In this document: one piece after another, positions 1 through 58,432 of the stretch
How the letters are laid out: each line of letters starts with the position of its first letter
Position numbering within the stretch: position 1 is the first letter of the stretch
DNA from: Acidobacteriota bacterium
GTDB lineage: Bacteria; Acidobacteriota; Polarisedimenticolia; Gp22-AA2
Length of the DNA: 58,432 nucleotides
Direction of reading: 5' to 3'
Assembly (NCBI GenBank): GCA_018606725.1
Contig: JAGYID010000006.1
Span: forward strand, 1 to 58,432
Translations under genes and position numbers: made by a program
The notes under the pieces: generated by a model
What the model saw: the letters and a program-made list of their open reading frames with translations, nothing else
The model's database searches: none
What the model was told of the DNA's origin: nothing

Positions 1-1
1 G

Positions 2-661
2 ACGAGCGGGTTGGTGATCGCCGCCACGGCGGCGCTCCTGGGCGCCTGCCACAGCGGCAATGTGCCCGAAAGCGACATCGTGCCGGTGGTGGCGAGCGTC
101 ACGATGGACCTCCCCGAGCCGACATCGAGTCCGCTGGCCTACTTCAAGCAGGCGGCCGGCGACATCGCCACCGACGACCTGGTGACCTTCGACCTCGTTC
201 TCCTGCCTTTGGGCGGAATGCAATATCGGGGATTCACGCTGGACGTTCAATTCGACCCGGGCAAGGTTCAGCTGGCCGGTCTCGGCGGCGGTCAGTTGGG
301 GATCCCCACGGCGCTCGGGCTCTGCCCGCCTGGCGGAGGCACGGGCAGCGACCCGTGCGACCCGGGCTGCGCATTCAATCTGACCGGGTCGAACGGCGCC
401 AACACCATCGGCCATCTCTTCGTTGGCGTGCAACTGAAATCAGCGTGTCTGTCGTCCCACATTCCGGCGGGCCCGGAAACCCTCATAACCATCGGTTTCC
501 GCGCGGCGGCGCGCATCAGCATCATGCAGGAGGGTCGCATCCAGCTGGTCACAGGACCCGGCAACGGCGATTGCGAAATCCTCGACAACAACACCTTCGG
601 CACGCCAACCGATCTCGGTATTCCGTTCGACGACCGTAACGCGGCCATCGTCACGAACTGA
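2..661 (+). CDS. Exported lipoprotein with cohesin-like domain (5' end outside window)
   Basis: The reading frame is open to the left edge, so the start lies upstream; the TTG at 11 is only the first start-like codon inside the window. The visible N-terminus is hydrophobic and ends in a lipobox-like LLGAC (Cys about 16 codons in), predicting signal peptidase II cleavage and a lipid anchor. The rest (about 190 residues) alternates hydrophobic strands with an FDP turn near 255 and a closing strand rich in ITIGFRA, the layout of cohesin-type beta sandwiches. An insertion at about 330-370 holds several Cys that could form disulfides. It could dock partners at the cell surface. The cohesin assignment is by pattern only. 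Confidence 0.6.
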   Translation, partial: TSGLVIAATAALLGACHSGNVPESDIVPVVASVTMDLPEPTSSPLAYFKQAAGDIATDDLVTFDLVLLPLGGMQYRGFTLDVQFDPGKVQLAGLGGGQLGIPTALGLCPPGGGTGSDPCDPGCAFNLTGSNGANTIGHLFVGVQLKSACLSSHIPAGPETLITIGFRAAARISIMQEGRIQLVTGPGNGDCEILDNNTFGTPTDLGIPFDDRNAAIVTN

Positions 662-708
662 ACGTGATCGCGGGGCGCGGTCGGATCGCCGGGCGGGCTC
701 CAGGGTCT

Positions 709-738
709 TTGCTCCGGACGGCCCGGCCGCAGTAAGAT
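709..738 (+). promoter_or_regulatory. Possible sigma70-type promoter
   Basis: TTGCTC (709-714), 18 nt, TAAGAT (733-738), upstream of the gene starting at 790. Both boxes are imperfect; seen by eye only. Confidence 0.3.
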
Positions 739-789
739 TCCCCCGGCCGTGGCGGCGCACCTTGCACTCAACCGGTCATGGAGGCGCGG

Positions 790-1188
790 ATGGAAGACAA
801 GGTGGTGGCGCACTACAAGGACGGCAAGACCCAGCGCGGGTTCACGCAGGATTTCCGCCCGGATGCGGACAGTTTCCACCTGCTGCCGAGCGAGGGGGGC
901 GGCATCCCGACGACGATCCGGCTGGAGGAGCTGAAGGCGCTGTTCTACGTCAAGGACTACGGTTCGATGCGGCGGCAGGTCGATCGCGCCAAGCGGTTCG
1001 CGGCGGGCGGCGCCCCCGGCCAGAAGACCATCGTCGAGTTCCGCGATGGCGAGCGGATCTTCGGCTTCACCGAGGAGTACTCCCCCAACAGTCTCGGCTT
1101 CTATTTCGTCCCCGCCGACCCGCAGGAGAACAACGTGCGGGTGTTCATCGTCAACTCGTCCGTCAAGCAGATCAAGTTCGAGGGGTGA
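790..1188 (+). CDS. Small conserved cytoplasmic protein, DUF6982-like
   Basis: 132 residues, no signal peptide or membrane segment. It carries two copies of one strand-rich unit: KVVAHYKDGKTQRGFTQDF near the start and TIVEFRDGERIFGFTEEY after residue 80, each followed by a FHLLP/FYFVP element. This matches a small uncharacterised family (DUF6982 as I recall it) with no known function. ATG 790 is chosen because GGAGG lies 5 nt upstream; ATG 778 (four residues longer) has no ribosome site. The next gene starts 4 nt after the stop, so the two are probably cotranscribed. Confidence 0.7.
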   Translation: MEDKVVAHYKDGKTQRGFTQDFRPDADSFHLLPSEGGGIPTTIRLEELKALFYVKDYGSMRRQVDRAKRFAAGGAPGQKTIVEFRDGERIFGFTEEYSPNSLGFYFVPADPQENNVRVFIVNSSVKQIKFEG

Positions 1189-1192
1189 CCCG

Positions 1193-1648
1193 ATGAGGAC
1201 CTGCCTGCGACCATTCGCCGCGGCGCCGCGCCGGGGCGCGGCCCTGCTGGCGCTGCTGTGCCTTTGCGCCGGACTCTCCACCGCGTCGGCCGACAGCGCC
1301 GCCGCCCGCTACCGCTTCGAGGGGAACAAGTGGCTGACGCTCGACCTGGCGGTCGGCGACGTCCACGCCGAGCAGATCAAGTTCGAGTGGCCGGCGACCC
1401 TGATGCGCGTCAAGACCGGCTACAAGGCCACGGCCAAGATCAGCAACGGCTCCTCCCGGCAGATCAGCGTCGGCATCGCCGTCGTGCTGTACGACCAGGA
1501 GACCCGGCTGATCGGCGCCGGCACGACCGGGACCAAGCTCGGCACCGTCAGCCCCGGCGAGTCGGCCCAGTTCAGCATCGACTTCGACCACGTGACCCAG
1601 CGGCTCGACGAGGCGGCCCAGTTCGGCATCGCCCTCGAGGTGCGGTAG
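1193..1648 (+). CDS. Secreted protein of unknown function
   Basis: 151 residues. The N-terminus has Arg residues, a run of Leu/Ala/Cys and an ASA site near residue 33, a classical Sec signal peptide, so it is probably periplasmic. The mature part has about eight predicted beta strands (KTGYKATAKISNGSSRQ, GIAVVLYDQETRLIGAG, SIDFDHV), resembling a small immunoglobulin-like or FxLYD-type fold, but I cannot name a family. ATG 1193 follows AGGGG at 1181-1185 and is 4 nt after the stop of the DUF6982-like gene. Confidence 0.7.
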   Translation: MRTCLRPFAAAPRRGAALLALLCLCAGLSTASADSAAARYRFEGNKWLTLDLAVGDVHAEQIKFEWPATLMRVKTGYKATAKISNGSSRQISVGIAVVLYDQETRLIGAGTTGTKLGTVSPGESAQFSIDFDHVTQRLDEAAQFGIALEVR

Positions 1649-1687
1649 GACCAATCCGAGCCGGGGCCTTCCCGACGAGGTGACCTG

Positions 1688-2827
1688 ATGGGGTTTGCCA
1701 CCGACGCAATCCACGCCGGCGTCCGTCCCGACCCGACGACCGGGGCGATCATGACCCCGATCTACCAGACTTCGACCTACGCCTACGAAGGTCTCGGCAA
1801 GAGCCGCGGCTACGACTACGCCCGCACCATCAACCCGACGCGCTCGGCCCTGGAGGAGAACCTCGCCACCCTCGAGGGCGGCCGGGCCGCGTACGCCTTC
1901 GCCTCGGGGATGGCGGCGATCAGCGCCGTCATGACCCTCCTGAAGACCGGCGATCACGCGGTCGTCAGCGACAACGTCTACGGCGGCACCTACCGGCTGT
2001 TCACCAGCGTCCTGCAGGACTACGGCCTGCAGTTCTCCTTCGTCGACACGTCGCGGCTCGAGACCATCGAGGCGGCGCTGCGGCCGCGGACCCGGATGGT
2101 CTACGTCGAGACCCCGACCAACCCGATCATGAGCCTGACCGACATCGAAGCGGTCGCGGCGCTGTGCCGGTCGCGCGGCCTGGTCAGCGTCGTCGACAAC
2201 ACCTTCCTGACCCCGTTCCTGCAGCGGCCGCTGGCGCTGGGGGCCGACGTCGTGGTCCACAGCACCACCAAGTACCTCAACGGCCATTCCGACAGCGTCG
2301 GCGGCGCCGCCATCCTGGCGCGCGACGAGCACGCCGAGCGGATCAAGTTCGTGCAGAACTCGGCCGGCGCCATCCTCTCGCCGTTCGACTCCTGGCTGGT
2401 GCTGCGCGGCATCAAGACGCTGCCGCTGCGGATGAAGGCGCACGACGACAACGGCCGGAAGACCGCGGCCTTCCTGGCCGCGCACCCCCGGGTCGCGACG
2501 GTGCTCTATCCCGGGCTGCCGGGGCACCCCCAGCACGCCCTGGCGCAGCGCCAGCAGCGGGGCTTCGGCGGCATGATCTCGTTCACCCTGAAGGACGAGG
2601 CTGCGGCGCCGCGCTTCTTCGAGCGGCTGCGGCTGTGCGCCCTGGCGGAGAGCCTCGGCGGCATCGAGACGCTCGTCTGCCAGCCGAGCAGCATGACGCA
2701 CGCCTCGGTTCCGGCCGCGGACCGCGCGCGCCTCGGGATCACCGCCGGCCTGGTGCGGATCTCGGTGGGCTGCGAGGATGTCGACGACATCATCGGCGAT
2801 CTCGATCAGGCGCTGCGGGCGTCGTGA
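1688..2827 (+). CDS. PLP-dependent trans-sulfuration enzyme (cystathionine gamma-synthase / gamma-lyase family)
   Basis: 379 residues, the normal length of the Cys/Met metabolism PLP family. Visible hallmarks are the GYDYART N-terminal stretch, ASGMAAI phosphate-binding loop, VYVETPTNP, the pyridine-binding Asp170 in VVDNTF, the Schiff-base Lys195 in HSTTKYLNGH, and a C-terminal SVGCEDVDD. Members interconvert cysteine, cystathionine and homocysteine or cleave methionine. The sequence alone does not separate synthase, beta-lyase and gamma-lyase. ATG follows GAGGTG at a normal distance. A homocysteine S-methyltransferase operon lies at 44-47 kb. Confidence 0.9.
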   Translation: MGFATDAIHAGVRPDPTTGAIMTPIYQTSTYAYEGLGKSRGYDYARTINPTRSALEENLATLEGGRAAYAFASGMAAISAVMTLLKTGDHAVVSDNVYGGTYRLFTSVLQDYGLQFSFVDTSRLETIEAALRPRTRMVYVETPTNPIMSLTDIEAVAALCRSRGLVSVVDNTFLTPFLQRPLALGADVVVHSTTKYLNGHSDSVGGAAILARDEHAERIKFVQNSAGAILSPFDSWLVLRGIKTLPLRMKAHDDNGRKTAAFLAAHPRVATVLYPGLPGHPQHALAQRQQRGFGGMISFTLKDEAAAPRFFERLRLCALAESLGGIETLVCQPSSMTHASVPAADRARLGITAGLVRISVGCEDVDDIIGDLDQALRAS

Positions 2828-2894
2828 TCGCTTAGAATACCGCCCGCCCGCGCGCCGCTTGAGGCGCCCGGCGATCGAGGACACGGGAGGAAGC

Positions 2895-3386
2895 ATGAGG
2901 AGGCTGTCTGCGGCTGGCGTTGCGCTGGCCATCATCGGAATGGCCGGCTGGTCCGGAGGGGCCACCGCGCTGGCGCAGGACGAACCGTCGCTGTTCGAGC
3001 CGACCCCGACGCCGCCGCCGGCCGCCGCCCAGCCCGAGGCTCCGAAGCTCCCCCCGCCCCCGCCCGTCGCTCCGACCGGTCCGTTGTCGGATCGGCTCGA
3101 CTACGACCGCTGGCTGTCGATGTCGGCGCGCGAGCGGCAGGTGTTCGTCGAGGGGTGGATCGCCGCCCTGCAGATGGCCGCCGGCCGGATCCGGGAGATC
3201 TACCTCGGCATGCCGGTGGCGCAGCGCGAGCCGCAGATGGCCGACTTCGTGCGCGACTTCGCGCCGCGCCGCGGCGCGCCGGTTTATCTCAAGGAAATGG
3301 AGACCATCTACCTGACGGAGGCCGGACGGAAGCTGTCGATGGTCGATTGTTTCCTGCAGGCGTTCCGCCGGCTCAATGCGCGCTAG
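2895..3386 (+). CDS. Exported proline-rich protein, unknown function
   Basis: 163 residues. A signal peptide (MRRLSAAGVALAII, cleavage near ALAQD) is followed by a Pro/Ala-rich linker (about residues 35-62) and a helical domain of about 95 residues containing RLDYDRW and VEGWIAALQMAAGRIREIYLGM. No family recognised. ATG 2895 has GGAGGAA just upstream; a TAGAAT -10-like box lies at 2833-2838 with no convincing -35. Convergent with cutA. Confidence 0.7.
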   Translation: MRRLSAAGVALAIIGMAGWSGGATALAQDEPSLFEPTPTPPPAAAQPEAPKLPPPPPVAPTGPLSDRLDYDRWLSMSARERQVFVEGWIAALQMAAGRIREIYLGMPVAQREPQMADFVRDFAPRRGAPVYLKEMETIYLTEAGRKLSMVDCFLQAFRRLNAR

Positions 3387-3404
3387 AGGACGGACGGGCG
3401 GGGA

Positions 3405-3746
3405 TCAGAAGTTCTCCCGCCCTCCCTTGACCACGCTGCCGATCCAGTTGAGGGCGTTCCGATCGCCGTCGTCGACGTTGAGCGCGATCAGCTCGGGAAG
3501 CTCGTAGGTATGCAGCTCGCGCACCGTCTTCTTGACGTCTTCGAGGAGCGCCTGCGTCGTCTTGACCATCAGCAGCTGCTCGGTCTCGCGACAGACGCTG
3601 CCCTTCCAGCGGTACACCGACCGGACCATCGGGACGATGTTGACGCAGGCGGCCTCCTCGCGCTCGACCAGCGCCGAGGCGATGTCGGCGGCTTCTTTCT
3701 CGGTCGACGTGGTGACCAGCACCAGGACCACTTGAAGATCGCTCAC
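3405..3746 (-). CDS. cutA: CutA family divalent-cation tolerance protein
   Basis: About 113 residues, full length for CutA, a trimeric ferredoxin-like protein linked to divalent metal tolerance in some bacteria. Motifs: VLVTTSTEKEAADIASALVE, AACVNIVPMVRSVYRWKG, LMVKTTQALLEDV and the C-terminal HTYELPELIAL. A TATAAT box overlaps the alternative ATG at 3755, so the GTG at 3746, exactly where transcription should begin, is preferred; the mRNA would be leaderless. If ATG 3755 is used the protein is three residues longer. Confidence 0.93.
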   Translation of the reverse strand: MSDLQVVLVLVTTSTEKEAADIASALVEREEAACVNIVPMVRSVYRWKGSVCRETEQLLMVKTTQALLEDVKKTVRELHTYELPELIALNVDDGDRNALNWIGSVVKGGRENF

Positions 3747-3753
3747 GCCGGTC

Positions 3754-3783
3754 ATTATAGGTGCCGCGTCCGGACAGGGTCAA
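3754..3783 (-). promoter_or_regulatory. Promoter of cutA, apparently leaderless
   Basis: On the minus strand TTGACC (3783-3778), 18 nt, TATAAT (3759-3754), then 7 nt to the GTG at 3746. The box overlaps the possible ATG at 3755. Confidence 0.65.
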
Positions 3784-3793
3784 GGAAGGCGCC

Positions 3794-6580
<2,787 letters not shown>

Positions 6581-6584
<4 letters not shown>

Positions 6585-6609
6585 CAAGCCCGCTCGGCGC
6601 TGCGATAAT
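6581..6609 (+). promoter_or_regulatory. Consensus sigma70 promoter of tRNA-fMet
   Basis: TTGACA (6581-6586), exactly 17 nt, GATAAT (6604-6609), followed 11 nt later by the first base of the tRNA. The -35 box contains the ftsB stop codon. Confidence 0.85.
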
Positions 6610-6620
6610 GCCCACCGCGT

Positions 6621-6697
<77 letters not shown>

Positions 6698-6728
6698 AAA
6701 ATCATCCTACAGGTCATGAAGATGCGAA

Positions 6729-6758
6729 GGGGGTGGCCTCGGCCACCCCCTTTTTTTT
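6729..6758 (+). terminator. Rho-independent terminator after tRNA-fMet
   Basis: Inverted repeat GGGGGTGGCC / GGCCACCCCC (up to 10 bp, apical TC) followed at once by eight T. The strongest intrinsic terminator seen in the window. Confidence 0.93.
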
Positions 6759-6842
6759 CACGACGGCATCATCCGGTCGGTGTAGCGTCGCCTCGCCCGG
6801 CGCCAGCGATCACGGGCTCCGATCGGCGCCCGCGACCGCCGC

Positions 6843-7910
6843 TCAGGACTCGAACAGGATGAGCGGCTTGATGATCCCGTCTTCCTTGGAAGCCATCAGC
6901 TGCAGTGCCTTGTCGACCTGGTCGAACTTGAAGCGATGGGTGGTCAGCGGCGTCGGGTCGACGCGGCCGGCTTCGAGCAACCTGATCAGCCGCGACATCC
7001 GCTCCCGACCTCCTGGGCAGAGTCCGGTGCGGATCACCTTCTGGCCCATCCCGACGCCCCAGTCGACTCGCGGGATCTGCACGTAGTCCGCGCCGCCGAA
7101 ATAGCCGGCGATCGAAATCGTCCCACCAGGACGCGTCGCCCTGACGCAGGCTTCGAAGGTCGGCTGGCTTCCGAGGCACTCGATCGCCCCGTCGACTCCG
7201 TCCCCGCCGGTCAGGCGGCGGATCTCCCCGACCGCGTCCTGCTTGGTGTGATCGACGACCACGTCGGCCCCGAAGCGCCGCGCGAGCTCCTGTCGCTTCG
7301 CGACGCTCTCGACGGCGATGACGAGGCCGGCGCCCAGCAGCCGCGCCCCCACCGTCGCCATGAGTCCGACCGGGCCCTGCGCGAAGACGGCGACGCTGCC
7401 ACCGATCGGGATGGCCGCGTGCTCCGCTCCCATGAAGCCGGTCGACATCATGTCGCAGGCGTAGACGGCGACATCATCGGGAACGGCTTTCGGGAGGTGC
7501 ACCAGGTTCGCCATCGCGTCATTCACGTGGAAGTATTCGGCGAAGGAGCCGTCCTTGATGTTGGCGAACTTCCAGCCGCCGAGCATCTGGCCGCACTGCG
7601 AGGTGAACCCCCTCTGGCAGTTGTCGCATTTGTAGCAGGGGGTGATGGCGTTGACCGCGACGCGATCCCCCTCCTTGAATCCCTGCACCTCGCGACCGAG
7701 CATCGCAACGATCCCGACCGCCTCGTGACCGAACGTCAAATCCCTGCGATCGCCGATCGCCCCCTTCAGCGTGTGCACGTCCGAAGTGCAGACGAGCGCC
7801 CGCGTCGTCTTGATCACCGCATCGTTCGGTCCCGCCTCCGGGACCGGCTTCTCCATGAAACCGACCTTGCCAATCCCCTTCATGACGAACGCTTTCATCG
7901 TCCTGCCCAT
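6843..7910 (-). CDS. Zinc-dependent medium-chain alcohol dehydrogenase, isopropanol-dehydrogenase-like
   Basis: 355 residues, similar throughout to the secondary alcohol dehydrogenases of Thermoanaerobacter/Clostridium (LGWKF-like GGWKFANIKDG, EYFHVNDA, GLCPGGR). Catalytic zinc ligands are Cys41, His62-Glu63 and Asp153. Unlike the classical enzymes of that group it also has Cys92, Cys95, Cys98 and Cys106 in the spacing of a structural zinc lobe. The Rossmann loop GPVGLM is followed by AVES, where an acidic residue suggests NAD rather than NADP (inference). ATG 7910 follows GGAGG at 6 nt. It should oxidise secondary alcohols or reduce ketones; the substrate is unknown. Confidence 0.88.
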   Translation of the reverse strand: MGRTMKAFVMKGIGKVGFMEKPVPEAGPNDAVIKTTRALVCTSDVHTLKGAIGDRRDLTFGHEAVGIVAMLGREVQGFKEGDRVAVNAITPCYKCDNCQRGFTSQCGQMLGGWKFANIKDGSFAEYFHVNDAMANLVHLPKAVPDDVAVYACDMMSTGFMGAEHAAIPIGGSVAVFAQGPVGLMATVGARLLGAGLVIAVESVAKRQELARRFGADVVVDHTKQDAVGEIRRLTGGDGVDGAIECLGSQPTFEACVRATRPGGTISIAGYFGGADYVQIPRVDWGVGMGQKVIRTGLCPGGRERMSRLIRLLEAGRVDPTPLTTHRFKFDQVDKALQLMASKEDGIIKPLILFES

Positions 7911-8079
7911 GCAACACCTCCATCTTCACGGGTCGCATCACCCGCGCCGCGAGGATACTCCTCCGCGCCTGCCACGCACAGTCGGCTACGCATACGTCGC
8001 CGCTCGATCCGTGTTCGAGCGCCGCATGAACCGCGGTGGCGGAGGTGGACTGTGCCGGCCCGCCAGGCCGGATGACACG

Positions 8080-10863
<2,784 letters not shown>

Positions 10864-10866
10864 CTC

Positions 10867-11373
10867 TCAGCAGCCGCCCTTGGAGAGCGGGTAGCCCTGC
10901 TCCCCGGGTCGCTTTCCGCCCACCGCCAGGATGCGCACCCCCTGGCCGACCGACGCGGCGGGGACGACCGCGATCGCCCCCGGGGCGCGCTTGACAGCCG
11001 CCACCAGCGCTTCGCTCGTCCTCAGCGTGGAGGGAACCGCCGGGATCTCTCCCGCGAACAGTCGCCGGGCCCAGTCGTGCCGCAGCTCCGCGTCGGTCGT
11101 GTGATACACCTTCTCCAGCAGGAGGTCCTTCTCCGCCGAGCCGCCGGCCGGCAGGATCAGCACGACCCGCCGCCCGTCCTTCCAGAACTGACGCTCCATC
11201 CGGAGGATCAACTGGAGCTCCTCGAACGACGGGTCGGGAGAGTTGTTGGCGGGATTCACGATCACCGCCAGGATTTCCCCCTGGTCCCTTTCGTCGCAGG
11301 CAACCGGCCGGCTCAGCGCGGGCACGGTGGCCAGCAGGCCCAGCGCGACGCACCATCGGAAGGTTGCCCTCAT
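10867..11373 (-). CDS. Small PstS-like periplasmic substrate-binding family protein
   Basis: 168 residues with an N-terminal signal peptide (MRATFRWCVALGLLATVPAL). The mature part resembles the short phosphate-ABC substrate-binding relatives that occur without transporter genes: ILAVIVNPANNSPDPSFEELQLI, MERQFWKDGRRVVLI, and a C-terminal GAIAVVPAASVGQGVRIL. ATG 11373 shares a base with the stop of the porin-like gene (TGATG), indicating coupling. Lying between an outer-membrane barrel and a sensor kinase, it probably presents a ligand to the kinase periplasmic domain (inference). No ABC permease or ATPase gene is nearby. Confidence 0.7.
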   Translation of the reverse strand: MRATFRWCVALGLLATVPALSRPVACDERDQGEILAVIVNPANNSPDPSFEELQLILRMERQFWKDGRRVVLILPAGGSAEKDLLLEKVYHTTDAELRHDWARRLFAGEIPAVPSTLRTSEALVAAVKRAPGAIAVVPAASVGQGVRILAVGGKRPGEQGYPLSKGGC

Positions 11374-12557
11374 CAGAACCCCCACTCAAGCGCCAGGGTC
11401 GCGCCCACGGCGCCGCGCCGGTCGATGGCGCCGGTCCCGGAGTCCCTCTCCTCGCCCTGACTGTAGCCCCCCTCGATCTTCAGGGCCCCATGGTCGCCGA
11501 GCCCCAGCCGCACGCCGGCGATCGCCTCCCAGCGATCGAGGTCGAGGTCATCGGGGCTGTAGAACGGGTCGTCCTGCTCCATGCTCCGGATGTCCAGCCG
11601 TCCATAGGGGACGACGTCGCCGGCGTTGAAGTTGACTTGAAGGTAGCCCGAACGATTGCGAAACTCCTGTGCCGAGGCGATCGCTTCGTGCTCGATCGCG
11701 ACGACCTCGATCTGGGCCTCGAGGCGGCCGGCCCGGAACTCGCCGAAGATCGTGGCGATCGATTCGCGAAGGTCCTCCGCGCCGATGACCGCGGGGTCGG
11801 CCGGGATCCGATCGTGGTGGTAGTTGAGGCCGAGCTTCAGCGTCGAGCTCCCCGGCGGGGCCCACGCGACGCCGGCGTCCCAGGCCTTCTGATCGTTACG
11901 ATCGGTGGCATTGGTCACTTCGACGCGTTCGAATCCCCGGCCATTCGAGACGACGCCCGTATAGCTCAACGCCCCCGCCCTGCCGCGCCAGGTGCCGCCG
12001 AGTTCCAGGCCCGATTGATGAATCGGCAGCAGGCCGCCCTGGTCCTCGAAGCGGGCGACGAACGGCTGGCTGGCGGCGGGCCAGTAGATCCGGCCATGGT
12101 GGTAGCGCCGGTTCCAGCGGCTGACCGGAGAGTGCTCGCGACCCAGTTTCAGATAGAAGGCGTCGCTCCGGGCGTAGGCGCCCCAGAGCCGCTCCAGCTC
12201 GAACGCCACCTCGTTGGTGTCGTCGTCGAACTCCGCGACGATTTCGGCCAGCGTCTGGAGGTGATCGCTGAGACGCACCGAGGAGAAGAAGTCGAACGAG
12301 CCGGTGACCAGCGATGCGTGCGCGGCAGCCGCAGGCGGCCTCTGGTCATAGGTTGCCCCGACGTCCCCGAAGAACTGAAAGGACGCGACGACCGGTCCGT
12401 ACCGGACGACCATCCCCTGCTCCGAGTCCTCGGGCCCCGACCCATCCGCTTCCGGTGTTTGCGAAGTCGGATCGCAGCGGGCCGCGGTCGAGGGCACCAT
12501 CAACAGCAGCGTGACGACGGCCACGGGGCAGAACCGCCCGGACTGGCTGGCCGTCAT
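11373..12557 (-). CDS. Outer-membrane beta-barrel (porin-like) protein
   Basis: 394 residues from ATG 12557, which follows GGGAG at 6 nt; an upstream ATG would add 23 residues without a signal. A signal peptide (CPVAVVTLLLMVPSTAARC) precedes a chain of alternating amphipathic strands rich in Gly, aromatic and charged residues, ending in ALEWGF with a C-terminal Phe, the usual BAM recognition end. Motifs such as WGAYARSDAFYLKLGREHSPVS resemble phosphate-selective or carbohydrate porins, but substrate cannot be read. First gene of the porin / binding-protein / kinase operon. Confidence 0.75.
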   Translation of the reverse strand: MTASQSGRFCPVAVVTLLLMVPSTAARCDPTSQTPEADGSGPEDSEQGMVVRYGPVVASFQFFGDVGATYDQRPPAAAAHASLVTGSFDFFSSVRLSDHLQTLAEIVAEFDDDTNEVAFELERLWGAYARSDAFYLKLGREHSPVSRWNRRYHHGRIYWPAASQPFVARFEDQGGLLPIHQSGLELGGTWRGRAGALSYTGVVSNGRGFERVEVTNATDRNDQKAWDAGVAWAPPGSSTLKLGLNYHHDRIPADPAVIGAEDLRESIATIFGEFRAGRLEAQIEVVAIEHEAIASAQEFRNRSGYLQVNFNAGDVVPYGRLDIRSMEQDDPFYSPDDLDLDRWEAIAGVRLGLGDHGALKIEGGYSQGEERDSGTGAIDRRGAVGATLALEWGF

Positions 12558-12615
12558 GTTTTTCTCCCGTCCGATTCGACCAACGGTGACCCCGAAGAAA
12601 AGCTTCACAGGCGGA

Positions 12616-12643
12616 AAGATAGGCACGATTCGACGGCAGGCAA
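12616..12643 (-). promoter_or_regulatory. Possible promoter of the porin-sensor operon
   Basis: Minus strand TTGCCT (12643-12638), 16 nt, TATCTT (12621-12616), about 60 nt before ATG 12557. Moderate match only. Confidence 0.4.
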
Positions 12644-12729
12644 GGCGCCGGACGGCTCCCCGGCCGACCCGATGTCAGAACGTTGACGCCGGGGTTTCGC
12701 ATGGTGGATTGCCACCGCCCGCGGCTCGC

Positions 12730-12758
12730 TTGACAGACGACCGGACGGGGAGTAGAAC
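12730..12758 (+). promoter_or_regulatory. Sigma70-type promoter of the riboswitch-KimA transcript
   Basis: TTGACA (12730-12735), 17 nt, TAGAAC (12753-12758). Initiation near 12766 would start the RNA just before the riboswitch. Confidence 0.75.
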
Positions 12759-12765
12759 ACCTGCC

Positions 12766-12889
12766 CTGTCGCCGAATCCTCCATCGGAGAGGGGCGGGGG
12801 AACCAGGTAGTCGGGGCGAAGCGCGTCAGCGCCGGGGACCTTCACACCCGAGCCCGTCAGCTAACCTCGCAGGCGTCGTGAGGGAGGCG
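12766..12889 (+). promoter_or_regulatory. c-di-AMP riboswitch (ydaO-yuaA class)
   Basis: The leader holds the conserved blocks of the ydaO class in order: GCCGAATCC (12771), GGGGGAACC (12796), TCGGGGCGAA (12811), CGGGGACCTTC (12833), then AGCCCGTCAGCTAACC (12851) and AGGCG. CGCC (12770-12773) pairs with GGCG (12872-12875) to close the element. CCTTC (12839-12843) pairs with GAGGG (12880-12884), as expected for the outer pseudosymmetric stem. The class binds two c-di-AMP molecules and usually lowers expression. No terminator hairpin is visible after it, so control may be at translation. Recognised from memory of the consensus. Confidence 0.88.
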
Positions 12890-12925
12890 CCCATCGAGTT
12901 GCGCCCCCGGGAGATGGAGCGCCCG

Positions 12926-15028
12926 ATGGCCCCTGACCGCGATCCGCCCGTCGACCCGCTCGAAGAGCCCTCGCTGCTCGACCGCGCGCTGCGCCGCCTG
13001 TCCGGCGCGCCGCGTGACGTGCAGGACCCGCGCGTCTTCCACAAGATTTCCCTGGTGGCGCTGCTCGCCTGGGTCGGCCTGGGCGCCGACGGGCTGTCGT
13101 CGTCGGCCTACGGCCCGGCGGAGGCGTTCAAGAATCTGCTGGTCAAGAACCCGGTCACCGGCCGGCTCGAGGGCCAGTGGTACCTGGCGATCCTGCTGGC
13201 GCTGGCGACGGCGTTCACGGTCTTCGTCATCTCCTACGCGTACACCCGCGTCATCGAGCAGTTCCCGCACGGCGGCGGCGGCTATGTCGTGGCGACCAAG
13301 CTGCTCGGCCGGCAGGCGGGGGTGGTGTCGGGATGCGCCCTGCTGGTCGACTACGCCCTGACCATCACGACCTCGATCGCCGCGGGCGGCGACGCGATCT
13401 TCGATCTCCTCCCGCGGGCCGTGCGGGCCAACCTCGATCTGAAGCTCCTGCTGGAGGTGACGGTGCTGACGGCGCTCCTGGTGATGAACCTGCGCGGCGT
13501 GAAGGAGTCGGTCGAGGTGGTGATGCCGATCTTCCTGGTGTTCGTGGGCACCCACCTCATCCTGATCCTCGCCGGCATCGGCGGTCACGCGGGTCAGGCG
13601 GTCGAGGTGGCGCGTGGCGTGTCGACCGGCTTCAGCGACGGCCTGGGCACCTTCGGCGCCTGGGGGCTGTTCCTGATCTTCATCCGGGCGTTCGCCCTCG
13701 GCGGCGGCACCTTCACCGGCATCGAGGCGGTGTCGAACGGCGTCGCCATCATGCGCGAGCCGAAGGTGCAGACCGGCAAGCGGACGATGCTGTACATGGC
13801 GGTGTCGCTCGCCTTCACCGCCGCCGGCATTCTGGTCTGCTATCTCCTGTTCGACGTGCAGGGGTACCTGGAGGCGCCGAGCGCGGCCGAGGCCGGCAAG
13901 ACGCTCAACGCCGTCCTTGCCGACCGGGTCGCGGGCGGCTGGCGGATCGGCGGCATGCCGCTGGGCTGGATCTTCGTGCAGCTGACCATCGCCTCCGAGG
14001 CGGCCCTGCTGTTCGTGGCGGCGCAGACCGGCTTCATCGACGGGCCGCGGGTGATGTCCAACATGGCGGTCGACTCGTGGCTGCCGCATCGCTTCGCCTC
14101 TCTGTCGGACCGGCTGACCACCAAGGACGGCGTGATCCTGATGGGATGCTCGGCCGCCGCCCTCCTGGTCCTGACCCGCGGCAGCGTCGACACGCTGGTG
14201 GTCATGTACTCGATCAACGTGTTCGCCACCTTCTCGCTCACCGAGATGGGGATGTGCCGTTATTGGCTGTCGACGCGCGGCAAGCACCTGGGCTGGGCCC
14301 GTCACATCTCGGTCCACGTCGTCGGCCTGGTGCTCTGCCTGACGATCCTCCTGATCATGGCAGTCGAGAAATTCGAGCAGGGCGCCTGGAAGACCCTCCT
14401 GATCACCTTCCTCCTGGTGATCGGGTGCGCCTGGGTCCGCCGCCACTACCGCACGGTCGAGGCGCAGCTGCGGCGGCTCGACCAGGACCTGCTCGATCTG
14501 CCGGCCGAGGGACCGCAGGGGGGCGAGCCGGATCCCAAGAAGCCGACCGCCGTGCTGCTGGTCAGGGACTACAGCGGCATGGGCCTGCACATGCTGCAGT
14601 CGCTCAAAGAGATGTTCCCCGGCTACTACCGCAATGTCATCTTCGTCTCGGTCGCGGTGATCGACTCAGGCTCGTTCAAGGGCAAGGAGGAGATCGCCTC
14701 CCTCAAGACGCAGGTCGACGACTCGTTGGCGAAGTACGTGGAGCTGGCGCGGCGACTCGGTTGGAACGCCGCCTCGGCGACCACCGTGACCACCGACCCG
14801 GTGGAGGGGCTCTACCGGGTCTGCGCCGACCTTGCGAAGCAGTACCGGCGCGTCATGTTCTTCGGCGGCAAGCTGATCTGGAAGCGCGAGTCCTGGTGGC
14901 AGCGCCTCTTGCACAACGAGACCGCCTACCAGGTGCAGCGGCGCCTGCAGTGGAAGGGACTGCCGATGACCGTCATCCCGCTGCGCACCGGGGCCGAGGC
15001 GCCGGGCACCACCACCGCAGCGTCCTAA
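12926..15028 (+). CDS. kimA: KimA-like APC-superfamily potassium transporter
   Basis: About 700 residues. An amino-acid-permease-type core of about 12 helices (residues 45-510) has ADGLSSSAYGPAEAFKNLL in helix 1, PHGGGGYVV, LLVDYALTITTSIAAGGDAI and FTGIEAVSNGVAIMREPK. A cytoplasmic C-terminal domain ends with WWQRLLHNETAYQVQRR. Both the core and this tail resemble Bacillus subtilis KimA (YdaO), a high-affinity K+ importer inhibited by c-di-AMP. The start is set at ATG 12926 because GGAG lies 6 nt upstream; ATG 12914 is possible, while GTG 12878 lies inside the riboswitch stem and is rejected. It ends overlapping the convergent nosL-like gene by 4 nt. Confidence 0.85.
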   Translation: MAPDRDPPVDPLEEPSLLDRALRRLSGAPRDVQDPRVFHKISLVALLAWVGLGADGLSSSAYGPAEAFKNLLVKNPVTGRLEGQWYLAILLALATAFTVFVISYAYTRVIEQFPHGGGGYVVATKLLGRQAGVVSGCALLVDYALTITTSIAAGGDAIFDLLPRAVRANLDLKLLLEVTVLTALLVMNLRGVKESVEVVMPIFLVFVGTHLILILAGIGGHAGQAVEVARGVSTGFSDGLGTFGAWGLFLIFIRAFALGGGTFTGIEAVSNGVAIMREPKVQTGKRTMLYMAVSLAFTAAGILVCYLLFDVQGYLEAPSAAEAGKTLNAVLADRVAGGWRIGGMPLGWIFVQLTIASEAALLFVAAQTGFIDGPRVMSNMAVDSWLPHRFASLSDRLTTKDGVILMGCSAAALLVLTRGSVDTLVVMYSINVFATFSLTEMGMCRYWLSTRGKHLGWARHISVHVVGLVLCLTILLIMAVEKFEQGAWKTLLITFLLVIGCAWVRRHYRTVEAQLRRLDQDLLDLPAEGPQGGEPDPKKPTAVLLVRDYSGMGLHMLQSLKEMFPGYYRNVIFVSVAVIDSGSFKGKEEIASLKTQVDDSLAKYVELARRLGWNAASATTVTTDPVEGLYRVCADLAKQYRRVMFFGGKLIWKRESWWQRLLHNETAYQVQRRLQWKGLPMTVIPLRTGAEAPGTTTAAS

Positions 15029-15516
15029 CGCGGAACGGTCGGCAGGGCCGGGAGCTGGCCCGGGTCGTGCAGCGTCCCGCCGTGCTCGTTCATGAAGGCG
15101 CGGGCCGCCTCGCCCGAGCCGAAGGCGATCAGGCTCGGCATGCAGCGGTCGTAGCAGACCTGCAAGGGATTGCGGGTTTCGTCGACAACCGGCGGGTGGT
15201 GCATACAGGGGGTGACGTCGCTCCCCTCGACCAGCCAGGCCGACTCGAACGGCAACGCCCCCCCGCCGGCGAAATCGGTCACCTGGATCCGGCCGGCCCG
15301 GTTCCCGGCCTCGGTCTTGTAGTGCAGGGCGCACCGCGGGCAGCAGGCGTGCACCCGCTTGCCGTCCTGAAGCGTGATGGTCGCCACCACCCCGGGGTGG
15401 ATCTCCCGGTCGCACACCCAGCAATGCTCGGCCTGGCGCACGCAGGCCGCCGGCCCCAGCGCGACCGCGAATGCCACGATAAGCAGTGAGACGATCGATG
15501 CCGTCCGCCGCGTCAC
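15025..15516 (-). CDS. NosL-like metal-binding lipoprotein
   Basis: About 163 residues. Hydrophobic N-terminus and lipobox-like GPAAC predict a lipoprotein. The mature part has HCWVCDREIHPGVVATI, a second cluster HACCPRCALHY, a CMHHP/CYDRCMPS region and the ending AFGSGEAARAFMNEHGGTL, which is the NosL-type C-terminal strand-helix. NosL proteins bind Cu(I) outside the membrane. The GTG start is 8 nt after the cusA stop, so it is the last gene of the efflux operon and probably handles copper there rather than serving nitrous oxide reductase, no gene for which is present. A TATAAT straddling the cusA stop could also give a separate transcript. Confidence 0.75.
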   Translation of the reverse strand: MTRRTASIVSLLIVAFAVALGPAACVRQAEHCWVCDREIHPGVVATITLQDGKRVHACCPRCALHYKTEAGNRAGRIQVTDFAGGGALPFESAWLVEGSDVTPCMHHPPVVDETRNPLQVCYDRCMPSLIAFGSGEAARAFMNEHGGTLHDPGQLPALPTVPR

Positions 15517-15524
15517 GCTGCCGA

Positions 15525-18500
15525 TTATAGCCCCCCGGCGCGCTCCGGAAGCGGCAGGGCGGACGGGTCCACGGCGCCCCGCTTCATCTCGAAGTTCCAC
15601 TTCCAGATCTCGTAGATCGGCGGGTAGATGAGCAGCTCGAGGATGAACGACGTGAACAGGCCGCCGATCATCGGGGCGACCACCCGTTTCATCATGTCGG
15701 CGCCGGTCCCCAGCGACCACATGATCGGCATCAATCCCATGAAGGCGGCGGTGACCGTCATCATCTTGGGGCGGATCCGCTTCACCGCCCCGTGGATGAT
15801 CGCCTCGCGCAGGTCCTCCCGGGTCCGCATCTTCCCCGCCCGGACGGCGTCGTGGTAAGCAAGATCGAGGAACAGCAGCATGAACACGCCGGTCTCGGCG
15901 TCGAGCCCCATCAGGGCGATCATCCCGACCCAGACCGCGATCGAGACGTTGTACCCGAGGAGGTAGACCAGCCAGACGGCGCCGATGACGGAGAACGGCA
16001 CCGCCAGCATGACCATCATCGCCTTCACCGGTGAGCGCGTGTTCATGTAGAGAAGGATGAAGATGAGGAACACCGTGATCGGAACGACGACCTTCAGGCG
16101 CTCCCGCACGCGCAGCATGTTCTCGTACTGCCCGCTCCACTGCATCGAATACCCGGTCGGGAGCGCGACCTTGTCCGCCACGATCCGCTTCGCCTCCTCG
16201 ACGTAGCCGCCGATGTCGCGGCCGGCGATATCGACGTAGACGTAACCGGCGAGCATGCCGTTCTCGTCGCGGATCATGGCGGGGCCGGTGGCGAGGGCGA
16301 TGTCGGCGATCTGCGCCAGGGGGATCTGCGCCCCCGACATGGTCGGCACCAGCACGCGCTGCAGGCGCTCGAGGCTGTCGCGCATCTCCCGGGCGTAGCG
16401 CACGTTGACGGTATAGCGCTCCCGTCCTTCGACCGTGGTCGTGACCGTCTCTCCGCCGATGGCCGACTGGATGATCATCTGGGCGTCCTGGATCGACAGA
16501 CCGTAACGGGACAGCGCCTCCCTCTTCAGGGTGAAATCGACGAAGTAGCCGCCCGCGGTGCGCTCGGAGTAGATGCTGCGGGTCCCGGGCACCGCCTGCA
16601 GGGCGTTCTCGACGGCGGCCCCGATCCGCTCGATCACCGCGAGGTCGGCGCCGTAGATCTTGATGCCGATCGGCGTCCGGACGCCGGTCGTCAGCATGTC
16701 GATGCGCGCCTTGATCGGCATCGTCCAGGCGTTGGTGACCCCGGGGAACCGCAGCTTCTGGTCGAGCTCGGCGACGATGTCCTCCTTGGTGATCCGGTCG
16801 TTCCAGAGATGGCGCAGCGGAACCTGCAGAAACTCCGGCCATCGGGAGTAGAAGCGCGGCACGCTGCGCCACTCGGAGGGCGGCTTCAGGAGAATGGTGG
16901 TTTCCATCATCGAGAACGGCGCCGGGTCGGTCGAGGTCTCGGCCCGCCCCGCCTTCCCGAACACGCGCACGACCTCCGGCACTTCGCCGATGACCTTGTC
17001 CATCGTCTGCAGCAGCCGCTCCGCCTCGGTCACGGAGATGCCGGGGAGGGTCGTCGGCATGTAGAGGAGCGTCCCTTCGTCCAGGGGTGGGAAGAACTCC
17101 GACCCGAGGCTCAGGTAGACCGGGATGGTGCTCAGGACGAGGAGCAGCGCCGTGACGATCGCGACGGCGGGGAACTTCAGGACCGCCTTGCAGGCGGGCT
17201 CGTAGATCCGGAACAGGATGCGGCTGATCGGATGCTTCTCCTCGGGGTAGTAGGTCCCGACGACGACCTGGTGAGTCAGCCCCGCCAGCCACCGGGGGCG
17301 GAAATTCATCCGGTCCATGCGGGTGAACAGCATCCGCATCGCCGGGTCGAGGGTGATCGCCAGGATGGCCGCGATCGCCATCGCCAGGTTCTTGGTGTAG
17401 GCGAGCGGCTTGAACAGCCGCCCTTCCTGATCCACCAGGGTGAAGATGGGCATGAAGGCGACGGCGATCACGAGCAGCGAGAAGAAGACGGACGGGCCGA
17501 CCTCCTTCAGCGCGTTCAGCCGGACGGCGTGATAGTCGCCGACGCGGCCGCCGGCCTCCCAGAGCTGCAGCTTCTTGTAGGCGTTTTCCACTTCGACGAT
17601 GGCGCCATCGACGAGGACGCCGATCGAGATGGCGATGCCGGCGAGCGACATGATGTTGGAGGTCACGCCCATGAAATACATCGGGATGAAGGCCAGGATG
17701 ACGGCGACCGGGATGGTGACGATCGGCACGATGGCGGAGGGGATGTGCCAGAGGAAGAGGAGGATGACGATGCTGACGATGACCATCTCCATCAGCAGCT
17801 CCTCCTTGAGATTGTCGATGGATCGCCGGATCAGCTCGGAGCGATCGTAGGTCGTCACCAGCTCGGCCCCCGGCGGCAGGGACGGCCGGATGCTCTCGAT
17901 CTTCTCCTTGACCCGGTCGATGACGTTCAGGGCGTTTTCGCCGGAGCGCATGATCACGATGCCGCCCACCGTGTCGCCCTCACCGTCGAGATCGACAACA
18001 CCGCGCTTGATGTCGGGGCCCAGGCTCACCCGGGCCACGTCGCGGATCAGGATCGGGGTCCCCTTGCCGTCGTCGCCGACCACGATCGACTCGAGATCGG
18101 CGACCGAGCGGGCGTAGCCGCGCCCCCGGACCATGTACTCGGCCCCGCCGAATTCGACGAGGCGCCCGCCGACGTCGCTGTTTCCCTGCCGGATCGCCTC
18201 GATGACCCGGGTCAGGGGGATCTTGAAGGCCACGAGCGAGTCGGGGTCGACGTTGACCTGGTACTGTTTCTGGAATCCGCCGATCGACGCGACCTCCGCC
18301 ACGCCGGGAACGCTCTGCAGCCAGTAGCGCAGATACCAGTCCTGGAACGAACGGAGCTCCGCCAGGTCGTGCGCCCCGGAGCGGTCGACCAGGGCGTACT
18401 GGTAGACCCAGCCGACGCCGGTGGCGTCGGGCCCCATCTCGGTCCTCACTCCCTCGGGAAGGCGCGGCAGGATCTTGCTGAGGTATTCGAGGGTGCGGCT

Positions 18501-18821
18501 GCGCGCCCAGTAAAGGTCGGTCCCGTCCTGGAAGATGACGTAGACGTAGGAGAAGCCGAAATCCGAAAAGCCGCGGATCGCCTTCACGCGCGGAGCGCCC
18601 AGCAGCGCGGTGATGATCGGGTAGGTGACCTGGTCCTCCATGATGTCCGGGCTGCGATCCCAGCGCGAGTAGATGATCACCTGGGTGTCCGACAGATCCG
18701 GGATGGCGTCGAGCGGCACGTTCCGCATCGCGACGATCGCCATGCCGACGACCGCCGCCGTCAGGATCAGGACGATGAACTTGTTGCGGGCGGAGAACTC
18801 GATGATCCGCTCGACCATCAT
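15525..18821 (-). CDS. cusA: CusA/CzcA-family heavy-metal RND efflux pump
   Basis: 1098 residues, full length for the HME-RND family. Helix 1 (KFIVLILTAAVVGMAIVAM) is followed by DAIPDLSDTQVIIYSRWDRSP and the typical porter-domain motifs (FSDFGFSYVYVIFQDGTDLYWARSR, GPDATGVGWVYQYAL). Helix 4 carries the charged DGAIVEVENAYKK segment, and the second half has FFPPLDEGTLLYMPTTLPG and GAVWLVYLLGYNVSIAVWVGMIAL. Met-rich stretches (DPAMRMLFTRMDRMNF) suit soft metals. It exports Cu(I)/Ag(I) or a similar ion from the periplasm through the CusB/CusC partners. The stop is 8 nt before the nosL-like start, and its ATG overlaps the cusB stop by 4 nt. Confidence 0.95.
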   Translation of the reverse strand: MMVERIIEFSARNKFIVLILTAAVVGMAIVAMRNVPLDAIPDLSDTQVIIYSRWDRSPDIMEDQVTYPIITALLGAPRVKAIRGFSDFGFSYVYVIFQDGTDLYWARSRTLEYLSKILPRLPEGVRTEMGPDATGVGWVYQYALVDRSGAHDLAELRSFQDWYLRYWLQSVPGVAEVASIGGFQKQYQVNVDPDSLVAFKIPLTRVIEAIRQGNSDVGGRLVEFGGAEYMVRGRGYARSVADLESIVVGDDGKGTPILIRDVARVSLGPDIKRGVVDLDGEGDTVGGIVIMRSGENALNVIDRVKEKIESIRPSLPPGAELVTTYDRSELIRRSIDNLKEELLMEMVIVSIVILLFLWHIPSAIVPIVTIPVAVILAFIPMYFMGVTSNIMSLAGIAISIGVLVDGAIVEVENAYKKLQLWEAGGRVGDYHAVRLNALKEVGPSVFFSLLVIAVAFMPIFTLVDQEGRLFKPLAYTKNLAMAIAAILAITLDPAMRMLFTRMDRMNFRPRWLAGLTHQVVVGTYYPEEKHPISRILFRIYEPACKAVLKFPAVAIVTALLLVLSTIPVYLSLGSEFFPPLDEGTLLYMPTTLPGISVTEAERLLQTMDKVIGEVPEVVRVFGKAGRAETSTDPAPFSMMETTILLKPPSEWRSVPRFYSRWPEFLQVPLRHLWNDRITKEDIVAELDQKLRFPGVTNAWTMPIKARIDMLTTGVRTPIGIKIYGADLAVIERIGAAVENALQAVPGTRSIYSERTAGGYFVDFTLKREALSRYGLSIQDAQMIIQSAIGGETVTTTVEGRERYTVNVRYAREMRDSLERLQRVLVPTMSGAQIPLAQIADIALATGPAMIRDENGMLAGYVYVDIAGRDIGGYVEEAKRIVADKVALPTGYSMQWSGQYENMLRVRERLKVVVPITVFLIFILLYMNTRSPVKAMMVMLAVPFSVIGAVWLVYLLGYNVSIAVWVGMIALMGLDAETGVFMLLFLDLAYHDAVRAGKMRTREDLREAIIHGAVKRIRPKMMTVTAAFMGLMPIMWSLGTGADMMKRVVAPMIGGLFTSFILELLIYPPIYEIWKWNFEMKRGAVDPSALPLPERAGGL

Positions 18822-20353
18822 CGATCCTTCCCCGGGCTCCCCGCGCGAGGCGGCGCGGGGGACGGGGCGCCCTTGGGCGCGGTCGCGGGAGCCGGAGACG
18901 GTGCGGGGCTGGAGGCCGGCGGCGCGGCCGCCGCCTCCAGGGCCGACTTGAGCTTCGACTCGGAGTCGATCAGGAAATTCCCCGAGGTCACGACCTCTTC
19001 ACCCTCCTTGAGGCCGTCGAGCACTTCGACGCCGTCCGGAAGCCGGAATCCGACCCGGACCTCGCGGGGGGTGAAGTACCCGTTTCCCTGCACCACGAAC
19101 ACGATGTTGCGGGTGCCCGAGGAGATGATCGCGCTGTCCGGCACGATCAGCCGCTCACCCAGGTCGCTCTGGATCTCGACGTCCGCATACATCTCCGGCT
19201 TCAGGTTCATGTCGGGGTTCGGGAACTCAAGACGCACCTGGATGGAGCGCGTGCTCGCCTCCAGGACCGGATAGATCAGCCCCACCCGGCCGTAATAGCT
19301 CTTCCCGGGAAGGTAGGACAGGGTAACGGTGGCGCGCTGCCCGATCGTGATGAACGGCAGCTCGTACTCGTAGACCGAGGCGATGACCCAGACGCGCGAC
19401 AGCCCGGCGATGTCGAGAAGCGTCGTCTCCGGCCCGATCTTCTCGCCCTGGGCCACGTTCCGCTGCGTCACGTAGCCGGAGATCGGCGAGTACAGCGTGA
19501 CGTTGCGCGCCGGCTGTCCCGAGGTTTCGAGCTGGTCGATCTGCGCCGGCGTGAGGTCGTACAGGAGAAGCCGCCGCCGGCCGCTCTCCACCAGATCCTC
19601 CGCCCGCCCGGCCGCCTCCGGAAGCGTGCCGCCCGCCATCGCCTTCCGCGCGCGCAATGCCACGACATACTCCTCCTGGGTGGCCAGAAGCTCGGGGCTG
19701 TAGATGCTGAGAAGCGGCTGCCCCTGCTCCACCTTGACGCCGGTGGTGTTCACGAACAGGGTGTCGATCCATCCTTCGAACTTGGTGTGGATGTGGTGGA
19801 GCATGGTCTCGTCCGCGGTCACCCGCCCGACCGTCCGGATGGTCCTCACGAACGGCCCCCGCTTGACGATGCTCGTCTTGACGCCGATCAGCTGCTGCTT
19901 GCGGGGCGAGATCTGAACCCCGGCCTGCCCCTCGACGCTCGTCGCGGCCGCCGGCCCCTCAACGAGCTCGACGGCTTCCATCTCCATCCCCATCGAATCC
20001 TTGCCCGGCCGGTCGGACACTTCGTTCGGATTCATGGTCGAGCGATAGACGGTTTTCCGGCGCGGCGCCTGCGGGGCTGAGGCCCGCGCCGGGGCCGCCT
20101 CTTCCCGGCCTCGCTCGTTCGGAACCATGCGCATGCCGCAGATCGGGCAATCGGCCGGCCGGTCGGAGGTCACCGTGGGGTGCATCGGACAGTGGTAGAG
20201 CGCCTGTCCGGCGATCGGCTTTCCGGCCCCTGTCAACGGGTTCCCGCGGTGGGCCGTCTCCCGCCCGAGGAAGAAGAACGCTCCGAAGCCCAGGAGCGCG
20301 ACGAGCGCAGTGAGCGTGATCCAGAGGGCAGGGTGCTTAATGGTCGCCGGCAT
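18818..20353 (-). CDS. cusB: CusB-family periplasmic adaptor (membrane fusion protein)
   Basis: 511 residues from ATG 20353, chosen because GGGAGG lies just upstream; the ATG eight codons earlier lacks a site. One N-terminal membrane anchor (ITLTALVALLGFGAFFFLG) precedes a Cys-rich heavy-metal-binding motif (YHCPMHPTVTSDRPADCPICGM). A second copy follows in which the cysteines are replaced (YRSTMNPNEVSDRPGKDSMGM). Then come the lipoyl/hairpin/beta-barrel domains of adaptor proteins (GWIDTLFVNTTGVKVEQGQPL, SPISGYVTQRNVAQGEKI, DSAIISSGTRNIVFV). The Ala/Pro-rich C-terminus is low complexity. Overlaps cusA by ATGA and the cusC-like gene by 17 nt. Confidence 0.93.
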   Translation of the reverse strand: MPATIKHPALWITLTALVALLGFGAFFFLGRETAHRGNPLTGAGKPIAGQALYHCPMHPTVTSDRPADCPICGMRMVPNERGREEAAPARASAPQAPRRKTVYRSTMNPNEVSDRPGKDSMGMEMEAVELVEGPAAATSVEGQAGVQISPRKQQLIGVKTSIVKRGPFVRTIRTVGRVTADETMLHHIHTKFEGWIDTLFVNTTGVKVEQGQPLLSIYSPELLATQEEYVVALRARKAMAGGTLPEAAGRAEDLVESGRRRLLLYDLTPAQIDQLETSGQPARNVTLYSPISGYVTQRNVAQGEKIGPETTLLDIAGLSRVWVIASVYEYELPFITIGQRATVTLSYLPGKSYYGRVGLIYPVLEASTRSIQVRLEFPNPDMNLKPEMYADVEIQSDLGERLIVPDSAIISSGTRNIVFVVQGNGYFTPREVRVGFRLPDGVEVLDGLKEGEEVVTSGNFLIDSESKLKSALEAAAAPPASSPAPSPAPATAPKGAPSPAPPRAGSPGKDR

Positions 20354-21635
20354 GGTCGCCTCCCTGGCTCCCGGCATCGCCCGGGATCTGGATCAGCTCC
20401 CGGTCCAGGAGCGGCTCGAGCGCCGCCACGACCCGGAAGCGATCGGCCGCCTGTGTCGCCAGGTCGATCCGGGCGTTGAACAGGACGGTGAGATCGTTCA
20501 GGACGTCGAGGAACCCGATCCGCCCCACGGTGTACGAAGACTGGGCCGACTCGAGGGCGCTCTGCGCCTGCGGGATGACCCCCTGTCCGAAGAGCACCAG
20601 CAGTCGATCGGCCCGCTGCATCTGCGACACCAGGTCACGCACCGCCGCGCGCGCGCGCAGCTGCGCGTCGGCCAGCTCCTGCCGGGCCGCCAGAAGCTCG
20701 GATTTCTTCTCGAGAAGGGCCTGGGCCTGCTTCGTCTTCCGGTAGACCGGCAGGCGCACGCCGAATGAGCCCATGACCATCGGATCGAGACCACCGCGAT
20801 CCTGGTAGGACGCGGACCAGACGAAGTCCGGCTTCAGATCGAGTCGTGCCAGCTGCTCCCCCGCCTCGGCTCGCCGGACGGAGGCCGCCAGACCGGCAAC
20901 CTCCGGAGATGCGGCCACCGCCTCCTCGGCGAGCGCCTCGGCATCGCCGGGGAGCGCGACATCGGGAAGTGCGATGACCGGTCCGATCGCCACGTCGGCG
21001 GGCCGCCCCAGCACAGCGCCGAGCTTCACTTCTGCGGCGCGGCGCTCCTGCCTCACCCGGGCGATCTCCACATCCAGCCGCAGGATCTCGGTCTGCGCCT
21101 TCAGGACGCTCTCCTGGATCCCCTGGCCCACTTCATAGCGGCGCCGGGAACTTTCGGCCAGCGACTCGAGGTTCGACCGGCTCTCGTCGAGGATGCCGGC
21201 GGTGCGGTCGAGTTGGTACAGGTCGGCATACGCCGCCTTGACCGCCGCCGCGATCTCCAGCCGCGTGCGCCTGAGGTCCTGCTCCGATCGCTCGGCATCC
21301 CGGAGCGCGACCTCGCTCATCCGGTTCCGTTTCCCCGGGTATTTCACTTCCTGTGTCCAGGTGAGCGCGAGGTAAGAGAACTCGCTCTCGCCGAGGGTGA
21401 AGCTGTTGACTCCGTCGTTCAGGTAGGCGATGCCGACCTCGGGGTCGGGGCGTGCCCCGGCCTGTGACGGGACGTGGCGCGCCGCCTCGAGCCGGGCCTG
21501 GGCGGCGCGGAGCGCCGGGCTGCCGGCGTCCGCCTCGCGCAGCAGGGCGCCCAGGTCGGCGGGCGGCGTCGCGCCGGCCGCCGCGGCCAGCGCCGGCGCC
21601 GGGACGAGCAGAAGAACCAGCATCAGTCTTTTCAC
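20337..21635 (-). CDS. CusC/TolC-like outer-membrane efflux channel
   Basis: 432 residues: signal peptide (MKRLMLVLLLVPAPALAAAA), then two repeats of long helices with connecting strands typical of the outer-membrane efflux family (LREADAGSPALRAAQARLEAARHVPSQAG, FSYLALTWTQEVKYPGKR, second repeat from about residue 235). No lipobox Cys is seen, so it is TolC-like in lacking a lipid anchor. It should form the exit duct for the CusBA pair encoded next to it. Confidence 0.9.
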   Translation of the reverse strand: MKRLMLVLLLVPAPALAAAAGATPPADLGALLREADAGSPALRAAQARLEAARHVPSQAGARPDPEVGIAYLNDGVNSFTLGESEFSYLALTWTQEVKYPGKRNRMSEVALRDAERSEQDLRRTRLEIAAAVKAAYADLYQLDRTAGILDESRSNLESLAESSRRRYEVGQGIQESVLKAQTEILRLDVEIARVRQERRAAEVKLGAVLGRPADVAIGPVIALPDVALPGDAEALAEEAVAASPEVAGLAASVRRAEAGEQLARLDLKPDFVWSASYQDRGGLDPMVMGSFGVRLPVYRKTKQAQALLEKKSELLAARQELADAQLRARAAVRDLVSQMQRADRLLVLFGQGVIPQAQSALESAQSSYTVGRIGFLDVLNDLTVLFNARIDLATQAADRFRVVAALEPLLDRELIQIPGDAGSQGGDHAGDH

Positions 21636-21738
21636 GATGTGACCTCGAACGCCTGCGCGGAACCGACCGCGCGGTCGGACGGCAGGCCAGATCAGTTGGA
21701 TTCGCAGGACGTAATGACGAGCAGGCGTGGAGCGGACG

Positions 21739-22113
21739 CTAACGCAGAAGGGTGGAGTTCAGCAGGAAGATCGGTACCGCCCTGATGCGGTCGAAACGCG
21801 GGGCATCGATCGCCGCGGCGGCGAACCGGAGCGCGGCACCGGACCAGTCGGCCGCGATGTCGGAGGAGATGATCTTCGCGGCGCGCCGGCCGGTCTCCCC
21901 GTCCGCGCGCGGCTGCGCCTGCCCTTTCGCGGGTGACGGGGTCAGTCTGCAGCAGCCGGTCGCGGCCGACAGTCCGGCGGCGCAATGCGACGACCGCACG
22001 CAACACGGCATCGGTTTCACGACCTGAGTCGTGGCGCACAGCGGCGCCACACCGCTTAACGTCACGATGGCGCTCAAGACCGACAGCGCCGTGAACGACC
22101 GCATCCGCTGCAT
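21739..22113 (-). CDS. Small Cys-rich exported protein leading the efflux operon
   Basis: 124 residues from ATG 22113. Hydrophobic signal region (FTALSVLSAIVTLSGVAPLCA), then a Cys cluster (MPCCVRSSHCAAGLSAATGCC) and a C-terminus ending PIFLLNSTLLR. Family unknown. Cysteines in PCC-x5-C-x9-CC spacing plus the position 103 nt ahead of the CusCBA genes suggest periplasmic metal binding (inference). ATG 22113 sits at the predicted transcription start of a good promoter; an upstream in-frame start at 22179 would lie beyond that promoter and is rejected. Confidence 0.65.
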   Translation of the reverse strand: MQRMRSFTALSVLSAIVTLSGVAPLCATTQVVKPMPCCVRSSHCAAGLSAATGCCRLTPSPAKGQAQPRADGETGRRAAKIISSDIAADWSGAALRFAAAAIDAPRFDRIRAVPIFLLNSTLLR

Positions 22114-22119
22114 GCGGAG

Positions 22120-22148
22120 AATATACGCCGATGCATGACCACCGACAA
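22120..22148 (-). promoter_or_regulatory. Promoter of the efflux operon, apparently leaderless
   Basis: Minus strand TTGTCG (22148-22143), 17 nt, TATATT (22125-22120), then 6 nt to ATG 22113. No dyad typical of a MerR-type operator is seen in the spacer. Confidence 0.65.
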
Positions 22149-22218
22149 GGGTTTGATGCGTCACCGCGCATCGATCCAAGACTTTAGATGCGCATCAGGG
22201 ATTCCACCTGCTTTCTGG

Positions 22219-22247
22219 TTGACAGAACCTCCGTCGCACCGTACAAA
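22219..22247 (+). promoter_or_regulatory. Sigma70-type promoter upstream of modular surface protein
   Basis: TTGACA (22219-22224), 17 nt, TACAAA (22242-22247). The transcript would have a leader of about 135 nt before ATG 22389, in which nothing further was recognised. Confidence 0.7.
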
Positions 22248-22388
22248 TCGGCCAAGCCGCCCGGCCCAACATGCTTCGCCTCACGGGTGCCGGAGAACTC
22301 CTTCGTCGTCAGCACTTCACCCGTCCGGTTCGCTCGATCCGCCGATCGAGGCGACCGGGCCGAGTCTCGCTCGATGAGGAGGCGCTGC

Positions 22389-24059
22389 ATGCGTCGCACG
22401 AACGGTTTCCTGGCCCCGGTGGTCATCGTGGTCGTCGGCATTGCGTCCGCCACCGGATCGTCGCTCGCGCAGTCATGCGGCGGCGACGAGGCCGTTCTCG
22501 TGGAGGCCGGCGCGTCGATGCGCTACCGCGCCAACAGCGCAGCCGATGACAGCCCGATCATCCAGTTCGCCTCGGAGTTGAGATACATCGCCAATCTCTC
22601 CGACCCGTCGATCCCGGGAGTGAGCTGGACGGCGGAAGGGTTCAACGACTCGGGCTGGACCCCGGGCACCTACGGCGTCGGCTACGAGCTGAGCGCCGGC
22701 GGCGCGCAGAATCTGCTTCAGACAATCGTGCCGGCGCACGCCTTCTCGGTGTTCACCCGCGCCCGCTTCACGGTCGACGATCCGACCGCGGTGAATGGCG
22801 CCTTCCTCGGCGCCGACTACGACGACGGGGTCATCGTCTGGGTCAACGGCATGGAGGCCTTCCGCTCCCCGGAGATGCCGGCCGGCACGCCGGCCTGGAA
22901 CACCGACGCCACCACCCACGAATCGAGCAACGCCGCCGTCCCCAACTACGGCACGCCGCGCGACATCTCCGGCTTCGTGCTGCCGGCGCTGCACGCCGGG
23001 GAGAACGTCCTGGCGGTCGGGGTCTGGAACAGCGGCGCGGCGGCGTCGACCGACCTGGTGGTGGTCCCGAGGCTGTCGCTGGCGCCGGACTGGACGCGCC
23101 CCGATTTCGACGATTCGGCGGCGCCGTGGGCCGACGGCGTTTACGGCGTCGGCTACGACACCGACACGACCGTCAACGCGCTCGCCCTGATCGCCACCAC
23201 CGTGCCGGAGCACGTCGCCTCGGTGTTCACCCGGACCCGCTTCGACATCGCCGATCGGACCTCCGTTCACAAGCTGTTCCTCGGCGCCGACTACGACGAC
23301 GGCTACGTCGCCTGGATCAACGGCGTGGAGGTGTTCGGCTCGGCCGAGGTCCCGGCCGGGCGACTGACGTGGAGCACCGGTGCGGAGCTGCACGAGTCGA
23401 GCAATGGCACCGCACCGAACTACGGCACGCTGCGCGACATCTCGGCGCGCGGCATCCCGGCGCTGCGCGACGGGTCCAACGTGCTGGCGGTCGGCGTGTG
23501 GAACACGGCGACCCCCAGCACCTCGACCGACCTCCTGCTGGTGCCGCGCCTGTCGGCCGGCGAGTCCGACGCCTGCAACGGCCTGGACGACGACTGCGAC
23601 GGCCTGGTGGACGAAGGATTCCCGAATTTCGATCACGACGCGCAGGCCGATTGCGTCGACCCCGACGACGACAACGACGGCATCGCCGACGGCGTTGATT
23701 GCGCGCCATTCGATTCGTCCAACGCCGCCCCGCCGGTGCAGGAGGTCAGGGACTTGCGCTGGACGCGCACCGACATCCGGACCGACGTGCAGTCCTGGAG
23801 GGACCAGGGCGCCGGCGTGCGCTACGACCTGGCAGGCGGTCTGATCTCGGCATTGCGGCCGGACGGCGGCGTGGTCAACGGCGCCTGCCTGGGCGACGAC
23901 GTGGGCGCGGCGCTGTACGACGACGCGCGGGCGAAGCCAACGGTCGGCGACGCCTACTACTACATCGTCCGGGCGGAGAAGCCGCCCGCGTGCGGCACCG
24001 GCACTTACGGGGTCGCGACCTCGGGCGCGCCGCGCGCGCCGGTGAGCGACTGCCCGTAA
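22389..24059 (+). CDS. Exported modular protein: two jelly-roll-like modules, MopE repeat, C-terminal CP module
   Basis: 556 residues. ATG 22389 is preceded by AGGAGG at 6 nt. Signal peptide (FLAPVVIVVVGIASATGSSLAQ), then two copies (about residues 58-225 and 235-390) of a beta module with FNDSGW, TYGVGYE, GADYDDGVIVWVNGMEAF, HESSN, PNYGTPRDIS and NVLAVGVWNSG. This resembles modules seen with lamin-tail/CotH surface proteins. One MopE motif (CNGLDDDCDGLVDEGF) and a thrombospondin-3-like calcium segment follow. The last 105 residues form a module with YYYIVRAEK, CGTGTYG and a terminal DCP. Function unknown; probably a surface calcium- or ligand-binding protein. Confidence 0.85.
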   Translation: MRRTNGFLAPVVIVVVGIASATGSSLAQSCGGDEAVLVEAGASMRYRANSAADDSPIIQFASELRYIANLSDPSIPGVSWTAEGFNDSGWTPGTYGVGYELSAGGAQNLLQTIVPAHAFSVFTRARFTVDDPTAVNGAFLGADYDDGVIVWVNGMEAFRSPEMPAGTPAWNTDATTHESSNAAVPNYGTPRDISGFVLPALHAGENVLAVGVWNSGAAASTDLVVVPRLSLAPDWTRPDFDDSAAPWADGVYGVGYDTDTTVNALALIATTVPEHVASVFTRTRFDIADRTSVHKLFLGADYDDGYVAWINGVEVFGSAEVPAGRLTWSTGAELHESSNGTAPNYGTLRDISARGIPALRDGSNVLAVGVWNTATPSTSTDLLLVPRLSAGESDACNGLDDDCDGLVDEGFPNFDHDAQADCVDPDDDNDGIADGVDCAPFDSSNAAPPVQEVRDLRWTRTDIRTDVQSWRDQGAGVRYDLAGGLISALRPDGGVVNGACLGDDVGAALYDDARAKPTVGDAYYYIVRAEKPPACGTGTYGVATSGAPRAPVSDCP

Positions 24060-24120
24060 GGCGGCGTCAGTCGCGAAACCCGGAGGGGCCCGAAGCGCGT
24101 TGGGAAAGCGCAGTGGGGCC

Positions 24121-24149
24121 TTGACAAACCGGCATCCTGGGCGTATTTG
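24121..24149 (+). promoter_or_regulatory. Sigma70-type promoter of the giant surface protein operon
   Basis: TTGACA (24121-24126), 17 nt, TATTTG (24144-24149), giving a leader of about 220 nt before ATG 24380. Confidence 0.6.
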
Positions 24150-24379
24150 CATCCGACAGTTGGCTGCGCCCGCGACGCACCCCCCTCGCTCTGCCCGCGG
24201 GCCGGAATCCTGTCGGGCACAGATCGAACTCGGGCGAACTCGGGCTCGAACGCTCTCAATACTCGGACACTCTTGAATTCAAGCGGTTTCGAACCATCAG
24301 GCTCCATTTCGCCTGACGGGACGACGTGCGGATGGGCCCTACCCGGGCCGGAAGAGAGACTCTTTCCGGAGGCACACTG
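24150..24379 (+). other. Structured untranslated leader of the giant gene
   Basis: No gene in 24060-24379. The leader has a tandem 10-nt repeat CGAACTCGGG (24225-24244), a perfect 12-nt palindrome CTTGAATTCAAG (24272-24283) and a hairpin CCGGAAGAG / CTCTTTCCGG (24348-24369, loop about 3 nt, one bulge). The hairpin's last bases enter the GGAGG ribosome site (24368-24372). It may control translation; no known riboswitch class recognised. Confidence 0.5.
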
Positions 24380-32881
<8,502 letters not shown>

Positions 32882-32930
32882 AGCGGCGGGCGGGACTGCG
32901 GCCGCCCGGTCGGTCTGTCCGGGCGGGGCG

Positions 32931-33836
32931 ATGAAGGTGGCGCGGCGGACACTCCGCCGCGCCGCTGTGTTCGCCGTTCTCCTGGCGGCTGGCGCTCCGT
33001 CTCCGCCGTCCGCGCACGTCGCCGTCGACGCGCAGATCCGGACCCTCGACGTCCGCATCGCCGCCCACCCGTCGGCCGCCGCCCTGCGTCTGCAGCGCGG
33101 CGAGCTGCACCGCGCGCACGCCGACTGGCGCGCCGCCGAGACCGACTATCGCGCCGCCCTGCGGCTCGATCCGACCATGGTCGCCGCCGACCTGGCGCTC
33201 GGCAGGATGCTGCTGGAAGCGGGCCGCCCGGCCGCGGCGCTGGAGGCAATCGATCGATTCCTGATCGCCCGCCCGGACGAGCCTCTGGCGCTCGTGGTCC
33301 GCGGGCGGGCGCTCCTCGCCCTGGGGCGCGCGCTCGACGCGGCCGCCGCCTTCAGCCGCGCCATCGCCCGGACTCCGGCCGCGCGTCCTCCCGACCCCGA
33401 CGTTTATCTGGAACGGGCCCGCGCACTGACCGCGGCCGGTCCCGGGCATCTCACCGAGGCGCTCGGCGGGCTCGATGCCGGGCTCGCGCTCCTCGGTCCC
33501 GTCGCGGCGCTTCAGCTCGCGGCGATCGATCTCGAAGTCGAGCGTCACGACTACGACGCCGCATTGCGGCGGCTGGCCTCCCTCGAGAGCCTGTCGGCGC
33601 GCCGGGCCCCCTGGCAGGTCCGGCGCTCCGCCATCCTCGAGGCGGCCGGCCGGAGCGGCGAGGCGCGCGCCGCCTGCGACACCGCCCTCCAGGCCCTCGC
33701 GGGCCTGCAGGCCGACGGCCGCGGCACGACCCTGAAGGCCGACCTCGCCGACGAGTGTCGCGCCCGTCTGCGACGGTTGGGCGCCGCACGGGGCGAGCCG
33801 GGCGGCGCGGCCGCCGTTCCCGGAGCGGGTGATTGA
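32931..33836 (+). CDS. Exported TPR protein
   Basis: 301 residues. Signal peptide (AAVFAVLLAAGAPSPPSA), then tetratricopeptide repeats: LQRGELHRAHADWRAAETDYRAALRLDP, a second with LGRMLLEAGRPAAALEAIDRFL, a third with RGRALLALGRALDAAAAFSRAI, and weaker helical pairs to the end. Probably a periplasmic protein-protein interaction scaffold. ATG 32931 is 49 nt after the giant gene, and the stop is 2 nt before the phosphatase gene, so it sits inside an operon of modular exported proteins. Confidence 0.8.
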   Translation: MKVARRTLRRAAVFAVLLAAGAPSPPSAHVAVDAQIRTLDVRIAAHPSAAALRLQRGELHRAHADWRAAETDYRAALRLDPTMVAADLALGRMLLEAGRPAAALEAIDRFLIARPDEPLALVVRGRALLALGRALDAAAAFSRAIARTPAARPPDPDVYLERARALTAAGPGHLTEALGGLDAGLALLGPVAALQLAAIDLEVERHDYDAALRRLASLESLSARRAPWQVRRSAILEAAGRSGEARAACDTALQALAGLQADGRGTTLKADLADECRARLRRLGAARGEPGGAAAVPGAGD

Positions 33837-33838
33837 TC

Positions 33839-36800
33839 ATGCGCCGGCGCTCCGTTCTCCTTGCCGCGCTGCTCCTTCTCCCGGCCCTCTCGGGACCGGG
33901 CGCCGCCACCTCCACGCTCGTCGCGCTGGGCTCGGCGATGCGCTATCTGGGAAACGCCTCGGACCCGGGGATCGGCCTGCAATGGACGAACGAGGCCTTC
34001 GACGATGCGTCCTGGGGCGGCGGCACCTACGGCGTCGGCTATGAGACCGCCCCGCCCGGCGCCACGAATCTGCTGAAGACGACCGTTCCGGCCGGCGCCT
34101 ATTCCGTGTACACCCGCGCCCGCTTCACCATCGCCGACGTCGGTAAGGTCGCGAGGATCACTTTCGGCGCCGATTACGACGACGGTTACGTTGCCTGGGT
34201 GAACGGCGTCGAGGTCGCGCGCTCCGGCTCGATGCCGGCCGGCTCCCCCGCCTGGAACACCAATGCCGCCGCGCATGAATCGAGCAACGGCTCGGTCCCC
34301 AATTACGGCACGCCGACCGACATCACTGCGCGCGCCGTGCCGGCGCTGCACAACGGCGCCAACGTGCTGGCGGTCGGCGTCTGGAACAGCGGCGCGGCCA
34401 CCTCCACGGACCTGGTGCTGGTCCCCTCCCTCACCGTCGACATCAGCTCGCCGGTCGTCCGCGGCCCTTATCTCCAATCCGGCAGCGCCACCGGGATCGT
34501 GGTGCGCTGGCGCACCTCGACGCCGACCGACAGCGTGGTGCGCTATGGTCCCGACCCCGCCGGGCTGACCATGAGCGCCGTCGACCCCGCGCTGACGACC
34601 GAGCATGTCGTTACCCTGTCGGGACTCGTGCCGGCGACCAGGTACTACTACTCCGTCGGCGCGGCGGCGGGTCCCCTGGCCGGCGGCGACGACGCGACCT
34701 ACTTCCTGACCAGCCCGGCGCCTGGCGCGCCCCCCCCGATCCGCATCTGGGCCGTCGGCGACTCCGGCACCGCCGACGCCAACGCCCGCGCCGTGCGCGA
34801 CGCCTACAGCCTCCGGAACGGCTCCGGCACCACCAACGTCTTTCTGATGCTCGGCGACAACGCTTACAACGAGGGGACCGATCAGCAGTATCAGGCGGCG
34901 GTGTTCGACATGTACCCGGAAATCCTGAAGCAGACGGTGCTGTGGCCGACGCTCGGCAACCACGACGGCATCACCGCCGACTCCTCGACCCAGAGCGGGC
35001 CGTACTACGACATCTTCACGCTGCCGCGCGCCGGCGAAGCGGGCGGGCTGCCGTCCGGCACCGAGGCTTACTATTCCTTTGACTACGGCAACGTCCACTT
35101 CATCTGCCTCGATTCAAACGAAACCAGCCGCTCCCCCACCGGCGCCATGCTGACCTGGCTGCAGCAGGACGCCCTGTCGACGGCGGCCGACTGGACGATC
35201 GCCTTCTGGCACCACCCCCCCTACAGCAAGGGCTCGCACGACTCCGACACCGAGATCGAGCTCTACGAGATGCGCCAGAACGCCCTGCCGATCCTGGAGC
35301 GCGCCGGCGTCGATCTGGTCCTGACGGGGCACAGCCATTCGTACGAGCGCTCGTACCTCATCGACGGTCACTACGGCTCGTCGACGACCTTCACCGGGGC
35401 GATGAAGGTGGACGGTGGCGACGGGCGCGAGGACGGCACCGGCGCCTACCGCAAACCGAAGGCCGGGCCGGCGCCGCACGAGGGCGCGGTGTACGTCGTC
35501 GCGGGCAGCTCGGGGCAGACCAGCGGCAGCACCCTCAACCACCCGGCCAACTACCTGTCGCTGAACATCCTCGGATCGCTGGTGCTGGATGTGAACGGCC
35601 GCCGCCTCGACGTCCGCTTCCTGGACAGCGGCGGCGCCTTCCGCGATTACTTCACGCTCATCAAGGGCCCGGTCATCCCGCCGCCGGTCGCCGACTTCCT
35701 CGCCGCGCCGACGGCCGGCGACGCGCCGCTCCCGGTGCAGTTCACCGACCTGTCGTCCGGCGCTCCGACCGGCTGGACATGGGACTTCGACGGCGACGGG
35801 ACCGCCGACAGCAACGAACCGCAGCCGGTCTTCGAGTATCAGGCGGCCGGGCTGTTCAGCGTGAGCCTCGAAGTGGTCAACGCCGCCGGCAGCAGCGCCA
35901 AGTCGAGGCCCGGCTACATCTGCGTGACCTCCGCCGACGGGATGGCCGATGCGGACGGCGACGGCGTGCGCGATGGACTGGACGTCTGCCGCTGCGCGCC
36001 GGACCCGGCGCAGACCGATACCGACGGCGACGGGTCGGGTGACGCCTGCGACGCCGACGACGATGGCGACGGCGTCCCGGACGCCGACGATTGCGCGCCG
36101 GCGGCCCGCGGTCTTTGGGCACCGCCGCAGCCGATCGGCGACACCCTGGCGGTGTCCACCGGCGGCGGCCTCTCGTGGCTCCGCAGCCTCGGCGCCAACA
36201 CCGCCAACATCTACCGCGGCACCATCGCCCCCACCGGACCGCATGCGCGCAACGAGACCTGCCTGCTGGCGGAGCGCCCGGAGACCTTCGCGGCCGATCA
36301 AACGATCCCGCCGCCGGGCGTCGCCCTGTACTATCTCGTCAGCGGCAGGAACGCCTGCGCCGAGAGCGCCGCGGGGTTCGACAGCCGGGGGAACCCGATC
36401 GTCCCCCCGACGGCCTGCCCGGGCCAGGGGCGCGACAGCGACGGTGATGCGCACCCGGACCTCGAGGACAACTGTCCGCTCACCCTCAACGCCGCGCAGG
36501 ACGACGCCGACCGCGACGGCATCGGCGACGCCTGCGACAACTGCGGTGGCGCGGTCAATCCCGGCCAGCTCGACACCGACGGCGACCAGGCGGGCGATGC
36601 CTGCGACAACTGCCCGGCGCTCGCCAATCGCGACCAGGCCGACTTCGACCGCGATCTGCTGGGCGACGTCTGCGACCCCGACGACGACAATGACGGCGCC
36701 GCCGACGGCTCGGACTGCGCGCCGCTGGACGGCCGCTTTTTCGCGCCGCCCGGCGAGGTCGGACCGTCAGTCGTCGTCGGACCTGCGATCGACGCCATCA

Positions 36801-37051
36801 CCTGGAACGCCACAGCGCAGGCAACCGCTTACAACGTTTATCGCGGTCGCGCCTCGACGCTTCCCCCGTTCGCTTACAACCACTCGTGTTTCGAGGCGAA
36901 CTCGCCCGACACGGCGGCGACCGACCCGGATCTGCCGGCACGAGGCGATTTCTTCTATTACCTGGTGAGCGCCGTGAACGCCTGCGGCGAGGGGACGCTC
37001 GGGACCGATTCCGGGGGATCCGGGCGTCCAAATCCGGGCGCCTGCCCGTAA
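33839..37051 (+). CDS. Exported purple-acid-phosphatase-like protein with jelly-roll, PKD and C-terminal CP modules
   Basis: 1070 residues. Signal peptide, jelly-roll-like module (21-200), fibronectin-like N-terminal domain of purple acid phosphatases (204-294), then a metallophosphoesterase (about 301-610). All five metal-ligand motifs are present (VGDSG, GDNAY, GNHDG, FWHHPPY, GHSHSYER). A PKD domain (614-695, WTWDFDGDG) and thrombospondin-3-like calcium repeats alternate with two copies of the C-terminal module (761-860 and 969-1070), the last ending FYYLVSAVNACGEGT and NPGACP. Likely a secreted or surface phosphatase acting on phosphoesters. TTG 33833 is an alternative start. Coupled 2 nt after the TPR gene. 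Confidence 0.88.
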   Translation: MRRRSVLLAALLLLPALSGPGAATSTLVALGSAMRYLGNASDPGIGLQWTNEAFDDASWGGGTYGVGYETAPPGATNLLKTTVPAGAYSVYTRARFTIADVGKVARITFGADYDDGYVAWVNGVEVARSGSMPAGSPAWNTNAAAHESSNGSVPNYGTPTDITARAVPALHNGANVLAVGVWNSGAATSTDLVLVPSLTVDISSPVVRGPYLQSGSATGIVVRWRTSTPTDSVVRYGPDPAGLTMSAVDPALTTEHVVTLSGLVPATRYYYSVGAAAGPLAGGDDATYFLTSPAPGAPPPIRIWAVGDSGTADANARAVRDAYSLRNGSGTTNVFLMLGDNAYNEGTDQQYQAAVFDMYPEILKQTVLWPTLGNHDGITADSSTQSGPYYDIFTLPRAGEAGGLPSGTEAYYSFDYGNVHFICLDSNETSRSPTGAMLTWLQQDALSTAADWTIAFWHHPPYSKGSHDSDTEIELYEMRQNALPILERAGVDLVLTGHSHSYERSYLIDGHYGSSTTFTGAMKVDGGDGREDGTGAYRKPKAGPAPHEGAVYVVAGSSGQTSGSTLNHPANYLSLNILGSLVLDVNGRRLDVRFLDSGGAFRDYFTLIKGPVIPPPVADFLAAPTAGDAPLPVQFTDLSSGAPTGWTWDFDGDGTADSNEPQPVFEYQAAGLFSVSLEVVNAAGSSAKSRPGYICVTSADGMADADGDGVRDGLDVCRCAPDPAQTDTDGDGSGDACDADDDGDGVPDADDCAPAARGLWAPPQPIGDTLAVSTGGGLSWLRSLGANTANIYRGTIAPTGPHARNETCLLAERPETFAADQTIPPPGVALYYLVSGRNACAESAAGFDSRGNPIVPPTACPGQGRDSDGDAHPDLEDNCPLTLNAAQDDADRDGIGDACDNCGGAVNPGQLDTDGDQAGDACDNCPALANRDQADFDRDLLGDVCDPDDDNDGAADGSDCAPLDGRFFAPPGEVGPSVVVGPAIDAITWNATAQATAYNVYRGRASTLPPFAYNHSCFEANSPDTAATDPDLPARGDFFYYLVSAVNACGEGTLGTDSGGSGRPNPGACP

Positions 37052-37140
37052 CGCTGGCGGACCGCGTCTCGTTCCCGCCGAAGATGCCCCTGCTGTACCC
37101 AGCGAAGAATTCCTCATGGCGGCGATTTACAAAATGAAAC

Positions 37141-37164
37141 CGCGGAAGCACCCGCGGAAGCACC
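37141..37164 (+). repeat. Tandem 12-nt direct repeat next to a -35 box
   Basis: CGCGGAAGCACC occurs twice in a row, ending 4 nt before the TTGACA at 37169. The position is that of an activator-binding site; no regulator can be named. Confidence 0.5.
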
Positions 37165-37168
37165 CGTA

Positions 37169-37197
37169 TTGACACAAGTCCCGTCACGGCGTATAGG
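37169..37197 (+). promoter_or_regulatory. Sigma70-type promoter of the cohesin-dockerin operon
   Basis: TTGACA (37169-37174), 17 nt, TATAGG (37192-37197). The local sequence is more AT-rich than its surroundings. Confidence 0.75.
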
Positions 37198-37435
37198 AGA
37201 CTCATCACGAATTGAACCCGTCTGGGGCCGAGCTCCTCTTCTTTCCCCTCGAGCGCCCGGCTCCACTAACACTCGGTGCATTTCGTCACCACGCCCAGTT
37301 CGGGAGATTCCGCGTGGCGGAGCGTTCGCGGTGTATCCAAGGGACCCCGGATGACAATCCCGGGAGCGTGCCCGGCGTTCCTCCCCCCTCCCCCCACCTC
37401 TTGGTCCCGGTTGGCCCCGGCATAAAGGAGACCTG
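37198..37435 (+). other. Untranslated leader of the cohesin-dockerin operon
   Basis: About 230 nt between the promoter and ATG 37436. It is pyrimidine-rich (a C-run near 37380-37400) and ends in AAGGAG, an excellent ribosome site. No gene and no riboswitch class recognised. Confidence 0.45.
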
Positions 37436-40400
37436 ATGCTCGGTCAAGGTCGACGCGCCCGGCTGTGCCTTGTTTCTTTTTCGGCAATCATGCTGCTTCT
37501 CCTGTCTCCGACCCCCCTCGTCACCGGGTTATCAGAGGGTGAGAAACCCACTGCCGTTTCTCCATCGAGCGAGTGGGTCGCGCCAGCGGCCGATGCATGC
37601 ACCCCGTCCGGGGATTTCGTCCCGAAGGTGGAGTACGGCACCTGGATGAGTTACCGGGTCAATACGGCCTCGGACAATATCTCGAGCGGCGACCTCGTGC
37701 TGGTGCAGTGGCACTCTCCGATGACCTATTTCGCCAACTCAATCTCCACACATCTGACCGGTCTCGACTGGATCACGGCCTCCTTCGATGATTCGCAGTG
37801 GTACGGCAGCACATATGGGATCGGCTACGACACCAACCCGACTACCAACGCATTGGCGCTGATCGACCAGACAGTGCCGGCCTCGACCCCCTCGGTGTAC
37901 ACGCGCGTGCCCCTCAGCATTACACCCGCCCAGCTCGTCGGACGCAGGGTGCTCATCGGCTTCGACTACGATGACGGTGTCATTGCCTGGCTGAACGGCA
38001 CGGAGCTCTTCCGCTCACCGCAGATGCCCGCGGGTAATCCCTCCTGGGACACGCTGGCGGCGCTCCACGAATCAAGCAACGGCACCACCCCCAACTACAG
38101 CCCGATCCACGACGTCACCGCCACTTTCAAGCAAGCGATGCAGGATACTGGCAACGTTCTCGCGATCGGCGTCTGGAACCGGGACGTGGCGACCGAATCG
38201 ACCGACATGCTGCTCGTGCCCAAGCTCGTGCTGGTGGGCGACTGGACCGCTCCGGGCTTCGACGCGTCCGGCTGGAGCCAGGGTCAGTACGGCGTCGGCT
38301 ACGACACCGCGGCACCGCCCAACGCCACCGCCCTGCTCAAGACGTTGGTCGCACCGGGCGCGTACTCCGTCCTGACCCGCGCCACGTTCCATGTTGACCA
38401 TGCGTCCGACGTGACCGGACTCCGCCTGGGCGCCGATTTTGACGACGGCTATGTCGCCTGGATCAACGGGGTCGCGGTGAACTTGGCATCGATGCCCGAC
38501 GGCGATCCGGCGTGGAACACGAACGCCATCTCTCATGAATCGAGCAACGCGGCGGCGCCGAACTACGGTTCCCTCGTTGACATCCTCCCGGTGGCGCGAC
38601 CATACCTGAGGGACGGCGACAACGTGCTCGCCATCGGCGTGTGGAACTTCAACGCCCCCAATTCGAGCGACCTGGTGCTCGTCCCCTATCTCGACGTCCG
38701 TGAGTCCCCCGAAATTTGCGATGGCGCCGATAACGACTGCGACGGCCTGATCGATGAAGACGCCACGGATCCCAGCGCCTGGTACCGTGACGGCGACGGC
38801 GACGGCTACGGCGATCCGGGCCAGACTCAACAAGCCTGCGCCCAGCCATCCGGCTACGTCTCCGACAACACCGACTGCGACGACACCGACCCCGCCGTTC
38901 ATCCCGGTGACTTGGAAGTCTGCGACGGCAAGGACAATGACTGCGACGGCGCCATCGACGACGGCACCGACCAGCCGACCACCTGCGGCGTCGGCGCCTG
39001 CGCGTCTATCGGCGTCATCGCCTGTGTGAGCGGCGTCCTGCAGCCCGATACCTGCACCCCGGGCACTGGCACCGCCGAGACCTGCAACGGCCTCGATGAC
39101 GACTGCGACGGCGCCGTCGACGACGGCACCGACCAGCCGACCACCTGCGGCGTCGGCGCCTGCGCTTCGATCGGCGTCATCGCCTGTGTGAGCGGCGTCC
39201 TGCAGCCCGACACCTGCACCCCGGGCACTGGCACCGCCGAGACCTGCAACGGCGTCGATGACGACTGCGACGGCGCCATTGACGACGGCACCGACCGGCC
39301 GACCACCTGCGGCGTCGGCGCCTGCGCGTCTATCGGCGTCATCGCCTGTGTGAGCGGCGTCCTGCAGCCCGACACCTGCACCCCTGGGACCGCGGTCGCC
39401 GAGACCTGCAACGGCCTCGATGACGACTGCGACGGCGCCATCGACGACGGCACCGACCAGCCGACCACCTGCGGCGTCGGCGCCTGCGCCTCCACCGGCG
39501 TCATCGCCTGCCTCAACGGCACGCTGCAGCCCGATACCTGTACCCCTGGGACCGCGGTCGCCGAGACCTGCAACGGCCTCGATGACGACTGCGACGGCGC
39601 CATCGACGAGAATGGCGCTGCCCTGTGTGACGATACCGACCCCTGCACCGCCGAGTCGTGCGAGGGGGTCGCCGGCTGCCGGTACGATCCGATTCCACCC
39701 GGCACCGGTACCTGCCCGGGCGCTCCGGTCACGGTGACGATCACGCCGTCCCGGACAATGCCGACGACCGGCAGCCAAATCGGAGCGTGCGTACAGATCG
39801 ACATGGGGACGACGGGCGAGAGCCTCGGGAGCTACGGACTGAGACTATCCTGGAACCCGACGGTGCTGGCATACGCCGGCCACACGGGTGGAACGATCCC
39901 GTTCAGCACACCATCCGCCAACACGAGCAACGCGGCATTGGGCGAGCTCCGCTTCGCGGACGCCGCCGACGACGGCGTCGGCGCCGGAGGCACTGTCTTC
40001 GTCCTGTGCATCAACTTCGGCGTGATCGGTCCGGCCGGGTCCGGAACGACGCTCGACATCGAGCTCACGTCCCTGTTCTCGTCCGGGTTCACGAATCTCC
40101 AGCCGACCGCAGTGGCGATCGATGCGTCGATCAATGTCAAACACGGCTGCATCATCGGCGACGTGAACGGTGACGGACAGGTCAATTCGGGCGACGCGCT
40201 CCTGATCCTGTCGTACGAAGTGGGGCTCCCGACGGTCCCGCAGGCCGTCCGCGCCGCCATCGCCGACGGGTGCGGGGACGCCAGCGGCGACGGCCTGACC
40301 GACTCGACGGACGCGAACATCGTGCTGAGCTACGAGATCGGTCTGCCGATCGATCCGTCGCTGCCGATCGGGCAGGAGAACCGCACGATCGACACTTGCC

Positions 40401-40882
40401 CGGTTTGCACGATCGGTGCACCCGTCAGGCCTGCGGCCGCGATGGCGGCGCCGGCAGTCTCAACCGGTGATGCCGTGTTCGCAAGCGTCACCTCGTCCGT
40501 GAGCAAGCCGAAGCGCAACGCGGAGTTCGAGATCCTGGTCGCGCTCGACTCCGGGACCGCGCGGGTCGGCAGCTACGGCGCGACCCTCGCCTGGGATCCC
40601 AAGCTGGTCGAGATGGTGGGCGTGGCCGGCGGCCGGACGCCGGGCTTCGATGCGCCGGTGGTGAACCGGTCGGCCTCGGCCGCTGGCTCACTGCGCTTTG
40701 CGGGCGCGAGCCCGTTGGGCGCCACCGGCCGGGTGGAAGTGGTGCGGGTGACGCTCCGGGCGCTCCGAGCGCTTCCGAAGGTCGATGACGCGTTCAGTTT
40801 GTCGTTCAGCTCTCTGGGGAGCCCGGGCCCGGGGTTCGAAAACCTGTTGCCCCGGGTCCAGGTATTGTCGGAGGGGCGATGA
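37436..40882 (+). CDS. Exported scaffold protein: jelly-roll x2, MopE x6, cohesin-dockerin-cohesin
   Basis: 1148 residues; ATG follows AAGGAG at 5 nt. Signal peptide (LCLVSFSAIMLLLLSPTPLVTG), two jelly-roll-like modules (85-265, 269-421), one canonical MopE unit with WYRDGDGDGYGDPG and DCDD, and five more MopE motifs in a 162-nt periodic array (to about 727). Then a cohesin-like domain (763-901, GSYGLRLSWNP, LRFADA), a dockerin (904-975) with two calcium loops (GDVNGDGQVNSGD and GDASGDGLTDSTD), and a second cohesin (1008-1145, GSYGATLAWDP, GGRTPGF, GFENLLP). Dockerins bind cohesins in cellulosomes; here both partners lie in one chain, allowing polymer formation or self-closure (inference). 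First gene of a three-gene operon. Confidence 0.85.
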   Translation: MLGQGRRARLCLVSFSAIMLLLLSPTPLVTGLSEGEKPTAVSPSSEWVAPAADACTPSGDFVPKVEYGTWMSYRVNTASDNISSGDLVLVQWHSPMTYFANSISTHLTGLDWITASFDDSQWYGSTYGIGYDTNPTTNALALIDQTVPASTPSVYTRVPLSITPAQLVGRRVLIGFDYDDGVIAWLNGTELFRSPQMPAGNPSWDTLAALHESSNGTTPNYSPIHDVTATFKQAMQDTGNVLAIGVWNRDVATESTDMLLVPKLVLVGDWTAPGFDASGWSQGQYGVGYDTAAPPNATALLKTLVAPGAYSVLTRATFHVDHASDVTGLRLGADFDDGYVAWINGVAVNLASMPDGDPAWNTNAISHESSNAAAPNYGSLVDILPVARPYLRDGDNVLAIGVWNFNAPNSSDLVLVPYLDVRESPEICDGADNDCDGLIDEDATDPSAWYRDGDGDGYGDPGQTQQACAQPSGYVSDNTDCDDTDPAVHPGDLEVCDGKDNDCDGAIDDGTDQPTTCGVGACASIGVIACVSGVLQPDTCTPGTGTAETCNGLDDDCDGAVDDGTDQPTTCGVGACASIGVIACVSGVLQPDTCTPGTGTAETCNGVDDDCDGAIDDGTDRPTTCGVGACASIGVIACVSGVLQPDTCTPGTAVAETCNGLDDDCDGAIDDGTDQPTTCGVGACASTGVIACLNGTLQPDTCTPGTAVAETCNGLDDDCDGAIDENGAALCDDTDPCTAESCEGVAGCRYDPIPPGTGTCPGAPVTVTITPSRTMPTTGSQIGACVQIDMGTTGESLGSYGLRLSWNPTVLAYAGHTGGTIPFSTPSANTSNAALGELRFADAADDGVGAGGTVFVLCINFGVIGPAGSGTTLDIELTSLFSSGFTNLQPTAVAIDASINVKHGCIIGDVNGDGQVNSGDALLILSYEVGLPTVPQAVRAAIADGCGDASGDGLTDSTDANIVLSYEIGLPIDPSLPIGQENRTIDTCPVCTIGAPVRPAAAMAAPAVSTGDAVFASVTSSVSKPKRNAEFEILVALDSGTARVGSYGATLAWDPKLVEMVGVAGGRTPGFDAPVVNRSASAAGSLRFAGASPLGATGRVEVVRVTLRALRALPKVDDAFSLSFSSLGSPGPGFENLLPRVQVLSEGR
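38921..39616 (+). repeat. Coding tandem array of 162-nt MopE units
   Basis: Motif-opening Cys codons at 38921, 39083, 39245, 39407 and 39569: four exact 162-nt units plus a closing motif. Each unit includes DQPTTCGVGACAS (one copy reads DRPTT) and LQPDTCTPGT; units are nearly identical in DNA. Confidence 0.92.
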
Positions 40883-40943
40883 GAGGGGCGGGTGCGACAG
40901 GTGCGATCATTGCGTGGAGACCCAATTCGAGAAGGAGAAGCCG

Positions 40944-43286
40944 ATGAGACGGATCGTGGGTGTCCTGTTCGCGTTGGGCTTGATGGTCTGGCTGGCTCCG
41001 GCGGTCGAAGCGGCACCAATCGCGCCCATCCCCGGCTCGCCATTCATCTTCCCGGAGGGCGGGGTCAACTCAAACGTCGTGCTTCTGCATCCGAACGAGC
41101 GGAAGCTCTTCGTCACGAACCAGTCTAGCTCGGAGATTACCGTCCTCGATGTGGCCCCCGATGGAACGTTGACGTTTTTCGGCAAGTATCCGACGCTTGT
41201 TGGGGTGGATATCGTCAGCGCGCCCACCGGCATGGCGATCAACCCCGCCGGTGACCGCCTCTACGTTACAACCTTCGCGACAGGCGTGGTCAACGTGCAT
41301 GGTATCGCACCGGACGGTTCCTTGACGCAACTCCAGTCCATCAGCCTGGGAACTCCCAGTGCCGCCCTCAACGGCATCGTGTATGTATCGCTGCCCGGCG
41401 CAGGAGACTTTCTTTATGTCGACAATCAAGCTTCAGGCACGAACACGGTCACGGTGTTCGCAGTCGGGCTGGATGGTCTACTGATCCGCCTCAGTGTGGT
41501 CCCGACCGGCGGCGCCGGGGGCGGGGGCGGGTACTTCGCCGCGCCCAACGCACGTTCGCTGCTGGCCGAAGGCATGCGCTTGTATGTCGTGAACGGCGGG
41601 TTGGCAAACGCCGGGTCCAACGACATCTCCGCCTTCGACATCATGCCCGATGGGACGCTGGCTGCGATTCCAGGATCACCCTTCCCGCTTCCAGCTGGTA
41701 CACGGACGTCTGGATCGATAGCCGTGGACGCCGGACGGGCCAGGCTGTATGCCGGTTTGGACGGAGGTCGACTGGCGCGGTTCGACATCACACCCGGGGG
41801 CTTCCTGCTTCCAACGGGAGTCTTCCCGACAGGGCTCACAAGACCCATAGACGGTCTCGAGCTCCATCCCTGCGCGCCGATCCTCGCAATCACCGACGAC
41901 TCACCGACCGCTACCTCCAGGGTCGCCTTCTTGGAAACAAATCTTATGGCGCCCCTTGCGGGAACACCGGTTTTGACATCCGCCGATGAAACTGTCGGGC
42001 TGGACTTCAATGCCGACGGCTCCCTCTTGTTCGTCGGCCAGGCAGAACCCGTCACGACCGTGAGCGTCCTCAACACCTCCTTGATCCCCGAGACCTACTG
42101 CCGGCCCCCGGGCGTGCATGCCTCGGTGACGGCCTCGAACAACCGGCCGGCCGAGGGCAGCCGGATCAGCGCCTGCGTTCACCTCGACATGGACGGCACC
42201 GGCGAAGCGCTCGGCAGCTACGGGGCGAGCCTCGCGTGGGACCCGGGCGTGCTCCGGTATTTTTCCTACACCGGCGGGACGTTCCCGTTCGACACACCGT
42301 TCGTCAACATCGCCAACGTCGCTGCCGGCACGCTGCGCTTCGCGGACGCGGACGCGACCGGGGCGAGCGGCGAAGTGTTCGTGTTCTGCGCGACGTTCGA
42401 CGTCATCGGGACGGCCCCATCCACGACGCCTCTCGATCTCGAGCTGACGTCGCTGTTCGCCGCCGGCACGTTTGCCGATCTCCTGCCCGGGGCCTTGGTC
42501 GCGGATGGCACGGTTGCGGTCCTGCCGGCGTGCACGATCGGGGACGTCAACGCCGACGGTGGGATCAATTCCGGCGACGCCCTCATCCTGCTGGCCAACG
42601 AGGTCGGCCTGCCGCTGCCGCCGCCGGTCCCGAGCCTGATCGCGGCAGGGTGCGGGGACGTGAACGGCGACGGGATGACGAACTCGACCGACGCCAACAT
42701 CATCCTGTCGTACGAGGTCGGCCTGGTGCGGGCGGAGGACTTCCCGCTCGGGGACTCGAACCGGACGTTCCAGGAATGCCCGTTCTGCGCCCCGTCCGCT
42801 CCCGCGCTGGCGGCGCCGGCCCTGGCATCCGCCGCGATAACGGCGGAAGAGGTCGGCCCGTTGACGGTGCGGATCACGAGCTCGGCGGATCATCCAAAGC
42901 GGGGTCTCGAGTTCGAGGTGACGGTGGCTCTCGACGGCGGCGGAAACGGACGCAGCATCGGCAGCTACGGCGCGGTCCTGCGCTTCGATCCCAGGGCCAT
43001 GACGTTCCTGAACGCGGCGGGCGGACGGACAGCCGGGTTCGAGGGGCCGATGGTCAACCGCTCCGGCGCCGCCGGGGGCGAGATCCGCTTTGCCCACGCC
43101 AGCCCGGAGGGGGCGTCGGGGACGGTGGAGCTCCTGCGCGTCCGGTTCCGGGCCTTGCGGGCCCTGCCCGATCCGGGTCGCGTTGTCGGGGTCGGCTTCA
43201 CTTCTCTCGCCGCCCCTGCACCGGGGTTCGAAAACCTGTTGCCTGGCCTCCAGGTTGACGGGATACTCGGCAAGGCGAAGAAGTGA
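40944..43286 (+). CDS. Exported beta-propeller protein with cohesin-dockerin-cohesin
   Basis: 780 residues. ATG 40944 has AAGGAG 6 nt upstream; the frame is open further up but has no signal. Signal peptide (IVGVLFALGLMVWLAPAVEA), then a YVTN/lactonase-type beta-propeller (26-382: LHPNERKLFVTNQSSSEITVLDV, INPAGDRLYVTTF, LYVVNGGLANAGSNDISAFD). A cohesin-like domain (391-525, GSYGASLAWDPG, LRFADADATGAS), a dockerin (530-597; GDVNADGGINSGD and GDVNGDGMTNSTD calcium loops) and a second cohesin (629-775, GSYGAVLRFDP, GGRTAGF, GFENLLP) follow. The C-terminal half is clearly a duplicate of the preceding gene; the N-terminal cargo differs. 61 nt after its neighbour. Confidence 0.87.
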   Translation: MRRIVGVLFALGLMVWLAPAVEAAPIAPIPGSPFIFPEGGVNSNVVLLHPNERKLFVTNQSSSEITVLDVAPDGTLTFFGKYPTLVGVDIVSAPTGMAINPAGDRLYVTTFATGVVNVHGIAPDGSLTQLQSISLGTPSAALNGIVYVSLPGAGDFLYVDNQASGTNTVTVFAVGLDGLLIRLSVVPTGGAGGGGGYFAAPNARSLLAEGMRLYVVNGGLANAGSNDISAFDIMPDGTLAAIPGSPFPLPAGTRTSGSIAVDAGRARLYAGLDGGRLARFDITPGGFLLPTGVFPTGLTRPIDGLELHPCAPILAITDDSPTATSRVAFLETNLMAPLAGTPVLTSADETVGLDFNADGSLLFVGQAEPVTTVSVLNTSLIPETYCRPPGVHASVTASNNRPAEGSRISACVHLDMDGTGEALGSYGASLAWDPGVLRYFSYTGGTFPFDTPFVNIANVAAGTLRFADADATGASGEVFVFCATFDVIGTAPSTTPLDLELTSLFAAGTFADLLPGALVADGTVAVLPACTIGDVNADGGINSGDALILLANEVGLPLPPPVPSLIAAGCGDVNGDGMTNSTDANIILSYEVGLVRAEDFPLGDSNRTFQECPFCAPSAPALAAPALASAAITAEEVGPLTVRITSSADHPKRGLEFEVTVALDGGGNGRSIGSYGAVLRFDPRAMTFLNAAGGRTAGFEGPMVNRSGAAGGEIRFAHASPEGASGTVELLRVRFRALRALPDPGRVVGVGFTSLAAPAPGFENLLPGLQVDGILGKAKK

Positions 43287-43311
43287 CGGGAGAGGCACGG
43301 AGGTCCGCGCG

Positions 43312-44133
43312 TTGAAACACTGCGTGATCGTCCTGGCCTGCGCCGGGGCCCTGGGTACGACGGGGGCCCTGGCGCAGGTCCGGGGTGAGATCGTCCCGGC
43401 CCGTGGCGTCGCCGAAACCGGCGGACTCTACCGGGTCGGCATCGACGTCGACATGCTGAAGACCGGGAAGCTCCTGGGGAGCTACGGTGCCGTGCTTCGC
43501 TGGGACCCGGCGGTCCTGCAGTACGCCAGCGATTCCGGTGGCCAGTCTCCGTTCAGCGGGGCGGTGGTGAACCGGACGGCGACCGCGACCGGGACGCTGC
43601 GCTTCTCGGCCGCCGCCCCGGAAGGGGCCCCCGGCCACGTCAACGTCTTCAACGTCACCTTCCGCGCCGTCGCCCGGTCGTGCGTGAACTCGTTCCTCGA
43701 CCTGGAGTTCACATCGCTCTCCACGGCTCTGACCTTCGAGAACCTCCTGCCGCAGTTGACGGTTGTGGATGGCACGGTGAGCATCATCGACGAGTCTCTG
43801 AACCTCATGGTGAACGACGAGGTGGCGACGATCCTGACCTGGGACGCGGTGCCCGGCGCGGTCACCTACGACGCCATCCGCGGCCGGCTCGGCGGGATGT
43901 CGCAGGACGCCGTAACCATCCACCTCGGCCAGGTCGTCTGCGTCGAAAACGACTCGCTCGACACCACAACCGGAGAGGGGTCCGAGCCGGCGCACCCCGA
44001 TACCGAAAGCCCCGCACTGGGCACGGGCTTCTTCTATCTCGTCCGCTTCAACGACGGGTTCATCAACGGCGGGTACGGCTTCAGCCAGGGGTGCGAGCGC
44101 CAGCGGGTGGCCGACGGCGGAGACTGTCCGTAG
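43312..44133 (+). CDS. Exported single-cohesin protein with C-terminal CP module
   Basis: 273 residues. The start is TTG 43312, with GGAGG 8 nt upstream and a signal peptide immediately after (HCVIVLACAGALGTTGALAQ); no ATG or GTG fits. One cohesin-like domain (about 26-155: GSYGAVLRWDPAVLQY, GAVVNRT, LRFSAAAPEGAPG, FENLLPQL) is followed by a module (about 165-273) with ILTWDAVPGAVTYDAIRG, GFFYLVRFNDG and a terminal DCP. It could be the docking receptor for the two dockerin proteins encoded 25 nt and further upstream (inference). Confidence 0.82.
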   Translation: MKHCVIVLACAGALGTTGALAQVRGEIVPARGVAETGGLYRVGIDVDMLKTGKLLGSYGAVLRWDPAVLQYASDSGGQSPFSGAVVNRTATATGTLRFSAAAPEGAPGHVNVFNVTFRAVARSCVNSFLDLEFTSLSTALTFENLLPQLTVVDGTVSIIDESLNLMVNDEVATILTWDAVPGAVTYDAIRGRLGGMSQDAVTIHLGQVVCVENDSLDTTTGEGSEPAHPDTESPALGTGFFYLVRFNDGFINGGYGFSQGCERQRVADGGDCP

Positions 44134-44210
44134 GCTCGCCGGGCAGGCTGATCGCCGACTCACGTTCCACGCCTGTCCGCCGCCGGCGCTCCTCTTTTCC
44201 GAGGCGCGCT

Positions 44211-44855
44211 TCAGCGCCCGCCGATCACCCCCGACACCGACTTGGAGGGGGTCATCAGGAAGTCTTCGCTGAGGGAGATGCCGACCCGCCCGCTGTCGAG
44301 GAGCGCGTGCAGCGGCGCCTGGGCCGACAGCTCCCAGTCGCCGTATCCGGGCGCGTAGCGCTTCGTGGGGATGAGGTCGTGCTCCTTGAGGAGGAGCTCG
44401 GCGCGCCGCTCCATCTCGAGACCGAGGGCGATGGCGGCGCTGCTGGCGAAGGCGTCGGCCAGCAGCGCGCGGCTCAGGTTGTCGGCCGCCAGCATGCCGC
44501 GCAGCCAGTCCTCGATCGGCTGGCCGACGGTGGCGGCGAACAGGACGGCGTGCCGGCAGCCGGCCAGCCGCTCGCCCAGCGACCGGCTGGCCGAATGGAG
44601 AATGCCGCCGATGACCGTGCGGCCTTCCCCTATCTCGACATCGAACAGGCCGTCAACGGCGGCGGGCGCCAGCAGGCCGCGACCCTCCTCCATCACCTCG
44701 TCGATCAGCTTGGAAACCCGTTCGGAAACCTGCGCCGGCCGGCGGTAGCCGAGCCGCAGCAGCACCATCGGGCGCCCGACGGCGATGGCGATGTCCCGGG
44801 CGATCCGGGTCTCGGGGCGGCTCACATCGTCGCGGCCGGCGGGGTCGCCGCTCAC
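44211..44855 (-). CDS. Methionine-synthase activation-domain-like protein
   Basis: 214 residues. The C-terminal signature KRYAPGYGDWELSAQAPLHALL...SLSEDFLMTPSKSVSGVIG is that of the S-adenosylmethionine-dependent reactivation domain of cobalamin methionine synthase (MetH). Stand-alone copies occur in corrinoid methyltransferase clusters. The GTG start at 44855 overlaps the stop of the MttB-family gene (GTGA), indicating coupling; GTG 44825 is an alternative. It probably reductively remethylates an oxidised corrinoid protein, which must be encoded elsewhere since none is in the window. Confidence 0.82.
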   Translation of the reverse strand: MSGDPAGRDDVSRPETRIARDIAIAVGRPMVLLRLGYRRPAQVSERVSKLIDEVMEEGRGLLAPAAVDGLFDVEIGEGRTVIGGILHSASRSLGERLAGCRHAVLFAATVGQPIEDWLRGMLAADNLSRALLADAFASSAAIALGLEMERRAELLLKEHDLIPTKRYAPGYGDWELSAQAPLHALLDSGRVGISLSEDFLMTPSKSVSGVIGGR

Positions 44856-46321
44856 GCCCGCGCGGCGGCTGGCAGCGCCTCCATGCCGAATTCCCTCGAC
44901 TCGCGCAGCACCACGGCGTCGAGGGCCCGCACTATCTCGTCCGGTAGGCGGAACGGCGGGCGCGCCAGCAGGTCCTTGACGACCCCCTTGGCGCGCTCGT
45001 AGTCGGAGACGCCGCCGCCTCCGGGCAGGGCGCTGCTGCGGTCGAGCACCTTGCCGGGGAGCGTCGCTTCCTCGCGGAACAGCTGCAGGGTGGTCGGGTG
45101 GCCGAGGAAGTGCCCCTTCTCGATCGCCTCGGGCAGCAGGTCGAGGGCCATCTTCTCGTGCCGCTGCCGGATGCCGTCGATCAGCCGGTACGCGAGGCCG
45201 CAAATCTCGTTGTCGATCACCAGCTTTTCGAGACTCTGGCAGGTGATGAAGTCGAGAATGCCGACCCCCGAGACGACGTTGACCCCCGCCAGCGCCGCCA
45301 GGATCACCCCGGTGCCGGTCTCGTAGCCGGCCTGCGCGTCGACCAGCTTGCTGTCCGACAGCCCCATGTAGGAGTGGATCGGGAAGCCGAAGCGCTTGCC
45401 GATCTGCGCGTAGGCGGTGTCGATCATGTAGGTTTCCAGCGAGCCGAACGGCGTCTGCCCGCCGCGCATGTCCATGATGCACGGCGCGCCGCCGTACACC
45501 ACCGGCGCGCCCGGGCGGACCGCCTGGGCGAGCGCGATGCCGGCCAGGTTCTCCGCGGTGTGCACGACGAGCGTCCCCGACATGGTCACCGGCCCGGTGG
45601 CGCCGGTGAGCGGCACCGAGATGATCTCCGAGGGGAAACCGTGCTTCGCGGCCTGCATGATGCTCTCGGAGGTCAGGTCGCTCCAGCGCAGCGGCGACGA
45701 CGGGCAGGCGTCGAAGATCACCATCGGCTTCCCGGTTGCCGCCGCCTCGGAGCCGCGCACGATCGTCATGATCTCGAGCATCATCGGAAACGATTCCCCG
45801 CGGAACAGCCCGGTCACGATCGGCTTGTCGCAATGCTGTACCGCCAGGTAGAGACGGAAGAAGTCCGAGACCTCGTTCGGCACGTCCTGCGGCACGACCG
45901 AGGTCGACTGCGCCTTGATGTGCTGCAAGTGCTGGACGAGGCGGGCGATCTGCACCGCGTCGGAGGAGGTGGAAGCGCGAGTGTGACCGTCATGCTGCAG
46001 CATCTTGATCGCCGCCGAGCCGGGATCGTAAGTGACGTTGTCGCCGCCCACCTCGATGAACGCGTCGCCGGTGACATTCCAGAGCTTGAACGACTTCGGC
46101 GCCGTGGCGATCGCCTTCTCCACGAAGTCGCGCGACAGGAAGGCGCGCTCGCGCGCCTTGTCGATCCGCTGGCCGTGCTCCCCGAGGAGGGCGAGCGCCT
46201 TCGGGTGCTCGAATTGCAGACCGAGGCGGCTGAGGACCTCGAACGCCTCGTCGATGATCCGGTCGATCATCTCCTCCGACAGCATCTGGAGGCGCGGTCG
46301 CATGACCGGCAGCAGGCTCAC
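44852..46321 (-). CDS. MttB-family (trimethylamine/glycine-betaine type) corrinoid methyltransferase
   Basis: 489 residues, full length for the family, with LSRLGLQFEHPKALALL, FDACPSSPLRWSDLTSESI, VTMSGTLVVHTAENLAGIALAQ, PVVYGGAPCIMDMRGGQ, LSDSKLVDAQAGYETG and FLGHPTTLQLFREE. Members move a methyl group from a quaternary or tertiary amine to a corrinoid protein. There is no in-frame amber codon, so this is a non-pyrrolysine member; the methyl donor cannot be read. GTG 46321 is preceded by GGAGG and overlaps the upstream stop (GTGA). Confidence 0.87.
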   Translation of the reverse strand: MSLLPVMRPRLQMLSEEMIDRIIDEAFEVLSRLGLQFEHPKALALLGEHGQRIDKARERAFLSRDFVEKAIATAPKSFKLWNVTGDAFIEVGGDNVTYDPGSAAIKMLQHDGHTRASTSSDAVQIARLVQHLQHIKAQSTSVVPQDVPNEVSDFFRLYLAVQHCDKPIVTGLFRGESFPMMLEIMTIVRGSEAAATGKPMVIFDACPSSPLRWSDLTSESIMQAAKHGFPSEIISVPLTGATGPVTMSGTLVVHTAENLAGIALAQAVRPGAPVVYGGAPCIMDMRGGQTPFGSLETYMIDTAYAQIGKRFGFPIHSYMGLSDSKLVDAQAGYETGTGVILAALAGVNVVSGVGILDFITCQSLEKLVIDNEICGLAYRLIDGIRQRHEKMALDLLPEAIEKGHFLGHPTTLQLFREEATLPGKVLDRSSALPGGGGVSDYERAKGVVKDLLARPPFRLPDEIVRALDAVVLRESREFGMEALPAAARA

Positions 46322-47247
46322 CGTGGTCCCTCCTCTCGCAGGGCAGGAGCGGTTCGTTCGCCGACCGCCCCGCGCAGCATGGCGATGAACTCCGGCGTGG
46401 TGCCGCAGCACCCCCCCAGAATGTTGACGCCGTAGGTGGCGATGACCCGCATGTCGGCGACGAACTCTTCGACGGTCTGCTTGTAGGACATCACCTGGTT
46501 CTCCAGCACCGGCTTGCCGCGGTTCGGCTGCACGATCACCGGCAGGTCGGTGCTGTCGCGGATGATCTGCGCCAGCTCCAGGAACACCGGGCTGCCGTGC
46601 GAGCAGTTGCTGCCGACGATGTCGGCGCCATAGTCCTTCAGGGCCTGCATGCACTTCGGCACGGTCTCCCCCATCAGGGTGAAGAAGCCGCGCGGATTCT
46701 TGTCGAAGGTCATGCAGACCGACACGGGCAGGTCCGGCTTGATCGTCTTGGCGGCCCGCAGGGCCGACAGCGCCTCTTCGAGCGAGTACATCGTCTCGAT
46801 CGAGATCAGGTCGACGCCGCCGTCGGCGAGGCCCTGGACCTGCGCCGCGAAGGAGGCGTCGAACTCCTCGCGCGTGAACTCGCCCATCGGTTTCATGAAC
46901 TTGCCGATCGGCCCGACATCGCCGGCGGTGTAGCGGCCCGGCGGGCAGAGGGCTTTGAGGTTTTTCGCCGCCAGGAAGTTGGCGTCGTAGGTGCGGTCCT
47001 GCAGGTCGCGCTCCGACAGCTTGATCGGCGTGCCGCCGAAGGTGTTGGTCTGCACCACGTCGGCGCCGGCGTCGTAGTAAGCGCGGTAGACACCGTCAAC
47101 GACCTCCGGCTTTTCCCAGTTCCACGGCTCGGGTGACTCGCCGTCGAGCAGGCCGAGCCCGAACAGCATGGTCCCCATGCCGCCGTCGTAGATCAGCAGC
47201 CGCTCCCGTGCCGCTCGATGGATCGGTGCTACGCCCCGTCCGTTCAT
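46318..47247 (-). CDS. Homocysteine S-methyltransferase (MetH N-terminal / BHMT type)
   Basis: 309 residues. Barrel motifs LLIYDGGMGTML and TNTFGGTPIKL, and the three zinc Cys: Cys215 in GSNCSHG and Cys280-Cys281 in LGGCCGTTPEF, all present. It should bind homocysteine and transfer a methyl group to give methionine. The length matches the isolated homocysteine-binding domain, without pterin- or cobalamin-binding domains. ATG 47247 follows GAGCGAGG. First gene of the coupled trio with the MttB-family and MetH-activation genes, so the methyl donor is probably a corrinoid charged by MttB (inference). Confidence 0.88.
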   Translation of the reverse strand: MNGRGVAPIHRAARERLLIYDGGMGTMLFGLGLLDGESPEPWNWEKPEVVDGVYRAYYDAGADVVQTNTFGGTPIKLSERDLQDRTYDANFLAAKNLKALCPPGRYTAGDVGPIGKFMKPMGEFTREEFDASFAAQVQGLADGGVDLISIETMYSLEEALSALRAAKTIKPDLPVSVCMTFDKNPRGFFTLMGETVPKCMQALKDYGADIVGSNCSHGSPVFLELAQIIRDSTDLPVIVQPNRGKPVLENQVMSYKQTVEEFVADMRVIATYGVNILGGCCGTTPEFIAMLRGAVGERTAPALREEGPR

Positions 47248-47304
47248 CCGCGCCTCGCTCCCCGTGCCGTTCTGTAAAACCGTGGACCGCCGGAGGATGC
47301 GGAC

Positions 47305-47333
47305 ATGGTACGCGGGAGGCGCCGCGGAATCAA
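47305..47333 (-). promoter_or_regulatory. Possible promoter of the methyltransferase operon
   Basis: Minus strand TTGATT (47333-47328), 17 nt, TACCAT (47310-47305), about 55 nt before ATG 47247. No cobalamin or SAM riboswitch is visible in this short leader. Confidence 0.45.
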
Positions 47334-48293
47334 TCACCCGTTGGCGTCCGCCTCCGCCTGCTCCACCGCGGCCTCCACCGGATCGGCGCCGCCGGTCCCG
47401 GAGGAGGCGCTGGCGAGGACGAAGGCTGCGCCGATGATCAATCCGGCGCCGGCCCACTGCAGCGGCAGCAGCCGTTCACCCAGAAACAGGGCCGCCAGCA
47501 GGATGGTCCCGACCGGTTCGAAGGTGCTGAGGATCGAGGTGACGTGCGGCCCGACCCGCTTGATGCCGACGACGTACAGGACGAACCCGAACACCGTCGA
47601 GCTCAGCACGGTGCCGAGCAGGGCGCCCCAGGCGGCGGCGCTCTGCGGCAGCTCGAACCAGCCGAGAGCCAGGGCGCCCAGATCGGAGGCGGCCGCCGCC
47701 CCGGTGATGATCATCGCGCCCGACAGCACCCCCGGCAGGCCGGCCGTCAGCCGGTGCAGGGCGATCAGGAACGAGGCGTACCAGACGGCGGCGGCGAGGG
47801 CCAGCAGCGCGCCGCCGGCGTGCGCCCTGCCTTCGATCGGGCCGGCGCACAGCGTCGTGCCGACGAGCGCCAGCGTGATGGCGGCGAGGCGCCAGGTCTC
47901 CGGCCGGCGTCCCGTCCGGGCCCAGGTGATGATCGCCACGAACGCCGGCATGGTGTAGAGCAGCACCTCGGTCAGGCTGGCCGGGATCAGACGCAACGCC
48001 GCGAAGAACAGCACCGCCTGCCCGGCGTAGCCGAACACGCCCCACAACAGCAGGCCGATGACGCGCCGGCGCGGCAGATCGGCCACCGCCCGGCGCAGGC
48101 GCGGCACCAGGAAGACCCAGGCCCACAGCATGGCGGCGCCGATGGTGAAGCGCGTCGACAGAAGGGACGGCAGCGACAGCCCCGCGGCATAGGCCATCTT
48201 GCCGAAGATGCTGAGGGCCGAATAGCAGAAGGCCGAGCCGATGACCAGGGCGAACCCGATCAGATCGACGCGCCGCTTCGTCCGAGTCTCCAG
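47334..48293 (-). CDS. EamA/DMT-family inner-membrane transporter
   Basis: About 319 residues, ten predicted helices in two EamA halves (LLLWGVFGYAGQAVLFFAALRLIPASLTEVLLYTMPAFVA; later FVLYVVGIKRVGPHVTSILSTFEPVGTILLAALFLGE). The obvious ATG (48197) would delete helix 1. The frame continues upstream through a hydrophobic stretch (LIGFALVIGSAFCYSALSIF) to a CTG at 48293 with AGGAG exactly 6 nt before it and no ATG, GTG or TTG in between, so a CTG start is proposed. Exporter or importer of small metabolites; substrate unknown. Confidence 0.82.
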   Translation of the reverse strand: METRTKRRVDLIGFALVIGSAFCYSALSIFGKMAYAAGLSLPSLLSTRFTIGAAMLWAWVFLVPRLRRAVADLPRRRVIGLLLWGVFGYAGQAVLFFAALRLIPASLTEVLLYTMPAFVAIITWARTGRRPETWRLAAITLALVGTTLCAGPIEGRAHAGGALLALAAAVWYASFLIALHRLTAGLPGVLSGAMIITGAAAASDLGALALGWFELPQSAAAWGALLGTVLSSTVFGFVLYVVGIKRVGPHVTSILSTFEPVGTILLAALFLGERLLPLQWAGAGLIIGAAFVLASASSGTGGADPVEAAVEQAEADANG

Positions 48294-48319
48294 GCTGCGC
48301 TCCTGAGCGGAAAGCGGCG

Positions 48320-48325
48320 ATTATA
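48320..48325 (-). promoter_or_regulatory. -10 box upstream of the EamA gene
   Basis: Perfect TATAAT on the minus strand 27 nt before the proposed CTG start; no clear -35. It lies in the 60-nt gap to the divergent FIST gene, whose own start is preceded by TATCGT (48341-48346) at 7 nt. Confidence 0.45.
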
Positions 48326-48353
48326 GCGGCAGGGGCATGCTATCGTTCCGGGC

Positions 48354-49565
48354 ATGGCGACCAGCGCGGGCGCGGGTCTGTCGACGGCGACGGAGGCGAT
48401 CCCGGCGGCGCGCCAGGCGGCGGCGGAGGCGCTGCGGCGCGCCGGGGTCCCCCGGGCCGACTGGGGCGTGGCCTTCGCCACCACGGCGCACCGGCCGCAT
48501 TTCGCCGCCATCCTGGCGGAGATTCAGAAGACCCTCGGGACGGATTCGATCGCCGGCTGCAGCGCCTGGGGCGTGCTGGCGGGCGCGGAGGAGATCGAAG
48601 GGCGCCCGGGGGTGGTCGTGCTGGCGGTGCGCTCCGACCGGATCGCCGCCTCGACCCTGTTCGCGAGCCTCGAGGCCGAGCGTCTCGACGAGGCGGCGCG
48701 CCAGATCGCCGGGGCGGCAGGCGGGGCCGGCTCCCCCGGGAGCCGGGCGGCCGCCGGGGCGGATGAGCTGCTGGTGCTGCTGCCGGATCCGTTCGCGACC
48801 CGCCCCGATCATCTGCTGGCGGCGCTCGAACGGGTCGCCCCCGATGCGGTGGCGGTCGGCGCCGCCGCGTCAGCCGATCCGTCCCTCGACCACACGTTCC
48901 AGTTCTACGGTCGCAACGTCGCCACCCGGGCGGTCAGCGGCGTGCGTCTCGGCGGCCGGCTGCGGCACGCCGTCGGCATCACCCAGGGATGCCAGCCGCT
49001 CGGCGAGCCGTGCCGCGTCACCCGCGGCGAGGGAAACGTCATTCTCGAGCTCGATGCCCGCCCGGCCCTCGAGGTGCTGCGCTCGCGGCTGCCGGCGGGT
49101 CTGCGGGATTCCCTCGCCCGGCTCGCCGGTCACCTGTTCGTCGGCCTGCCCCCCGACCCGGCGCAGGCGCGGATCGAGCCAGGCGAATATCTGGTGCGCC
49201 ATCTCGTCGGCCTCGATCCGGAACGGGGCGCCCTGATCGTCGGATCCACCGTGCTCGAGGGACAGTTGCTGGTGCCCGTGCTGCGCGAGGGCGGCGCGGC
49301 CCGCGAGGATCTCAAGGACATGCTGCGGCGCCTCGGCGCCGCGATGGCCGGCGCCACGCCGCGCTTCGGTCTTTACTTCAATTGCGCGGCGCGCGGCACC
49401 TCGCTGTACGGCCTGCCGGGCATCGATGCGGCGTACCTGTCCGGCGCGTTCGGCGAGCTGCCGATCGTCGGCTTCTTCGGCAACGCCGAGATCGCCCCGC
49501 TGCGCGGTCGCAATCGCGTCTTTACCTACACCGGTGTTCTGGCGCTGGTCGGCGAGGCGCCGTGA
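48354..49565 (+). CDS. FIST-domain protein (small-ligand sensor family)
   Basis: 403 residues. FIST N-terminal domain (about 30-215: WGVAFATTAHRPHF, IAGCSAWGVLAGAEE, LLVLLPDPF, AVGAAASADP) and FIST C-terminal domain (about 225-395: LIVGSTVLEGQLLVPVLRE, GLYFNCAARGTSLYGLPG, LPIVGFFGNAEIAPLRG, YTGVLALVG). FIST proteins are predicted amino-acid or small-molecule sensors, often tied to signalling. The stop overlaps the GTG of the nuclease gene (GTGA), indicating a joint product. Confidence 0.88.
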   Translation: MATSAGAGLSTATEAIPAARQAAAEALRRAGVPRADWGVAFATTAHRPHFAAILAEIQKTLGTDSIAGCSAWGVLAGAEEIEGRPGVVVLAVRSDRIAASTLFASLEAERLDEAARQIAGAAGGAGSPGSRAAAGADELLVLLPDPFATRPDHLLAALERVAPDAVAVGAAASADPSLDHTFQFYGRNVATRAVSGVRLGGRLRHAVGITQGCQPLGEPCRVTRGEGNVILELDARPALEVLRSRLPAGLRDSLARLAGHLFVGLPPDPAQARIEPGEYLVRHLVGLDPERGALIVGSTVLEGQLLVPVLREGGAAREDLKDMLRRLGAAMAGATPRFGLYFNCAARGTSLYGLPGIDAAYLSGAFGELPIVGFFGNAEIAPLRGRNRVFTYTGVLALVGEAP

Positions 49566-51184
49566 AGCCGCCGGCGATCCAGAACGACATCGTCGCCTTC
49601 CTGCGCGCCGCCGGTGCGCCGCGCAGCAGTCGCGACCTGGCCTCCCGCTTCCTGAAGATCGAGACCGGCGACGAAGAGACCTGCCGGAAGCTGCTGGCGC
49701 CGTTTCTCGGCGGCGTCCCCGGCGTGGCGCACCGCCCGGGCGAAGGCTGGACCTGGTTGCGGCCGGCGCCGGGAGAGCGACCGGTCGCCGCGACCGACGC
49801 TCCGGGGACGGCCGGAGCGCAGTCGGTGCCGGGCGCGCCGGAGGCGGGCGAGGCGCCGGAGGCCCTCGACGACGCCGGGACGGCGACGCTCATCGACTTC
49901 GTGGCGCTGGCCGTCGACGGCGTCGGCCCCGGCGGCAGCGGCGGCGCCCGCGCCGCCAGCGTCCTCCCGGTGCTCGCCGGCGAGCCGTGCCAGGAGGAGC
50001 ACTTCCCGGCGGCGGCGCTGGAGGACGGCAGCGAGGAGATTGCCGGTCCCGGCGTGGCGGGACATCCGGCCGGCCTGACGGCGGACGACCTCGCCGCTCT
50101 GGCCGAGACCATCGGCGACCTGCCGATCGTCTGTCACCGCGTCGGCCGGGAGATCGAGCCGCTGCGGCGCATGTGCGCCGCGGCCGGCACGCCGTTGCAG
50201 ACCCCGGTGATTTCGGCGGCCAAGCTCGGGCACCTGCTGCTCGGGTTGAAGGCGAACCACGCCACGGTCGATCTGGCGGCCGCCCTGGGCGTGACCTCGC
50301 GCGGCCCGGACGACTGCCGCGGTCGCGCCCGCCTGGTCGCGGAGGCGTACCTCCTCTTGGTGCCGCGCCTGCGCGCACGCGGCATCACCACGCTCGACGC
50401 GCTGCTGGAGTACCAGGACATGCCGGCGCCGCCGCTCGACCTGGGCGGCTACGCCTTCACCGCCGCCGACCTTCAAGAGTTGCCGACCTCGCCGGGGGTG
50501 TACCGCTTTCTCGATCGCGACGGCGCCGTCATCTACGTCGGCAAAGCCAAGAATCTCCGCGTCCGGGTCGGCTCCTACTTCGTCCCGTCGGCGCGCGGCA
50601 CGGCGAAGGGGCGCGCCGTGCTCGCGCAGGTTCACGCCTTCGCGATCACCCCGGTCGCGTCGGAGCTGGAGGCGCTGCTGCTGGAGGCGGCGCTGATCGA
50701 GGAACACCGGCCGCGCCTCAACCGCCAGTTCGAGGTCCACGAACGGCCCGCTCCCTATGGTCCCCGCCTCAACCTGGCGGTCGTCCTTCCGGACGTCACC
50801 GATCCCGGCGGCCCACCCGCCACCGGCACGGTGCATCTGCTGCGCGGCGGCCGCTACCTCGGCCGCCACCCGGGCCTGCCGATCGGTGCGGGGGCAATCG
50901 CGGGGGAAGACCGCTGGCGTGACGCCCTGGAGCGGCTGACCGCGCTCTATTTCGGAGCTCGCAGCGGGGACAGGGCGGGACGCGCCGGCGGCGGCGGGGC
51001 GGAGGGCGGAGCGGCCGGGCAGGAGGTCGACTGGCCGCTCGTGGCGTCCTACCTCGGCAGACACCGCGACGAGGTCAGCTGGCTCGACGTCGACGAGTGC
51101 GCCTCGGCCGAGGAGGCCGGGCGCAGGCTGCTCACGCTGGCGCGCGCCCTCGGGTCGGGCGCCGGGCGCGTCCTGGCGCGCTGA
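49562..51184 (+). CDS. GIY-YIG (UvrC/Cho-like) nuclease fused to a degenerate DnaQ-like domain
   Basis: 540 residues. A helical, winged-helix-like N-terminus (1-55) and Pro/Ala linker lead to a region (about 107-270) with the layout of a DEDD exonuclease. Its catalytic motifs are lost: FVALAVDGVG where DxE is expected, HRVGREIEPLRR for motif II, and SRGPDDCRGRA for the last. The GIY-YIG domain (about 306-394) has SPGVYRF, IYVGKAKNLRVRVGSYF and a C-terminal LIEEHRPRLNRQFEV glutamate helix. The plan recalls exonuclease-UvrC fusions that act in DNA repair, but the UvrB-binding UVR motif and helix-hairpin-helix end are not evident. Overlaps the FIST gene by 4 nt. Confidence 0.83.
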   Translation: MKPPAIQNDIVAFLRAAGAPRSSRDLASRFLKIETGDEETCRKLLAPFLGGVPGVAHRPGEGWTWLRPAPGERPVAATDAPGTAGAQSVPGAPEAGEAPEALDDAGTATLIDFVALAVDGVGPGGSGGARAASVLPVLAGEPCQEEHFPAAALEDGSEEIAGPGVAGHPAGLTADDLAALAETIGDLPIVCHRVGREIEPLRRMCAAAGTPLQTPVISAAKLGHLLLGLKANHATVDLAAALGVTSRGPDDCRGRARLVAEAYLLLVPRLRARGITTLDALLEYQDMPAPPLDLGGYAFTAADLQELPTSPGVYRFLDRDGAVIYVGKAKNLRVRVGSYFVPSARGTAKGRAVLAQVHAFAITPVASELEALLLEAALIEEHRPRLNRQFEVHERPAPYGPRLNLAVVLPDVTDPGGPPATGTVHLLRGGRYLGRHPGLPIGAGAIAGEDRWRDALERLTALYFGARSGDRAGRAGGGGAEGGAAGQEVDWPLVASYLGRHRDEVSWLDVDECASAEEAGRRLLTLARALGSGAGRVLAR

Positions 51185-51237
51185 ATCTCCACGCTCCGCC
51201 AACGTCTTGACACCCTGCCGGTTCGGTCACCTCCGCC

Positions 51238-51265
51238 TTGCGTTCCGGAAGGATGTTCATATATT
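51238..51265 (+). promoter_or_regulatory. Promoter of the stand-alone receiver gene
   Basis: TTGCGT (51238-51243), 16 nt, TATATT (51260-51265), about 38 nt before ATG 51303. A TTGACA at 51207 has no partner -10. Confidence 0.55.
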
Positions 51266-51302
51266 GGCCTTGGCCGGACCCCCGGGCCTCGCAGGGAGAC
51301 GG

Positions 51303-51689
51303 ATGGCGAATTCAGCGAAAATCCTCTTGGTGGACGACGATGCCACCGTGCTCGACCTGGTGCGCGAAACGCTGGAGGGCTGCGGCTACTCGATCGACAC
51401 CGCCACCAACAGCCAGGAGGCGCTGCAGAGCGTTCGCAAGGGCGGCTACGCGATGATCATCCTCGATCTGCTGCTGCCCGACATGAACGGCTTCATCCTG
51501 GCCCAGGAGATCAAGCGGATCAACCCCGATCTCTCGGACAAGATCCTGTTCATCTCCGGCATCCTGTTCGGTCAGAGCACTGTCGATCACCTCGGCTCGA
51601 TCGGCGCCGGTTTCCTCAGCAAGCCGTTCCAGATCGAATCGCTGATCGAGGCGGTCGGCAAGATCGCCGGCGGGCGCTCGAACAACTGA
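51303..51689 (+). CDS. Stand-alone response-regulator receiver (CheY-like)
   Basis: 128 residues, a single REC domain: acidic DDDA at 11-14, phospho-acceptor Asp55 in LDLLLPDMNG, a Ser in LFISG for the conserved Thr/Ser, Lys107 in LSKPF. No output domain. ATG 51303 follows GGGAG. It could receive phosphate from a hybrid kinase such as the one at 8-10.9 kb, but nothing links them directly. Confidence 0.93.
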   Translation: MANSAKILLVDDDATVLDLVRETLEGCGYSIDTATNSQEALQSVRKGGYAMIILDLLLPDMNGFILAQEIKRINPDLSDKILFISGILFGQSTVDHLGSIGAGFLSKPFQIESLIEAVGKIAGGRSNN

Positions 51690-51729
51690 GCCGCCGGTCC
51701 GCTCTTCTATCCCCAGATGATCACGGCAG

Positions 51730-52191
51730 CTATCTCGGATCGACCGGGTCGCCCGCCTGGCGGGCGGTATCGGCCATGGCCTCGATCTGCTTGTCGAGCA
51801 GGTAGGCGCGCTTCTTGAGCTCCAGGATCAGCGGTCGCGCACCGGTCCGGTAGCCGAGTCGCGGCGCGAACGCCTGCGGATCCCCCGCGAATGCCGACTC
51901 CGAGAAATCCACCTGCTCGATCTCGTAGTCGATCTCGGCCTGCAGCAGCACCCGCGCGGTGCGCAGCCGGTTGTAGACCGGCTGCCACTCGGAGCCGACC
52001 GGCGGCGCCCACAGCTGCGGCCCCGGCGCCGCCGGCGCCCTCTGCATGGCGAGCGGCGGCAGCTTCTTGAGATCCTCGTTGGTGTAGGCGCCCGGCACCT
52101 GGATGTTCACCAGATCGGCGTTGGTGTACGCCTGCTGGCCGAAGGCAAGCGCCGGCCACAGGCAGATCAGGACTGCCCCGATACGTCTCAT
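51730..52191 (-). CDS. Secreted protein with duplicated YTN motif, unknown function
   Basis: 153 residues. Signal peptide (IGAVLICLWPALAFG), then a short internal repeat, AYTNADLVNIQVPG followed by AYTNEDLKKLPPL, and a helical second half (LQAEIDYEIEQVDF, LELKKRAYLLDKQIEAMAD). No family recognised. ATG 52191 follows GGAGG. Convergent with the receiver gene. Confidence 0.7.
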   Translation of the reverse strand: MRRIGAVLICLWPALAFGQQAYTNADLVNIQVPGAYTNEDLKKLPPLAMQRAPAAPGPQLWAPPVGSEWQPVYNRLRTARVLLQAEIDYEIEQVDFSESAFAGDPQAFAPRLGYRTGARPLILELKKRAYLLDKQIEAMADTARQAGDPVDPR

Positions 52192-52309
52192 CGCTCCTCC
52201 CGACAGCGCCCGGGCTGCGCTCGACGGAGCCGCGACCCGTCCCTTCCTCCCGCGTCCGCCGGGCTCCGGATGGTGCCCGGCAGGTGAGTTGTGGCGCTAG
52301 GTGCCCTTC

Positions 52310-52338
52310 CATATACGACGAGAGGAGGCGTCGGGCAA
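52310..52338 (-). promoter_or_regulatory. Possible promoter of the YTN-motif gene
   Basis: Minus strand TTGCCC (52338-52333), 17 nt, TATATG (52315-52310), leader about 110 nt. The 313-nt gap 52192-52504 holds this and the divergent M16 promoter; no gene was seen in it. Confidence 0.5.
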
Positions 52339-52448
52339 CCGGATTCTCGGGCCGTCGTTCGCGCCAAAGCCTTGCGAGGCTAGGGTTCCATTGAAACAGG
52401 CGCTCGGCGCCCAGGTCCCTCCGGGCGCGGCGCCGCGGCGGCCGGCGC

Positions 52449-52478
52449 TTGGAAAGAGCCACGGCTGCCCGCTATAAT
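52449..52478 (+). promoter_or_regulatory. Promoter of the M16 peptidase gene
   Basis: TTGGAA (52449-52454), 18 nt, perfect TATAAT (52473-52478), about 20 nt leader before ATG 52505. Confidence 0.65.
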
Positions 52479-52504
52479 GCCCGCCTTTCGCCGGAGCCCC
52501 GATC

Positions 52505-55384
52505 ATGCGGACATCGATGAAGCGCATCATGCCGTTGCTGTGTGCCCTGCTGCCCGGCATGACCGCGGCGGCGCTCGCCGCCCCCGGCGTCCCGGATGTA
52601 CGAATTCTGGACAACGGGCTCCGGGTCGTCCTCCTCGAGGACCACGCCCTGCCGCTGGTCGCCGCCAGCCTGTGGGTGCACGTCGGCAGCAAGGATGAGA
52701 TCGAAACCTCGGCGGGATACGCCCACTTCCTGGAGCACCTGGTGCCGCGCACCGGCAATGCCAAGGGGCCGTTCGAATACCAGCGTTTGGCGCACCGCTG
52801 GGGCGGTGACCTGGCGGTACGGGCGAACTACGACCGAACCTACCTGACGATCAGCGGCGTTTCGTCCGCCCTGCCCGACATCGTCGGCGCCCTCGCCGAC
52901 ATGGCCCTGCGCGCCTCGCTGGACGACAAGGAGATCGACCTGGAGCTCGGCTCCCTGCACCAGGAGATCAAGACCTACTACGACGAGCCGGAGTCGGTCG
53001 CCTTCCTCGAAACCATGCGCCAGACGTTCCCGGGGCACATGTACCGCTTCCCACCCCTCGGGAATTTCCGCACCCTGGGCGCCCTCAAGCACGAACCGCT
53101 CGCCGCCTTCTACCGAAATCTCTACGTGCCGAACAACATGGCCCTGGTCCTCGCCGGCGATTTCGATCCGGCCCGCGCCGCGGCGCTGATCGATGCCGCC
53201 TTCGGCAAGGCCCCGAAAAGCTTGACGCTGGCGCCGAAGCCGGGGCCGCCCGCCATGTTCACCGGGCACATCGACCCGATCGAAAAGCGCCTGGCGGTGA
53301 CGCAGACGTGGGTCAACCTGTCGTTCGCCGCGCCGGGCTACCGCCACCCCGATCGTCCGGCGTTCGAGCTGCTGACCCGGATTCTGGGGGACGCCGGCGG
53401 CGGGCCGATCGCGGCGAGCCTGCAGCGGGATCGGCTCGCCTCCGCCTCCCGCGTGGCGTACTACCGTCTGGAGGACGCCGGCATGCTGTATGTCGGCATC
53501 CAGCCGGCGACCACCGAGCTGTCGTACGACGCGGCCCGCGACGCGCTGCAGGAGATCATCGCGCTCAAGAAGCGGACCTGGACGCCGGAGGAGATCCAGC
53601 CGGCGATCGATCGCCTGATCCGCGAGGCGCGGCTGCGGCACGAACAGCTCACCGACCTGGCCGAGACGCTCGGCGAGGCGGCCCTGTTCGGCGGCGCGCG
53701 CTATGCCTGGAACCTGCCGGAGGCGTACAGGGGCCTGACCCCCGAGGACCTCCGCCGCGTGGCCGCCAGGTACCTGGTCGTCGAGAATCTGAGGGCCGTC
53801 CTGATCCTGCCGGCTGCGGCGGCACCGTTCGCGCGGGAGAAGCAGGACGATTTTCACGACCTTCTCGACACGCTCGGCGGCCTGACGAGTGCCTCGGCGC
53901 ACACGCCCGCTGCAGCCGCGCCCCCGGAGCGGGCCGCCACCGCGCCCGCGCCGACGGTTGCAGGTGGCGCCGCGATGCCAGCCTCGGCCCCGGCCGGTGC
54001 GGTGACGCCCGCCGCTTCCCCCGCCGGACCCGGTTTCGAGCGCGTTCTGTATGCGGGAGACGACGCCTGGAGAGTCAACGCGGAGGTCTGGGGCAACCCG
54101 CGCGACGCGCGCACTCTGAAGGCTGCCGAGCGCACAGTCCTCGACAATGGCTTCACCCTTCTGGTGCAGGAGGACCATCGCTCCCGGCTCGCCGCCGTCT
54201 CCCTGATCCTGCGCGCCGGCACCGCCGACGACCCGCCCGGCAAGGAGGGGTTGACCACGGTCGCCGGACACCTGCTGACGCCGGCGACCGCCCCGGCCGG
54301 CTGGGGCGAGTTCCGCCGCACCTCGACCCGGGCGCTGCTGGCGCCCGAAGTGCAGGTGACCCGCGAGTTGGTGGAAGCGCGCTTCGTGGTGGCGCCCGAG
54401 GACGCCTCCCTGGCGCTGCCGCTGTTGGCCTCGGCGCTGAAGGAACCGAAGTTCAGCCAGGGCGCCTTCGATAAGTTCCGCCGCGGCGCCGCCGACGCCC
54501 TGCAGCAGAGCGGCAACGATCCGGCTTATGTAGCCCTCGAGCTGTTCCGCCAGAAGGTCTATGCGGGCCACCCGTACGGACGGCCGGGCGATGGCACGCC
54601 GGCGGGACTGCTGGCCCTGACCCGGGACGACGTGACCGCCCTCCAGTCCGCCAATTTCCGCCCCGAACGGGCGGTCCTGTCGATCGCCGGCGATGTCAGC
54701 GCGCCGGAGCTGGCGCGCCAGGTGAAGAGCCTGTTCGGCCCCTGGAAGCCGGCCAAGCCGTCTGCGGCAGGCGGCGCGTCACGCGAAGACGCGCCGGGCG
54801 GCTCGGCGGCGCACCCGACCGCCACCGCCCAAGCGGAGGCCGGGAGGTTCACGCGCGTTCTCGCCGTCAATCGCTGCGAGGTCCTCGTCGGCGTTCCCGG
54901 CGTGCCGCTCGGCCACGCCGACTTCGGCGACCTGCGCGCCCTCGGGACGGTGGTGGCGCTACGGGCCTTCGATGACATGGTGTTCGGGCGCCGGGCGGCG
55001 TTCTCGGCCGTCGCGCTCCCGGAGGGGTTCCGTGACGGCGGCGCGCTGGCGTTCGAAGTGGCCGCCACGCCGAACCGCTGCGATGAGGCGGCCTTCGATC
55101 TGCAAAAGCTGCTGCGGGCCCTCGCCCTCGAGGGGTTGACGGCCGACGAGGCCCGGGACGTGGTGCGGGTTCAACAGGGGAAGGACGCGGCGGCGATCAT
55201 GGGGGTGCTCGCCACGGCGAGCGGGCTCGGTTATCGCGAGGCGACCGGGCTCGACGCCGTCGGCTACCGCCGTTCACTGGCGCAGCCCGAGGCAGCGCCG
55301 CTCGATCGACTGAAGAACGCCGCCGGACGATACCTCAAGCCGGACGCCTGGATCACCGTGCGCGTCGGGCCGCCTTCCCCCTGA
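52505..55384 (+). CDS. Exported two-half M16 (pitrilysin/insulinase-like) zinc peptidase
   Basis: 959 residues. Signal peptide (IMPLLCALLPGMTAAALAA). The N-terminal half has the inverted zinc motif His74-x2-Glu77-His78 (AHFLEH) and the distal ligand Glu154 76 residues on (LHQEIKTYYDEP), so it should be active. An Ala/Pro-rich linker (about 460-505) leads to a second half starting VLDNGFTLLVQEDH that lacks the zinc motif (EGLTTVAGHLL), the usual inactive partner lobe that helps enclose peptides. Probably periplasmic. The 3' end overlaps the convergent moaC by 32 nt. Confidence 0.93.
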   Translation: MRTSMKRIMPLLCALLPGMTAAALAAPGVPDVRILDNGLRVVLLEDHALPLVAASLWVHVGSKDEIETSAGYAHFLEHLVPRTGNAKGPFEYQRLAHRWGGDLAVRANYDRTYLTISGVSSALPDIVGALADMALRASLDDKEIDLELGSLHQEIKTYYDEPESVAFLETMRQTFPGHMYRFPPLGNFRTLGALKHEPLAAFYRNLYVPNNMALVLAGDFDPARAAALIDAAFGKAPKSLTLAPKPGPPAMFTGHIDPIEKRLAVTQTWVNLSFAAPGYRHPDRPAFELLTRILGDAGGGPIAASLQRDRLASASRVAYYRLEDAGMLYVGIQPATTELSYDAARDALQEIIALKKRTWTPEEIQPAIDRLIREARLRHEQLTDLAETLGEAALFGGARYAWNLPEAYRGLTPEDLRRVAARYLVVENLRAVLILPAAAAPFAREKQDDFHDLLDTLGGLTSASAHTPAAAAPPERAATAPAPTVAGGAAMPASAPAGAVTPAASPAGPGFERVLYAGDDAWRVNAEVWGNPRDARTLKAAERTVLDNGFTLLVQEDHRSRLAAVSLILRAGTADDPPGKEGLTTVAGHLLTPATAPAGWGEFRRTSTRALLAPEVQVTRELVEARFVVAPEDASLALPLLASALKEPKFSQGAFDKFRRGAADALQQSGNDPAYVALELFRQKVYAGHPYGRPGDGTPAGLLALTRDDVTALQSANFRPERAVLSIAGDVSAPELARQVKSLFGPWKPAKPSAAGGASREDAPGGSAAHPTATAQAEAGRFTRVLAVNRCEVLVGVPGVPLGHADFGDLRALGTVVALRAFDDMVFGRRAAFSAVALPEGFRDGGALAFEVAATPNRCDEAAFDLQKLLRALALEGLTADEARDVVRVQQGKDAAAIMGVLATASGLGYREATGLDAVGYRRSLAQPEAAPLDRLKNAAGRYLKPDAWITVRVGPPSP

Positions 55385-55871
55385 AGGCATACTCGCCGCT
55401 GCGCCCGCCGCTCTTCCTCAGCAGCCGGAGCGGCCCGACGGTCATGGCGCGATCCATCCCCTTGACCATGTCGTAGACGGTCAACAGGGCCGCCGCCACC
55501 GCCACCATCGCCTCCATCTCGACGCCGGTGCGGGAGCGGGTGCGCGTCGTGGCCTCGATGTCGACCGCCCGGCGCGCCGCATCGAAGCGCACCTCGACGG
55601 CGACGTGGTCGAGCGGCAGTGAGTGGCACAGCGGGATCAGATCGGCCGTCCGCTTGGCGGCGGCGATGCCGGCGAACCTGGCCGCCGCGACGACGTCCCC
55701 CTTCGCCAGGGCGCCGGCGCGCACCGCCGCGAAGGCGGCGGCGCTCATGGTGATGGTGCCGCCGGCGGTCGCCTCCCGCGCGGTGACCGCCTTGCCGCTG
55801 ACATCCACCATGCGCGCCCGCCCCGCCGCGTCCAGATGCGTCAGGCGGCGCGCCGCTCTGATGATCTTCAT
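55353..55871 (-). CDS. moaC: Cyclic pyranopterin monophosphate synthase MoaC
   Basis: 172 residues. Signatures MVDVSGKAVTAREATAGG, KRTADLIPLCHSLPLDHV, RTGVEMEAMVAVAAALLTVYDMVKG and the Lys of LLRKSGGRSGEY, the conserved active-site segments of MoaC, which forms the cyclic pyranopterin of molybdenum cofactor synthesis. ATG 55871 is preceded by GGGAG; the frame is open upstream without a site. No other moa genes are in the window. The end runs 32 nt into the convergent M16 peptidase gene. Confidence 0.95.
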   Translation of the reverse strand: MKIIRAARRLTHLDAAGRARMVDVSGKAVTAREATAGGTITMSAAAFAAVRAGALAKGDVVAAARFAGIAAAKRTADLIPLCHSLPLDHVAVEVRFDAARRAVDIEATTRTRSRTGVEMEAMVAVAAALLTVYDMVKGMDRAMTVGPLRLLRKSGGRSGEYAFRGKAARRAR

Positions 55872-56011
55872 GCGCCCGTCTCCCGCTCGCCGGCGCCCGG
55901 ATGCCGGCGCGCCTGCCAGAGTATGACCCGCGCCCGGCGGAGCGCGCAACCGCGTTCAGGAGCCTGTCCGGGTATTGGGCGCTTCCGGGTTAGAATCCCG
56001 TTTTCGGAGGA

Positions 56012-57394
56012 ATGGCCGTGGTCACGCGCACCCCGGCGGGCGCCCTCGCCGCCAGCCGCCCCTACGCCCGCATCATCCGCCGTTTCGTGCGCAAGGGCGC
56101 GCGTGACGAGGCGGCGCGGCTGCTCGACCGCATGCACCCCGCCGAAGTGGTGCAGATCCTCCGGACGCTGCCGCCGGCGGAGCGCAAGTCGTTCACCGAG
56201 ATCCTGCTGTCGCACGAGCGCGCCGGCGAGGTGCTGGCGGCCCTGCCGGAGTCCCAGGTGGGCGAGCTCCTGTCGCAGGTGGGCGATGACCGGGTCGCCG
56301 CCCTGCTGTCGCGGCTCCCGCCGGACGATGCCGCCGACCTGATGGGCCTGCTGCCGCCGGAGCGCGGCGACGCCGTCCTGAAGCTGTTCGACGACAAGAC
56401 CGCCGCCACCATCGATCGCCTGATGACCTACGGCAAGGAGACGGCCGGCGGCATGATGACGACCCGGTACGTTGCGCTCGACCGCCACATCCGCGTCAGC
56501 GAGGCGATCGCCCGCATCCGCAGCGAGCCGGAGGCGGAGATGGTCTTCTACCTGTACGTCATCGACGAGTTCGGCCGGCTCGAGGGAGTGGTGTCGCTGC
56601 GTCAGCTGGTGCTCGCCAAGCCGGAGCAGGAGCTGCGCGAGATCATGAACCCGAAGACCCTGCGCGTGCGCACCGATCAGCCGCGCGCCGACGTGGCCGA
56701 GATGATCAGCCACTACAACCTGCTGGCGATCCCGGTCGTCGACGCGGGCAACGTGCTGGCCGGCATCATCACCGTCGATGACGCCATCGACGCGATCACC
56801 GACGAGACGACGCGCGAGATGTACCGGCTCGCCGGCCTCGACACCGAGGACCGCGTCGCCAGCCCGCCGTTCGACTCGGTGCGCCGCCGCCTGCCGTGGA
56901 TGGTCATCAACCTCGGCACGGCGATCCTCGCGTCCTGGGTGGTGTGGCTGTTCGAAGGATCGATCGCGCAGGTGGTGACCCTCGCCACTTTCATGCCGAT
57001 CGTCGCCGGCATGGGGGGCAACGCCGCCACCCAGACCCTGACCGTGATCATCCGCGGCATCGCCCTCGGCGAGATCGACTTCAGCTCGGCGCGCCGGGCC
57101 ATCCTCAAGGAGGCGACGGTCGGTCTGTCGATCGGCGTCCTGACCGGTCTGCTGATGGCCGTCGTCGCGATCCTGTGGAAGGGCAAGCCGATGCTCGGGC
57201 TGGTCATCGGGCTGGCGATGGTGACCAACCTGTTCGTCGCCGGCCTCATGGGCGCCCTGATCCCGCTCGTTCTCAAGCGGCTCGGGCTGGATCCCGCCGT
57301 CAGCTCCTCGGTGCTGGTGACCACCTTCACCGACTGTTGCGGCTTCATGGCCTTCCTCGGGCTGGCGACCCTGCTGATGCCGTACCTGCTCTAG
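56012..57394 (+). CDS. mgtE: MgtE magnesium transporter
   Basis: 460 residues. MgtE N-domain (about 30-130, RMHPAEVVQILRTLPPAERK and DDAADLMGLLP), two CBS domains (about 140-265: KETAGGMMTTRYVALDRH, MNPKTLRVRTDQPRADVAEMI), then five membrane helices with the pore signature GGNAATQTLTVIIRGIALGEI. The CBS pair senses cytoplasmic Mg2+ and gates the channel. ATG follows GGAGGA; a TAGAAT -10-like box lies at 55991-55996. No M-box type leader fits in the short gap. The HEAT gene starts 16 nt downstream. Confidence 0.95.
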   Translation: MAVVTRTPAGALAASRPYARIIRRFVRKGARDEAARLLDRMHPAEVVQILRTLPPAERKSFTEILLSHERAGEVLAALPESQVGELLSQVGDDRVAALLSRLPPDDAADLMGLLPPERGDAVLKLFDDKTAATIDRLMTYGKETAGGMMTTRYVALDRHIRVSEAIARIRSEPEAEMVFYLYVIDEFGRLEGVVSLRQLVLAKPEQELREIMNPKTLRVRTDQPRADVAEMISHYNLLAIPVVDAGNVLAGIITVDDAIDAITDETTREMYRLAGLDTEDRVASPPFDSVRRRLPWMVINLGTAILASWVVWLFEGSIAQVVTLATFMPIVAGMGGNAATQTLTVIIRGIALGEIDFSSARRAILKEATVGLSIGVLTGLLMAVVAILWKGKPMLGLVIGLAMVTNLFVAGLMGALIPLVLKRLGLDPAVSSSVLVTTFTDCCGFMAFLGLATLLMPYLL

Positions 57395-57410
57395 GGGCCC
57401 GGGAGACATC

Positions 57411-58367
57411 GTGGACGATCTGCGCTCCGACACCGATCTGCCGCCCGGCATCCGCTACGACCCCGACCTGGCGGTGCACGAGCCGGCCATGCCGCCCGCC
57501 GATCCGGGGCCGCCGTCGCGGCGGCTGTCTCCCCTGCTGCTGTTCCCGCTCGGGCTCGCGGCCCTGGCGCTGCTGGTATACGCCCTGTTCGGCCTGGTCG
57601 CCTCCGAAGACCGGCGCTCGCGCGACTATCTGGAGGAGATCCGGCTGAACCGCGGCGCCGCGTGGCAGTCGGCCTACGAGCTGTCGCGCCTGCTGCCGGG
57701 CGAGGCGGCAGCCACGCGCGACGCCCGTTTCGCCACCGACCTGCTCGGGCTGTTCGAGGAAGCGCGCGGCGCCGACCCCCGCGTCCGGCGGTACCTTGCG
57801 CTCAGCCTCGGGGAGCTGCGCGATCCGCGCGCCGTGACGGCGCTCGCCGGCGCCCTGGCCGACGCCGACGTCGAGACCCGCCTCTACGCCGCCTGGGGCC
57901 TCGGCGCGATCGGCGATCAGCGCGGCGTCGCCGCCCTCCTGCCGCTTCTCGAGGACCCGGAGGCGGATCTCCGCAAGGTGGCGGCCTACGCGCTCGGCTC
58001 GCTGGGCGGCCCGGATGCCGCCGCCGGCCTCCGGCCGCTGCTCAACGACCCGGTCGATGACGTGGCCTGGAACGCGGCGCTGGGGCTCGCCCGCCTCGGC
58101 GACCCGACCGGCGCGCCGCTGATCGCCCGCATGCTCGACCGGAGCTATCTCGCCTCCGTGCGGCGCCCCGATGCCGACGGACGGCCACGACCGTTGTCCC
58201 CCGGGCAGATGGAGGAGGCGATGCTCAACGCGCTGAAGGCCGCCCCGCTTCTGGGCGAGCGCGCGCCGCTGGAGGCGATCGGCGCGCTGCGCGACGGCGA
58301 TCCGAGCCTGCGCGTCCGCCAGGCCGCGCTCGAGGCCCTCACTATGCTCGACAACGTCAATCACTGA
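57411..58367 (+). CDS. Membrane-anchored HEAT-repeat protein
   Basis: 318 residues from GTG 57411 (GGGAG upstream). A cytoplasmic Pro-rich tail (1-40), one transmembrane helix (LLLFPLGLAALALLVYALFGLV), then about five HEAT/PBS-lyase-type repeats: RRYLALSLGELRDPRAVTAL, TRLYAAWGLGAIGDQRGVAAL, LRKVAAYALGSLGGPDAAAGL, VAWNAALGLARLGDPTGAPLI, and a last one at the C-terminus. A protein-interaction scaffold; cotranscribed with mgtE. The remaining 65 nt of the window hold no recognisable feature. Confidence 0.85.
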   Translation: MDDLRSDTDLPPGIRYDPDLAVHEPAMPPADPGPPSRRLSPLLLFPLGLAALALLVYALFGLVASEDRRSRDYLEEIRLNRGAAWQSAYELSRLLPGEAAATRDARFATDLLGLFEEARGADPRVRRYLALSLGELRDPRAVTALAGALADADVETRLYAAWGLGAIGDQRGVAALLPLLEDPEADLRKVAAYALGSLGGPDAAAGLRPLLNDPVDDVAWNAALGLARLGDPTGAPLIARMLDRSYLASVRRPDADGRPRPLSPGQMEEAMLNALKAAPLLGERAPLEAIGALRDGDPSLRVRQAALEALTMLDNVNH

Positions 58368-58432
58368 ACGCCCGCGATCATGGGGCGGCGGCGTGCGCCT
58401 CGCGGGGCACGCTGCGCGCCGGCCCCGCGAGG

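Follow-up and report, generated by a model that had tools for sequence, protein, structure and literature searches.

The window, which is the whole stretch of DNA that was analysed (58,432 nucleotides), comes from a metagenome-assembled Acidobacteriota genome (3.7 Mb, 235 contigs, 95% complete) and encodes a non-cellulosomal cohesin–dockerin system, which is a distinct form and not a cellulosome. Two consecutive genes, P1 and P2, encode proteins in which a dockerin is flanked on both sides by cohesins (Coh-Doc-Coh), and a third gene, P3, encodes a single cohesin followed by a C-terminal tail domain. The presence of a cohesin and a dockerin on one chain is already known. What is new is the comparative evidence, as follows. 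In other phyla, the dockerin and the cohesin downstream of it recur either fused in one chain or split between neighbouring genes. We propose that P3 is a tail-bearing socket to which the dockerins of P1 and P2 would bind, so that both proteins would be retained, and that the additional cohesins would permit links between chains. To this reading of the sequence comparisons we give an even chance.

The P1-P2-P3 locus and its modules

P1, P2, and P3 are codirectional on the + strand, with gaps of 61 nt (P1–P2) and 25 nt (P2–P3), and each product has a hydrophobic, signal-peptide-like start, as judged by eye. P1 (37436-40882; 1148 aa) is an exported protein in which the signal peptide is followed by two beta-sandwich domains (aa ~89-430), MopE-type repeats (aa ~424-726), cohesin A (39734-40120), a dockerin with two calcium loops (40151-40372), and cohesin B (40481-40867). 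P2 (40944-43286; 780 aa), also exported, starts at the ATG at 40944, which is preceded by AGAAGGAGAA, and has a signal peptide, a lactonase-type beta-propeller, cohesin A (42120-42503), a dockerin with two calcium loops (42534-42752), and cohesin B (42867-43259). P3 (43312-44133; 273 aa) starts at the TTG at 43312 and is made of a signal peptide, one cohesin (43384-43767), and the tail domain (43795-44130), which ends in ...GDCP directly at the stop codon. A scan of the locus for promoters and terminators gave no signal above chance. The sequence-only reading had described a dockerin flanked by cohesins in P1 and in P2, a one-cohesin gene 25 nt downstream, and no glycoside hydrolase nearby. 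The first is borne out by Pfam, mutual homology, and predicted fold, the second by the position and single cohesin of P3, and the third by the scanned neighbours, among which no glycoside hydrolase is found. Its description of the N-terminal parts stands for the MopE motifs of P1 and the lactonase-type propeller of P2, both recognized by Pfam. A small correction concerns its jelly-roll: the beta domain of P1, which consists of two copies of one domain, has no Pfam name.

Both dockerins exceed the curated Pfam cut-off for PF00404 (22.9 bits), with 31.8 bits for P1 and 32.9 bits for P2. The two good calcium loops claimed for each are indeed canonical (GDVNxDGxxNSGD and GDxxGDGxTxSTD), and a helix follows each loop of the P2 dockerin (155-165 and 193-203 of the predicted module). 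In clostridial dockerins, two loop positions steer cohesin recognition. At these positions, the window dockerins have recognition-type residues, Ser-Gly and Ser-Thr. Both window dockerins (40139-40408 and 42519-42791) also share four conserved cysteines, which could form disulfides; a CPxC motif that follows the second helix contains two of the four.

The expectation that Pfam would recognize the modules was thus confirmed for both dockerins and, among the five cohesins, for P1 cohesin A, which scores 29.6 bits against the PF00963 cut-off of 24.1 bits; the other four are below the cut-off or unmatched (P1 cohesin B, 16.1 bits). The five nevertheless align throughout, with 25 invariant columns and 33-53% identity to P1's first cohesin, and an own-family profile matches all of them with E-values of 1e-56 to 1e-64, these being its training sequences. 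P1 cohesin A is also matched by the family profile. P1 cohesin B is assigned by homology to other cohesins (profile E 5e-33) and the P3 cohesin by profile (E 1e-42) and by a 116-aa alignment with P2 cohesin A at 49% identity. P2 cohesin A, assigned by homology and profile, was also modelled with AlphaFold2 and compared to solved structures. The model superimposes on solved cohesins with Z 16.6 and an rmsd of 1.8-2.4 A over about 132 residues, the top fold matches being 2xdh and 1g1k, both at Z 16.6. The best sequence match among solved cohesins is likewise 2xdh, from Archaeoglobus fulgidus (E 0.0013). In the P2 module, pLDDT is about 95 for the first cohesin, 80-90 for the dockerin, and about 92 for the second cohesin. 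P2 cohesin B is thus predicted with high confidence; its identity as a cohesin comes from homology, including the profile, only. The cohesins and dockerins of P1–P3 are bona fide modules outside a cellulosome.

Possible partners are few, since Pfam recognizes no more than three dockerins in the genome and, of its six cohesins, five are encoded at this locus. Two of the dockerins are those of P1 and P2, and the third, on contig C81, ends a protein that has no cohesin. The sixth cohesin forms the C-terminal end of a GspD-like secretin of the type II secretion system. Among 396 Acidobacteriota genomes, dockerins of this subfamily (E <1e-20) were found only in the host genome and in G097 (LaPlata_bin-3695). 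This patchy presence suggests horizontal transfer, on the basis of distribution rather than of a tree. In another genome of the same class (G034, contig C115; loci L013 and L195), the gene for a TSP3 protein with a C-terminal cohesin stands directly before one for an exported protein whose C terminus is a weak dockerin, which scores 14.2 bits and is thus below the Pfam cut-off. The Pfam score is quoted here because the iterated dockerin profile includes its own matches, so that its E-values are not independent.

The surroundings of the locus are modular as well. The beta-sandwich pair of P1 (37700-38725) is common to two large upstream proteins. One is a 2851-aa LamG/MopE protein (24326-32881), with 52% identity to the P1 pair over 378 aa, and the other is a purple-acid-phosphatase-like product (33833-37051), so that one stretch encodes three modular exported proteins made from common parts. 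On the other side of the locus, genes for an MTTB (trimethylamine-type methyltransferase), a homocysteine S-methyltransferase, and a B12-dependent methionine synthase activation domain are grouped together at 44211-47457 on the - strand.

Fused and split forms in other phyla

The two-sequence Coh-Doc-Coh alignment found no match when used as a scan query; loci were found when the sequence from G097, which also has Coh-Doc-Coh in one chain, was added. The species-genome scan then identified the module in bins labelled Calditrichota, KSB1, Chloroflexota, Bacteroidota, and Actinomycetota and, distantly, in an archaeon. Because the same order recurs in other phyla, Coh-Doc-Coh is more than a chance arrangement, as far as sequence comparison can tell. 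Besides the P1/P2 locus, Coh-Doc-Coh in a single chain is found in another Acidobacteriota genome and in Calditrichota-type genomes (L028/L041, L030, L031, and L032). A single-chain Doc-Coh is found at L035-L040. In the split forms, a separate cohesin gene follows either a Coh-Doc chain (L033 and, twice, L034) or a dockerin chain (L042, L043, L044, L045, L046, L047, L048, and L052). The split order occurs in genomes labelled KSB1, Chloroflexota, and Bacteroidota, where the downstream cohesin is the next gene and has its own signal-peptide-like start and, in many cases, a type IX sorting tail. The type IX-tailed Coh-Doc-Coh proteins of one bin, 'Deltaproteobacteria bacterium PRO9', closely resemble those of a Calditrichaceae bin (L030 and L031), and the label of the former is probably wrong.

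The 12 genomes of the found loci were searched whole for both domains. Among the 69 dockerins counted, 41 are followed directly by a cohesin, which for 25 of them lies 70-145 nt away on the same chain and for 16 is encoded by the next gene; for the remaining 28, there is no downstream cohesin or the contig ends there. A cohesin lies upstream in the same chain for 21 of the 69. Part of this adjacency is due to ascertainment. Since the genomes were found by a Coh-Doc-Coh query, dockerins outside the seed loci were counted separately, by hand: 20 of 41 have a cohesin directly downstream and 15 of 41 directly upstream, and these 41 are not 41 independent events because most are from the related genomes G396 and G397.

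The fused and split forms divide at the same point, that is, dockerin then cohesin, and fused and split gene pairs often mark interacting partners. The cohesin tree, which comprises 73 cohesins and 132 columns and is weak in depth, bears on whether the downstream cohesins correspond. Next-gene cohesins cluster together with those that lie downstream in fused Calditrichota-type chains (support 96/85 for an inner group of 27 rows), and the upstream cohesins of the same kind of chain form another group (99/96, ten rows). In Calditrichota-type genomes, the socket encoded by the next gene therefore appears to be equivalent to the downstream cohesin of the fused chains. The Chloroflexota next-gene cohesins are placed elsewhere. 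In the window, the A cohesins of P1 and P2 pair (with L029, 99/83), as do their B cohesins (100/9). The P3 cohesin is nearest to the B pair, with a weak support of 10/87.

The tail domain and the proposed docking to P3

Loci of the Calditrichota/KSB1 type have a type IX sorting domain behind the downstream cohesin, whether that cohesin is fused or split. In the eight split pairs with a detected type IX motif (L033, L034 twice, L042:5892, L044, L045, L052, and L155), it is the cohesin gene that carries the motif, and the dockerin chain lacks it. Sorting-domain models place a type IX domain on the relatives L031 and L033. In L042:187-726, a split cohesin gene that is complete, no sorting motif is seen. 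No T9SS sorting domain of type A or B was detected in P1–P3, which by that test are not type IX secretion cargo.

P3 has a different tail. Its C-terminal domain is about 100 residues long, ends in ...GDCP (other copies end in ...ACP or GDCP), and gave no match for P3 in Pfam or NCBIfam. A profile built from four copies has 30 matches in the host genome (L160-L189), 23 of which end within 30 aa of the stop. In the host class, 41 of 41 genomes have the domain, with copy numbers from 4 to 80; outside the class, 2 of 19 genomes do. Four proteins of the window bear it, as follows: P3 (43795-44130), the phosphatase-like protein 33833-37051 (36755-37048), the 2851-aa protein 24326-32881 (32609-32878), and the product of 22188-24059 (23787-24056). 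It is absent from P1 and P2. The division between P3 and P1/P2 is therefore the same as in the type IX pairs, with the tail on the cohesin gene only. By analogy, the position of the domain resembles that of a sorting or anchoring domain, and we regard it as a candidate lineage-specific sorting signal in Acidobacteriota. We know of no described equivalent in that phylum for such a class-wide signal.

P3, with its signal peptide, cohesin, and C-terminal tail, fits the split-partner type on these sequence features. We therefore return to the proposal made at the outset. P1 (beta-sandwiches and MopE repeats) and P2 (beta-propeller) would be exported cargo that lacks a tail domain of its own, and P3 would be a small socket whose tail is the domain that ends many exported proteins of the class. 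The dockerins of P1 and P2 would bind the P3 cohesin in a calcium-dependent manner, as in known pairs, and by analogy with sorting domains, the P3 tail would provide the anchoring step, so that P1 and P2 would be retained wherever the tail places P3, presumably the envelope or the surface. The two extra cohesins of each cargo protein could take further dockerin proteins, giving mixed P1–P2 chains that end on P3. Docking to the single-cohesin protein had been raised as a possibility from the sequence. It is supported because several phyla have a dockerin gene with a gene for a signal peptide and a cohesin directly after it, and the class-wide tail of P3 is consistent with it. The small number of partners in the genome, the recognition-type loop residues, and the gene pair of G034 also speak for it. 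Several points count against P3, among them the ascertainment in the adjacency counts and the motif-less split gene L042:187-726. In fused forms, a cohesin on the same chain as the dockerin could bind it in place of P3. The P3 cohesin groups with the B cohesins weakly and by pairwise identity is nearer P2 cohesin A.

The same plug-socket order in distant phyla suggests, from sequence comparisons, a general way to fix exported proteins mutually and to the cell. A broader form of the proposal is that bacteria that do not degrade cellulose widely use Coh-Doc-(Coh) as a module for docking at the surface, and that its downstream cohesin bears the sorting domain of the lineage, that is, type IX in Calditrichota/KSB1-type genomes and the apparently uncatalogued tail in the host class. 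We find this plausible, leaning somewhat against it. A tail on the cohesin side of fused and split Doc-Coh turns the question of role into a direct test, namely whether retention of the dockerin protein depends on the tailed cohesin. It also names natural candidate pairs for plug-socket tools.

Alternatives and known systems

The chains could also assemble with each other and need no anchor. Each P1 or P2 chain has one plug and two sockets, so that its dockerin might engage a second P1 or P2 chain through cohesin B or A and build a head-to-tail polymer, or might bind the cohesin B behind it, which would give a self-capped chain. A cohesin fused directly behind the dockerin, as in 25 of the 69 cases, is what this arrangement would use, and in the AlphaFold2 model of P2, the roughly 25 residues between the dockerin and cohesin B are of low confidence and probably a flexible linker, which would permit the chain to fold back on itself. 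However, the models, which offer no inspectable interface, give no sign of a firm contact between the dockerin and cohesin B: pTM is 0.79 for CohA-Doc alone and 0.62 for the whole three-domain module. These values and the linker would fit a CohA-Doc unit with a loosely tethered cohesin B. Furthermore, self-assembly has no need of a tail-bearing single-cohesin gene, and known cohesin–dockerin pairs are often selective. We consider self-assembly rather unlikely.

A further explanation is that the cohesin-like domains are structural beta-sandwiches, with cohesin A as a buttress packed against the dockerin, comparable to the X module in X-dockerins, and the dockerin itself as a calcium-stabilized spacer that does no docking. 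The pTM of the CohA-Doc model fits a packed unit; comparison of that model with solved chains aligns mostly over the cohesin part and is uninformative about the interface. The spacing of the upstream cohesin and the dockerin is nearly constant, at 31-43 nt in 21 chains, and dockerin-less proteins with cohesin-like domains exist in the class (L011 and L012). But the dockerins retain the duplicated loops and the recognition-type residues, and a spacer role leaves unexplained that the downstream cohesin is a separate secreted gene in 16 loci. In addition, the closest solved relative, the A. fulgidus cohesin, belongs to a pair that has been used as a working binding pair (PMC9705933). A purely structural role is thus improbable.

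It is very improbable that the socket is the cohesin-like C terminus of the GspD-like secretin (L004, G000:C223), with docking serving export of the cargo: the feature does recur in relatives (L014, L016, L020, and L021), but it is only a distant match to the P1–P3 cohesin subfamily (E 0.0076), and these relatives keep the secretin cohesin and show no dockerin of the subfamily, for which reason it probably has another role.

A cellulosome was considered and rejected. The 95% complete genome has three dockerins, none of them seen on a polysaccharide-degrading enzyme, and its chains have at most two cohesins each.

With docking to P3 as the preferred reading, the locus can be placed among known systems. 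The sequence-only reading had contrasted P1 and P2 with known cellulosomes, in which cohesin scaffoldins and dockerin enzymes would be separate. This contrast does not hold: most scaffoldins carry cohesins and a dockerin together (PMC12484212), and some ANME archaeal proteins carry one dockerin with up to five cohesins (PMC9012536). In primary and adaptor cellulosome scaffoldins, the dockerin of the cohesin-bearing chain links to an anchoring cohesin (PMC12484212), a likeness to what we propose for P1 and P2. In contrast to scaffoldins, P1 and P2 have cohesins on both sides of the dockerin, in a genome with only three dockerins, no dockerin enzymes seen, and no glycoside hydrolases nearby.

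The ANME proteins resemble P1 and P2 in having cohesin and dockerin in one chain, in having no part in cellulose degradation, and in their proposed extracellular assembly; they differ in their cargo, which consists of substrate-binding proteins and S-layer domains, and the available part of that source reports no fused/split pattern (PMC9012536). The same part notes that non-cellulosomal cohesins and dockerins have been known for years and that their role is not clear (PMC9012536).

The A. fulgidus protein 2xdh is the closest solved relative by sequence and ties for the best by fold, and it too comes from an organism with no cellulosome, although its cargo domains are other ones and identity is <20%. 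In A. fulgidus, cohesin and dockerin are on neighbouring and shared chains. A Coh-Doc-Coh chain with a tail-bearing single-cohesin gene behind it is not known to us from that organism. Nor did we find, in openly accessible papers, a description of the Coh-Doc-Coh unit, of the fused/split pattern, or of cohesin–dockerin in Calditrichota.

The cellulosome-like system of the Cloacimonadota (Ca. Stygibacter) is similar in combining dockerin cargo with a cohesin protein that has a C-terminal sorting domain, for attachment to the surface. Unlike P1–P3, whose chains have one or two cohesins each and whose cargo does not consist of hydrolases, it is built on one very large tandem-cohesin scaffoldin carrying hydrolases (PMC8542988). 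A small scaffoldin occurs in G396 and G397, each of which encodes a dockerin-less, type IX-tailed protein with three cohesins (L156 and L157).
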